Source: a virus | Strand: one strand, 5' to 3' | Length of the DNA stretch: 39,374 nt | Virus record (IMG/VR): IMGVR_UViG_3300008448_000236 | Coordinates: 1-39,374 of that record | Shown here: positions 1 through 39,374 of the stretch, one piece after another | Position numbering within the stretch: position 1 is the first letter of the stretch | Layout: each line of letters starts with the position of its first letter | Notes under the pieces: generated by a model | The model's input: only the letters and a program-made list of their open reading frames with translations | The model's database searches: none | Told to the model about the DNA's origin: nothing | Program-made: the position numbers and the translations under genes

Positions 1-114
1 ACAACAGACAGCAGTAGAATGGTTTCACAAAAAAACTTGGGAACTAAAAATGCTTTTAGAAAAGCAACAAATATCAGTAGGTGAATATGGCGTTGCTTAC
101 TATGATATATTTGA
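1..114. repeat. Terminal direct repeat, left copy
   Basis: These 114 bases are identical to the last 114 bases of the window (39261-39374). A gene starting at 39256 stays in frame when the ends are joined, so the sequence is a closed circle of 39,260 bp read slightly past its start. The overlap is most simply an assembly overlap of a circular or circularly permuted genome. A genuine short terminal repeat is possible but less likely, because the repeat sits inside a gene. Confidence 0.95.
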
Positions 115-271
115 ACAAGCCAAACAAATGGAAAGGGAGCAGATAGAGAGTGCGTTTTTTAAAGGGCATTGTGATGGCTATAATGCAGGAGTGTCTCTTT
201 ATTCAGAAGTAGAATTTCAATCATCAGACCAATACTACACCCAAACCTACGGCAATAACCAAACTAAATAA
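2..271 (+). CDS. QTAVEW-family small phage protein, 3' part (start lies at 39256 across the circular junction)
   Basis: This is the downstream part of a gene whose ATG is at 39256. The joined product is 91 aa, beginning MVQQTAVEWFHKK and ending DQYYTQTYGNNQTK. Small proteins with a QQTAVEW start, an A(K/E)xMExxQIxxA middle and a QYYxxTYG end are common in Bacteroidota phages and prophages, and their function is not known to me. The ATG at position 50 is internal and not the likely start. The paralogue at 462 shares both ends. A second copy of its first 119 bases is present at the right end only because the circle is written past its start. Confidence 0.85.
   Translation, partial: QQTAVEWFHKKTWELKMLLEKQQISVGEYGVAYYDIFEQAKQMEREQIESAFFKGHCDGYNAGVSLYSEVEFQSSDQYYTQTYGNNQTK
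225..259. repeat. 35-bp direct repeat, copy 1 (3' end of the QTAVEW gene)
   Basis: This stretch encodes the shared C-terminal DQYYTxTYGNN segment. It matches 655-689 with one difference in 35 bases (C at 242, A at 672). The middles of the two genes have diverged strongly while this end is nearly identical. Confidence 0.85.
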
Positions 272-274
272 CCT

Positions 275-451
275 ATGAAAGAAGAAATATTGAAAGAGTT
301 GATAAAAGAAATGGAAGATAGGGTATATACGTTTGAGAAAAATCGGGATTTATACAAAGAAATAGATTCTTCACATGGCTATTGGGATGGCAAACGTTCA
401 GAAGCAGCTTTTATGGTAGAAAAATTAACTTGGATTTTAGAAAACGAATAA
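275..451 (+). CDS. Small hypothetical protein, 58 aa
   Basis: An ATG follows the previous stop by three bases, in the same AATAACCTATG context as its neighbours. The product starts MKEEILKELIKEMEDRVYTF and ends KLTWILENE. It is charged and predicted helical, with no motif I recognise and no membrane segment. It sits between two QTAVEW-family genes and probably belongs to the same accessory block. Tight spacing, the shared start context and consistent length support it as a real gene; its function is unknown. Confidence 0.7.
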   Translation: MKEEILKELIKEMEDRVYTFEKNRDLYKEIDSSHGYWDGKRSEAAFMVEKLTWILENE

Positions 452-461
452 ATAATAACCT

Positions 462-704
462 ATGGCACAACAGACAGCAATGTTTTCAAGAGAGGACAAA
501 ATGAAACTATTAGAAAATGCTAATACTTTTAAATGGCTTACAATAAAACAATTGCTTAAATTGATTTGGTGGGAATGGTTTAACAAAAAAAAAATTGAAG
601 CATTTTATAATGGGTTAAATATGGGTAAGGCAGCGATTTTTGCTTACAAGGATGCAGACCAATACTACACCAAAACCTACGGCAATAACACTAAAACTAA
701 ATAA
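462..704 (+). CDS. QTAVEW-family small phage protein, paralogue
   Basis: An 80-aa product that begins MAQQTAMFSRED and ends DQYYTKTYGNNTKTK. The first six and last roughly twelve residues match the protein spanning the circular junction, while the middle (residues 8-65) is different and rich in Trp, Lys and Ile (for example IKQLLKLIWWEWFNKKK). The pattern looks like a duplicated gene with an exchanged or rapidly changed core. The start codon has the same AATAACCTATGG context as its relatives. Function unknown. Confidence 0.8.
   Translation: MAQQTAMFSREDKMKLLENANTFKWLTIKQLLKLIWWEWFNKKKIEAFYNGLNMGKAAIFAYKDADQYYTKTYGNNTKTK
655..689. repeat. 35-bp direct repeat, copy 2
   Basis: Second copy of the repeat at 225-259, differing at one base, encoding the shared C-terminus of the two paralogues. 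Copies of this length flanking 430 bp could support homologous exchange or deletion of the block between them. Confidence 0.85.
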
Positions 705-708
705 ACAT

Positions 709-999
709 ATGTCATACGATTACGTTAGTAGTTTACCGGCATACAAAGAGGCTCCAGCCAAAAAAGACTATGCCCGGCAAATGGTATTTATTGCTATTTG
801 CAAACTTGCTCCATGCACCGATCGGCAAATTGCAGAACATTTGGGGTGGGCTATTAATCGAATAACCCCCCGGAGAGGAGAGCTTGTCGAAGAGGGGCAA
901 ATTATTCAGCACAGCAAAGCTCCGGATCCGGTGACCAAAAGAACGGTCAGCTGGTGGATAAAAAAGCCTGACGGAGCTATTCAGCAAAGTTTATTTTAA
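709..999 (+). CDS. Winged-helix DNA-binding protein, 96 aa
   Basis: The ATG at 709 is preferred over an upstream in-frame ATG at 640, which lies inside the preceding gene. Residues 20-90 read as a winged helix: a helical part with APCTDRQIAEHLGWAINRITPRR (helix-turn-helix, with DRQIAEHLGW then the recognition helix) followed by a short wing around QIIQHSKAPDPVTKRTVSWW. Such proteins occur early in phage genomes as regulators or replication accessories. It lies just upstream of a promoter and hairpin that could be its operator, but this is inference. It ends with QQSLF, and no enzyme motif is visible. Confidence 0.75.
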   Translation: MSYDYVSSLPAYKEAPAKKDYARQMVFIAICKLAPCTDRQIAEHLGWAINRITPRRGELVEEGQIIQHSKAPDPVTKRTVSWWIKKPDGAIQQSLF

Positions 1000-1015
1000 A
1001 AAAATGAAAACATAT

Positions 1016-1045
1016 TTTGCAAGTACAAAATATTGTCTAAATTTG
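1016..1045 (+). promoter_or_regulatory. Bacteroidota-type promoter for the replication operon
   Basis: TTTG at 1016-1019 and TAAATTTG at 1038-1045, a perfect TAnnTTTG -7 box with an 18-base spacer. The spacer contains GTACAAAATATTGTC (1023-1037), nearly identical to sequences in the promoters at 8090 and 35603. The start site should fall around 1050. Confidence 0.75.
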
Positions 1046-1054
1046 TTTCGCAAT

Positions 1055-1083
1055 CCGAACAGCAAACTGGTACTGTTGTTCGG
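1055..1083 (+). promoter_or_regulatory. Inverted repeat at the start of the leader (operator or 5' hairpin)
   Basis: CCGAACAGC (1055-1063) pairs with GTTGTTCGG (1075-1083) over nine positions including one G-T, around an 11-base loop. It begins within a few bases of the expected transcription start, so it may be a repressor operator, an RNA-stabilising 5' hairpin, or both. No run of T follows, so it is not a simple terminator. Confidence 0.55.
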
Positions 1084-1148
1084 GTTAATGGTTAGGTTTA
1101 ACAAGGGGGGTGGCAGAAGTACCAGCTGTTGCTCCCCTTTATTTATTT

Positions 1149-1823
1149 ATGGCAACAAACCCCGTTTTTCCGCTTTATTATAATGACATTGACCGTTCAA
1201 CCCGTGACTGGACGGACGAAGAGTTTGGCTGTTATATGAGGCTATTGATACACCAATGGGCGCAAGGAGAGCTACCAAAAGAGCCGGAGAGATTACAGCG
1301 CATAACTACAAGTTTGGTAACAAGTTGGTTAAAAGTTGGTAAGAAGTTCGTAGAAACTGACACTGGTTTGGTTAACACAAGGCTGGAAGAGATCCGAGCT
1401 GAGAGGCTGGCGTTTTCTCAAAAACAGTCCCAAAATAGGCAGAAAAGAACCGAAAGGAATAAAATTCAACCAGTAGTTAACCAAAATTCTACCAAAACTC
1501 TACCAAAAGTTAACCTTCATATTGAAGATGAAGATGAAGATAAAAAACAAATAGAGGGGGTTAAGGGGGAGAGATTAACCGAAATGGAAATTGGGGGTAC
1601 AAGGGAGTACATTGCAATTACCGGTCAGCGCAAATTAACCTCCGAACAAATTGAAGAGTATTGGAAAGCCTACCTCATACATTCTACCGGCATTGTACAC
1701 GTTAACCGAACCCGCCAGCTCCAGCACTTTAGAAACTGGCTCAAACTACAACCACATGAAAAGTCTAAAAACAGAACTGCAAAGGATCCAAGCAAGCCCG
1801 GAGCAGTCAGAACAGCAATTTGA
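1149..1823 (+). CDS. DUF1376/YdaU-like replication protein (initiator-like)
   Basis: From the ATG at 1149 the product is 224 aa and begins MATNPVFPLYYNDIDRSTRDW; a GTG at 1110 would add 13 residues that do not resemble the family. Residues 1-90 match the DUF1376 pattern: PxFPxYxxD, then EEFGCYMRLLIHQW, LP..PERLQRI, WLKVGKKFV and LVNTRLEEIR. The middle is Lys, Asn and Asp/Glu rich (EDEDEDKKQ), and residues 160-210 form a second helical segment. In phages this family usually precedes a helicase loader, as here (68-bp overlap), corresponding to the lambda O-P arrangement. The gene contains 11-bp-phased repeats that look like an origin. The biochemical role is inferred. Confidence 0.75.
   Translation: MATNPVFPLYYNDIDRSTRDWTDEEFGCYMRLLIHQWAQGELPKEPERLQRITTSLVTSWLKVGKKFVETDTGLVNTRLEEIRAERLAFSQKQSQNRQKRTERNKIQPVVNQNSTKTLPKVNLHIEDEDEDKKQIEGVKGERLTEMEIGGTREYIAITGQRKLTSEQIEEYWKAYLIHSTGIVHVNRTRQLQHFRNWLKLQPHEKSKNRTAKDPSKPGAVRTAI
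1313..1508. repeat. Candidate replication origin: two opposed arrays of 11-bp-phased iterons
   Basis: Forward copies of a TTGGTWA motif: TTTGGTAAC (1313), GTTGGTTAA (1324), GTTGGTAAG (1335), GTTCGTAGA (1346) and TTTGGTTAA (1367). The first four are spaced exactly 11 bp, and the fifth is 21 bp on. Reverse-oriented copies: TAACCAAAA (1478), CTACCAAAA (1489) and CTACCAAAA (1500), again exactly 11 bp apart. Eleven is not a multiple of three, so a protein repeat does not explain the pattern. The position inside an initiator-like gene, just before a helicase-loader gene, mirrors lambda ori in gene O. Confidence 0.55.
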
Positions 1824-2661
1824 TTACCGGCAAATATTGACCGAAAAGGAAATTGAGCAACACTTGTCTTACTACATGGAGAGAGAAAAAAAGCATTTTG
1901 CTTATCGCATGGCAGACAGTGGACTTAACCCTAACCGTATTGCTCAAAAAATGGCAGAAAAGCAATGGGGCATTTCAGACGAAGAGAGAGAGCGAATATT
2001 GACGGAGGCGGCTAAGCGTAAGGTATGGCATTTAGAGGACGAACAAGCTAAAGAAAAAAGACACCAGCAGTACGAAGAGCAAAAGAGATTGGAGGCAAGC
2101 AAGTGGACGGCAGCCGCAATAAGAGAGCTGATTGAGCAGCACTACATTGGCAAGCATGGTAATTTCATAAACAACCCCTCTCAGTCAAAGTACATTTCAG
2201 CTCTTAGCTATTTTTTGTCAAATGATTTAAGGTTTGAAACCGAGCTGAATTTTTCTTTTCAAAAAGGCTTGCTTATAACTGGCGACAGTGGGGTAGGAAA
2301 AACCGAAACGCTCAAAGCCGTAAAAAACAACCCTATAAAGCCGCTGCAAATAGTTTCAACAGTATGGGTGACTCAGGTTATCAAAACCTCCGGCGACATT
2401 GTTTTACCTGACGACAAAATTGTGGTGCTGGACGACGTTGGCTGCGAGCCAATACCGATTAAGCATTACGGGACTGACATACGCTGGTTTGCTGACTTAA
2501 TCGAAAGCCGGTATATCGGTCAGACCGATTACAGCAATTTGATAATAACAACGAACTTAGACGGCGACCAAATAGAGCAGTTGTATGGCTATCGAATAAG
2601 GAGCCGGGTACGTCAAATGTTTAACATTATTTCAGTTGTAGGGGAGGACATAAGGAAATGA
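1756..2661 (+). CDS. DnaC-like helicase loader (AAA+ ATPase)
   Basis: The ATG at 1756 gives 301 aa; upstream codons in this frame lie inside the preceding gene and do not look like the family. Residues about 60-140 are highly charged and helical. The ATPase core follows: Walker A GDSGVGKT at 176-183, Walker B KIVVLDDVG near 221, sensor-1-like LIITTNLDGDQI, and RIRSRVRQMF near the C-terminus with the arginines expected for an arginine finger. Proteins of this type load the replicative helicase onto the origin. No phage helicase or primase gene is visible, so the host helicase is the likely partner. It overlaps the next gene by ATGA. Confidence 0.85.
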   Translation: MKSLKTELQRIQASPEQSEQQFDYRQILTEKEIEQHLSYYMEREKKHFAYRMADSGLNPNRIAQKMAEKQWGISDEERERILTEAAKRKVWHLEDEQAKEKRHQQYEEQKRLEASKWTAAAIRELIEQHYIGKHGNFINNPSQSKYISALSYFLSNDLRFETELNFSFQKGLLITGDSGVGKTETLKAVKNNPIKPLQIVSTVWVTQVIKTSGDIVLPDDKIVVLDDVGCEPIPIKHYGTDIRWFADLIESRYIGQTDYSNLIITTNLDGDQIEQLYGYRIRSRVRQMFNIISVVGEDIRK

Positions 2662-2846
2662 CACAAGTTACAGCAATACTTAAAGTAGATATTTTTAGCA
2701 CATTTCGCTCTTCCGTGCAATATGGCAAAAAGGGAGATAAGGTAAGAATAATAGCAGTAAGAGATCATGTAATGATTGTTGAAAATAAAAATGGCAATAG
2801 GTTTTCAGTACGTCACGAAAAACTTATTTATGAAAACATGCAATAA
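2658..2846 (+). CDS. Small hypothetical protein, SH3/KOW-like, 62 aa
   Basis: It starts in an ATGA overlap with the helicase loader. The predicted fold is beta-rich: a KKGDKVRIIAVRDHVMIVEN core followed by NRFSVRHEKLIYE resembles small SH3/KOW-like barrels found in many short phage proteins. There is no catalytic motif or signal peptide. The position in the replication operon suggests co-expression, but its function is unknown. Confidence 0.65.
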   Translation: MTQVTAILKVDIFSTFRSSVQYGKKGDKVRIIAVRDHVMIVENKNGNRFSVRHEKLIYENMQ

Positions 2847-2991
2847 ATGTAAAATAGAAAAGCCTCTCTCAGAATTTAATTACAGCATGAGCCACGGACA
2901 AAGCAGAATAGGACACTGCAAAGATTGCGGAAAGAAGATAAAAAAGGAACGTGTAAAAAAGATAAAAGAGGGAACAATTCAAGCGTATTAA
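2830..2991 (+). CDS. Small zinc-ribbon protein, 53 aa
   Basis: The ATG at 2830 lies inside the end of the preceding gene (17-bp overlap) and gives MKTCNKCKIEKPLSEFNYS. Two CxxC pairs, C4/C7 (CNKC) and CKDC near residue 34, are spaced like a zinc ribbon, with a basic tail (KKIKKERVKKIK). KxCxxCxxxKPLSEF zinc-ribbon proteins are frequent in phages, either alone or fused in front of HNH nucleases. No HNH core is present here. A DNA- or RNA-binding role is likely but unproven. Confidence 0.7.
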   Translation: MKTCNKCKIEKPLSEFNYSMSHGQSRIGHCKDCGKKIKKERVKKIKEGTIQAY

Positions 2992-3018
2992 AAATTTTAA
3001 TAATCAAAAACAAAAACC

Positions 3019-3399
3019 ATGAAACTAAAAACTTTCAACACAGAAAACACCTATTCCCAGCGTGAATCAAAGCCATTTATCTCGGTAAGCCAAAAAACCG
3101 GGTTATTCGGATTTAACAGAGGCGCTTATGAGGCCATGGGATTAAAAGCGGGCGACCAAGTTCAATTCCATCAAAACGAGGAGAACCCCGAAGAATGGTT
3201 TATTGAAAAAGTAAAGCAAGGCGGTTTTACCCTTCGGGATTATAAAGAAAGGTCTTTGCTATTCAATAACACGACTCTTGCCCGAACAATATTTGATTCA
3301 GTTGGATCTGAACAAATAAGTGGCCGGCTGATTATTGGCGAACAGGTAAAATTTGGTAAGCAATTATTTCACACACTTATTACTGCATCCTTAAAATAA
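3019..3399 (+). CDS. Hypothetical protein with AbrB-like N-terminal segment, 126 aa
   Basis: It starts after an A-rich stretch (AAAACAAAAACCATG). Residues 15-60 (KPFISVSQKTGLFGFNRGA, then AMGLKAGDQVQFHQ) resemble the swapped-hairpin AbrB/SpoVT layout in which an I-S-F strand pair is followed by GLKxGDxV. Related short proteins occur in early regions of Bacteroidota phages. The C-terminal half is of unknown type, and no enzyme motif is visible. A DNA-binding regulatory role is possible, not established. Confidence 0.65.
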   Translation: MKLKTFNTENTYSQRESKPFISVSQKTGLFGFNRGAYEAMGLKAGDQVQFHQNEENPEEWFIEKVKQGGFTLRDYKERSLLFNNTTLARTIFDSVGSEQISGRLIIGEQVKFGKQLFHTLITASLK

Positions 3400-3414
3400 A
3401 AAATAAGCAGCGGC

Positions 3415-3621
3415 ATGAATAAGCACAAGCTACTTTACACGATTGATAAGTTCGTGACTAAATATTTAATGAATTGTTACGGACTCATTATATTGATACC
3501 AGCTTTGATATTGACAAGCGCTGTAAGACTGGTTTATAATTTTGCATGGTGGACTATTAGGGATATAAAAATTAAAATTAAAAAAACATGGCAACAAACA
3601 TCAGCGTCAAAATGGACGTAA
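3415..3621 (+). CDS. Small membrane protein, 68 aa
   Basis: One strong hydrophobic segment at residues 22-44 (YGLIILIPALILTSAVRLVY) is followed by an aromatic/basic stretch (NFAWWTIRDIKIKIKKTWQQ), consistent with a single-pass inner-membrane protein with a positive cytoplasmic side. It overlaps the next gene by 34 bp, longer than its neighbours, so a shorter real product is possible. Function unknown. Confidence 0.55.
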   Translation: MNKHKLLYTIDKFVTKYLMNCYGLIILIPALILTSAVRLVYNFAWWTIRDIKIKIKKTWQQTSASKWT

Positions 3622-3860
3622 AAAAGATTGACAAAAAAAGACTCTACGTTGGCGAAAAGGGAATTTATTTAGACGCCACAATTATCATGTTCGACGAACC
3701 CGACAAGTACGGCAACAATGGAATGATTGTGGAGAACATCACCGAAGAGGAGCGCAAGGCAGACAAAAAGGGGACTATATTGGGTAACGTCAAGTATATT
3801 GTAAAAAAGCAAAAGACGGAAGAGGAGAAAAAAGAGGAAACCGACGACTTACCTTTTTAA
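3588..3860 (+). CDS. SSB-like small protein with acidic DDLPF tail
   Basis: A 90-aa product starting MATNISVKMDVKKIDKKRLY. Residues 1-70 look like a small beta-barrel (KGIYLDATIIMFDEPDKYG, GTILGNVKYI). The C-terminus is charged and ends ETDDLPF, closely matching the acidic DDDIPF-type tip that single-stranded DNA-binding proteins use to recruit partners. Proteins of this shape are common in Bacteroidota phages beside replication and recombination genes. A ssDNA-binding role is inferred from the tail, the size and the location; the OB fold itself is not proven. Confidence 0.65.
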   Translation: MATNISVKMDVKKIDKKRLYVGEKGIYLDATIIMFDEPDKYGNNGMIVENITEEERKADKKGTILGNVKYIVKKQKTEEEKKEETDDLPF

Positions 3861-3870
3861 CATTTACAAA

Positions 3871-4089
3871 ATGATAGTACAAACTATTCACGAAATACTG
3901 AACCCCTTTGACGTTGAAACGCCGTTAGGTTATGGCGTGGCAATTTTCCTCATAGCCGGATCCATACACAGCAACCCGCAATTCATGGTGAGGCTGTATG
4001 AAAGCGGAATTGTGAGAACAGTTGATCAAAACGACATAAAAATTTACGGCAACCCTACAACCGGAGAGCCTTTAATACCAAAAAAATGA
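3871..4089 (+). CDS. Small hypothetical protein, 72 aa
   Basis: It starts ten bases after the previous stop and overlaps the following gene by ATGA. The N-terminal half has a mildly hydrophobic segment (PLGYGVAIFLIAGSIHSN), too short and polar for a confident membrane span. The C-terminal half (VRLYESGIVRTVDQNDIKIYG) looks beta-rich. No family recognised. Tight packing between two good genes supports expression. Confidence 0.6.
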   Translation: MIVQTIHEILNPFDVETPLGYGVAIFLIAGSIHSNPQFMVRLYESGIVRTVDQNDIKIYGNPTTGEPLIPKK

Positions 4090-4610
4090 AACCAATACTT
4101 GCTATTTTGATTTTTGTTAACACTGCCGTTTTTGGTCAGTCAACGAACAGCTTTATATTCAGCCAGTCGTCAGCCAACAGCGTTTCCGTGGAGTTTAAGA
4201 CGGTTAAAAACAACAGCGAAATAATATACGGAGGAGGCATTTCGTTTTTTTACAACAAAGGAAACAAGGGGAAAGATTACACCGGCTTTGTGCCAAACTT
4301 TGCCGCCAGCTCATACGAGAGGATATTGTCAAACGACGGTAGCATATTCGCAATAGTGGGAAACAAAATAAACGAAAGGCTGTATTGCAATTTTCGTTTC
4401 GGCTTAGGGGTGCAAACCTTGTTTTACAACGGAGTAGGACTGCCCTCAATGCCAAGTGAGCTTTGGTACGTCCGGCAAAAGGGGTACACCGATATAATGT
4501 TTGGGCTAAATTTCCAGTACAATATAGGGAACTTTTCTTTATCAGCCGGGTGGGACAAGTTCAATAAATACAATTTTGGGTTCGGCTTTAACTTCAATGA
4601 TAAAAAATAA
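4086..4610 (+). CDS. Exported beta-barrel-like outer membrane protein
   Basis: A 174-aa product. Residues 1-18 (MKPILAILIFVNTAVFGQ) form a Sec signal peptide with likely cleavage near VFG-Q. The mature part alternates polar and hydrophobic residues in aromatic-rich strands separated by turns (IIYGGGISFFYNKGN, LYCNFRFGLGVQTLFY, DIMFGLNFQYNIGN, FSLSAGWDKFNKYNF) and ends on GFGFNFN, the typical aromatic end of an outer-membrane barrel. It starts in an ATGA overlap inside the early operon, so it would be made during infection and is probably not a virion protein. Superinfection exclusion by masking a receptor is a reasonable hypothesis. Confidence 0.7.
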   Translation: MKPILAILIFVNTAVFGQSTNSFIFSQSSANSVSVEFKTVKNNSEIIYGGGISFFYNKGNKGKDYTGFVPNFAASSYERILSNDGSIFAIVGNKINERLYCNFRFGLGVQTLFYNGVGLPSMPSELWYVRQKGYTDIMFGLNFQYNIGNFSLSAGWDKFNKYNFGFGFNFNDKK

Positions 4611-4614
4611 CACC

Positions 4615-4707
4615 ATGAATGTTTTTGCAATTATCTTTATTCTCATATGTATTGTAGTGTACAGCGCTGGAAGTTATGACTACAAACACCGTAAAACCGA
4701 TAAGTAA
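4615..4707 (+). CDS. Mini membrane protein, 30 aa
   Basis: The ATG five bases after the beta-barrel gene encodes MNVFAIIFILICIVVYSAGS followed by a basic tail (YDYKHRKTDK). One transmembrane helix fills residues 2-19 with its positive side at the C-terminus. The stop overlaps the next start (TAATG), so the reading frame fits the operon. Too short for family assignment; function unknown. Confidence 0.55.
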   Translation: MNVFAIIFILICIVVYSAGSYDYKHRKTDK

Positions 4708-5105
4708 TGAATGACAAGAAACTTTGGAAGGTATTTAGCGAGTACATACGCCGCCGGGACTCTAACAAGGAGGGCTTTGGAAAGTGCTTCACTTGTCCCA
4801 GAATTATACACTGGAAGAAGGGCGACGCAGGACACGGTATTGGCCGGCAGCACAAAGGGACAAAGTACAACGAGAAAAACAACCACCTCCAATGCAAGCA
4901 TTGCAACGGCTTTGAAGGCGGCAAAAGAGAAGTTTACCGGGACGCGATGAACAAAAGATACGGACCGGAAACGTGGGCTTTAATGGAGGCCGCCTCCAAA
5001 AGACCGGCTAAGTGGAGCCAGTTTGAAATCGACCAGCTCGAGAAGTATTACAAGCAAAAACTGAAAGAAATGGAGGCTGCAACCGAAGTATTAAAACTTT
5101 CGTAA
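4707..5105 (+). CDS. ninG: NinG-like recombination protein (zinc/HNH-type nuclease fold)
   Basis: A 132-aa product with the lambda NinG (Rap) pattern: LWKVFSEYIRRRDSN, then CFTC (C27, C30), an HW and DAGH segment (H43), a QHKGTKYNEKNNHLQC turn, CKHC (C63, C66) and KRYGPETWALME. NinG-family proteins act in phage recombination, resolving branched DNA. The conserved cysteines and histidines of the zinc-bound core are present and the length is near that of Bacteroidota phage relatives. It starts on the stop of the previous gene and ends just before the terminase genes. Confidence 0.8.
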   Translation: MNDKKLWKVFSEYIRRRDSNKEGFGKCFTCPRIIHWKKGDAGHGIGRQHKGTKYNEKNNHLQCKHCNGFEGGKREVYRDAMNKRYGPETWALMEAASKRPAKWSQFEIDQLEKYYKQKLKEMEAATEVLKLS

Positions 5106-5114
5106 CTTTATACT

Positions 5115-5642
5115 ATGGCAAAACCACTAAAAATATCAAATCCCAAAAAACAAGTATTGAAAAAGGGGGCAAAGCCAACACCCACCCAAAAAAAAGGGGC
5201 TGATAAAAATGAAGCAAAGAAGGTTAAGTCAGGCAAGCCAGTGGGCAGGCCTTCCGTTTACACCCAAGAAATTGCAGACAAAATTTGCGAAGAAATTGCA
5301 ACATCAAACAAAAGCATAAGGACAATATGCGCAATGGACGGTATGCCCGCCGTTTCCACGGTTTTAAAATGGTTGCAAGATGGGGCAAATGGATTTACGG
5401 AACAGTACGCGCGCGCGAAAGAAGAACAGGCCGACTTGCTCGTGGAGGATATGCTTGACATTGCGGAGCATGCAAGCGAAGATCACACTCCCTTTACTGG
5501 CAGCAATGTTGTTCAGCGCGACCGACTGCGAATAGAAACCCGAAAATGGATAGCCAGCAAGCTAAAACCAAAAAAGTATGGCGAAAAATTAGATGTTACC
5601 AACACTAACCGTACCATTATTGTCGAAGCTCCTGACGAATGA
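5115..5642 (+). CDS. terS: Terminase small subunit
   Basis: A 175-aa product. The first 40 residues are a Lys-rich disordered tail. Residues 43-110 carry the DNA-binding helix-turn-helix (GRPSVYTQEIADKICEEIA, SIRTICAMDGMPAVSTVLKWL) and a helical part (YARAKEEQADLLVEDMLDIA). The end has the common RIETRKWIASKLKPKKYGEK motif. This subunit recognises the packaging site and regulates the large subunit. Its stop overlaps the large-subunit ATG by four bases, which fixes the pair. The family pattern is clear, although small subunits vary strongly. Confidence 0.85.
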   Translation: MAKPLKISNPKKQVLKKGAKPTPTQKKGADKNEAKKVKSGKPVGRPSVYTQEIADKICEEIATSNKSIRTICAMDGMPAVSTVLKWLQDGANGFTEQYARAKEEQADLLVEDMLDIAEHASEDHTPFTGSNVVQRDRLRIETRKWIASKLKPKKYGEKLDVTNTNRTIIVEAPDE

Positions 5643-8065
5643 CAACAAAAGTGATATGGCCGAAATGGTCAAAAATAATCAACGAAAAATTTTTAACGCT
5701 ACCAAAATGCGCTGATCGCTATGTAATTCTTTACGGTTCTCGTGGTTCCTCAAAATCTGACTATGTGGCAAAGCAGATGGTTTATAACTGCTTGACACAT
5801 AAATATTTCAAATGTATTCTTTACAGGAAAAAGTACAATACCATTCAGGAATCCAGTTATGAAAATTTAAAGCAGACCATTTATTCCTTGGGCTTGCAAG
5901 ACCTTTTTCAGTTTCGGGTATCTCCGTTGTCAATTGTCTGCATAAATGGGAACCGGTTTATTGCCCGCGGCGGGGACGACCCGGCCAGCCTGAAATCAAT
6001 TAAGGATCCCACCTGTGTATGGTATGAGGAGGATATTCCCGACGAGGAGGATTTCGCCACTATATCGCTTACAATTCGTTCCGGTAAAGCTGACTGCCTG
6101 CAGGAGTATTTTACTATAAATCCCGAAATAGAGGGTGACTTTACCGAGAACTGGTTTTGGAAGCGATTTTTCGAGGGCAAGACCGATCTTTCTTACAGAA
6201 CCACGACCGAAATAGAGGTGGAGGGGAGGAAAGTAAAGTATAGCGTTAACGTGCATCATTCGGTTTACCAAGATAACCGTTGGCTACCGGATGCCGTAAA
6301 GGCGCAAATTGAGGGATATAAGGACACAAACCCATACCTGTACAGCGTATATGCCAAAGGGCTGTGGACGAGGAAGCAAACTGGCGGCAATTTTTACAAG
6401 CTATTCGACCGAGGCAGAAACACCGGCCAAGTAAAGTATAGTCCTTCCCTACCCCTGCACATTTCATTCGACTTCAACGTAAACCCATACATGACCTGCA
6501 CCATTTGGCAGCTGGAAGGGAAAACAGCCCGGCAGGTCGATGAAATTACGCTTCCCAGTCCCCAAAACAGAACCGAGAACGTTTGCCGGGAGTTTGAGCG
6601 CCGCTATCCTGGACACACAGCCGGCTTATTTGTTTATGGCGATCCTTCGGGCATGCAGGAGGACACCCGAACCGAGAAAGGATATAACGATTTTGTGATA
6701 ATTCAGCGAAAATTAGCCAAGTATCGCCCATCCCTGCGCGTTTCCAAGGCGGCACCGCCAGTAGTTATGCGTGGGAACTGGATAAACAGCATTTTTGCCC
6801 ACAATACAGGGGGGCTGACTGTCATTATTGGCGATAATTGCGGAAAAAGCATATCCGACCTCATGTACCTAAAGGAGGCCAGCGACGGGACAAAGGCTAA
6901 AACAAAGGAAAAAGACCCCGATACGGGGGTTAGTTACGAGCGATATGGCCACTGTTTTACCGGAGACACCCTTATTACCACATCAGAAGGACAAAAAAGA
7001 ATTGACCAAATAGAAAAAGGCGACTTAGTTCTCACAAGGCAAGGTTTTCGAAAGGTAAAAAAATTGTTTGATAATGGAATTCGGTATGTTAATACGTTTC
7101 AGATAGGCGAAAAAACAATAAGATGCACGCCTGACCACCATTTTTGGACAAAGGAACATGGCTTTTATTCTATTGGGCAGTTGATACATCCAACTACATT
7201 TTGTATATTTGAAACAAACAAAGTTTTAAAATGCAAGTTTCCAGTATTGAATTTAACGGTTTTAGGTTTAAAAGAAACCCCGAAGCAAAACGAAGATCAG
7301 ATCGGGTTTATTACAGCGGATGGATTAAAGAAAACAACGTACGGAAAAAGGAACGATTGCACCGATACGTTTGGAGGGTTTCGAATGGCGAAATTCCTGC
7401 CGGGTATCATATTCACCACATTGACGGCAACCCGCTTAATAACAGCATTGAAAATCTTTCTTTGGAACGTGGGGAAAATCATTTGTCATACCACGCAAAA
7501 AACGCCACAGAAGAGATTAAAGCTGCCCGAATACATACGCTTAACACGAAAGCGAGGGATTTGGCTAAAGAATGGCACAAGTCTACAGAAGGGAGAGAAT
7601 GGCACAGGCATCACGCAAAGAAAATCATTGAGCAACGCCGCCAGCAAAAAACCTGTATTGAATGCGGAATCCAATATGCCGGAAATACAAATTTTGGGGA
7701 AACAAAATATTGTTCCAAAAAATGCAAGTCAAGGTATGGGATGCGGGAAGATAGAAAATCTGGCAAATGGGATGAGCAGCGAAATTGCTCAAAATGCAGT
7801 GGAACGTTTACGGCTTACAAATGGAGCAAAACAAAATGCTGCTCAAAAAAATGCGGCGCTCAATTACGAGAGAGTTTACGATTTGGAAATTGAGGACGTT
7901 CACGAATATTTTGCCAACGGGATATTGGTGCACAATTGCTCCGATTCAATGGATTATCTCCTATGTTACGCCTATTTAGCCGACTTTACCCTATATCAAA
8001 AAGGTGGCGTGCCCACTAAGATCAGCGTCGGCCAGAATCCGACTTCTAAGCACAGATCATACTAG
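5639..8065 (+). CDS. terL: Terminase large subunit precursor, interrupted by an intein
   Basis: The precursor is 808 aa: N-extein residues 1-438, intein 439-766, C-extein 767-808. Splicing would give a 480-aa terminase, a normal family size. The motor has Walker A GSRGSSKS (33-40) and Walker B CVWYEE (126-131). The nuclease has acidic residues D278 (FDFNVNP) and D335 (YGDPSG), and its third active-site segment is rebuilt by splicing: YGH + CSDSMDYLL. Without splicing the nuclease site cannot form. A second gene, an HNH endonuclease, lies in another frame within the intein part, and the terminase frame remains open throughout. The start overlaps terS by ATGA. Confidence 0.92.
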   Translation: MTTKVIWPKWSKIINEKFLTLPKCADRYVILYGSRGSSKSDYVAKQMVYNCLTHKYFKCILYRKKYNTIQESSYENLKQTIYSLGLQDLFQFRVSPLSIVCINGNRFIARGGDDPASLKSIKDPTCVWYEEDIPDEEDFATISLTIRSGKADCLQEYFTINPEIEGDFTENWFWKRFFEGKTDLSYRTTTEIEVEGRKVKYSVNVHHSVYQDNRWLPDAVKAQIEGYKDTNPYLYSVYAKGLWTRKQTGGNFYKLFDRGRNTGQVKYSPSLPLHISFDFNVNPYMTCTIWQLEGKTARQVDEITLPSPQNRTENVCREFERRYPGHTAGLFVYGDPSGMQEDTRTEKGYNDFVIIQRKLAKYRPSLRVSKAAPPVVMRGNWINSIFAHNTGGLTVIIGDNCGKSISDLMYLKEASDGTKAKTKEKDPDTGVSYERYGHCFTGDTLITTSEGQKRIDQIEKGDLVLTRQGFRKVKKLFDNGIRYVNTFQIGEKTIRCTPDHHFWTKEHGFYSIGQLIHPTTFCIFETNKVLKCKFPVLNLTVLGLKETPKQNEDQIGFITADGLKKTTYGKRNDCTDTFGGFRMAKFLPGIIFTTLTATRLITALKIFLWNVGKIICHTTQKTPQKRLKLPEYIRLTRKRGIWLKNGTSLQKGENGTGITQRKSLSNAASKKPVLNAESNMPEIQILGKQNIVPKNASQGMGCGKIENLANGMSSEIAQNAVERLRLTNGAKQNAAQKNAALNYERVYDLEIEDVHEYFANGILVHNCSDSMDYLLCYAYLADFTLYQKGGVPTKISVGQNPTSKHRSY
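7181..7211 (+). promoter_or_regulatory. Candidate internal promoter for the HNH gene
   Basis: TTG (7181-7183), a 20-base spacer and TATATTTG (7204-7211), a perfect TAnnTTTG match. It stands 19 bases before the HNH start codon, inside the intein coding sequence. It lacks the GTAYAA spacer element found in the other phage promoters, as expected if it came in with a mobile gene. Confidence 0.55.
7231..7893 (+). CDS. HNH homing endonuclease encoded out of frame inside the TerL intein
   Basis: A 220-aa product in a different frame from terL. Residues 25-88 form a clear HNH_3-type core: RVYYSGWI, LHRYVWRVSNGEIPAGY, HIHHIDGN (62-67), NNSIENLSL and ENHLSYH. The C-terminal half has two Cys pairs arranged as zinc-binding repeats (CIECG...YCSKKC and CSKC...CCSKKC), a DNA-binding layout seen in phage HNH endonucleases. 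A stop in this frame (TGA, 7210) precedes the ATG, so it is not an extension of the intein. The A-rich leader (ACAAAGTTTTAAAATG) is a normal start for this genome. The last ten codons overlap intein block F. Its probable role is mobility of the intein allele. Confidence 0.88.
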   Translation: MQVSSIEFNGFRFKRNPEAKRRSDRVYYSGWIKENNVRKKERLHRYVWRVSNGEIPAGYHIHHIDGNPLNNSIENLSLERGENHLSYHAKNATEEIKAARIHTLNTKARDLAKEWHKSTEGREWHRHHAKKIIEQRRQQKTCIECGIQYAGNTNFGETKYCSKKCKSRYGMREDRKSGKWDEQRNCSKCSGTFTAYKWSKTKCCSKKCGAQLRESLRFGN

Positions 8066-8089
8066 GGTTTAAAATTTCTCAAAAAAAAG

Positions 8090-8119
8090 TTGTTGGTATA
8101 AAATATTGTACTATATTCG
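8090..8119 (+). promoter_or_regulatory. Promoter for the RadC-like gene block
   Basis: TTG (8090-8092), a 19-base spacer and TATATTCG (8112-8119), one mismatch to TAnnTTTG. The spacer carries TATAAAATATTGTA (8097-8110), identical over 14 bases to 35611-35624. It is the only gap between terL and the next gene, and the ATG follows at 8152. Confidence 0.65.
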
Positions 8120-8151
8120 TATCGTCAATTTGACAAAAAAACACACACACC

Positions 8152-8598
8152 ATGAACACAAAACAAGTAAAGGAGTACAAAATTGTACCGGTTAAAAATG
8201 AGGAAAATTACATAAAGGTAAAAATCAGCTCTACGGAAGATGCTGCTAATTACTGCCGCCAATTTTATTTCGACGACATTGCCGTATATGAGAGCTTTTT
8301 CCTTTTGCTTTTGAATAGGGCAAATAATACAATCGGCTGGGCCAAAATATCTCAGGGAGGCATTACTGGCACCGTTGCCGACGTTACCCTAATTGCAAAG
8401 TATGTAGTAGACAGCTTAGCGAAAGGCGCAATCATTTGCCATAATCATCCGTCCGGCAATTTGACTCCATCCAACACCGATATTTCCTTTACGCAACAAG
8501 TTAAAGCAGCCTTAGCATTATTTGACTGCAAGCTATTAGACAGCATTATTTTAACTGAGCAAAGTTATTACAGCATGGCCGACGAAGGAAAAATTTAA
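8152..8598 (+). CDS. RadC-like JAB/MPN (JAMM) domain protein
   Basis: A 148-aa product consisting of the MPN domain only. The JAMM metal-site residues are visible: E47 (YESFFLLLLN), the H97-N-H99-P-S-G motif, and D110 in NLTPSNTD. The flanking family sequence (ISQGGITGTVADVTLIAKYV, LDSIILTEQSYYSMADEG) is typical of RadC/YkfG-type proteins. The N-terminal helix-hairpin-helix of full RadC is absent, as is usual in phage and mobile-element forms. The substrate is unknown for this family. It is the first gene after its own promoter, so it is expressed separately from terminase. Confidence 0.85.
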   Translation: MNTKQVKEYKIVPVKNEENYIKVKISSTEDAANYCRQFYFDDIAVYESFFLLLLNRANNTIGWAKISQGGITGTVADVTLIAKYVVDSLAKGAIICHNHPSGNLTPSNTDISFTQQVKAALALFDCKLLDSIILTEQSYYSMADEGKI

Positions 8599-8625
8599 TC
8601 ACCCACCAAAAAACATAAACACAAA

Positions 8626-8988
8626 ATGGAACACAAACACACACCCGGAAACTGGACGTTAGTAAAAAACACGTCCGGCTCACAGTCAAAAATTCCTCCT
8701 TATTTAATAATGGAGGACAAGCGCTACAACGCCAAAAATATTGCCACGGTCATTCCTTCGTTTGGAATGGAGCCGGAGGAGGTTGAGGCCAACGCCCGAC
8801 TAATTGCAGCCGCCCCGGAGCTGCTGGCAGCCCTCAAAAAGATAATCGCCAACCCCCGGAGAGCCGACAAGGCCTCGGTCGCCTATGAAATTGGCAAAAA
8901 CTTGCCTCTTTCCGAGCGAATGGAAGAGGAGCGCCAGTGGTACAAGCAAATAATTTCAGCCGTTGAAAAAGCAACCGTTAACCCTTAA
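8626..8988 (+). CDS. Widespread phage protein with HTPGxW and NARLIAAAPELL motifs
   Basis: A 120-aa product. It has the two hallmarks of a common but uncharacterised phage family: an N-terminal HTPGNW (residues 5-10) and a central EEVEANARLIAAAPELLAALKK helix. The segment between them (IMEDKRYNAKNIATVI) is beta-rich. The C-terminal 40 residues are a charged helix. Such proteins occur in phages of very different hosts, usually among early small genes. No biochemical function is known to me. Confidence 0.8.
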   Translation: MEHKHTPGNWTLVKNTSGSQSKIPPYLIMEDKRYNAKNIATVIPSFGMEPEEVEANARLIAAAPELLAALKKIIANPRRADKASVAYEIGKNLPLSERMEEERQWYKQIISAVEKATVNP

Positions 8989-8999
8989 AACCTAATCAA

Positions 9000-9107
9000 A
9001 TGTTAGAAGGATATTTAGCCATGATGTTGTTCATAGTTACAATAGTGGCATATTTCACCATTGACAAAGAGGAAACCGGGTACGACGACGAAAACTTTAA
9101 CTCCTAA
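9000..9107 (+). CDS. Mini membrane protein, 35 aa
   Basis: The ATG at 9000 encodes MLEGYLAMMLFIVTIVAYFT and an acidic tail (IDKEETGYDDENFNS). Residues 4-20 make one transmembrane helix. It fills the gap between two supported genes exactly, with 11-base spacers on both sides, supporting a real gene. Function unknown. Confidence 0.55.
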   Translation: MLEGYLAMMLFIVTIVAYFTIDKEETGYDDENFNS

Positions 9108-9117
9108 ACCATAGACT

Positions 9118-9372
9118 ATGACACCCATTTCACCTAACGGAATCGACAGCTGGATCCAAACCCATTTTTTGATAGTTCAGCACCTGGTAACAACTTACAA
9201 CAAGCCTGGCAGCCTATCAATGCGCTATACCGACCACAACGGCTATCATGCGCTCATTCCCCTTGCTGTTGTTTTTGCCAACGAATTTGAAGAGGAAACC
9301 AAAGGCCGCAAATGGAAAGGCGACTACTTTGACACTTTTGATGAATTTATCGAGAAAAAAGAAAAACTGTAA
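9118..9372 (+). CDS. Small hypothetical protein, 84 aa
   Basis: The sequence begins MTPISPNGIDSWIQTHFLIV and ends in a charged helix (DTFDEFIEKKEKL). The central part (HNGYHALIPLAVVFANEFEEE) looks like a small alpha/beta fold. No known motif. Spacing of 10 and 3 bases to its neighbours and a conserved start context support expression. Function unknown. Confidence 0.65.
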   Translation: MTPISPNGIDSWIQTHFLIVQHLVTTYNKPGSLSMRYTDHNGYHALIPLAVVFANEFEEETKGRKWKGDYFDTFDEFIEKKEKL

Positions 9373-9375
9373 CCC

Positions 9376-9558
9376 ATGGACGAGAACGAAATATACCACT
9401 GGATCGCAGCCATTATAGAAAGCTGCAAACACCATTTTCAACTGGAGTGCGCCGAAAACCTGATCGAGCTATTCGGTAAAAGAACCCAAAACCATAACCT
9501 AATCGCTGAACTAAATAAACTAAAAGTGAATAAATTCGCCCTGATACACGGGCTTTAA
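9376..9558 (+). CDS. Small hypothetical protein, 60 aa
   Basis: A helical, charged product (MDENEIYHWIAAIIESCKHH, then FQLECAENLIELFGKR). No motif identified. It is the last gene before a strong terminator, so it ends the RadC-headed transcription unit. Confidence 0.6.
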   Translation: MDENEIYHWIAAIIESCKHHFQLECAENLIELFGKRTQNHNLIAELNKLKVNKFALIHGL

Positions 9559-9579
9559 GTTTGTGTTTTGTGTGTTCCT

Positions 9580-9608
9580 GGGCAGACCTGAAAAGGCTGC
9601 CCTTTTTT
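9580..9608 (+). terminator. Intrinsic terminator after the early right block
   Basis: GGGCAG (9580-9585) pairs with CTGCCC (9597-9602), extended by CCT/AGG inside, with a GAAA-type loop, and is followed by six T (9603-9608). It separates the RadC block from the structural genes. Confidence 0.85.
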
Positions 9609-9633
9609 ATTGGGAACTGCCGAAGTAAAAAAA

Positions 9634-9664
9634 TTGTAGCTTACAAAAATGCGCCGTTCGTTTT
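9634..9664 (+). promoter_or_regulatory. Probable promoter of the head and baseplate operon
   Basis: TTG (9634-9636), a 20-base spacer starting TAGCTTACAAAA, then TTCGTTTT (9657-9664), a poor -7 box. The TTGTA...TACAAAA part lines up in position with the other phage promoters, and it is the only gap between a terminator and the structural genes. The weak -7 box could mean that an activator is needed. Confidence 0.4.
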
Positions 9665-9697
9665 TTACCCTTATTTTTAGCGTACAATGCCAGCTCC

Positions 9698-10579
9698 ATG
9701 CCTTATTTAATCTTCTCAGACTATAAAAAGCAGATACAAACTGACAATCTCAATCAGATTATTGGCAATGATTTAAACGTCTTAAATGCAGCCCAGCTCC
9801 AAGCAGCGGAAGAGGTAAAAGCATACCTGACCCAAAAATATGACGTCACCGAGGAAATGCAAGACGTCACCCAGTGGGACAGAAAGCTGGCAACTTACAA
9901 AGCCGGCAGCCGTGTTTATATCAATGCTGACACTTACCATAACAACAACACATATACCAACGGAGCGCTGGCGTTACACCAAGGCGACGTTTATCAGTGC
10001 ATTGCTAACACCGCCACTGGAAACTTTGACCACACAAAATGGAAATTAATCGGAGAGCCATACGACTTTTTCTTTGCGAAATATCCTGAAAGGAAATTTT
10101 CATTTACCGATACTTACGCCGTTGGTGAAAAAGTGATATGGAAAGATAAGATTTACCGGTGCCTTGTTGCAACCGTTAACCTAAGCCCAGCTGGCCAGTA
10201 TCAGTACGGAAGATACGAGAATGTGCCGCTGCCTAACTTAGACCCGTCACTGCCAAAGAGTGCAAGCCAGTGGGCCTTTGTTCAGGACTATTCGGTGCCG
10301 GCTTTCGCCAGCGTTATTGATACCCGTTACTGGACGCCCGGAGATTTAAGAAGCCAGCAGTTACTTGCGGTGACCATTGACATTTGCCTTTACCACTTGC
10401 ACAGCAGAATTGCTCCCCGGAACATACCTGAGCTGAGAGTGAAGCGCTATGACGACGCAATTCGCTGGCTCAGAATGAGCGCCGAGGGTGCCGTTACGCC
10501 AGCCCTTCCTATATTGCAACCCCGTCAAGGTGCGCGCATACGTTACGGCGGAAATGTGAAAGCTCAAAACACTTACTAA
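9698..10579 (+). CDS. Mu gp36-like (DUF1320) head-tail connector with inserted carbohydrate-binding-like segments
   Basis: A 293-aa product. The N-terminus (MPYLIFSDYKKQIQ, AAEEVKAYLTQKY) and C-terminus (VTIDICLYHLHSRIAPRNIPELRVKRYDDAIRWL) match the gp36/DUF1320 connector family, which is usually about half this length. Residues about 75-120 (LHQGDVYQCIANTATGNFDH, then TKWKLIG) and 145-210 (AVGEKVIWKDKIYRCLVAT, later SQWAFV) are two inserted repeats resembling chitin/carbohydrate-binding type modules. It probably sits at the head-tail joining ring. The ATG at 9698 is used; the ATG at 9687 is out of frame. Confidence 0.75.
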   Translation: MPYLIFSDYKKQIQTDNLNQIIGNDLNVLNAAQLQAAEEVKAYLTQKYDVTEEMQDVTQWDRKLATYKAGSRVYINADTYHNNNTYTNGALALHQGDVYQCIANTATGNFDHTKWKLIGEPYDFFFAKYPERKFSFTDTYAVGEKVIWKDKIYRCLVATVNLSPAGQYQYGRYENVPLPNLDPSLPKSASQWAFVQDYSVPAFASVIDTRYWTPGDLRSQQLLAVTIDICLYHLHSRIAPRNIPELRVKRYDDAIRWLRMSAEGAVTPALPILQPRQGARIRYGGNVKAQNTY

Positions 10580-10580
10580 T

Positions 10581-10922
10581 ATGTACACGTCAGACAGCCT
10601 CCCAGCTTTACTGGACTTTAACGTTTACCAAGACGACACAATGAAGCGGACTATCCGGCTTACCAATAAGACGACTGGACTGCCTATTGACTTAACCAGC
10701 GCCGCTGTAAAAATGCAAGTAAGAACACCGGACTTGCAAACCGTTGTTTTGACTATTGAAAATGGCAGTGGAATTACCATTGTAAACAATGCCATTCTCA
10801 TTCAGAAAAACATTACTATCCCTTCCGGGGAATATGTGTATGACTTGCAAGTGACGAAGGATAGTGTAATTACAACCTATCTGAAAGGAGGATATTTCGT
10901 AACCCAAAACGTAACGCTGTGA
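10581..10922 (+). CDS. BppU-like N-terminal domain protein (fibre attachment)
   Basis: A 113-aa beta-sandwich-like product: [18 protein letters not shown], then [20 protein letters not shown], then [20 protein letters not shown]. This follows the pattern of the baseplate-upper-protein (BppU) N-terminal domain, which in other phages anchors fibres to the virion. Here the domain stands alone and is followed by a collagen-like gene, whose GTG start overlaps its stop (GTGA). Together they probably make one fibre assembly. Confidence 0.65.
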
Positions 10923-11443
10923 GTGAATTGGTAACAATAGAGGTTTCCGAGCCAGTTGTACAGGTAGAGGTGGTAGGGGAAGCTCCTATCATTGAGGTTG
11001 ACGCTGGAGGTGGAGCTGTCGGTCCGCAAGGCCCTCCCGGTCCACAAGGGCCGCAAGGAGTTCAAGGCGAACCCGGACCAGCCGGCGCAACGGGTCCAGC
11101 CGGACCAACCGGAGCCACTGGCCCACAAGGTCCACAAGGCTTGACTGGGCCGCAAGGACCGCAAGGGTTAAAGGGAGATACTGGAGCTACGGGAGCTACT
11201 GGGCCGCAAGGTCCCATTGGTAATACCGGCCCACAAGGACCAGCTGGCCCGACTGGCGCAACCGGACCGCAAGGAGCTACTGGACCAGCCGGCCCCGGAC
11301 TGCCTGTTGGCGGCGCAATTGGACAACTGCTTAGAAAAAAATCAGCAACCGATTACGACACCGAATGGGGTATAAAGATTACCTCAGGTACAGCCGCCCC
11401 CTCCGGTGGTGCCGACGGTGACATTTACTTGCAATATGTGTAA
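10919..11443 (+). CDS. Collagen-like fibre protein
   Basis: A GTG start in a GTGA overlap gives 174 aa. Residues 34-127 are uninterrupted Gly-X-Y triplets rich in Pro, Gln, Ala and Thr ([13 protein letters not shown] and similar), which form a collagen triple helix. The N-terminus ([20 protein letters not shown]) is a strand-rich anchor. The C-terminus ([20 protein letters not shown], later DGDIYLQYV) resembles trimerising ends of phage collagen fibres. The coding DNA is repetitive (GGNCCGCAAGGNCC). It is a trimeric fibre or linker on the virion. Confidence 0.85.
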
Positions 11444-11446
11444 ACT

Positions 11447-11632
11447 ATGAATGTTATAACGACGGGGCAACCAGTTTCATCAAACGTGAATTACGTCACT
11501 GCCGAGGAAGGGACATTTGACGACTACGAATTTGTGTTATGCTGCACGAATGACTTGCAGTACAGCGTGATGTTTTTGGCAATAATGATTGTAAAAAATA
11601 TAAATGAATTGAACAATGAAGGTAGCATTTGA
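11447..11632 (+). CDS. Small hypothetical protein, 61 aa
   Basis: An ATG three bases after the collagen-like gene; the frame overlaps the next gene by 17 bp. The product (MNVITTGQPVSSNVNYVTAE, EFVLCCTNDLQYSVMFLAIM) has a short hydrophobic stretch but no recognised motif. It may be a fibre accessory protein or chaperone given its place, or a non-functional remnant. Tight packing favours a real gene. Confidence 0.5.
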   Translation: MNVITTGQPVSSNVNYVTAEEGTFDDYEFVLCCTNDLQYSVMFLAIMIVKNINELNNEGSI

Positions 11633-13757
11633 ACAACTGTTTAACGGCTCGTTGGAGCAAGTAGCCGTTGGTGGCGCTTACGACGCAACCAAAATAAACC
11701 GTGGTAAACACACAGGCCAGTTTAACCTTGGCGCTGGAGATACTGATAAGTTTATCGGCCCAGCTCCAGTAGGGGTTGCAAACTTTGGCGAAAGCTCGCT
11801 GGCTATTCCCTCAAACTTTGTTCACCCGATTAAGATTACCGATAACTTGTTTTGGATATTTGGCTCAGACGGAGCCGGAGCAGCCGCAACAAGAAGGGTT
11901 CAGTTATGGACGTTCGTCCCTTCAACTAATACTTATACTTTTATTGGAGCTGTTACATTAACCTTCCCTACTGCCACTACTCACACGGTAAGGGGTTTCC
12001 GGGCAATACTTGAAAATTACATAACTGGCACCGTTGCCGTTAGTGGAACAGGCGTTACTGGTACGGGTACGGCTTGGAACACGGGGCTTTCGGTTGGTAG
12101 CCGTATAGGTTTTGGCTCAACCGACCCCAACGCAATTACAACGTGGTATCAGATTTCTGCCATTGGCTCAGATACCTCAATTACACTAACTGCCTCAGCT
12201 GGGACTATTGCAGCCGGCACCCCTTATGTTATTCAGGACTTAATGTTTGTGCATGCAAACACAAACGCCACTGTAACCAACGGGGGAATTTTTGTCACAA
12301 AGGGCTTGCAGTTTGCAGACTTTCAAAACCCGGCTACCACTATACCAGCAGCGACAACGGTTGACAAGATTAAAGCGAACTATTGGTTAAAGGACGCAGC
12401 AACTATAACAAATGACGTAATTGGAGGGTGCGCATTAGGAGATTTTACATCATGGACGCAGCAGTACGTTTACAGCACCGAGGGAGCTGCCGCTTCTTTA
12501 ATTTTATACAGGTACAATATTAGAGCTGCATTGACGTTGACGGCTGGAGCTGCTACGCTCACGGGAAGTGACATAGTTGTTACCGGCGCTCAGGCTGTAA
12601 CTGGTAACTTATCGCAGAATAATAACGGTCGTGTGGCAACCTTAAACCACGGAGCCGGTAGCGGCGTTGCTTCTTTGTACTTGTTTACAACGACTCGTAT
12701 AATTCGGGTGCCTCTTGCAAATATTGTGGCCGGTAGTACCACATTTATAGCAGACACCATGAGCGAAGTCCCTCCGGGTGGCGCAAATACAAACATTGTC
12801 GGTGGTACGTTTTTATCTGTTGACATTGCCGGAACTATTGACAAACTTGTTTTTTGCGTTTCAGGCGGTAACGTTGCCTCGTTGTATATATCCGATTACT
12901 ACACTGGAGGTCAGCAAATTGACCGGAGAGCAGCATGCGCAAGCTCTCAAACCATTTCCGCTTTAAGAGATACCGACAGCCCTATTTTTGTACACTATCC
13001 CAGCTCGGCTTCGCCTTTCGTTTGGGTTGAGGACGGCTGGCTGTTTTGGATATACAACACGGCTGCTACCGCTACCGTAAACGGCCTTTCGGCTTATCCA
13101 TTGGCCGCTGATATGGACTTTATTGCGGACGTGAATAACCGAATTATTTGCCCTAAGATTAATATTGGAGCAACGCCGGCAAAACTGTATAGAGCATACG
13201 TTGACTGCATGCAGAATATTGGAGATTTGACTATGGGCGTTGCACCGGACATGTTTCGCTTGCAAGTTAGAACGTCGGGCATAGACGACAACACCGGAGC
13301 GTGGACTGATGTGCCTCAAAACGGAGATTTGTCAGGACTGGGTACGCCGTCCAATATTCAGTTTGCTTTTCTATTCAGAACGGCTGGAGTAGTTATGTTA
13401 CCGGCAAGGATATTGTCACTGGCGCTTGTTTACGAAACCGACGACGCGCTGCCTTCTCAATATCGGTGGAATTATTCTGACTTTAATACCACCAACGGAA
13501 CGTTTGCATGGGTGCAGTCAGCATTGTTTGGGGCTTCATTAACCACTCACACGATTAACATATACCGAGCTGACACAAACGCGCTGGTGCTTACTCAGGC
13601 CTCAACCGGTACGACTAACGGTACCTTTGAGTACTGGAATGGCAGTGCATGGGTAGCCGGCTTAGGTACTGACGTTGTTGGTACAAGGAGAAGATTTGTG
13701 CCGTCAGGCTCATTGCCCGGTAGTGTTGACCTTTACGCTAAAATATCCGTACTGTAA
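11616..13757 (+). CDS. Large beta-rich fibre/receptor-binding-type structural protein, 713 aa
   Basis: The sequence is dominated by Thr, Ala, Gly, Ser and Val in short strands, typical of virion fibres. A segment near residues 145-200 (VAVSGTGVTGTGTAWNTGLS, then GSRIGFG, later SDTSITLT) is a domain seen in phage fibres. The N-terminus is not a signal peptide. The C-terminal region (residues 600-713) has a further beta-sandwich (NIYRADTNALVLTQASTGTT). It follows the collagen-like gene and precedes the portal, an unusual place for a tail fibre; head fibre, whisker or neck appendage are alternatives. A receptor- or surface-binding role is inferred. Confidence 0.65.
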   Translation: MKVAFEQLFNGSLEQVAVGGAYDATKINRGKHTGQFNLGAGDTDKFIGPAPVGVANFGESSLAIPSNFVHPIKITDNLFWIFGSDGAGAAATRRVQLWTFVPSTNTYTFIGAVTLTFPTATTHTVRGFRAILENYITGTVAVSGTGVTGTGTAWNTGLSVGSRIGFGSTDPNAITTWYQISAIGSDTSITLTASAGTIAAGTPYVIQDLMFVHANTNATVTNGGIFVTKGLQFADFQNPATTIPAATTVDKIKANYWLKDAATITNDVIGGCALGDFTSWTQQYVYSTEGAAASLILYRYNIRAALTLTAGAATLTGSDIVVTGAQAVTGNLSQNNNGRVATLNHGAGSGVASLYLFTTTRIIRVPLANIVAGSTTFIADTMSEVPPGGANTNIVGGTFLSVDIAGTIDKLVFCVSGGNVASLYISDYYTGGQQIDRRAACASSQTISALRDTDSPIFVHYPSSASPFVWVEDGWLFWIYNTAATATVNGLSAYPLAADMDFIADVNNRIICPKINIGATPAKLYRAYVDCMQNIGDLTMGVAPDMFRLQVRTSGIDDNTGAWTDVPQNGDLSGLGTPSNIQFAFLFRTAGVVMLPARILSLALVYETDDALPSQYRWNYSDFNTTNGTFAWVQSALFGASLTTHTINIYRADTNALVLTQASTGTTNGTFEYWNGSAWVAGLGTDVVGTRRRFVPSGSLPGSVDLYAKISVL

Positions 13758-14065
13758 TGGCTAACAACCTTAACTTTGGAGGAGCGCCAGTTATTCTCAT
13801 TCGGAATAAAGGAACTGCAAACGCCGTTAAGGGTTTCGTGGCAAGAGAAACCGTTGTAAGCAAAAACGTGACAGCGCTGGTAACGAATTTTTTGTTTCAG
13901 CTGGTTGAGTACGTTCAGTTTGTAATAGCAGCGGCACCTCCGACTGGAACAATAGCTTGGCTAAACGTTTCCGGGGTATGGAAACAATTAGTGGTTTGGC
14001 TGAACGTTTCAGGAACATGGAAAACAACAACGCCGAATTACAACGACGGTGGAACTTGGAAATAA
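13757..14065 (+). CDS. Small fibre-associated protein with C-terminal Trp repeats
   Basis: A 102-aa product starting on the stop of the previous gene (TAATG overlap). The C-terminal third has three related units: WLNVSGVWK, WLNVSGTWK and YNDGGTWK, ending exactly at the stop. The N-terminal part (APVILIRNKGTANAVKGF) is beta-rich. Repeats of this kind suggest a tip, clasp or ligand-binding module working with the 713-aa protein. No family recognised. Confidence 0.6.
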   Translation: MANNLNFGGAPVILIRNKGTANAVKGFVARETVVSKNVTALVTNFLFQLVEYVQFVIAAAPPTGTIAWLNVSGVWKQLVVWLNVSGTWKTTTPNYNDGGTWK

Positions 14066-14077
14066 TAAAAACTAAAA

Positions 14078-15445
14078 ATGAGTAAACGTAACCGACTCAG
14101 AAACGTCAAAAATGCCTTTAGCGCCAACACTCAGCCTGTTACATTCGGCGCTCCCGGTAGTGTAGCTGTAAGACAAGGCGGCGGCTCAACTGACCCTCAA
14201 AGGAACTTAACAAATAGAATTGCTCCCGTACAGCTCCAGCGCTTACGGCATGACGTTGCTATGTGGCGTGAGGCCGTTATTGAGGCCGAAAACGCTTGGT
14301 ACCCACACCGGGTAAAAATGCAGCGCTTGTACATTGATACAATTTTGAATGGTCACGTTTATTCTCTCATGGAAAGGAGAAAAGACTTAACGCTGCTCCG
14401 GGACTATTCATTTAAAGACGAGAAAGGGGAGGATATTGACGAGCTTAAGCAACTATTCAATGCTGAGTGGTTTGACTTGTTGGTAGGGTATATACTGGAC
14501 GCGTTGTTTTTTGGGTACAGCCTTGTTTCGCTGGGAGATATTGAAAGCGACCAGTTCACCAATACCTCTCTCATTCGGCGCTGGAACGTAAGCCCGGACC
14601 GTCTTAATGTGCCTGAGTTTATTTATTCCTTATCCGGCTCTAAGTTTGCGGAAGAGCCGTACAAAGACTGGCATATATGGGTATCTACCCCAAGCGAGAA
14701 CGGCGTGGGGACATGTGGGTACGGTTTATTCTACAAGATAGCCCTTTATGAGATTTTCCTGAGAAACACGTTAGGGTATAACGGCGACTTTGTGGAATTG
14801 TTCGCCATGCCTTACCGGGTGGGTAAAACTACCAAAACCGAGGAGGCCGAAAGAGCAGAATTGGAGTCTGCCATCCAGAACATGGGGTCCGCAGGCTGGG
14901 CTTTGATCGATCCAATGGACGAAATAGAGTTTTTAGAGAACGGTATGGCCGGCACCGGGTACACCGCTTACGAAAGTTTGGAAGAGCGCTGTCAAAAGAC
15001 GGTATCAAAGATAGTGCTGGGGCATGCTGACGCCGTAGATAGCACCCCTGGTAAGTTGGGATCGGGGCAAGGCGAGGACAGCCCGGTAGCGATTGCTTTA
15101 AAAGACAAGCAAGTAAAAGACGGAAAATTTGTTGAGCGCATTATAAACGGACAGTTGTTGCCAAAAATGCGCAACTTAGGCTTTAAATTGCCTGAAAATA
15201 TCCGATTTGAGTATAAAAACGACGCCGAAAAAGAGGCTTTCCGGGCAAGAGAGGACGCCAGCAACAAGGTGACAGCCGAGATAGCACAGACGATGAAAAA
15301 CGCTGGGCTTAAAATGGATGCCAAGTACTTTGAGGAGCGCACTGGGATTAAAACCAGCGAGGCCGAGGAGATTGAACAGGAAAGCGAAGAGGAAAAAGCA
15401 CAGTTTGAAAGCGTTCAAAATAAATTACTTAACCTTTACAGATAA
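14078..15445 (+). CDS. Portal protein, DUF935 (Mu gp29-like)
   Basis: A 455-aa product of normal family size. Diagnostic parts are RLYIDTILNGHVYSLMERRK, ILDALFFGYSLVSL, a YNGDFVELFAMPYRVGK segment, and ESLEERCQKTVSKIVLGHAD followed by DKQVKDGKFVERIING. The portal is a dodecameric ring at the capsid vertex through which DNA is pumped by terminase. The C-terminus is an acidic helix (EAEEIEQESEEEKAQ). Downstream are the gpF-like and gpG-like genes, so the Mu-type head module is largely collinear. Confidence 0.85.
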   Translation: MSKRNRLRNVKNAFSANTQPVTFGAPGSVAVRQGGGSTDPQRNLTNRIAPVQLQRLRHDVAMWREAVIEAENAWYPHRVKMQRLYIDTILNGHVYSLMERRKDLTLLRDYSFKDEKGEDIDELKQLFNAEWFDLLVGYILDALFFGYSLVSLGDIESDQFTNTSLIRRWNVSPDRLNVPEFIYSLSGSKFAEEPYKDWHIWVSTPSENGVGTCGYGLFYKIALYEIFLRNTLGYNGDFVELFAMPYRVGKTTKTEEAERAELESAIQNMGSAGWALIDPMDEIEFLENGMAGTGYTAYESLEERCQKTVSKIVLGHADAVDSTPGKLGSGQGEDSPVAIALKDKQVKDGKFVERIINGQLLPKMRNLGFKLPENIRFEYKNDAEKEAFRAREDASNKVTAEIAQTMKNAGLKMDAKYFEERTGIKTSEAEEIEQESEEEKAQFESVQNKLLNLYR

Positions 15446-15455
15446 AACAAACAAC

Positions 15456-15767
15456 ATGAGAACTATCCGCTTAAAAATCATTGAAAAACTGTTCAACTGG
15501 CTATTAAAGCCACACGAGCAAGTTATCGCAGCTCAAAAGGTGCTTTACGGTAAAGCCAGCCTCCCGGAAGTGCAGAAAGAGTTTGAGAAATCGTTTGGGA
15601 TTGACCAGGTAAGGAGAACCAAAACACAGTGGCAAAACCTTGTCCGTGTTTACGGAATGGAAACGGTTATGAAAATTGAGAAAATGACCGAAAACGAAAT
15701 CAGACTAAAGTGCGCAAAGTTCAGTGAGCGACTGAAAGAAGAATTTAAAATGAAATCGGTAAAGTGA
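15456..15767 (+). CDS. Small helical protein between portal and gpF-like gene, 103 aa
   Basis: The ATG at 15456 (ACAAACAACATG) is chosen; an upstream in-frame ATG lies within the portal gene. The product is helical and basic (KIIEKLFNWLLKPHEQVIAA, TVMKIEKMTENEIRLKCAKF). No motif known to me. Its TGA overlaps the next gene's GTG start. It probably acts in head assembly by position, but this is inference. Confidence 0.65.
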   Translation: MRTIRLKIIEKLFNWLLKPHEQVIAAQKVLYGKASLPEVQKEFEKSFGIDQVRRTKTQWQNLVRVYGMETVMKIEKMTENEIRLKCAKFSERLKEEFKMKSVK

Positions 15768-16567
15768 AATACAGCGACCGGCTCATACAAGCCTTGTTCA
15801 AAGGCATATACACTGGAAAGATAAGGCCCCGTGCGCTGCCGGCTTCATTGTACTTTGCTATTGCTGACTATTTAAAAAAAGGAATTTACGAGGGTTACGG
15901 CACCACCCTTAGTTCTTTGAAAGCTCCTAAAATGCCAGCCGGCTTTTCCACGGTTGATAAGTTATTGTTAACCGAGCTGAGGACAAACATATATCTTTTC
16001 AGCGCGGCAAAAACCTACCAGCAAGTAAGGGAAATGAGCAACGCTCTCATTGGAGAGGACGGCAAAATAGTTTCGTTTAAGCAGTTCCGGGAAAAGGCAG
16101 ACCAAACCTATTCTTTGTACAATAAAACTTGGTTGCAAACAGAGTACGACACTGCCACGGGTCAGGCGCAAGCCGCAAGGAAGTGGACGGAAATAGAAAA
16201 AAATGCTGACTTGTTTCCGCTGTTAGAATATTCAGCGGTACTGGATAAAAGGACAAGCGACATTTGCCGTCCATTGGACGGAATTATCGCACCGGTTAAC
16301 GACCCTATTTGGAAGAAGGTTGCTCCCCTTAATCATTTCAATTGCCGCTGTTTGCTATTGCAAGTTTCCGAGGGAAAGCAGACCAGCTCTAAGGAAAAGA
16401 AGTCAAAAGTTGAGGAAACCGAAAAGCAAATGGACGACTTGTTTAAAATGAACCCCGGACAGGACAAATATATTTTCAGCAAAAAGCACCCTTATTTTGA
16501 CGTGGCTCCAAAAGACAAGGAGCTGGCGAAAAAAAACTTTAACCTCAAAATTCCCAAAAACGACTAA
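15764..16567 (+). CDS. Mu gpF-like head morphogenesis / minor capsid protein
   Basis: The start is GTG in a GTGA overlap. The 267-aa product holds the gpF signature near residues 160-205: LDKRTSDICRPLDGIIAPVN, then DPIWKKVAPLNHFNCRCLL, with the conserved CRxxDG and H-x-NCRC elements. The C-terminus (HPYFDVAPKDKE) is also common in Bacteroidota relatives. gpF-like proteins associate with the portal vertex in early capsids. Upstream helices (TELRTNIYLFSAAKTYQQVR) match the family's N-terminal part. Confidence 0.85.
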   Translation: MKYSDRLIQALFKGIYTGKIRPRALPASLYFAIADYLKKGIYEGYGTTLSSLKAPKMPAGFSTVDKLLLTELRTNIYLFSAAKTYQQVREMSNALIGEDGKIVSFKQFREKADQTYSLYNKTWLQTEYDTATGQAQAARKWTEIEKNADLFPLLEYSAVLDKRTSDICRPLDGIIAPVNDPIWKKVAPLNHFNCRCLLLQVSEGKQTSSKEKKSKVEETEKQMDDLFKMNPGQDKYIFSKKHPYFDVAPKDKELAKKNFNLKIPKND

Positions 16568-16568
16568 C

Positions 16569-16928
16569 ATGAAAATAGAGGAACTGGTATCTTTTTTCTT
16601 ACAAGTGAGCAATCAGGTAAAGCTGTATCACTGGCAAACCGAAAGTTACGCTGAACACGTTGCTCTCGGTGACTTTTATGGAGCGTGGAACGAATTGACC
16701 GACAGCTTTGTGGAAACGTATGGGGGGCTTTACGGACGGCCTAAAGGCGGCGTTAAAACGTCAGCTAATCAGTATGCCGGGTCCATTAACCAGTACATGC
16801 TTCAGGTGGCCGTACAACTGGCGTCACAAAACGTTAGGAGTGTTGCCCCTGAAACTGCCCTCCAAAACATACTTGACGAGATAAGCGCTTTAACAATGAA
16901 AACGGCATACTTGCTGACAATGAAATAA
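16569..16928 (+). CDS. DUF5856-like (ferritin-like helical) phage protein
   Basis: The ATG at 16569 directly follows the previous stop. The 119-aa product is all-helical and begins MKIEELVSFFLQVSNQVKLY, then HWQTESYAEHVALGDFY, DSFVETYGGLYGRPKGG. The HWQTxSxAxHxALGxFY pattern is seen in DUF5856-like and Dps/ferritin-fold phage proteins. Whether metal is bound cannot be judged. It lies among head-completion genes. Family resemblance is moderate. Confidence 0.6.
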   Translation: MKIEELVSFFLQVSNQVKLYHWQTESYAEHVALGDFYGAWNELTDSFVETYGGLYGRPKGGVKTSANQYAGSINQYMLQVAVQLASQNVRSVAPETALQNILDEISALTMKTAYLLTMK

Positions 16929-16929
16929 A

Positions 16930-17505
16930 ATGGCAGACAACAAATTTCAGTTCCGAAGAGTTGTTCAAAACGTGGAGAAGTTGAAAAGGACTTTGCCAAA
17001 CTTGCTTGCTAATCAGGCGCAGACTTTTTTTGCTCAAAGCTGGAAAAAGAAAGGCTGGGACGACAATGGCGTGAAACTATGGGAGAAAAGGGACGACACC
17101 GGTAAGAAATCAGAAGGCCGTGCTTTGTTGGTGAAATCGGGAAAGCTCAGAAGAGCCGTGGAGCAGTCTATCCGCTTAAAATCTTTTGAGAAAATTCAGC
17201 TGGTAGTGGCTTTACCCTATGCGGAGGTACACAATGAAGGATATAACGGAATGAGAGCAGCACATAGCCGGGCTTTATTTACGAAGTCAACTACTCGCCA
17301 GTTTATCGGACTAAAGAGAAACAAAAAAGGACAGCTGAAAGAGGCGCATAGAAGGACAACGATATACACTCGCACGGGAGAGGCTCAGGTAAAAGCGCAC
17401 ATGTTTAAAATGCCAAAGCGGCAATTTATGGGTGATAGCGCAACGCTTAGGCAAATGCAAAGAAAATTAATTGACCAACAAATAACAAAAGTATGGCTGG
17501 CATAA
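16930..17505 (+). CDS. Mu gpG-like phage virion morphogenesis / tail completion protein
   Basis: A 191-aa product with the family layout: N-terminal helix (VEKLKRTLPNLLANQAQTFF), SWKKKGWDDNGVKLWEKRDD, ALLVKSGKLRRAVEQSI, and PYAEVHNEGYNG, in which Y-A-x-x-H-N-x-G is the most conserved element. The C-terminal PKRQFMGDS is also characteristic. It acts in completing the neck or tail end. The next gene starts 13 bp before its stop. Confidence 0.8.
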   Translation: MADNKFQFRRVVQNVEKLKRTLPNLLANQAQTFFAQSWKKKGWDDNGVKLWEKRDDTGKKSEGRALLVKSGKLRRAVEQSIRLKSFEKIQLVVALPYAEVHNEGYNGMRAAHSRALFTKSTTRQFIGLKRNKKGQLKEAHRRTTIYTRTGEAQVKAHMFKMPKRQFMGDSATLRQMQRKLIDQQITKVWLA

Positions 17506-18077
17506 GGGCCCCCTTACAGGACATATTATCCAAACTGGCCACTATTCAAGTGACAAACGGCGACGGGGCTGAGGTTGACTTGTATGCCCGTATATGGAAT
17601 AATCAAATTGAGGCAGAAAGAGCTGGAAACAGCTATGTATATCCTAAGCCGGCGGCTTTTGTTGAAACGGTCAGCCCAGTAGTGTTTCAAGAAATAGGCC
17701 AAAACTTTAGAAGTGCCGATATTGGTATTAATATTCACCTTGTACATGAGTATTACAACGAGGACGGCAACTTTGAGCAAGACTTACTTGTTTTCGATAT
17801 ACGAGATCAAATAGTGGCGGCTCTCTCACAGTTTAAGCCAACCGGTTGCGGACAAATGGTATCAATCGGGGAGCAGCAAGATTACGACCACGATAATATT
17901 TATCACTACATTATATCATTCGTTTGTAACTTTATTGACAGCAAAGGCAGCCCCTATGACTTAGGTAGAGGAATTTATGTAGAAAAAGAGCCGCCTACAA
18001 ACGTGAATATTGTAGTCACAAAAGACGACCAGCCAGTGTTTAACCCAATTCAACAACCCTACAAAATACCTCAATAA
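17493..18077 (+). CDS. Tail terminator/completion-type protein (gp37-like), 194 aa
   Basis: An alpha/beta product: APLQDILSKLATIQVTNGDG, then PAAFVETVSPVVFQEIGQNF, DIGINIHLVHEYYNEDGN, FDIRDQIVAALSQF and a late strand pair (IYHYIISFVCNFIDSKG). This is the layout of tail terminator proteins, which stop tail-tube growth and join to the head. Identification is by fold pattern and by its place between gpG-like and baseplate genes, not by a diagnostic motif. Confidence 0.6.
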   Translation: MAGIRAPLQDILSKLATIQVTNGDGAEVDLYARIWNNQIEAERAGNSYVYPKPAAFVETVSPVVFQEIGQNFRSADIGINIHLVHEYYNEDGNFEQDLLVFDIRDQIVAALSQFKPTGCGQMVSIGEQQDYDHDNIYHYIISFVCNFIDSKGSPYDLGRGIYVEKEPPTNVNIVVTKDDQPVFNPIQQPYKIPQ

Positions 18078-18922
18078 TGGCTCGACAAATTTCAGAAGTC
18101 CAACAGCAGATGCTGGATAACATTGCAGCCGACACCACGCTGGGACCCTTGTTGACGTCAACCAGCAAGAGAGCTATTTTCCGGCTGTTCACATACATAG
18201 TGGCCGTGGCTATTAATGCACTGGAGCAGCTCATTGATATTTTCACCATTTCGGTAGAGTCAACAGCAGCCAAAGCAGCCCCGGCAACGCCGTCATGGGT
18301 GCAAGATCAGGTTTTGAAATTTCAATACAGCGCAACAACCCCCCAAGTGGTACAGCTCATAGACTTCGCACCGGCTTACCCAATAGTGGACGAAACGCTA
18401 AGAATAATCACCAGGTGCAGCGTAACGACTAACCTTTCAAACAGCGTATTGATTAAAGTCGCTACCGGAGAGCCGCCAGCTGCATTGTCAGCGCCACAGT
18501 TATCAGCGCTGCAATCTTACATTAATCAGATAGGCATAGCTGGCGTGGCTTATTCAGTTACTTCCGAAATATCGGATAAATTATTTGTTCAGGCTAATGT
18601 GTACTACCTCGGACAATACAGCGCTGTAATTAAAGCGAATGTGGTGGCGGCAATAAACGCTTACCTCGCTGCAATACCCTTCAACGGTCAAATGAAAATA
18701 ACCGATCTGGAAGACGCTATCACCGGAGTTGAAGGCGTTAATGACGTGGTGCTCGTAAACGTGCGCGCGCGTGCGAATGGTACCGCTTTTGGGGACGGAT
18801 CTTTCTTAGTTCAAAACCAACAAACTATCGGAAGGCTGTGGGCTACCATTGCTGGCTACATAGTGGGTGAAACCACTTCCGGGAACACTCTGAATGACAG
18901 TATAACCTTTATAGCTGAATAA
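18077..18922 (+). CDS. Baseplate J-like protein
   Basis: A 281-aa product with the gp47/gpJ order of elements: an N-terminal helical part with LLTSTSKRAIFRLFTYIVAV, a central strand-rich part, and the diagnostic C-terminal region ISDKLFVQANVYYLGQYSAV, NAYLAAIPFNGQMKITDLED, AITGVEGVNDVVLVNVRAR. It forms part of the baseplate wedge. Stop and next start overlap (TAATG). It is separated from the other wedge/hub genes at 28-31 kb by the capsid and tail genes, which is unlike the order in Mu. Confidence 0.75.
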   Translation: MARQISEVQQQMLDNIAADTTLGPLLTSTSKRAIFRLFTYIVAVAINALEQLIDIFTISVESTAAKAAPATPSWVQDQVLKFQYSATTPQVVQLIDFAPAYPIVDETLRIITRCSVTTNLSNSVLIKVATGEPPAALSAPQLSALQSYINQIGIAGVAYSVTSEISDKLFVQANVYYLGQYSAVIKANVVAAINAYLAAIPFNGQMKITDLEDAITGVEGVNDVVLVNVRARANGTAFGDGSFLVQNQQTIGRLWATIAGYIVGETTSGNTLNDSITFIAE

Positions 18923-19593
18923 TGCCGACCATTTACGACATAGACTTTTCAAAGTTTGCCCCGCAAATGCTCCCGCCGGACAAACGTTTCACCCGTTCCG
19001 TGGCGTGGGTTAAAATACTTTTATCCCCATTGCAGTATTTACGAGATCTCTGGTTTGGGTCATATCGCACCGGATCCACCGCCCCAGCCTATGCAGCCGG
19101 GACGTATGCGAAATATGCGCAAGTTCGATATAACAAAATAGTTTACGAAAGTCTAAAAAGCGGAAACACCGATTTACCAACGGTCACCGCCAGCTGGAAA
19201 GTTGTACAGCAAAACTTTATTGGCTTGTCGGAAAGGATATTGTACACCGGTCAAAAGTTGACTTTGGAGTATGGCATGAATAAATGGTTTGGCACTACTT
19301 TTAGGCAGCCGCCAAACGTTTCGGATATTTACATTACGAACAACACACTTGCAATTCCTGTGTTTCGCGTAGCCGGTGACGAGGATAGCTCCTCAGTTGT
19401 TTTCAATGAAACGTCCTCGGAGTTTGTTATTAATGATTACAACTTTGCCGTTCAGTTTAATTTCACAATAAATTGCCCAGTGGCTGTTTACAATGCTTTG
19501 GACACCGTTGCGGCAAATAGAGAAAAAATATTTAGAGCCTTTGTGGACCAATACGTCCCAGCCGGCTTAACTTATAACATAGTAACCTACTAA
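18922..19593 (+). CDS. Baseplate-associated protein (tail protein I-like) with carbohydrate-binding-like insert
   Basis: The N-terminus (DFSKFAPQMLPPDKR, WVKILLSPLQYLRDLWFGSY) and the C-terminal half (GMNKWFGTTFRQPP, NREKIFRAFVDQYVPAGLTY) resemble gp48/tail-protein-I-type wedge proteins. Residues 55-90 (AYAAGTYAKYAQVRYNKIVY, then ESLKSGNTDLP...SWKVV) are a module like those inserted in the protein encoded at 9698. It links wedge to fibres by position, next to J-like and fibre genes. Confidence 0.65.
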   Translation: MPTIYDIDFSKFAPQMLPPDKRFTRSVAWVKILLSPLQYLRDLWFGSYRTGSTAPAYAAGTYAKYAQVRYNKIVYESLKSGNTDLPTVTASWKVVQQNFIGLSERILYTGQKLTLEYGMNKWFGTTFRQPPNVSDIYITNNTLAIPVFRVAGDEDSSSVVFNETSSEFVINDYNFAVQFNFTINCPVAVYNALDTVAANREKIFRAFVDQYVPAGLTYNIVTY

Positions 19594-19595
19594 AA

Positions 19596-20366
19596 ATGAG
19601 AAAACTAAGCACCTCCTCGGTAAGTAATACAACGGCAATGCCAGTGAAAGCCGGCACATTACAGCATTTACAGTTAGCCTATCAAGAGGCTGTCAATGCG
19701 CTTGCACGAAACGTAATCAGAAGAGATACGGACACCACGCGCGCCTATATTTTATTCGGCTGTGTGAACAGCGGATCAGCCGGCTCAATGAACGTAAGCG
19801 CTGGAGCCATATATTACGCCGGTGAAGTTTATTTAGTGGACGCATTTACTTTGACAGTAACGCAAGCGGCTGTTGCGGCAATTACAACAACGTTTTACAA
19901 CGTAAACGCTGACCCGGTTACATTCACGGACGGCGTGCCAAGAAATGTTCACGAAATACGAAAGATCACATTCAGCAACGCCGCCAGTGGCAGTGGGCTG
20001 TTTGATTTTGGTAACATGGTGCCAACGCCAAGTGCACTTAACACCGAGCTGAATACCACTGTGCCCGGAACCTATACGGTAAGATTTGACCGGGATAGAG
20101 CCGTTTTCTTTAGTTCAAACGGAGCTGCCGCTTTTAATATCACTTTTGATTTTACAAATGCAGTTCCCGGAACGGTAGTCAGAATTAAATTCACGCTTAC
20201 GTCAGCCGGCTCATTAACAGTAAGTCAGCCGTCAGGTAGTACTGTGATAAAAGACAGCGGAACCCTTGCCAGCGCCGTAAACGCAAATAACTTGCTTTAT
20301 TGCATGTATTGCGGAAAGAACAGCGCTGGAAACGACGAAGTTTCATACATTTTAAAGCAATTCTAA
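19596..20366 (+). CDS. Fibre-like structural protein, 256 aa
   Basis: It starts three bases after the previous stop. The N-terminal segment (AGTLQHLQLAYQEAVNALAR) is helical and looks like an attachment part; the rest is beta-rich with Thr/Ala/Gly/Ser bias (SAGSMNVSAGAIYYAGEVYL). The last 100 residues (GTYTVRFDRDRAVFFSSNGA, then LTVSQPSGSTVIKDSG) form a fibre-tip-like sandwich. It probably binds the baseplate as a short fibre. No catalytic motif. Confidence 0.6.
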   Translation: MRKLSTSSVSNTTAMPVKAGTLQHLQLAYQEAVNALARNVIRRDTDTTRAYILFGCVNSGSAGSMNVSAGAIYYAGEVYLVDAFTLTVTQAAVAAITTTFYNVNADPVTFTDGVPRNVHEIRKITFSNAASGSGLFDFGNMVPTPSALNTELNTTVPGTYTVRFDRDRAVFFSSNGAAAFNITFDFTNAVPGTVVRIKFTLTSAGSLTVSQPSGSTVIKDSGTLASAVNANNLLYCMYCGKNSAGNDEVSYILKQF

Positions 20367-20668
20367 TGATTGAAAGGTATTACTTAGCAATTGATGCTAG
20401 CACTACGCCGCCGCCAGCTGGTTTTCCGAGGACGTTGGTTATTGCGACGTTCTCTAATTATCCGAACATCTGCACGCTGCCTGAACAAACGCTATACACC
20501 GCCTCCACCGCTGCCGCTATTGCGCCTGGCATGACATTGTATTTTGACGACGCTTTAACAAACCCAGTAACTGGTTATTCATACGTCAGGGATATTTTCA
20601 ACGGCTCTATTTTTAACTTGAATGACTTAACAGGCGTAATTCAATCTGATACAGGACAAAGATGTTAA
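20366..20668 (+). CDS. Small structural protein, 100 aa
   Basis: The ATG at 20366 overlaps the previous stop (TAATG). The sequence (MIERYYLAIDASTTPPPAGF, TFSNYPNICTLPEQTLYTAS, YVRDIFNGSIFNLNDLTG) is beta-rich and ends in Cys (TGQRC). Its place directly after a fibre-like gene suggests a fibre cap or domain protein. No family recognised. Confidence 0.55.
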   Translation: MIERYYLAIDASTTPPPAGFPRTLVIATFSNYPNICTLPEQTLYTASTAAAIAPGMTLYFDDALTNPVTGYSYVRDIFNGSIFNLNDLTGVIQSDTGQRC

Positions 20669-20678
20669 ACCCGTATAT

Positions 20679-20897
20679 ATGGCAGAAAAGAAAACCTATC
20701 AGTCCACTAAGGAGGCATTGAAAAGGAGAGTACATTCTTATCCTCCTCCAAAATACCACAATTTAACGGTGGCTTATGCCTCTTTAAACGAAATGAGAAA
20801 AAGTGAGGTGGTTACTCAGGCAATTAAAGAGTTTTTTGACCGCATGCCAAAACCCGAACAGGAGCGCATTTTGCGGCAGTCAAAACATAGGTTTTAA
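20679..20897 (+). CDS. Ribbon-helix-helix-like small protein, 72 aa
   Basis: After a basic start (MAEKKTYQSTKEALKRRVHS), residues 27-58 (YHNLTVAYASLNEMRKSEVV, TQAIKEFFDRM) match a ribbon-helix-helix DNA-binding domain: one strand, a helix, the turn at RKSEVV, and a second helix. The C-terminus is basic. It ends three bases before the promoter that serves the capsid operon, so it could regulate that promoter. Identification is by pattern only. Confidence 0.5.
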   Translation: MAEKKTYQSTKEALKRRVHSYPPPKYHNLTVAYASLNEMRKSEVVTQAIKEFFDRMPKPEQERILRQSKHRF

Positions 20898-20899
20898 AA

Positions 20900-20931
20900 T
20901 TGTAGTGTATAAAAGGGCTGGCATGTCTTTG
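20900..20931 (+). promoter_or_regulatory. Probable promoter of the capsid-tail operon
   Basis: TTG (20900-20902), a 21-base spacer containing GTATAAAA, then TGTCTTTG (20924-20931), one mismatch to TAnnTTTG. The ATG of the protease gene is 21 bases downstream. The spacer element is aligned with the other phage promoters. Confidence 0.55.
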
Positions 20932-20952
20932 GAATTATAATTTACATTCAAT

Positions 20953-22092
20953 ATGGAAAACCCATACATGAACTACGTTATCAATATAGACTCAGACGAA
21001 CCAATAATGATGTTGGACAAACACATTGGCGGCTGGGACGATAAAAACGGTTACGGAATTGACGGCAGCAAGTTTGCCTCCGAGCTTATGGCGCTTGACG
21101 GCATGGGTAAAAAGCGCATTCAGGTTTGGATCAATTCTACCGGGGGAAGTGTGGTTGACGGATATAACATTTGCAATGCAATTCTGAAAAGCAAGACCAA
21201 GGTTGATACATACTGCGCTGGCATTGCGGCGTCAATGGCTGGGGTTATTTTCCAGTGTGGCAGAAAGCGCGTAATGGCTGACTATGGAATCTTGATGTAC
21301 CATAACCCGTATATCGCAACCGGAGAGGGCTCAGACGACGGCGTTTTGGAGTCCATGAAAAACAGTTTGAATAAAATTGTTTGCCAAAAGTCGGGAATGG
21401 ACGAGCAAGCCGTGGCTATGATGATGGACAGAACCTCTTTTATCAATGCAGAAGAGGCGCGGACCATGAATTTATGTGACGAAATTGAAAACACTGCTGG
21501 GCTTAATGCTCCGAGAGTAAGCCGTGCAACAAATGACCTGAGTGTTATTTGGAATGCGGCAAATGCAGTTTTGAATAAATATTTTAATAATCAAACCCCG
21601 TCAAAGATGAAACTTGTAATGAACAAGCTGGGGCTGAACATTGACGCTGCTGAGGCAAGCGCTGTTGCTGCTATTGAGGCAATTCAAAATCAGCTCACCG
21701 AAAGAGAAACTCAAATAGAGACTCTTCGCGCGGAAATTGCCGCACAAACGCAAGCCGCTGAACAAGCCGCCCAAGCATTAAACGCCGCACAGGAGCAACT
21801 CACACAGCTGCAAGCTGAAAGAGACGCTGCTGCTGAGGCTACTCGCGTTGCTGAGGCGACAAACATGATTAAGGGATATGCTGCCCAAGGTCGTATCAAA
21901 AACGACGACGTTACCCTCCAATCGTGGATTGCGAAAGCGAAGGACGATATGACCGGCGTAAAGACCATGCTGGAGAGCTTGCCTTTGAATAAGGCTGCTG
22001 TTCACATTGCCGTTGAGCCACAAAAAGGAGAAGTTGCTACCAGCGCTGCTTCCTTAATGGCAAAAGTCATGAACAAAACCAAAAAACAATAA
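20953..22092 (+). CDS. ClpP-like (S14) head maturation protease fused to scaffold domain
   Basis: A 379-aa product. Residues 1-180 are the ClpP-like protease: QVWINSTGGSVVDGYNI, catalytic Ser94 in AGIAASMAG, catalytic His117 in ILMYHNPY, and FINAEEARTMNLCDEIE near the expected third residue. Residues 210-300 are an Ala/Gln/Glu-rich coiled coil (QTQAAEQAAQALNAAQEQLT) typical of internal scaffolds. The C-terminus is Lys-rich. In such fusions the protease removes scaffold and trims capsid during maturation. It directly precedes the capsid gene. A second ATG five codons in (MNYVINI) is an alternative start. Confidence 0.9.
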   Translation: MENPYMNYVINIDSDEPIMMLDKHIGGWDDKNGYGIDGSKFASELMALDGMGKKRIQVWINSTGGSVVDGYNICNAILKSKTKVDTYCAGIAASMAGVIFQCGRKRVMADYGILMYHNPYIATGEGSDDGVLESMKNSLNKIVCQKSGMDEQAVAMMMDRTSFINAEEARTMNLCDEIENTAGLNAPRVSRATNDLSVIWNAANAVLNKYFNNQTPSKMKLVMNKLGLNIDAAEASAVAAIEAIQNQLTERETQIETLRAEIAAQTQAAEQAAQALNAAQEQLTQLQAERDAAAEATRVAEATNMIKGYAAQGRIKNDDVTLQSWIAKAKDDMTGVKTMLESLPLNKAAVHIAVEPQKGEVATSAASLMAKVMNKTKKQ

Positions 22093-22116
22093 TTAACCCT
22101 ATAAAAATCAAGCAAA

Positions 22117-23115
22117 ATGTCACTCTTAATCAATGACACGTCGTATGCCGGTACTTTTGCGAGCTACTTTTGGTTGCCCGCTACTTTCGGTATGGACACG
22201 ATCCAAAAAGGTGCCGTGTATGTAAAAGACGGTATCAAAAAGAAGCACACTATCGGTCGTATTGACCTCTCAAATCCCCTCCAGCCACGTGCTGCTACAC
22301 CGGTTAGCAATAACACCAATGGAACTTTTACCATTGACGGCAGAGTATTGGAGCCGCAAGATCACATGTTTTACACCGAGTTTAACCCTCGCGACTTTGA
22401 AGAACATTGGTTAGCCGAGCAGCTTTCACCCACATTGTTGGCGCGTGAACTGCCTTTGACAGCGGAAAACTACATGATGCAGATTGCACTTAACCGGACT
22501 TTCGAGCAGATCGAAACCGAAATCTGGATGGGATCCACAACCTATAACGCAACTCCCGGCGACCCCGGAAACGGCCAGCTGATGTTTATGGACGGCTTTA
22601 TGAAAAAGTTTGTCAATGACGCCAGCGTGGTGCAAGTACCCAGCCCCGTTGCGTTAAGTGCTGCAAATATCTTAACTCAAATGGACGCTCTGATTACCTT
22701 AGTTGCAAGCAATAGAAAGGCTTTGATTAGCCGGGCAAATAGGTATGATAGAATGAAGTTCTTTATGTCTATTGAGTCCGAGCAATTCTATCAAGCGGCT
22801 TTGGTTACTGGTACCACCTTCAAAGGTTTGAACACCATGGACCGTGGAATTAAGCCTTGGAAAGGTTATGAAGTAGTGCCTATTGCCGGTTTCCCGGACG
22901 ACACAATCCTGTTTTGTGAGGGCTTGCCTGATACCAGCTCCAACTTGTATGTGGGTATGAACTCAACCGAGGACAACAACCTCCAGTTAATGCGCCTGCA
23001 GAACAACAGTGAGCTGTTCTTCCTGAAAGGATTGATGAAATTTGACGTTCAGTACGGGTTTTCTAATCAGATTTTCCTGTACACCACGCTCACCCCCGGA
23101 TATTTCAACTCTTAA
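22117..23115 (+). CDS. Major capsid protein
   Basis: A 332-aa product. Identification rests on position (immediately after protease/scaffold, before a terminator-like hairpin) and on an HK97-type layout: an N-terminal region with SYFWLPATFGMDTIQKG, long helices (YMMQIALNRTFEQIETEIWM, ILTQMDALITLVASN), and a late P-domain/strand part (FKGLNTMDRGIKPWKGYEVV, DVQYGFSNQIFLYTTLTPGY). Length is normal for the fold. Cleavage by the upstream protease may remove a short N-terminal part, but no site can be named. Confidence 0.85.
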   Translation: MSLLINDTSYAGTFASYFWLPATFGMDTIQKGAVYVKDGIKKKHTIGRIDLSNPLQPRAATPVSNNTNGTFTIDGRVLEPQDHMFYTEFNPRDFEEHWLAEQLSPTLLARELPLTAENYMMQIALNRTFEQIETEIWMGSTTYNATPGDPGNGQLMFMDGFMKKFVNDASVVQVPSPVALSAANILTQMDALITLVASNRKALISRANRYDRMKFFMSIESEQFYQAALVTGTTFKGLNTMDRGIKPWKGYEVVPIAGFPDDTILFCEGLPDTSSNLYVGMNSTEDNNLQLMRLQNNSELFFLKGLMKFDVQYGFSNQIFLYTTLTPGYFNS

Positions 23116-23124
23116 TAATTAATC

Positions 23125-23149
23125 GGAAAGCCCTGTAATGGGGCTTTCC
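23125..23149 (+). terminator. Stem-loop after the capsid gene (partial terminator or RNA-stabilising hairpin)
   Basis: GGAAAGCCC (23125-23133) pairs perfectly with GGGCTTTCC (23141-23149) around a 7-base loop. No T-run follows, only TCAAATAAATT. It probably tunes expression by keeping capsid mRNA higher than the downstream tail genes, or protects a 3' end. Confidence 0.65.
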
Positions 23150-23163
23150 TCAAATAAATTAAA

Positions 23164-23598
23164 ATGAAAAAACTATTTTCTTTGTTAGTGTTAATGGCTT
23201 TTGCCTATGGGGCAACAGCTCAGGGACTTGTACCACGTTTCGGAACAAAAAAGAACGAGGACAATACCGGACGGGTATTGACGTATAAACTAGCGCCGAC
23301 TATTACCGACGCTGTAGGCGTTGACTCTGTTGTTATCAATCCCAGTGCTTTTGAAACGTACTATCGCGTTAACTTGAATAACGACACCCTTACGTTGCGC
23401 TCTCCTATTGTAACCAACAGTTATTACGGAGATAAAATTATCATTCAAGTTGTGGGCACAAACGGACGCCGATTAAAATTTGCACCGCCTAATTTTTTAA
23501 GCACAGGAGCCGCAACCTTATCAACTGGAGCTGTTGCGACTATCGTATTTGTCTTTAACGGGGTGCGCTGGGTAGAACAAAGCCGCGTCGTTCAATAA
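23164..23598 (+). CDS. Protein with Sec signal peptide in the capsid-sheath interval
   Basis: A 144-aa product beginning MKKLFSLLVLMAFAYGATAQ, a textbook Sec signal peptide with cleavage at ATA-Q. The mature part is beta-rich (YRVNLNNDTLTLRSPI, GDKIIIQVVGTNGRRLKFAP, ATIVFVFNGVRWVEQSRVVQ), and the VFNGVRWxEQ end resembles C-terminal domains of phage fibre and decoration proteins. A head-decoration role would fit the position, but the signal peptide implies transport to the periplasm. Both possibilities are open. Confidence 0.7.
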   Translation: MKKLFSLLVLMAFAYGATAQGLVPRFGTKKNEDNTGRVLTYKLAPTITDAVGVDSVVINPSAFETYYRVNLNNDTLTLRSPIVTNSYYGDKIIIQVVGTNGRRLKFAPPNFLSTGAATLSTGAVATIVFVFNGVRWVEQSRVVQ

Positions 23599-23619
23599 TG
23601 ATCTTTAAAAACAACTGAT

Positions 23620-23841
23620 ATGGGAAGGCCAAAAAAAGAACAAGCAAGCTCGGTTGAACTGGGCGCTAAATTTGTTAAAAACAACGAACAACCCTCGATT
23701 AAGTACAATGAGGAGCTGGTGGCTACTTTGAAAAAGTACCCCCACATTGATTGTGTGTTCTTTAACGAAGAAGGAAGCTGGCACTTTGCAGAAAAGCCGG
23801 GTTTCAGTCCAGTAAGCCGGGAAGAGATTTTGAACGGATAA
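23620..23841 (+). CDS. Small hypothetical protein, 73 aa
   Basis: It begins MGRPKKEQASSVELGAKFVK and includes YPHIDCVFFNEEGSWHFAEK. Small proteins with a GRPKK start and a central V-(F/Y)-F-x-E-x-G-x-(W/Y)-H-F strand pair occur between capsid and tail genes in Bacteroidota phages. No known function; a structural or assembly role is suggested by position only. Confidence 0.6.
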   Translation: MGRPKKEQASSVELGAKFVKNNEQPSIKYNEELVATLKKYPHIDCVFFNEEGSWHFAEKPGFSPVSREEILNG

Positions 23842-23851
23842 AAAACACGAA

Positions 23852-25378
23852 ATGTCACTCAATAACATCACATTCAATCTTGGACAAGGAGGCTTGGGCC
23901 GCGCCTTGCCCGGTGAAGATTATATTTCAGGCTTGCTGTTTTTCAGCGCCACGTTGCCCTCCGGCTTTAGCGTTAACAACAGGGTGAGGCAGTTTTTCAG
24001 CCTTGCTGACGCTGAGGCCGCTGGTATTACAGGCAATTTCAGCGACGAAACGAGAGCAACAGCTACTTTTAACGTTACAGCTCTCGGAGCCAACGGTGAC
24101 AGAGTAGAATTAAGGGTAAACGAAATGCTGGGGGCTGTTGTGAGTCTTGGAGCATATACTAAGACGTCAGCCGAAAGTACCACTACCCTCGTTGCAACTG
24201 CTATTGTCGCTGCTATTAATTCCGGGACTAATACTCACGGATATACAGCCGTTGGCGCTGCTGCCGTTGTTACGATTACAGCAAAGCCTGGCATGGGGGT
24301 TTTCTTGAACACGGGATCTCCTCTTACTGCCACATACAGCGCTGGTGCAACGCTGGCTGGTACCATTGTTCAGTTTACCGGTGGCGTTTCCTCTCGTTTT
24401 TCTATATGGCATTACCACATCAGCGAATATTTCCGCCTGCAGCCGCAAGGAAATCTGTTTGTCGGCGTTTATGCTGTACCCGGCTCTTACACCTTTACTG
24501 AAATTACCACCATGCAAAATTTTGCAAACGGTAAAATCAGACAAATTGGAGTCTTTAAAGACGGTGCTGCTTTTGCAAGTGCGGATATTACTGCCATTCA
24601 CAATGTTTGTGCGGCCAACGTTGCGGCTCACAAAGAGATCATTGCTCTTTACGCTGGAGATATTGCAGCGGTTTCCGACATTTCGACCATTGCGGATTTG
24701 TCAACCTTAACAGCACACTATTGCTCGGCAATTATAGGGCAAGACGGAAACGCTAAAGGGGCAAGGCTCTATTTAATGAGTGGAAAGTCTGTTACTGTAC
24801 TGGGAGCCACACTAGGAGCTGTTGCCAAAGCAAAAGTTTCTCACTCTATTGCGTGGGTTGCTCAGTTCAATATCAGCAACGGAGTTGAGAATGACGTATT
24901 GGCTTTTGCAAACGGAGTTTTATTCTCGCATTCCAGCATTACCGACAGCCTTCTCAATACGATTGACGATCGTCGGTATATTTTCCTTAGAAAATTTGTT
25001 GGCATTTCGGGCTCTTATTTCAACGAAAACAGCACCAGCATTGCGCTTTCCAGCGACTATGCCTATATCAGTGACAACCGGACAATTCAAAAAGCTACCC
25101 GTGGCATTTATGCCAGCGTACTGCCGGCACTCAATAGCCCTATCACTTTGAAGAGTGACGGAACTTTAAGCGACGAGGCAGCAGCTTATTTTGAAGGACT
25201 GGCCGGAACTGCTTTGGACGAAATGGTAAGAAATGCCGAGCTGAGTGGATATAACGTCACCGTAAACACCCAGCAAAATGTTCTTTCAACCGGTATTTTG
25301 ACTATCAATGTTACCCTGGTGCAAATCGCTACTGGCAGAAACATTGTGGTTAATATCGGTTATGACGTAACAATTTAA
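23852..25378 (+). CDS. Tail sheath protein (DUF2586-like)
   Basis: A 508-aa product of sheath length. The N-terminus (NITFNLGQGGLGRALPGEDY) and the middle (AGDIAAVSDISTIADLSTL, ARLYLMSGKSVTVLGATLGA) match DUF2586-type sheaths. The C-terminal region has the conserved RRYIFLRKFVGISGSYFNEN, DYAYISDNRTIQKATRGIY and a last strand NIVVNIGYDVTI. The sheath encloses the tube and contracts on infection, which sets the contractile-tail type of this phage. A Thr/Ala-rich domain (residues 60-180) is inserted, as in other sheaths. Confidence 0.85.
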   Translation: MSLNNITFNLGQGGLGRALPGEDYISGLLFFSATLPSGFSVNNRVRQFFSLADAEAAGITGNFSDETRATATFNVTALGANGDRVELRVNEMLGAVVSLGAYTKTSAESTTTLVATAIVAAINSGTNTHGYTAVGAAAVVTITAKPGMGVFLNTGSPLTATYSAGATLAGTIVQFTGGVSSRFSIWHYHISEYFRLQPQGNLFVGVYAVPGSYTFTEITTMQNFANGKIRQIGVFKDGAAFASADITAIHNVCAANVAAHKEIIALYAGDIAAVSDISTIADLSTLTAHYCSAIIGQDGNAKGARLYLMSGKSVTVLGATLGAVAKAKVSHSIAWVAQFNISNGVENDVLAFANGVLFSHSSITDSLLNTIDDRRYIFLRKFVGISGSYFNENSTSIALSSDYAYISDNRTIQKATRGIYASVLPALNSPITLKSDGTLSDEAAAYFEGLAGTALDEMVRNAELSGYNVTVNTQQNVLSTGILTINVTLVQIATGRNIVVNIGYDVTI

Positions 25379-25388
25379 AATTTAAGAT

Positions 25389-25808
25389 ATGACTGCTCTT
25401 ATCAATGGAGTAAATTACAGCTGGTCCAGCATCAAATTTAATCTTTTCGGCGTTCCCGTTGTGGGAATTACCGAGATCAATTATACCCGTAAGCAAGCAA
25501 AAGAAAACCAATATGGTGCCGGAGTTGAGCCTGTTAGCCGTGGTTATGGCAACGTGGAGTATGAGGCAGACGTAACGCTTTTTTTGGACGAGTGGCGTAG
25601 AATTATTGCAGCGGCTCCTTCAAAAGACCCGTTGTTGATTAAGCCTTTCCCTATCCAGGTGCTTTTTGGTGACTCAGCTCTTTCGTTTCGTCAGGATAAC
25701 TTAGAGGCTTGCGAATTTATGGAGGATCCGTTCAACGCAAAGCAAGGCGATTCAAAGATTCTCATCAAGATACCTTTGATTATTGCCGGGGTAAAGCACG
25801 TTCTTTAA
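25389..25808 (+). CDS. Tail tube protein
   Basis: A 139-aa product right after the sheath gene, the standard order. The sequence is a beta-sandwich with one helix: YSWSSIKFNLFGVPVVGITE, YGNVEYEADVTLFLDEWRRI, then QDNLEACEFMEDPFNAKQGD and KILIKIPLIIAGVKHVL. FxxxxxxxxQGD followed by a hydrophobic strand is typical of tubes of this phage group. It forms the inner tube of the contractile tail. Confidence 0.8.
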   Translation: MTALINGVNYSWSSIKFNLFGVPVVGITEINYTRKQAKENQYGAGVEPVSRGYGNVEYEADVTLFLDEWRRIIAAAPSKDPLLIKPFPIQVLFGDSALSFRQDNLEACEFMEDPFNAKQGDSKILIKIPLIIAGVKHVL

Positions 25809-25828
25809 AACAACAAAACAACTAAAGC

Positions 25829-26185
25829 ATGGAAGAAAAACTAAAGGCGGCTAAATTGGCTGCCAGTGAAAAAGCAGTACAGCTATCCGAGGAGCTGAAA
25901 ATAAAAGTTCACCCACTTGTTTTCTTTGTAGAAAAAGACAAAGAGCCGGTTGTGGGTTTTATTAAGGAGCCTAATCGAGCCGTAAAGCTGGCGGTAATGG
26001 ACAAGTACGCAACCGGGTTTTATAGTGCATGCGGTCAAGCGTTGGAGGCCATACTGCTGAAAGAGCATAGCGACCCTCGTATAAGCTCCGAAAGGTCCGA
26101 GGACGACTTATACTACATGGGAGCCGTTTACGCTGTATCTGAAATGATACAGTTTGCCGGCAACCAAGTAGATAAAAAAAAATGA
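25829..26185 (+). CDS. Tail assembly chaperone, short form (G-like)
   Basis: A 118-aa product (KVHPLVFFVEKDKEPVVGFI, KEPNRAVKLAVMDKYATGFY, DDLYYMGAVYAVSEMIQFAG) placed between tube and tape measure, where tail chaperones lie. It ends VDKKK on a run of nine A followed by TGA. A -1 slip in the run would bypass the stop and continue into the downstream frame at 26182. The two products would correspond to the G and GT forms that coat the tape measure during tail assembly. Confidence 0.85.
   Translation: MEEKLKAAKLAASEKAVQLSEELKIKVHPLVFFVEKDKEPVVGFIKEPNRAVKLAVMDKYATGFYSACGQALEAILLKEHSDPRISSERSEDDLYYMGAVYAVSEMIQFAGNQVDKKK
26174..26182 (+). promoter_or_regulatory. Programmed -1 frameshift site (A9 run)
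   Basis: Nine consecutive A directly precede the TGA stop of the chaperone gene. In frame they read AAA AAA AAA TGA; slipping back one base gives AAA ATG ATA GAC, entering the overlapping 58-codon frame. The run contains the A-AAA-AAA slippery heptamer. The site is at the same gene boundary where lambda G/GT and P2 E/E' frameshifts occur. Confidence 0.8.
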
Positions 26186-26358
26186 TAGACCGTTTTACGG
26201 TTAATGAGGACAGCAGTGATGAAACCCGTATTTCGGCGCTCATTCACTGCTGTTTGCATATTGACCCGGACACGTTAACGGACGAAGATTTTTGGAAATG
26301 CTGGGGAAGGGTTAAGTATTACATGGGGCTTGCTAATCAAGTAAAATGGCAACAATGA
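26182..26358 (+). CDS. Tail assembly chaperone, T-like extension (expressed by -1 frameshift)
   Basis: A 58-codon frame (MIDRFTVNEDSSDETRISAL, DEDFWKCWGRVKYYMGLANQ) overlapping the chaperone stop at its 5' end and the tape-measure start at its 3' end by 13 bp. It has its own ATG within the A-run, so independent initiation cannot be excluded, but fusion through the slippery run is the normal mode in tailed phages. The Trp/Tyr-rich helix is typical of T-domains that bind the tape measure. Confidence 0.75.
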   Translation: MIDRFTVNEDSSDETRISALIHCCLHIDPDTLTDEDFWKCWGRVKYYMGLANQVKWQQ

Positions 26359-27914
26359 ACCAAGAAGTACAATATACACTCACCTTAAAGGACTTACTTA
26401 CTGGTAAAATTAGGCAAGCCGACGACGCCGTAAACAAGTTTGAAGGAACTTTAGGAAAGGCTCAAAGCGCGGCTAATAATCTTGCCAGTGCCGTTGGGGT
26501 TGCTTTTGGTACGGCTGCCGTGGTTGCTTTTGGTCAAAAAATGGTTGCTGCTGGAACCCAGGTAGAAAATGCGCTGACTGGACTTACTACCCTTCTAAAA
26601 GACAAAGCCGAAGCCCAGCAAGTTATCAATAACACCATGGAGGACGCGACAAAAACGCCGTTTGCCTTCGAGGGGCTGCTTGCTGCTAATAAGGCTTTAA
26701 TCAGTGCCGGGGTAGGAGCAAAAGACGCACGTACCGACGTGTTAAACCTTGCCAACGCTATTGCGGCAACTGGAGGAGGTGACAATGAATTGCAGCGAAT
26801 GGTGGTGAACCTTCAGCAAATTAAGAACGTAGGGAAGGCGACTGCCATGGACATAAAGCAGTTTGCCTTTGCAGGGGTGAATATCTACAAGGTACTGGCC
26901 GAAGCCACCAACCAGCCTATTGAAAAGGTGAAAGACATGGAGGTTTCCTATGACATGCTGACCCTGGCATTGCAAAAAGCCTCTCAGGAAGGTGGAATTT
27001 ATGCGAACGGACTGGGAAACATGGCGCAAAACACCTCGGTTAGAATATCTAACTTAGGCGACAGCGTATTTCAGCTATCCGTTCAAATGTTCAATGACTT
27101 AAAGCCGGCTATTGACGCAATTATTTCCGGGCTGAGCAGTTTTATTGGCGTATTGGCTTCCGGCTGGAACTGGCTGGTACAAAACAAGGATATAGTCATG
27201 GCGCTGGCAATAGGGGTCGGAGTGGCCACTGTTGCCTATCAGGCTTACTTGTTGTCCATGGGTCAAGGAATTATCGTAACTGGCTTAATGACGGTAGCAC
27301 AATGGGCTTTAAACGTTGCAATGAACGCCAACCCTCTCGGCCTTATCATTACCGGGATTGCAGTGTTAACGGCTGGGATAGTATTAGCCTATCAAAAGTT
27401 CGGCGTTTTCCGGGCTGTATTGTGGGGGGTTTGGGGAACAATTAAAGCGTGGGCGGCTCTCGTTGTTGACGTTTTTGAAAACGTTTGGAAGGTAATAAAG
27501 GGGGTCATGACTTTTGACGCCGCAATGATAACCGAGGGGTTCAAAGGAACAGCCAACGCGTATATTGACGCCGGTAAAAGACTTGCTCAGGGCTTTAAAG
27601 ACGGTTACGACAGTGGAATGAAGGACTTTGCAGCGGACCAAGCCAAAAAGACCGTGGCAGCTCCCAAAACAATACAGTCAGCCGCTAAAGCCGGAGGGAA
27701 TAAAACTGCTGACGCTTTGGTGCCAGCAAAAAGCGAAACGAAAGGAGCGCAAGGTCAAAAAGCCGTTACTATGACCGTAAATATTGACTCTTTGATTAAG
27801 GACTTTAAAATATCCACGACGAACATAACCGAAGGAACGGCAAAAATTAGAGAGCTGGTTGCTCAGGCGCTTATTAACGCCACGAATGACTCACAATTAA
27901 TCGCTGGACAATAA
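26346..27914 (+). CDS. Tape measure protein (short)
   Basis: A 522-aa product. The N-terminus carries the family start (YTLTLKDLLTGKIRQADDAV) and long amphipathic helices. Residues 120-200 match the tape-measure core (ALISAGVGAKDARTDVLNLA, MDIKQFAFAGVNIYKVLAEA). Hydrophobic segments lie at about 275-295, 300-325 and 330-350 (VMALAIGVGVATVAYQAYLL, PLGLIITGIAVLTAGIVLAY). It is short for the class, so the tail should be short for a myovirus. It sets tail length and may help DNA cross the inner membrane. Confidence 0.85.
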   Translation: MATMNQEVQYTLTLKDLLTGKIRQADDAVNKFEGTLGKAQSAANNLASAVGVAFGTAAVVAFGQKMVAAGTQVENALTGLTTLLKDKAEAQQVINNTMEDATKTPFAFEGLLAANKALISAGVGAKDARTDVLNLANAIAATGGGDNELQRMVVNLQQIKNVGKATAMDIKQFAFAGVNIYKVLAEATNQPIEKVKDMEVSYDMLTLALQKASQEGGIYANGLGNMAQNTSVRISNLGDSVFQLSVQMFNDLKPAIDAIISGLSSFIGVLASGWNWLVQNKDIVMALAIGVGVATVAYQAYLLSMGQGIIVTGLMTVAQWALNVAMNANPLGLIITGIAVLTAGIVLAYQKFGVFRAVLWGVWGTIKAWAALVVDVFENVWKVIKGVMTFDAAMITEGFKGTANAYIDAGKRLAQGFKDGYDSGMKDFAADQAKKTVAAPKTIQSAAKAGGNKTADALVPAKSETKGAQGQKAVTMTVNIDSLIKDFKISTTNITEGTAKIRELVAQALINATNDSQLIAGQ

Positions 27915-28531
27915 TGGCACTGACCCCTAATACAAAAACAGTTGTTATTCCTAACGTTCCACTGACGCAATTGGTACGGACGTTTAACCTTGTAAATGTG
28001 CAACCACTGGCGGTTAGGGATAACCCCTATGAGGGCAAAATTAACCAGCTAGACAGCCGGGATCCAGAGCTGTATAAAAGTGCACTGGGAACCCCGGTTA
28101 TTATTGACTTGCTTTTCCAGTCAGTCACATATACCGATTTCAATAAAAACCGGCAAGTTACTACCGACGAGCTGAGGCTGCAAACTGTATTGTGTACCGT
28201 TTCCCGGCCTTCGATTATTATTAAAACGCAGATCCAGGGTAAAAACGGAACGGTAAAGGAATATATCAGTAAAGACGACTTTGCAATTACTATCAATGGA
28301 ATAATTGCCGGTGAAAACGGTCAATACCCTGAAACAGAAGCGCTTGCGCTGCAAAGAATGGCTGAGGCTCCGGTGCCCATTCCCGTTGTAAGCCGCTTTC
28401 TTAATGCGCTGGAGATTTATAACATTGTGGTTGTGGACTACTCTATGCCGCAAACGGCTGGAGGAATAAGCAAACAAGATTTTACCCTAATTTGTATTAG
28501 CGACGAGCCGCTGGAGCTTCAAATATTCTAA
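27914..28531 (+). CDS. DUF6046-like tail/baseplate hub-associated protein
   Basis: A 205-aa product starting on the tape measure's stop (TAATG). Parts such as LGTPVIIDLLFQSVTY, LRLQTVLCTVSRPSIIIKTQ, GTVKEYISKDDFAITINGII and VVDYSMPQTAGGISKQDFTL resemble the DUF6046 group found after the tape measure in Bacteroidota phages. By position it corresponds to the tail-tip protein linking tube and hub. The exact role is inferred. Confidence 0.65.
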   Translation: MALTPNTKTVVIPNVPLTQLVRTFNLVNVQPLAVRDNPYEGKINQLDSRDPELYKSALGTPVIIDLLFQSVTYTDFNKNRQVTTDELRLQTVLCTVSRPSIIIKTQIQGKNGTVKEYISKDDFAITINGIIAGENGQYPETEALALQRMAEAPVPIPVVSRFLNALEIYNIVVVDYSMPQTAGGISKQDFTLICISDEPLELQIF

Positions 28532-29766
28532 TGTATAGAGTACTTACAAAAATAACCTTTGTTCAACACCCGACGGCTGATTTTCCGGCTCGCAAAGGAA
28601 CTATTGTGTACAATTTTTGCCATGAATTTGACTTTCAAAGCAGCTGGCAAAACCTCACCGACGCCGGCGCAATTACTCTTCCCAAAAACGTTTTTGTAAT
28701 TGACAAAAGCGGCAAGCGGTACTCTTTAGGAGGAACGAATGTAAACATTGGAGGCTTTTCCGAAACGGTACCAACTTTTCTTTTGGGTGACAAGGTTACG
28801 ATCATGTGGGGTTATGCTTACTATGACCAGCAAGGCAATGAGGTTAGCCCTATGCAAACCATTTTTGAGGGGTACATATCAGGGGTGACGTCAAAAAAGC
28901 CATTTGTGCTGGAGATACAGGATAACATGTACATTTTAAAAACAAAACAAGCTGCTGGGGGGAATAACGGGTTTTTTAACGAAAGCAAGTACACGGTTGA
29001 AACCATGCTGGAGGAAATGATTAAAAACGCCGGCCTTCCTTTTACCGTAAATAAGCAAGCCAGTACAAGTATAGGAGATTTTATAACCAAAAACGAAACT
29101 ATTGCCGAGGTGCTGGCAAGGCTCAGAAAAGACTTTCACTTTGAGGCTTACTTCCGTGGTAACGAGCTGAGGTGCGGCTCCTTTAAATACATTGAGCAAG
29201 ACGCGCTTGACTCAGGTAAAAAGGTTTTTCGGTTTCAGCAAAATATCATTTCAGACACGCTGGAGTATAAGCGCCGGGACGACACAATTTTGTCAGCCGT
29301 TGCTTCAAACATTATTGAAGAGGACACCGGTCAAACTACAAAAGACGGCCAGCCAAAAACAAAAAAGAAGAGATTGGAGGTATTGGTAACCTTCCGTGGG
29401 TCCGGCGAAAAGCCGACGGTTATTGTCGGCTCAAAAGAAACGCCGCTGCCTCCCAATACTGGAGGAGAGCGAAGGACCCTTCATTTTTTGGGAGCAAGGT
29501 CAACTGACGAGCTGGCGAAACTTGCGGAAAACGAGCTGAGAAAATACTATTATACTGGCTTTAAAGGAAAGTTTTTGACGTTTGGCATGCCCTATGTTAG
29601 ACACGGGGATAACGTTGATATTTTAGACGCTATCCTTCCCGAAAGAAACGGAAGGTACAAGGTAAAAGCAGTTCAATACACTGGAGGCGTAAACGGATTG
29701 AGGCAAGAAATAGAGCTGGACTATTTAATAACAAGGCTGGACGCAAAAGGAAACCCAATACAATGA
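28531..29766 (+). CDS. Baseplate hub protein (gpD/gp44-like)
   Basis: A 411-aa product. The N-terminal beta part (FDFQSSWQNLTDAGAITLPK, GDKVTIMWGYAYYD, FEGYISGVTSKKPFVLEIQD) and the helical IAEVLARLRKDFHFEAYFRG segment match phage hub proteins of the late-control gpD/Mu gp44 type. The final part (GMPYVRHGDNVDILDAILPE, RYKVKAVQYTGG) is the usual last strand set. It forms the trimeric hub below the tube and overlaps the spike gene by ATGA. Confidence 0.75.
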   Translation: MYRVLTKITFVQHPTADFPARKGTIVYNFCHEFDFQSSWQNLTDAGAITLPKNVFVIDKSGKRYSLGGTNVNIGGFSETVPTFLLGDKVTIMWGYAYYDQQGNEVSPMQTIFEGYISGVTSKKPFVLEIQDNMYILKTKQAAGGNNGFFNESKYTVETMLEEMIKNAGLPFTVNKQASTSIGDFITKNETIAEVLARLRKDFHFEAYFRGNELRCGSFKYIEQDALDSGKKVFRFQQNIISDTLEYKRRDDTILSAVASNIIEEDTGQTTKDGQPKTKKKRLEVLVTFRGSGEKPTVIVGSKETPLPPNTGGERRTLHFLGARSTDELAKLAENELRKYYYTGFKGKFLTFGMPYVRHGDNVDILDAILPERNGRYKVKAVQYTGGVNGLRQEIELDYLITRLDAKGNPIQ

Positions 29767-30383
29767 CAAACCGGCAAATAATAGAGTCAATTCAAAGAAT
29801 GGCTGGCACTTTGCTTAAAGATAACGTCAGCGTTTTTGCGGCAACTGTTGACAGCGTTAATGAGGAAAAAAGAACTTGCACTGTAACAAGCGTTACCGGT
29901 CAAGGAGCCATGACTGTTGAGAATGTACAGTTAATGGCAAGCGTTGACGACGGCTTTTTGTTAATTCCGGTTGTTGATAGCAACGTCATTGTAGCGTACA
30001 GTACATTCAATAAACCTTTTATTGCTTTATTTAGTGGAATAGAAAAAGTTTTGCTTGTTGCTGGAGAAAATAATGCCAGCATACAAGTTGACGCTGACGG
30101 GTTGTTATTTGAAATAGCTGACACAAAAGTTCAAATAAGCGACGGTGAGATAAAATTGAATGACGGAGCTTTTGGAGGGCTGGTGAAAGTTATCCAGCTC
30201 ACTCAAAAGTTAAACAACCTGGAGAATAAGGTTAACCAGTTGATAACGGCATACAACAGCCACGTTCACACTGGGGTAACGACTGGGCCCGGAAGTTCAG
30301 CGGTAACGCCGTCAACGGTAAGCGGAACTTTAACGCCAACAAACAGGGGGGATATTGAAAACGAGAAAATTGTTCAGGGATAA
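29763..30383 (+). CDS. Baseplate spike protein (gpV/gp45-like)
   Basis: A 206-aa product. Residues 20-95 form an OB-fold (VFAATVDSVNEEKRTCTVTS, GFLLIPVVDSNVIVAYST). A strand repeat follows (ASIQVDADGLLFEIADTKVQ), then a helical linker and NSHVHTG, an HxH element like the metal-binding tip of spikes. The C-terminus lists TPS/TPT residues before the end. It caps the tube and punctures the outer membrane. Order hub-spike-wedge supports it. Confidence 0.75.
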   Translation: MTNRQIIESIQRMAGTLLKDNVSVFAATVDSVNEEKRTCTVTSVTGQGAMTVENVQLMASVDDGFLLIPVVDSNVIVAYSTFNKPFIALFSGIEKVLLVAGENNASIQVDADGLLFEIADTKVQISDGEIKLNDGAFGGLVKVIQLTQKLNNLENKVNQLITAYNSHVHTGVTTGPGSSAVTPSTVSGTLTPTNRGDIENEKIVQG

Positions 30384-30694
30384 TGAACCAAGACTTTGCA
30401 CTTTCTGAAAACGACTTATATATCCTTAATGGAGATTTCGCCATTTCTGAAAGCGACAATCAACATATTGCCGACACGTTAAATGCTTTCCCCGGCTGGT
30501 GGAAAGAAAACCCAGCTGACGGAGTTGGCGTTTTTGCATATAACAACAGCGCCGGCCAAGAGCAAACGTTAAAAAGAGCCATTCAAATTCAACTAACCTC
30601 CGACGGGTATAAAGTGTCAAACCCTCAAATAAGCACTGATAGTTCCGGAAAATTAACAATAAACCCCAACGCCGTACCCAATGCGAATTTATAG
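30383..30694 (+). CDS. Baseplate wedge protein, gp25/gp46-like
   Basis: A 103-aa product starting on the previous stop (TAATG). DFALSENDLYILNGDFAISE, then QHIADTLNAFPGWWKENPAD, GVGVFAYNNSAG and EQTLKRAIQIQLTSDGYKVS follow the wedge-protein pattern (D-L...GD...Q.i...L.t..G...). Such proteins form the inner ring of the baseplate and trigger sheath assembly. It overlaps the next gene by 14 bp. Confidence 0.7.
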   Translation: MNQDFALSENDLYILNGDFAISESDNQHIADTLNAFPGWWKENPADGVGVFAYNNSAGQEQTLKRAIQIQLTSDGYKVSNPQISTDSSGKLTINPNAVPNANL

Positions 30695-31253
30695 CGCAAT
30701 AGCAGGTCAGTCTATTTATGACGTATGCCTACAAACTTATGGCTCGCTGGACTATTTGTACAAGCTAATGCAAGACAACGGTATTGAAGGACTGGACGAG
30801 CAAATTTACAGCCGGCAAGAGTTTGTTTGGGATGATAGTTTGGTAGTTAATCAATTAATTAACGCGGCTTTTTCTGCTACTAATCAGCTTTATTCAACCG
30901 ACATGACAAGTTTAGGGAACGTTTATTTTGTCACTCAACAAAGCCCAATAATAGGCATACCAAATGTGCCGTCTGCTCCTTACGTTCCTCCAGTAGCCGC
31001 TGGAATTTACACCGTCATTTTATCAACTTCATTTACCAGCAATCAAGACGGAACAACACAGGTTACGCCACTTGATATAAATAGCAATAATTTAATTGGT
31101 TACGATATTGTGCAAGTGGAAAGGGAAATCAAGCCTCTTTTCAATACCGATTGGAGTTGGAATAAGGCGACTGGCGTTTTATCCTTGTTAAATGGCAAGA
31201 CAATTGACGCTGGAGAGTCATTGTTTATTCTTTACTCAAAAACTGTTAGTTAA
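30681..31253 (+). CDS. LysM-like baseplate protein
   Basis: A 190-aa product. The first 40 residues (YSAIAGQSIYDVCLQTYGSL, DYLYKLMQDNGIEGLDEQIY) have LysM form, with GQSIYDVxxxxYGS at the usual place of the first helix. In other contractile phages a LysM protein joins wedge to hub. The C-terminal half is beta-rich (YTVILSTSFTSNQDG) and may contact the following fibre. Stop overlaps the start of the fibre gene (TTAATG). Confidence 0.65.
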   Translation: MRIYSAIAGQSIYDVCLQTYGSLDYLYKLMQDNGIEGLDEQIYSRQEFVWDDSLVVNQLINAAFSATNQLYSTDMTSLGNVYFVTQQSPIIGIPNVPSAPYVPPVAAGIYTVILSTSFTSNQDGTTQVTPLDINSNNLIGYDIVQVEREIKPLFNTDWSWNKATGVLSLLNGKTIDAGESLFILYSKTVS

Positions 31254-32764
31254 TGAAAAAACTGTTATTACTGATTTTGGTTTTCTGTTGTTTTACGGCA
31301 TCTGCTCAATCGTGGACGCAAATTTCTGGAAGGCAGCGTTTTGTTACTGCATTAGGTATTCCGACCCGTGATACTTCCGCAATGACCCCTGCTGATAGTT
31401 CACAGGTACTGATAAGACCTGCTGATTCATCATTGTATGTGAGGTATAAGAGGGCATGGCAGAAAGTAGGGGCAGGGGGAGGTGGTATTAGTGGTAGTGG
31501 TACAACTAATAGAATCCCGAAATGGACTTCATCGAGTGCTTTGGGAAATTCATCAATAGTTGATTCGGCATCTTCAGTTGCTATGACTATTAATTCATCG
31601 GGCAATGTCGGAATAGGTACAAGTCCATGGGATGCTTTGTCAATCCCGTTTGATTCAAAGTTATCTTTTGGAAGTTCTACATACCCATTAAGTATAAGCA
31701 GAAGCAGTGCAGCTAATCTTATTACAACAATATCTGATAATTACGATGTAATTAATACAAGAATTGACTTTGTAATGAGAAATGGTTCTGTTAATCAGAA
31801 TACGCCATTGTCATTATTAAGTACTGGCAATGTCGGAATAGGTACGACAAGTCCGGGGGTAAAGTTAGATGTAAATGGTATAGCAAGAGTAACAACAGAA
31901 ATGAGAAGCAAAAATACTGCCGCAAATGTTTCTTACTTCACTTTTGAAGAAAATACCAATGGGAATAGTGCGACATTTATTTCCGGGGATGCACGAGCAA
32001 CGGGTAGTATTGGGGTGTGGACAAACTCATTGCAACGCATGACAATCACTTCGGGAGGTAACGCACTCATCGGCACAACCACCGACAACGGAGTAGATAG
32101 ATTGCAGGTGAGTGGGAGTATGAATGTATCAGCAAGGGCAACGGCTCAAAATTTATCGGTTACGAATAACATCTCTGTAACCAATGACATAAATCAGGGG
32201 AGTGGTACAACAAATGCAAACTGGACTATTTTGGCGAATGGTACTTCAAATGGATGGGCAGGCCAAATGCGTGGAAACTATTCGACAGGGCAATTTGAGT
32301 TTTACCATAGAAACAACTCTCCAACTTTTGCATTATGTTTTGCCGTTAATGGGAACGGAGGCAAGGGGAATACTTCATTTTATGATAACGCATTTATTCA
32401 GGGCGATGGGTGGCTAACGGTTAATGGAAGTACAAATAATGGAGTTGATAAATTGCAGGTAGTAGGCTCTGCATCCATGACAGGCATGAAACAGGCATAT
32501 CTTGCCCGTACTACAACCTACACGGCTACAACTTCCGATTATCTGATTGACTGTACAACGGGAACATTCACGGTAACACTATTTGCAGCATCGGGCAACG
32601 CAGGGAGAATACTAATAATAAAGAACTCTGGCACAGGTACAATTACGGTAGATGGAAACGGTGCTGAAACCATTGATGGGGCAACAACGCAAACGCTATC
32701 TACACAATGGTCACGAATTACTATCATGTGCGATGGCACTAACTGGAAAATAATATCTAACTAA
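31253..32764 (+). CDS. Tail fibre protein with N-terminal signal peptide
   Basis: A 503-aa product. Residues 1-19 (MKKLLLLILVFCCFTASAQS) are a clear Sec signal peptide. Residues 95-130 and 190-210 contain GNVGIGT repeats (SSGNVGIGTSPWDAL, TGNVGIGTTSPGVKLDVNG), typical of tail fibres of Bacteroidota phages. The C-terminal 90 residues (TYTATTSDYLIDCTTGTFTV, later GTNWKIISN) are a common fibre-tip domain; no S74 chaperone follows. Asp codons are mostly GAT here against mostly GAC in the preceding virion genes, suggesting recent exchange. It is probably the main host-range determinant. Confidence 0.75.
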   Translation: MKKLLLLILVFCCFTASAQSWTQISGRQRFVTALGIPTRDTSAMTPADSSQVLIRPADSSLYVRYKRAWQKVGAGGGGISGSGTTNRIPKWTSSSALGNSSIVDSASSVAMTINSSGNVGIGTSPWDALSIPFDSKLSFGSSTYPLSISRSSAANLITTISDNYDVINTRIDFVMRNGSVNQNTPLSLLSTGNVGIGTTSPGVKLDVNGIARVTTEMRSKNTAANVSYFTFEENTNGNSATFISGDARATGSIGVWTNSLQRMTITSGGNALIGTTTDNGVDRLQVSGSMNVSARATAQNLSVTNNISVTNDINQGSGTTNANWTILANGTSNGWAGQMRGNYSTGQFEFYHRNNSPTFALCFAVNGNGGKGNTSFYDNAFIQGDGWLTVNGSTNNGVDKLQVVGSASMTGMKQAYLARTTTYTATTSDYLIDCTTGTFTVTLFAASGNAGRILIIKNSGTGTITVDGNGAETIDGATTQTLSTQWSRITIMCDGTNWKIISN

Positions 32765-33063
32765 TGTCCTATCTTTTCATAATACTCGCAGGGGCTTTCA
32801 ACGGATGGATGGATGTACTTATGTGGCACTTTGATAAGTCCATATTCAGTCATCTCAATCGTGATTGGTGGAATCCGAACTATTCGTGGAAGGTAGTACC
32901 TAACACACTCGGTATTGTCCGACTTGACGGGTGGCACCTTGTAAAATACGGGATGCTCATCTCAATCGCTACCGCTATTTTTTATGGCGGAGGTAACGTA
33001 ATTTTGCTAATGTTGGCATGGTCAGCAGGATTTGAAATAACTTATAAACTACTTCGTAAATGA
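32764..33063 (+). CDS. Small multi-spanning membrane protein, 99 aa
   Basis: It starts with a TAATG overlap. Hydrophobic segments at residues 3-20 (YLFIILAGAFNGWMDVLM), 62-78 (MLISIATAIFYGGGN) and 79-92 (VILLMLAWSAGF). The conserved-looking middle (WHFDKSIFSHLNRDWWNPNY, GWHLVKYG) recurs in Bacteroidota phage membrane proteins. It may be tied to lysis or to the fibre cassette. Function unknown. Codon preference resembles the fibre gene. Confidence 0.6.
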   Translation: MSYLFIILAGAFNGWMDVLMWHFDKSIFSHLNRDWWNPNYSWKVVPNTLGIVRLDGWHLVKYGMLISIATAIFYGGGNVILLMLAWSAGFEITYKLLRK

Positions 33064-33389
33064 TAACCGCACTAATTACCGCCTTTACACTCACAACCGC
33101 ACCCGTACAGGTGCAAACAGATACAATACCTGCTGCTATACAGGTGCAACCTATTGAATTCAACAAACTAACCAAAGACACCATAACGCAGGTGACGTGG
33201 GTAGTATTCGGAGTTGGCAGAGATACCACACAGGGCTGCACCGCCTATGTTGTGGCATACGATAAGAAGGGAAAGAAAATAACAGATGGTAACGTACCTA
33301 TTCCTGCTGCCATAGTTCAGCAATGGGGAACGGATAACACACTCATTGACGACTATATTCTCAAATTTTATAATCTGCAAAAAAAGTAA
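33060..33389 (+). CDS. Hypothetical protein, 109 aa
   Basis: It starts in an ATGA overlap. The first 15 residues are mildly hydrophobic (MITALITAFTLTTAPVQVQT), perhaps a weak signal peptide. The rest (TQVTWVVFGVGRDTTQGCTA, YVVAYDKKGKKITDGNVPIP, WGTDNTLIDDYILKFYNLQK) is beta-rich. It ends the fibre cassette as judged by codon preference. A fibre chaperone is possible by position. No motif recognised. Confidence 0.55.
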   Translation: MITALITAFTLTTAPVQVQTDTIPAAIQVQPIEFNKLTKDTITQVTWVVFGVGRDTTQGCTAYVVAYDKKGKKITDGNVPIPAAIVQQWGTDNTLIDDYILKFYNLQKK

Positions 33390-33391
33390 AA

Positions 33392-33631
33392 ATGGAAACA
33401 CCAAAAAAACACTTGTCAATAACTCACGGTGAATTGTTGGCGGCAAGTGTTGTTATCATTAGTGCATTACTCATGTTTTGGAAAACAACTGACGTTCGCC
33501 TTTCCGCTTTAGAACTTAGAATGAACGCAAAGGAAAAAACTGACGAGCAAATAAATTTAAAACTCGACAAACTGCAAGAGGGCATCAATGATGTAAAAAT
33601 TTCCCTTCAAAATAAACAAGATAAAAAATAA
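33392..33631 (+). CDS. TM plus coiled-coil lysis-associated protein, 79 aa
   Basis: A hydrophobic segment at residues 14-29 (LLAASVVIISALLMFW) is followed by a Leu-rich charged coiled coil (VRLSALELRMNAKEKTDEQI, NLKLDKLQEGINDVKISLQN). The layout resembles XhlA-type or spanin-type accessory proteins placed beside holins. It lies immediately upstream of a holin-like gene. Exact role unproven. Confidence 0.6.
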   Translation: METPKKHLSITHGELLAASVVIISALLMFWKTTDVRLSALELRMNAKEKTDEQINLKLDKLQEGINDVKISLQNKQDKK

Positions 33632-33645
33632 CAAAATCTACATTT

Positions 33646-33885
33646 ATGCAACAATCAAAATTTGGTTCCCTTAATTTAAGGGACGCGCTCAATGGCTTTT
33701 TAATAGCCTTCCTTGCCGCCGCTTTAAGTGGCGTAATTCAGTCGCTTGATGCCGGCCAGCTCCCTACTGTTGAACAATTAAAGGCGCATGCCCTTATTGG
33801 ACTAGCAGCCGGGCTTTCCTATTTGGTAAAAAATTTGTTTCAAAACAGTGACGGTAAAGTTTTTGCAAATGAAAAGAAAAATTAA
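33646..33885 (+). CDS. Holin-like membrane protein
   Basis: A 79-aa product with two membrane segments, residues 13-30 (LNGFLIAFLAAALSGVIQ) and 47-63 (HALIGLAAGLSYLVKNLF), separated by LDAGQLPTVEQLK, and a charged end (NSDGKVFANEKKN). This form, with the motif ALIGLAAGLSYLxKN, is usual for holin-like proteins in Bacteroidota phages. It would open the inner membrane at lysis. Start and end overlap the lysis genes around it. Confidence 0.7.
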   Translation: MQQSKFGSLNLRDALNGFLIAFLAAALSGVIQSLDAGQLPTVEQLKAHALIGLAAGLSYLVKNLFQNSDGKVFANEKKN

Positions 33886-34432
33886 ACAAAATTGGTTCCC
33901 TGTTATTTTCGTTTCAACCGTTTTGTTGCTTGTTTTTTTTGGGTGCAGCCCGGTAAAAAAAGACACAAAAGCAGTTGATAGGGTACTTGGGAGTAGGTCT
34001 TTAATTGACAAAATAAAGCCGGCAGTGCTGGAGTTATACCCATGCGCCAACGATACCGTGGCCGTTTGGATTTCCGGAGGGATTGACAGCATACCTTATC
34101 CGGTTACTAAGATTGACACCGTAATTGAACTATCTGAGGGAGGATATATGCAAGGCTTTATTGACGGGCAAGAGGCTATAATGAAAAGAAAAATACCCAT
34201 TAAGCGACCGGACACAATTAGAGTTACCGTTGTGGATAGGCAGCGCCAAAAAGCCGACGCTGAAACTATCAGCCAGCTCCGGTCAAATATTGCAAACTTA
34301 GACGGCAAAATATCAGAAAAGGACACGGCTATTGCTAAGGCAAACAAATGGTATTGGTATTTTTTAATTGCCGTGGTATTGCTTGTAGTTTCTAACTTTT
34401 TGTGGTTATACCCTAAATTTCCTTTCAAATGA
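33869..34432 (+). CDS. Spanin-like lipoprotein with C-terminal membrane anchor (u-spanin candidate)
   Basis: Starting at the ATG at 33869 the product has 187 aa: MKRKIKQNWFPVIFVSTVLL then LVFFGCSP, a lipoprotein-type signal with Cys26 (lipobox F-F-G-C, not perfect). The middle has YPCANDTV, a motif recurring in Bacteroidota phage lysis cassettes, and a charged coiled coil (ETISQLRSNIANLDGKISEK). The C-terminus has a strong transmembrane helix (WYWYFLIAVVLLVVSNFLWL). An N-terminal lipid anchor plus a C-terminal inner-membrane helix is the topology of unimolecular spanins, which fuse inner and outer membranes. It lies between the holin and endolysin genes. Confidence 0.65.
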   Translation: MKRKIKQNWFPVIFVSTVLLLVFFGCSPVKKDTKAVDRVLGSRSLIDKIKPAVLELYPCANDTVAVWISGGIDSIPYPVTKIDTVIELSEGGYMQGFIDGQEAIMKRKIPIKRPDTIRVTVVDRQRQKADAETISQLRSNIANLDGKISEKDTAIAKANKWYWYFLIAVVLLVVSNFLWLYPKFPFK

Positions 34433-34980
34433 AAATTCCAAAACAGTATGAGTGGCTTTTACAAATTACCGTGCTGCCGAAAATGGTAGCCGAGGGGTTA
34501 AAGCTGCTGGATCAAAACACTACCGAAATAACTGGAGCAAAGAGCAACCCGGTTATTTTGAAAATGGCAAAAGACGCTGGCGTTTCTGACATTTATAAAA
34601 ACGACGACGTGCCATGGTGCGCCGTTGCTCAGACAGCTATTGCTATCCGTGCCGGCAAGGAAGTACCTTTTGCCGGTTACGATAGATTGAGAGCTGCCTC
34701 CTTTTTGAAGTTCGGCAAAGAGGTTATAAAGCCAGTGTTAGGAGACACCCTTGTTTTCACCCGTCAGGGGGGAGGGCATGTAGGCATTTACATTGCTGAG
34801 GACGAAACAACTTATCATGTTATGGGCGGCAACCAAGGTAACCGTTTCAGCATTACGAGATTATTAAAGTCCCGTTTGTCCGGAGTTCGCCGTCCGGTTT
34901 ACAATTCCGGTCAGCCGGCGTCGGCAGTTGCCCGTTTCGTTTCCCCAAACGGCATGCCTATATCCACAAACGAGGCTTAA
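34429..34980 (+). CDS. Endolysin, NlpC/P60-CHAP-like cysteine peptidase
   Basis: A 183-aa product. The core has catalytic Cys64 in DDVPWCAVAQ, His117 in GGGHVGIYIAED, and a third polar residue in MGGNQGNRFSI, with LGDTLVF before the histidine. This is the TIGR02594-type layout used by many Bacteroidota phage lysins. It cleaves peptidoglycan peptide bonds after holin opening. No signal peptide is present, consistent with holin-dependent release. It starts in an ATGA overlap and is followed by a strong terminator. Confidence 0.85.
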   Translation: MKIPKQYEWLLQITVLPKMVAEGLKLLDQNTTEITGAKSNPVILKMAKDAGVSDIYKNDDVPWCAVAQTAIAIRAGKEVPFAGYDRLRAASFLKFGKEVIKPVLGDTLVFTRQGGGHVGIYIAEDETTYHVMGGNQGNRFSITRLLKSRLSGVRRPVYNSGQPASAVARFVSPNGMPISTNEA

Positions 34981-35007
34981 AGTTGGTTTTTTTCATGCAG
35001 TTGTTTT

Positions 35008-35036
35008 ACCCGGCGTTTCTACGTCGGGTTTTTTTT
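35008..35036 (+). terminator. Intrinsic terminator of the late operon
   Basis: ACCCGGCG (35008-35015) pairs with CGTCGGGT (35022-35029) with one G-T pair, a 6-base loop TTTCTA, and a following T-run to 35036. It ends the long virion-lysis transcription unit. Confidence 0.85.
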
Positions 35037-35057
35037 GCAATTTTATTTCAAAATATC

Positions 35058-35088
35058 TTGTATTGTACAATGTCTTATACTACATTTG
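35058..35088 (+). promoter_or_regulatory. Promoter with start site close to the ATG
   Basis: TTG (35058-35060), a 20-base spacer with GTACAATG, and TACATTTG (35081-35088), a perfect TAnnTTTG. The next ATG is at 35094, five bases after the box, so the RNA would have nearly no leader. Confidence 0.75.
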
Positions 35089-35093
35089 CCCCC

Positions 35094-35300
35094 ATGAATA
35101 AAAATGAATTTTTCAAACTGGTTCCGGCAAAGCAGTTTTTTGCTCAATATTGCCCGGATGTAAAGCGTTTCTATCACAAATTAAACGGCGTGGACGGCAA
35201 TAAAAAGCCGATTGATTTTACCCCGGAGGATAAAAAGAAAATGAAAAAAGCTGTCAAAGCCCTTATTAAAGACCTATCAAAGACAAAGTTTGACAACTAA
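35094..35300 (+). CDS. Small basic early protein, 68 aa
   Basis: The ATG at 35094 is chosen because the upstream in-frame region covers a terminator and a promoter. The product (MNKNEFFKLVPAKQFFAQYC, PDVKRFYHKLNGVDGNKKPI, DFTPEDKKKMKKAVKALIKD) is Lys-rich and helical, with no family recognised. As first gene of a short, separately promoted and terminated unit it is likely expressed early. A leaderless start is expected. Host-takeover or DNA-binding roles are possible but not supported by a motif. Confidence 0.65.
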   Translation: MNKNEFFKLVPAKQFFAQYCPDVKRFYHKLNGVDGNKKPIDFTPEDKKKMKKAVKALIKDLSKTKFDN

Positions 35301-35529
35301 TTGGATAGATATTACCGAGGCTCAGGCTATTCTTTTTAGATCCGCTGAGTGGATAGAAAATAGAATGTTGCCGGCAGACTTTACCCCCGAATTTCCAATA
35401 AACCGGAGCTGGTTTTTCTTTGAAAATACTGACTGGATAGAAAAAGACGGGCAGTTTTATTTTAACCGGGATAAGATACAAAGCATGAGAAAAGAAGTTT
35501 TGGAGTTAACTAAAAAAACGTATTTTTAA
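35290..35529 (+). CDS. Hypothetical protein with excisionase-like layout, 79 aa
   Basis: A TTG start at 35290 overlaps the previous gene by 11 bp; no suitable ATG exists near. The start WIDITEAQAILFRSAEWIEN resembles the helix-turn-helix of MerR/excisionase-like proteins (I-T-E-A-x-x-I-L-x-x-S), followed by a strand and YFNRDKIQSMRKEVLEL. It may be a small DNA-binding regulator. Both the start codon and the function are uncertain. A strong terminator follows. Confidence 0.5.
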   Translation: MTTNWIDITEAQAILFRSAEWIENRMLPADFTPEFPINRSWFFFENTDWIEKDGQFYFNRDKIQSMRKEVLELTKKTYF

Positions 35530-35558
35530 TTCCTTTTATAGTTGGCAAGCAATCGTAC

Positions 35559-35592
35559 GGCGGCATGTTTCTACATAGCCGCCTTTTTTTTT
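35559..35592 (+). terminator. Intrinsic terminator of the short early unit
   Basis: GGCGGC (35559-35564) pairs with GCCGCC (35578-35583); ATGT and ACAT extend the stem with a bulged A, and a run of nine T follows. With the terminator at 35008 it isolates the two-gene unit between them. Confidence 0.88.
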
Positions 35593-35602
35593 GAAAAAAA
35601 TA

Positions 35603-35633
35603 TTTTGTAGTATAAAATATTGTATTACATTTG
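35603..35633 (+). promoter_or_regulatory. Promoter of the recombination module
   Basis: TTTTG (35603-35607), an 18-base spacer containing TATAAAATATTGTA (35611-35624), and TACATTTG (35626-35633), a perfect -7 box. The spacer is identical over 14 bases to the promoter at 8090. The downstream ATG is at 35651. Confidence 0.8.
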
Positions 35634-35650
35634 TTGAAAATTGCCAACAA

Positions 35651-35965
35651 ATGATAACCTACCACCACAAAGGACACACGGCTATTATTCAATACCGTAT
35701 TGTCACCAATCATGTTAATTATTTTCCAGCTGATCCAGCCGTAACAATTTTCAGTTTGGTTTGCGCTATACAAACCGGAGGCGGTTTTGCGAAAACCGTT
35801 ATGGGGTTTCAAAATTGCGAACAGTGGAAAGAGGCTGTAAGAGAGTACCAGCATTTTATTTTGAGTGGGCTTTTTGACCGTGCTGAAATAAAGTTGCACA
35901 ATTCAATGTTTGAAAGAATTAGGCAATCAGTTGACGAAGTGATCATTTCCTTAAACACTAAATAA
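35651..35965 (+). CDS. Hypothetical protein at the head of the recombination module, 104 aa
   Basis: The ATG at 35651 lies 18 bases after the promoter's -7 box; an upstream in-frame ATG lies before the promoter and is not credible. The product (MITYHHKGHTAIIQYRIVTN, GGGFAKTVMGFQNCEQWKEA, VREYQHFILSGLFDRAEIKL) is an alpha/beta protein without a recognised motif. It is followed by the ERF gene after seven bases, so it is co-expressed with the recombinase. Confidence 0.65.
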   Translation: MITYHHKGHTAIIQYRIVTNHVNYFPADPAVTIFSLVCAIQTGGGFAKTVMGFQNCEQWKEAVREYQHFILSGLFDRAEIKLHNSMFERIRQSVDEVIISLNTK

Positions 35966-35972
35966 AAAACAC

Positions 35973-36740
35973 ATGAGCGAAAGAAAAACGGTAACGAAAA
36001 GCGATAGCGCGAATGACGTTTCAGCGCTAGATCCGATGCAACTTTTGAATACGGCCGTACAAAACAATTTTGACATTGATAAGTTAAAACAATTAATGGA
36101 TTTACAAGAACGATGGGAACAAAAGGAGGCTAAAAAAAGTTTTTTAGTGGCGCTTTCTAAATTTCAAAAAATAGTTCCTAACCTAAAGAAGTCGAAAACA
36201 GCAAAGGTTACGATGAAAACCGGTGGTCAATTTCAATATAATTACGCCGATCTTGGTAGTATCACAAAACAAATAAAACAATCCCTAAATGAATGTGGCT
36301 TGTCTTATAGATGGGAATTTTCAGAAGAAAACGACAAAATGAAAGTGACTTGCATTTTAAGCCACTTAGACGGGCATTCCGAAACTACTACCATGGAAGG
36401 TGGTTTGGATAATTCAGGTGCAAAAAACGACATACAGCAAAAAGGAAGTACACATACGTATTTGCAGCGTTACACTTTAATAGGAGTACTTGGACTATCA
36501 ACTTCGGATGACGATAAGGATGGAAACATTACAACAGTAAAGCGCTCAACACAAGTGGTCACAGAAGAAGAATCTCTCGAACAATGGAAACAGGTGCTAG
36601 CTGAGGTTAAAAGCAAAACTCACTTACACAGTTTGTATTTACAAAACAAATCCGTTGTTGATAATAGCGTGAAAATTCAAGCCTTGTTTAAAGAAAAGCA
36701 AGCGCAATTTACTAATAACGATAAAGTATGGATGCCATGA
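35973..36740 (+). CDS. erf: ERF-family single-strand annealing protein
   Basis: A 255-aa product. Residues 48-175 carry the ERF core: EQKEAKKSFLVALSKFQKIV, KTGGQFQYNYADLGSITKQI, SLNECGLSYRWEF, LSHLDGHSETTTMEG, GAKNDIQQKGSTHTYLQRYT followed by LIGVLGLSTSDDDKDG. These are the standard ERF positions including the YLxRYxLxxxLGLxxxDDD end. The C-terminal 60 residues are a charged tail. It anneals complementary ssDNA during phage recombination. The next gene overlaps its stop and encodes a nuclease-motor that could supply ssDNA. Confidence 0.88.
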   Translation: MSERKTVTKSDSANDVSALDPMQLLNTAVQNNFDIDKLKQLMDLQERWEQKEAKKSFLVALSKFQKIVPNLKKSKTAKVTMKTGGQFQYNYADLGSITKQIKQSLNECGLSYRWEFSEENDKMKVTCILSHLDGHSETTTMEGGLDNSGAKNDIQQKGSTHTYLQRYTLIGVLGLSTSDDDKDGNITTVKRSTQVVTEEESLEQWKQVLAEVKSKTHLHSLYLQNKSVVDNSVKIQALFKEKQAQFTNNDKVWMP

Positions 36741-38809
36741 GTATTTACAAGATATACACACCAGAGCAAATAGAGGAGCTTCAGAGTAATTTTTTGATAA
36801 ATAGTTGGTCTTATTCTAAGGTGACAGGTTTTGCTAGAAACGAAAAGGCATTTGAGATGCAGTTTATTTTTGGTATTTATTCACGAAAAAGCGCCTCGTC
36901 TATAGCCGGTAATGCATACCACGAATCGCTAAAGTTGTTTTTTGAAAAAACAAAGGAAGGTAAAACAGTTGATCTAGTTGAATTAGAACAGGTTGCGTTC
37001 GATTACATCGAAAGTGTTCCAGCCAACACGTGGAAGTTACAAAAGACAAGCCCAACGATAGAAGAAGCTAAAAAGAAAGCTAACGTTGCTAGTTCCGGGT
37101 TGCTTAAAAATTTCTTGAGTGAGGTTAGTCTATACACAGAAGATCTCATGGAAGTACTAGAGGTTGAAACAAAGGGTGAAGAATTTGTATCCGTAAATGG
37201 CGTTGACATACCTCTTCCCTGTCGTTACGTTATAGATCTTGTTATATTAACAAAAGACGGTAAAAGAGTTGTAATTGATCATAAAAGTAAGTCTACGTAT
37301 ACAAACGAACAAGAGGCCGCTCTTTCCATTGGGGTACAAGCTATCACTTATGTCTTATGTTATGAGTCAAAAACAGGACAAACGATAGACGAGGTGTGGT
37401 TTATTGAAAACAAGGCTAGCAAAAACAAGGACGGTGGTAAACAGATGCAGAAGTTTGCAATTACATTAGATAAAGACACACGTCGCTTATATGAGGTCTT
37501 ACTATACGAACCGCTAAAACGTATGATCGAAGCCGTAAATGATCCAGATCACGTGTACATGATTAACCAATCGGATAATTTTGTAGACCAAGCCGAGCTT
37601 TATGACTTTTGGGCTCGCACAATGATCAGTGAGGTGGAAGATTTTAACGTGGAAGAGTCTAAAAAGTCGTTAATTGGACAAAGGTTAAAAAAAATTAGAG
37701 ACGCAAGCGTCGCGTCAATATCACCACAGGTAATTAAAAAATTCAAGGAAAACGCATCATCATTCATTAACTACGATTTAAGCAATAAAGACATGACAAC
37801 AGAACAAAAAATTGAACACACGTTAAGATCATTTGGAGTACAAGTGCAAGTGGCTCACAAGTTTGAGGGTTACAGTAGTTGCACATTTTTAATCGAGGTG
37901 TCCGCTGGCACCAAGATCAATAACATTAACCAATACAGGTTGAATATAGCTAGCGCACTTGATGTTGCTAATGTTAGAATCGGTAACGAGTTGATGGTAT
38001 ACGAAAACAAATCGTATTTACCAGTTGAATATTCAAAGAGAACAAACAATTTACTAAATTGGGATAAAAAGTATTTAACCGAAAAGAAAATCCCTGTTGG
38101 TGTTGATAACTTTGATAAAATTGTTTATTGGGATTTAGAGAACCACGCCACTCCTCACATAATGGTATGTGGATCCACTGGTTCAGGAAAATCAGTGTTT
38201 CTTCGTTCAACGATAGAGTATGCAATAGAAGCTGGTGTCGAAAATGTTTATATACTGGATCCTAAATTTGAATTTTTGTCATACGGTGATAAGGCTAGGG
38301 TTTATAACGACATAATTGATATTGAAAACACGATGGGAGAGTTGGTTATACACATGAATGAACTCGTTAAAAATGGTCGTAAAGAACACATCCTTATAGT
38401 GTTTGATGAGTTTGCTGATGCCGTTGCAAATAGTCGCAAGGGCAACGAGTTAAAAGAATACGAAAACGTGCAAACCGGTAACTATGCCGATGGAAGACCA
38501 AAATACACAAAACAACATGTGGGAGATATAAAAAGCCTTGAAGAAAACCTGAGACTTTTGGCGCAAAAAGGAAGAAGTGTTGGCATTAGAATTATTGCAG
38601 CAACGCAACGCGCAAGTTCTAAAATAATAACAGGAGACGCAAAGGTTAACTTTCCTGTTCAAATATGCTTTAGAGTTGCAAAAGAAATAGATAGCAGAGT
38701 TGTACTTGATGAAGCTGGAGCAGAGAGTTTAGCTGGTTACGGCGATGGATTAATTAAAAGCCCAGAATATTTAGGCACAAAAAGATTTCAGGCGTTTTAT
38801 AAACAATAA
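36728..38809 (+). CDS. Fusion of RecB-type PD-(D/E)XK nuclease and FtsK/SpoIIIE DNA translocase
   Basis: A 693-aa product (a second ATG at 36737 gives an ATGA overlap and may be the true start). Residues 20-290 are a nuclease of RecB/AddB/Cas4 type: H65 (GNAYHESL), D170 (YVIDLVI), D184-H-K186 (VVIDHKSK) and Q204/Y208 (GVQAITYVL). Residues about 360-430 resemble the FtsK alpha/beta domain before the motor (TFLIEVSAGTKINNINQYRL). The motor has Walker A GSTGSGKS (482-489), ILDPKFEFL, Walker B LIVFDEFAD (D560, E561), LLAQKGRSVGIRIIAATQRA and DSRVVLDEAGAESLAGYGDG. The gamma DNA-recognition domain is absent. It may resect or process DNA for the ERF protein. Function inferred. Confidence 0.85.
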   Translation: MDAMSIYKIYTPEQIEELQSNFLINSWSYSKVTGFARNEKAFEMQFIFGIYSRKSASSIAGNAYHESLKLFFEKTKEGKTVDLVELEQVAFDYIESVPANTWKLQKTSPTIEEAKKKANVASSGLLKNFLSEVSLYTEDLMEVLEVETKGEEFVSVNGVDIPLPCRYVIDLVILTKDGKRVVIDHKSKSTYTNEQEAALSIGVQAITYVLCYESKTGQTIDEVWFIENKASKNKDGGKQMQKFAITLDKDTRRLYEVLLYEPLKRMIEAVNDPDHVYMINQSDNFVDQAELYDFWARTMISEVEDFNVEESKKSLIGQRLKKIRDASVASISPQVIKKFKENASSFINYDLSNKDMTTEQKIEHTLRSFGVQVQVAHKFEGYSSCTFLIEVSAGTKINNINQYRLNIASALDVANVRIGNELMVYENKSYLPVEYSKRTNNLLNWDKKYLTEKKIPVGVDNFDKIVYWDLENHATPHIMVCGSTGSGKSVFLRSTIEYAIEAGVENVYILDPKFEFLSYGDKARVYNDIIDIENTMGELVIHMNELVKNGRKEHILIVFDEFADAVANSRKGNELKEYENVQTGNYADGRPKYTKQHVGDIKSLEENLRLLAQKGRSVGIRIIAATQRASSKIITGDAKVNFPVQICFRVAKEIDSRVVLDEAGAESLAGYGDGLIKSPEYLGTKRFQAFYKQ

Positions 38810-38812
38810 GTA

Positions 38813-38989
38813 ATGAGCAGGGAATATAAAGGTCAAGTAAGCCTCATAATGGACAACGAAGTGGTAAAAACAAAACAGTTTTACTATGTAAAGCAGCGAA
38901 GAGCAATCATTGAAGAGTGGACAAAAGAGGTAATGAGGCTGCAAAGAACTGATAAGGAGTATTTCATTTCCATAATTCTAAATAAATAA
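38813..38989 (+). CDS. Small hypothetical protein, 58 aa
   Basis: The ATG lies three bases after the fusion gene's stop. The product (MSREYKGQVSLIMDNEVVKT, KQFYYVKQRRAIIEEWTKEV) has a strand pair followed by one charged helix. Proteins of this type accompany early genes in Bacteroidota phages. It is probably the last gene of the recombination unit or first of the small-protein block. Function unknown. Confidence 0.65.
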   Translation: MSREYKGQVSLIMDNEVVKTKQFYYVKQRRAIIEEWTKEVMRLQRTDKEYFISIILNK

Positions 38990-38993
38990 ACCT

Positions 38994-39242
38994 ATGGCAC
39001 AGACAGCAGTAGAACAGAACGGCAATTTTGCCAAACCCGTGTTATGCGATGTTTTTAAAGGTAAACTCGCAACACTTAAAGAAGATTTTTTACCCGAAAG
39101 TGAACACTGGGAAACTGGTTATTGGCATCTTAAAAAAGGAACACAAGTTTACATTCAAGGGAATGAAAGTGACGGTACTTGCTACATAGAATATATTGAA
39201 GCGGTGTTTACGATTGATTACAGTCAGTTAAATATCGCATAA
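38994..39242 (+). CDS. Small protein with QTAVE start, 82 aa
   Basis: The start context and first codons (AACCTATGGCACAGACAGCA) match those of the QTAVEW-family genes, giving MAQTAVEQNGNFAKPVLCDV, but the body is unrelated to theirs: a small beta-barrel-like sequence (FKGKLATLKEDFLPESEHWE, TQVYIQGNESDGTCYIEYIE). This looks like an exchange of gene bodies behind a shared leader. Function unknown. Confidence 0.75.
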   Translation: MAQTAVEQNGNFAKPVLCDVFKGKLATLKEDFLPESEHWETGYWHLKKGTQVYIQGNESDGTCYIEYIEAVFTIDYSQLNIA

Positions 39243-39255
39243 AACCAAATAACCT

Positions 39256-39374
39256 ATGGTACAACAGACAGCAGTAGAATGGTTTCACAAAAAAACTTGG
39301 GAACTAAAAATGCTTTTAGAAAAGCAACAAATATCAGTAGGTGAATATGGCGTTGCTTACTATGATATATTTGA
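39256..39374 (+). CDS. QTAVEW-family small phage protein, 5' part (continues at position 2 of the window)
   Basis: The ATG at 39256 starts the 91-aa protein that runs through the circular junction and ends at 271. It is cut by the end of the linear representation, not by mutation. The start context AATAACCTATGGTACAACAG is shared with 462 and 38994. Confidence 0.85.
   Translation, partial: MVQQTAVEWFHKKTWELKMLLEKQQISVGEYGVAYYDIF
39261..39374. repeat. Terminal direct repeat, right copy
   Basis: Identical to positions 1-114, marking the overlap at which the circular sequence was cut open. Confidence 0.95.

What the first reader, a model, noticed from the sequence alone, without database searches (positions are those of the whole stretch)
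6953..7936. HNH endonuclease gene nested out of frame inside a terminase intein
Seen in sequence: intein blocks A, B, F and G are complete in the terL frame, while the DNA between them encodes a 220-aa HNH protein in another frame, with its own ATG (7231), an upstream in-frame stop (7210) and its own stop (7893). The terL frame stays open for all 221 codons of overlap, although three of 64 codons are stops, so selection must hold it open. Known inteins normally carry their homing endonuclease in frame, as part of the spliced-out protein. Here the splicing element and its endonuclease are separate proteins made from the same DNA. I do not know a described system of this type. It would make endonuclease expression independent of terminase translation and explain how a free-standing HNH gene can invade a mini-intein without breaking the host protein.
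Basis: partly seen in the sequence, partly recalled or inferred. Interest (0 to 1): 0.95.

Follow-up and report, generated by a model that had tools for sequence, protein, structure and literature searches.

The report
Intein hiding an overlapping endonuclease gene
A phage DNA-packaging gene carries a self-removing protein insert whose DNA also encodes, in a shifted reading frame, a separate DNA-cutting protein; the same two-in-one arrangement recurs in well over a hundred other phage sequences, so it is a conserved mobile element and not a sequencing error.

Summary
The terL ORF (5639-8065) holds a complete intein (6953-7936, 328 aa, C1...HN|C). Inside it, in another frame, lies an intact 220-aa HNH gene (7231-7893).

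I found the same architecture in about 139 non-redundant phage loci, including cultured phages TJE1 and Highwayman. In a sample chosen only by the intein/TerL junction, 97 of 106 resolvable inteins have it, and 9 are HNH-less mini-inteins at the same site.

The intein frame has 0 stops across 139 HNH genes where 393 are expected. 31 free-standing relatives show 242 (232 expected). HNH is under protein-level purifying selection (omega 0.16-0.40), while the overlapped intein frame is a nearly unconstrained linker. AlphaFold agrees: HNH pLDDT 93, Hint halves mostly 84-98, middle mostly below 60. Eighteen of 19 TerL relatives have an exact empty site.

A different HNH in a different TerL intein (P-loop) shows the same trick in the opposite frame, so dual-coding arose at least twice.

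Closest precedents are fractured split inteins and the ShiLan out-of-frame HNH (no intein). One preprint on "non-canonical" phage inteins could not be read. Splicing, HNH translation and cleavage are inferred.

The parts
5639..6952 (+). TerL N-extein (438 aa, Terminase_3 / PBSX-type ATPase and nuclease motifs I-II)
   Evidence: Pfam Terminase_3 E 1.5e-39; 19 relatives 44-87% identical
6953..7936 (+). cis intein, 328 codons, inserted between His438 and Cys of TerL nuclease motif III (YGH|CSDSMDYLL)
   Evidence: C1, block B TxxH, VYDLEIEDVHEYFANGILVHN, +1 Cys; empty site YGHCSD.. in L281, L283, L284
6953..7246 (+). Hint N-terminal half (blocks A and B), residues 1-98
   Evidence: AlphaFold blocks of pLDDT 84-98 up to residue 90, 53 for 91-100; best solved relative gp41-1 intein 6qaz
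7231..7893 (+). HNH endonuclease gene, 220 aa, nested in frame -1 relative to terL; HNH core plus two C-terminal CxxC/CxxxC zinc fingers
   Evidence: HNH_3 E 3.5e-14; invariant H62 H63 N71 N75 H84 and zinc Cys; AlphaFold pLDDT 93.3; I-HmuI 1u3e is the top solved match
7247..7852 (+). intein-frame linker (residues 99-300) encoded by the HNH gene read +1; predicted mostly disordered apart from one helix at 141-181
   Evidence: pLDDT mostly 39-58; weak constraint, omega 0.35-0.79; no stops
7853..7936 (+). Hint C-terminal half (blocks F and G); its first 41 nt also encode the HNH C-terminus and stop
   Evidence: NCBIfam intein_Cterm 5.8e-7; AlphaFold 84-98
7937..8065 (+). TerL C-extein (42 aa) and stop
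   Evidence: continuous with the N-extein in the empty relatives L281-L296
7225..7231 (+). T_TTA_AAA heptamer in the terL frame at the HNH start; considered as a -1 frameshift site, not supported
   Evidence: slippery heptamers are not enriched near HNH starts across the family: 0.0025 vs 0.0032 per nt

Best explanation
It is a dual-coding mobile intein. The terL mRNA is translated in the terL frame into a precursor from which the intein splices itself out, giving 480-aa TerL; the middle of that intein is only a linker held free of stops. From the same mRNA, internal initiation at ATG 7231 makes a separate HNH homing endonuclease of the I-HmuI/HNH_3 kind. That enzyme most likely cuts intein-less terL near motif III, so that repair copies intein and endonuclease together. 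The likely origin is a terL-flanking free-standing HNH gene that entered a mini-intein at the usual endonuclease position; synonymous changes then opened the +1 frame. SHOWN by computation: the architecture, two-frame selection, intact splicing and HNH residues, exact empty sites, sporadic and horizontally moved distribution, and mini / nested / split / free-standing forms at the same locus. INFERRED: splicing, HNH translation, cleavage site, homing, direction of evolution.
For: 189 intein placements with HNH in host frame +1 and none in frame; 97 of 106 resolvable inteins in a sample picked only by the LVHNCxDxxRY junction. 0 stops against 393 expected over 139 genes, third frame 3059 against 3058; free-standing relatives 242 against 232, 0 of 31 open. 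Omega HNH 0.16-0.40, host overlap 0.35-0.79. 136/136 inteins with C1, terminal N and C/S +1, 135/136 with block B TxxH. HNH catalytic residues invariant. AlphaFold supports HNH, both Hint halves and a mostly low-confidence linker. SD-like motif upstream of HNH starts in 29% against 7%. 18 of 19 TerL relatives have the empty site. Inteins 88% identical in TerLs 30% identical, and 49% identical in TerLs 89% identical. Free-standing relatives lie next to terL. A second, unrelated P-loop TerL intein carries a different HNH in frame +2, 0 stops against 11-17 expected in each.
Against: No wet evidence that the intein splices, that HNH is made, or that it cuts terL. The window itself has no clear Shine-Dalgarno before ATG 7231; only 29% of the family do, although the window's likely Bacteroidota host may not need one (inference from its closest TerL relatives including Flavobacterium phages, plus general knowledge). 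HNH has no own promoter shown. Selection counts are uncorrected for multiple hits and the pairs are not independent.
Confidence: 0.88

Rival explanations
1. Programmed -1 frameshifting at T_TTA_AAA (7225-7231) makes a TerL-N/intein-N/HNH fusion instead of an independently initiated HNH protein.
For: The heptamer fits the X_XXY_YYZ form in the terL zero frame, and the frame change needed is -1 (sequence).
Against: Not enriched near HNH starts in the family, 0.0025 against 0.0032 per nt elsewhere; 131 of 139 have an ATG start and an upstream in-frame stop lies close, median 12 nt; SD-like motifs are enriched before the starts; the frame-+2 families would need another mechanism.
Confidence: 0.04
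2. The HNH is a packaging cofactor of the terminase (as described for HK97-type HNH proteins) and not a homing endonuclease; it sits in terL because its function is tied to TerL.
For: Free-standing relatives lie beside terL, as HK97 gp74-type genes do (PMC10448857 discusses both readings).
Against: 18 of 19 close TerL relatives have the empty site, with no HNH of this kind found in the fetched flanks of up to about 4 kb except a weak hit in L284, and 9 inteins lack it, so it is dispensable. It moves with the intein between unrelated TerLs. Best solved match is the homing enzyme I-HmuI.
Confidence: 0.06
3. The HNH reading frame is a relic: the intein splices, but HNH is no longer made in this phage.
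For: Homing enzymes often decay; a remnant (L159) and mini-inteins exist.
Against: The window HNH is full length with all catalytic residues and a pLDDT of 93; the nearest relative L297 keeps an intact HNH at 53% identity in the same frame; close pairs show omega 0.16-0.23.
Confidence: 0.08
4. Sequencing or assembly error: two indels shifted a normal in-frame endonuclease out of frame.
For: None found.
Against: About 139 non-redundant loci share it, including isolates TJE1, Highwayman and LS06-2018-MD07; the HNH carries its own start and stop; no in-frame case among 201 inteins.
Confidence: 0.005

Closest known systems
Canonical endonuclease-containing mobile inteins, including HNH-type and mycobacteriophage TerL inteins (PMC5050341)
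   Same: Hint splicing domain, endonuclease coding region at the usual place after block B and before block F, insertion in a conserved catalytic motif, sporadic distribution
   Different: Endonuclease is not part of the spliced polypeptide: other frame, own start and stop. Site is TerL nuclease motif III, not the ATPase domain reported for mycobacteriophage TerL inteins
Fractured genes: split inteins with a separate endonuclease gene between the halves (Dassa et al. 2009, NAR 37:2560; known to me from memory and from citation, paper not held)
   Same: Intein and endonuclease are separate proteins at one locus. Relatives of this very HNH sit between split TerL-intein halves (L009 phage CL2, L220, L021, L030, L020; Vibrio phages 1.245.O and 1.238.A in L305, L306)
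   Different: Here the host ORF is unbroken and the intein is cis; the HNH gene overlaps it completely
ShiLan domain / Pacc40: out-of-frame HNH inserted in phage methylase genes (PMC11855218, 2025)
   Same: HNH with zinc fingers read out of frame inside an insertion that leaves the host frame open; spreads sporadically
   Different: That insert has no intein motifs or fold and is thought to stay in the protein; here a complete Hint domain flanks the HNH
I-HmuI (PDB 1u3e) and HNH_3 homing endonucleases of phage group I introns
   Same: HNH_3 core, top solved structure match
   Different: I-HmuI lies in an intron; no group I intron found here
gp41-1 and NrdJ-1 phage split inteins
   Same: Closest solved Hint structures include these
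   Different: Split and trans-splicing; ours is cis

Membership tests
Intein (Hint, class 1) | Cys/Ser at position 1, block B TxxH, C-terminal His-Asn, +1 Cys/Ser/Thr | tested here: met
   C1, T59xxH62, H327-N328, +1 Cys in the window; family 136/136 C1, N and C/S +1, 135/136 TxxH
Intein (Hint, class 1) | Hint fold | tested here: met
   Predicted halves match gp41-1 and other inteins, Foldseek E 5.6e-7
Intein (Hint, class 1) | Precise in-frame insertion with intact exteins | tested here: met
   Empty allele L281 joins YGH|CSD exactly
Intein (Hint, class 1) | Autocatalytic splicing | not testable with these tools
   needs expression assay
Canonical intein with in-frame endonuclease domain | Endonuclease is a domain of the intein polypeptide | tested here: not met
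   HNH is in another frame; 0 of 201 inteins have it in frame
HNH homing endonuclease (HNH_3 / I-HmuI type) | Intact HNH motif and fold | tested here: met
   HNH_3 E 3.5e-14; invariant catalytic residues; I-HmuI top match
HNH homing endonuclease (HNH_3 / I-HmuI type) | Sporadic distribution and horizontal movement with its carrier | tested here: met
HNH homing endonuclease (HNH_3 / I-HmuI type) | Cuts the carrier-free allele at or near the insertion site | not testable with these tools
   needs enzyme assay
Fractured gene / split intein | Host ORF broken, intein halves on two proteins | tested here: not met
   terL is one open frame, 5639-8065
ShiLan-type out-of-frame HNH insert | Out-of-frame HNH, host frame open | tested here: met
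ShiLan-type out-of-frame HNH insert | No intein splicing domain in the insert | tested here: not met
   complete intein present
Group I/II intron | Rfam intron match | tested here: not met
   only a sub-threshold Chlorobi-1 hit

The most novel reading that the evidence does not exclude
Dual-coding inteins are a general, previously undescribed class of mobile element: a free-standing HNH homing gene enters a mini-intein out of frame, the host frame is then opened by mostly synonymous changes, and intein and endonuclease evolve as two proteins on one stretch of DNA. It arose at least twice independently (motif III with HNH_3/zinc-finger enzymes in frame +1 and rarely +2; P-loop with a NUMOD4-like HNH in frame +2) and is the predominant form of TerL motif III inteins.
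Probability: 0.5. Interest if true: 0.9.

Novelty: new variant of a known kind. Interest (0 to 1): 0.84.

Why it matters
Textbook inteins carry their endonuclease as an in-frame domain, and how endonuclease genes first enter inteins is an open question. Here one phage locus shows the possible states side by side: empty terL with the HNH next door, mini-intein, HNH nested out of frame, and split intein with HNH between the halves. That makes the order of events testable by phylogeny and by experiment. It is also one of the larger conserved same-strand gene overlaps in phages that I know of, with a clear rule for frame choice. In the records checked, annotation kept only one of the two genes: the HNH was left out in TJE1, Highwayman and LS06-2018-MD07, so similar elements may be hidden in databases.

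Tried and rejected
Frameshift expression: slippery sites not enriched. Assembly error: refuted by the family. Group I or II intron: no Rfam hit above threshold. Function of the intein-frame overlap: weak constraint only; I read the predicted helix at residues 141-181 as a by-product of the conserved HNH codons read +1, which is inference. Prior-art searches found only ShiLan and a phage announcement that follows it. The bioRxiv preprint 10.1101/2025.01.02.630785 (Actinobacteriophage inteins, non-canonical architecture), Gorbalenya 1998 (Non-canonical inteins) and Dassa 2009 are not held.

Full report
OBSERVATION. The terL ORF runs 5639-8065 (808 aa) and the HNH ORF 7231-7893 (220 aa), one frame apart. 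The intein is 6953-7936, 328 aa, CFTGDT...GILVHN|CSD. Both are confirmed by profiles: Terminase_3, intein C-terminal and Hint models on one protein, HNH_3 and phrog_15471 on the other. The open host frame is not chance: recoding the HNH protein with the window's codon usage leaves it open in 0.015% of draws.

A FAMILY. tblastn with the HNH protein alone landed inside annotated terL genes of Tetrasphaera phage TJE1, Acinetobacter phage Highwayman and Rhodobacteraceae phage LS06-2018-MD07, and in an unannotated gut contig. Scans of viral contigs seeded by HNH, and a scan seeded only by the DNA motif for the intein/TerL junction LVHNCxDxxRY, gave 201 inteins. Of these 189 carry the HNH with the host frame at +1, 3 with it at +2, none in frame, and 9 are 124-145 aa mini-inteins. 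In the junction-selected sample, which does not depend on the HNH, 97 are nested, 9 mini and 13 unresolved; the unresolved are mostly contig ends, plus the split case L097 and the nested case L128. The 97 include a degenerating copy (L159) and a short one (L096).

BOTH FRAMES ARE SELECTED. Over 139 non-redundant nested HNH genes the host frame has 0 stops against 393 expected under synonymous-codon permutation, while the third frame has 3059 against 3058. The 31 relatives not covered by an open frame have 242 stops against 232 expected, and none is open. Five nested copies use the other frame (L225, L226, L268, L272, L274): 0 stops in +2 where about 10-13 are expected and 7-14 in +1. Substitutions between related nested genes concentrate at HNH third positions (45-52%), which are host second positions; HNH omega is 0.16-0.40 and host-overlap omega 0.35-0.79 (simple counts, non-independent pairs). 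The non-overlapped Hint parts are also under purifying selection, pN/pS 0.41, and the splicing residues are essentially invariant. Expected stops are about 3 per gene in +1 and about 22 in +2, which explains the strong preference for +1.

INTERLOCKED ENDS. In most of the family the HNH ATG lies over a tryptophan codon of the intein (xxA-TGG). The HNH stop is TGA in 108 of 139 and lies over the conserved block F Tyr-Asp or a neighbouring Val/Ile-Glu.

STRUCTURE. AlphaFold folds the HNH protein with mean pLDDT 93.3. In the intein it folds the first 90 residues (pLDDT blocks 84-98) and residues 301-328 (84-98); the middle is mostly below 60 apart from one helix at 141-181. The best solved relatives are I-HmuI for the HNH and the gp41-1 intein for the Hint part.

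MOBILITY. Of 19 TerL relatives of the window, 18 have the exact empty site; L281 is 87% identical over the N-extein and reads SFEKYGH|CSDANDYLL. One, L297, has the same intein with an HNH 53% identical, in the same frame. Across 114 loci, TerLs 30% identical can hold inteins 88% identical, and TerLs 89% identical can hold inteins 49% identical; HNH and intein distances correlate even after removing TerL distance.

RELATED STATES. Free-standing members of the same HNH family lie next to terL, most often directly downstream. About ten sit beside an uninterrupted TerL (for example L003, L008, L214, L278). About thirteen sit between the two halves of a split TerL intein (for example L009 phage CL2, L020, L021, L030, L213, L220, L235). 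Cultured Vibrio phages 1.245.O and 1.238.A also look split, with the HNH unannotated between a TerL and a hint-domain gene. On an HNH tree of 92 rows the labels nested+1, nested+2, split and free need 17 changes (many weak branches), so the states appear to interconvert.

INDEPENDENT SECOND CASE. L066 and ten relatives (within L312-L326) have a TerL P-loop intein ending SHN|SGKT with a different HNH (NUMOD4-like by eye) in frame +2: 0 stops against 11-17 expected, while eleven free-standing relatives have 20-39 stops in that frame. L066/L312 carries both kinds of dual-coding intein in one terL.

EXPRESSION. SD-like motifs occur before 29% of HNH starts against 7% at control positions; -1 slippery heptamers are not enriched. 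The window has no clear SD. Internal initiation on the terL mRNA is my inference.

PRIOR ART. The nearest described thing in the held library is the ShiLan domain, an out-of-frame HNH in a phage methylase that lacks any intein signature (PMC11855218). That paper cites a preprint on non-canonical phage inteins and overlapping frames which is not held. I therefore claim a new variant, not a new category, and give even odds that the class as such is undescribed.

Noticed in passing
L066 / L312 (terL, L312 2688-5558): A single terL gene carries two dual-coding inteins: one at the P-loop with an HNH in frame +2 and one at motif III with an HNH in frame +1.
   Followed up: yes
L305, L306 (Vibrio phages 1.245.O and 1.238.A): Cultured Schitoviridae appear to have a split TerL intein with an unannotated HNH gene between a TerL (intein) gene and a 'hedgehog/hint domain protein'.
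   Followed up: partly
window 8152-8598: RadC-like DNA repair gene (phrog_10276, E 6e-25) directly downstream of terL.
   Followed up: no
window 36728-38809: 693-aa ORF with exonuclease-like N-terminus and FtsK/SpoIIIE-like C-terminus.
   Followed up: no
window 7225-7231: Textbook -1 slippery heptamer T_TTA_AAA in the terL frame exactly at the HNH start; not enriched in relatives.
   Followed up: yes
window 7231-7233 and 7891-7893; family-wide: In most relatives the HNH start lies over an intein Trp codon and the HNH TGA stop over conserved block F codons, so intein motifs supply the gene's ends.
   Followed up: partly
L302, L303 (Methanobrevibacter MAG): Distant HNH relatives in an archaeal genome bin, 66% identical over 35 residues.
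   Followed up: no
L309 (Salmonella phage Shemara): A relative of this HNH lies between terL and portal on the opposite strand, with its own annotated ribosome-binding site.
   Followed up: no
window 14078-25378: Portal (phrog_113), head maturation protease and tail sheath hits: the window is from a contractile-tailed phage.
   Followed up: no
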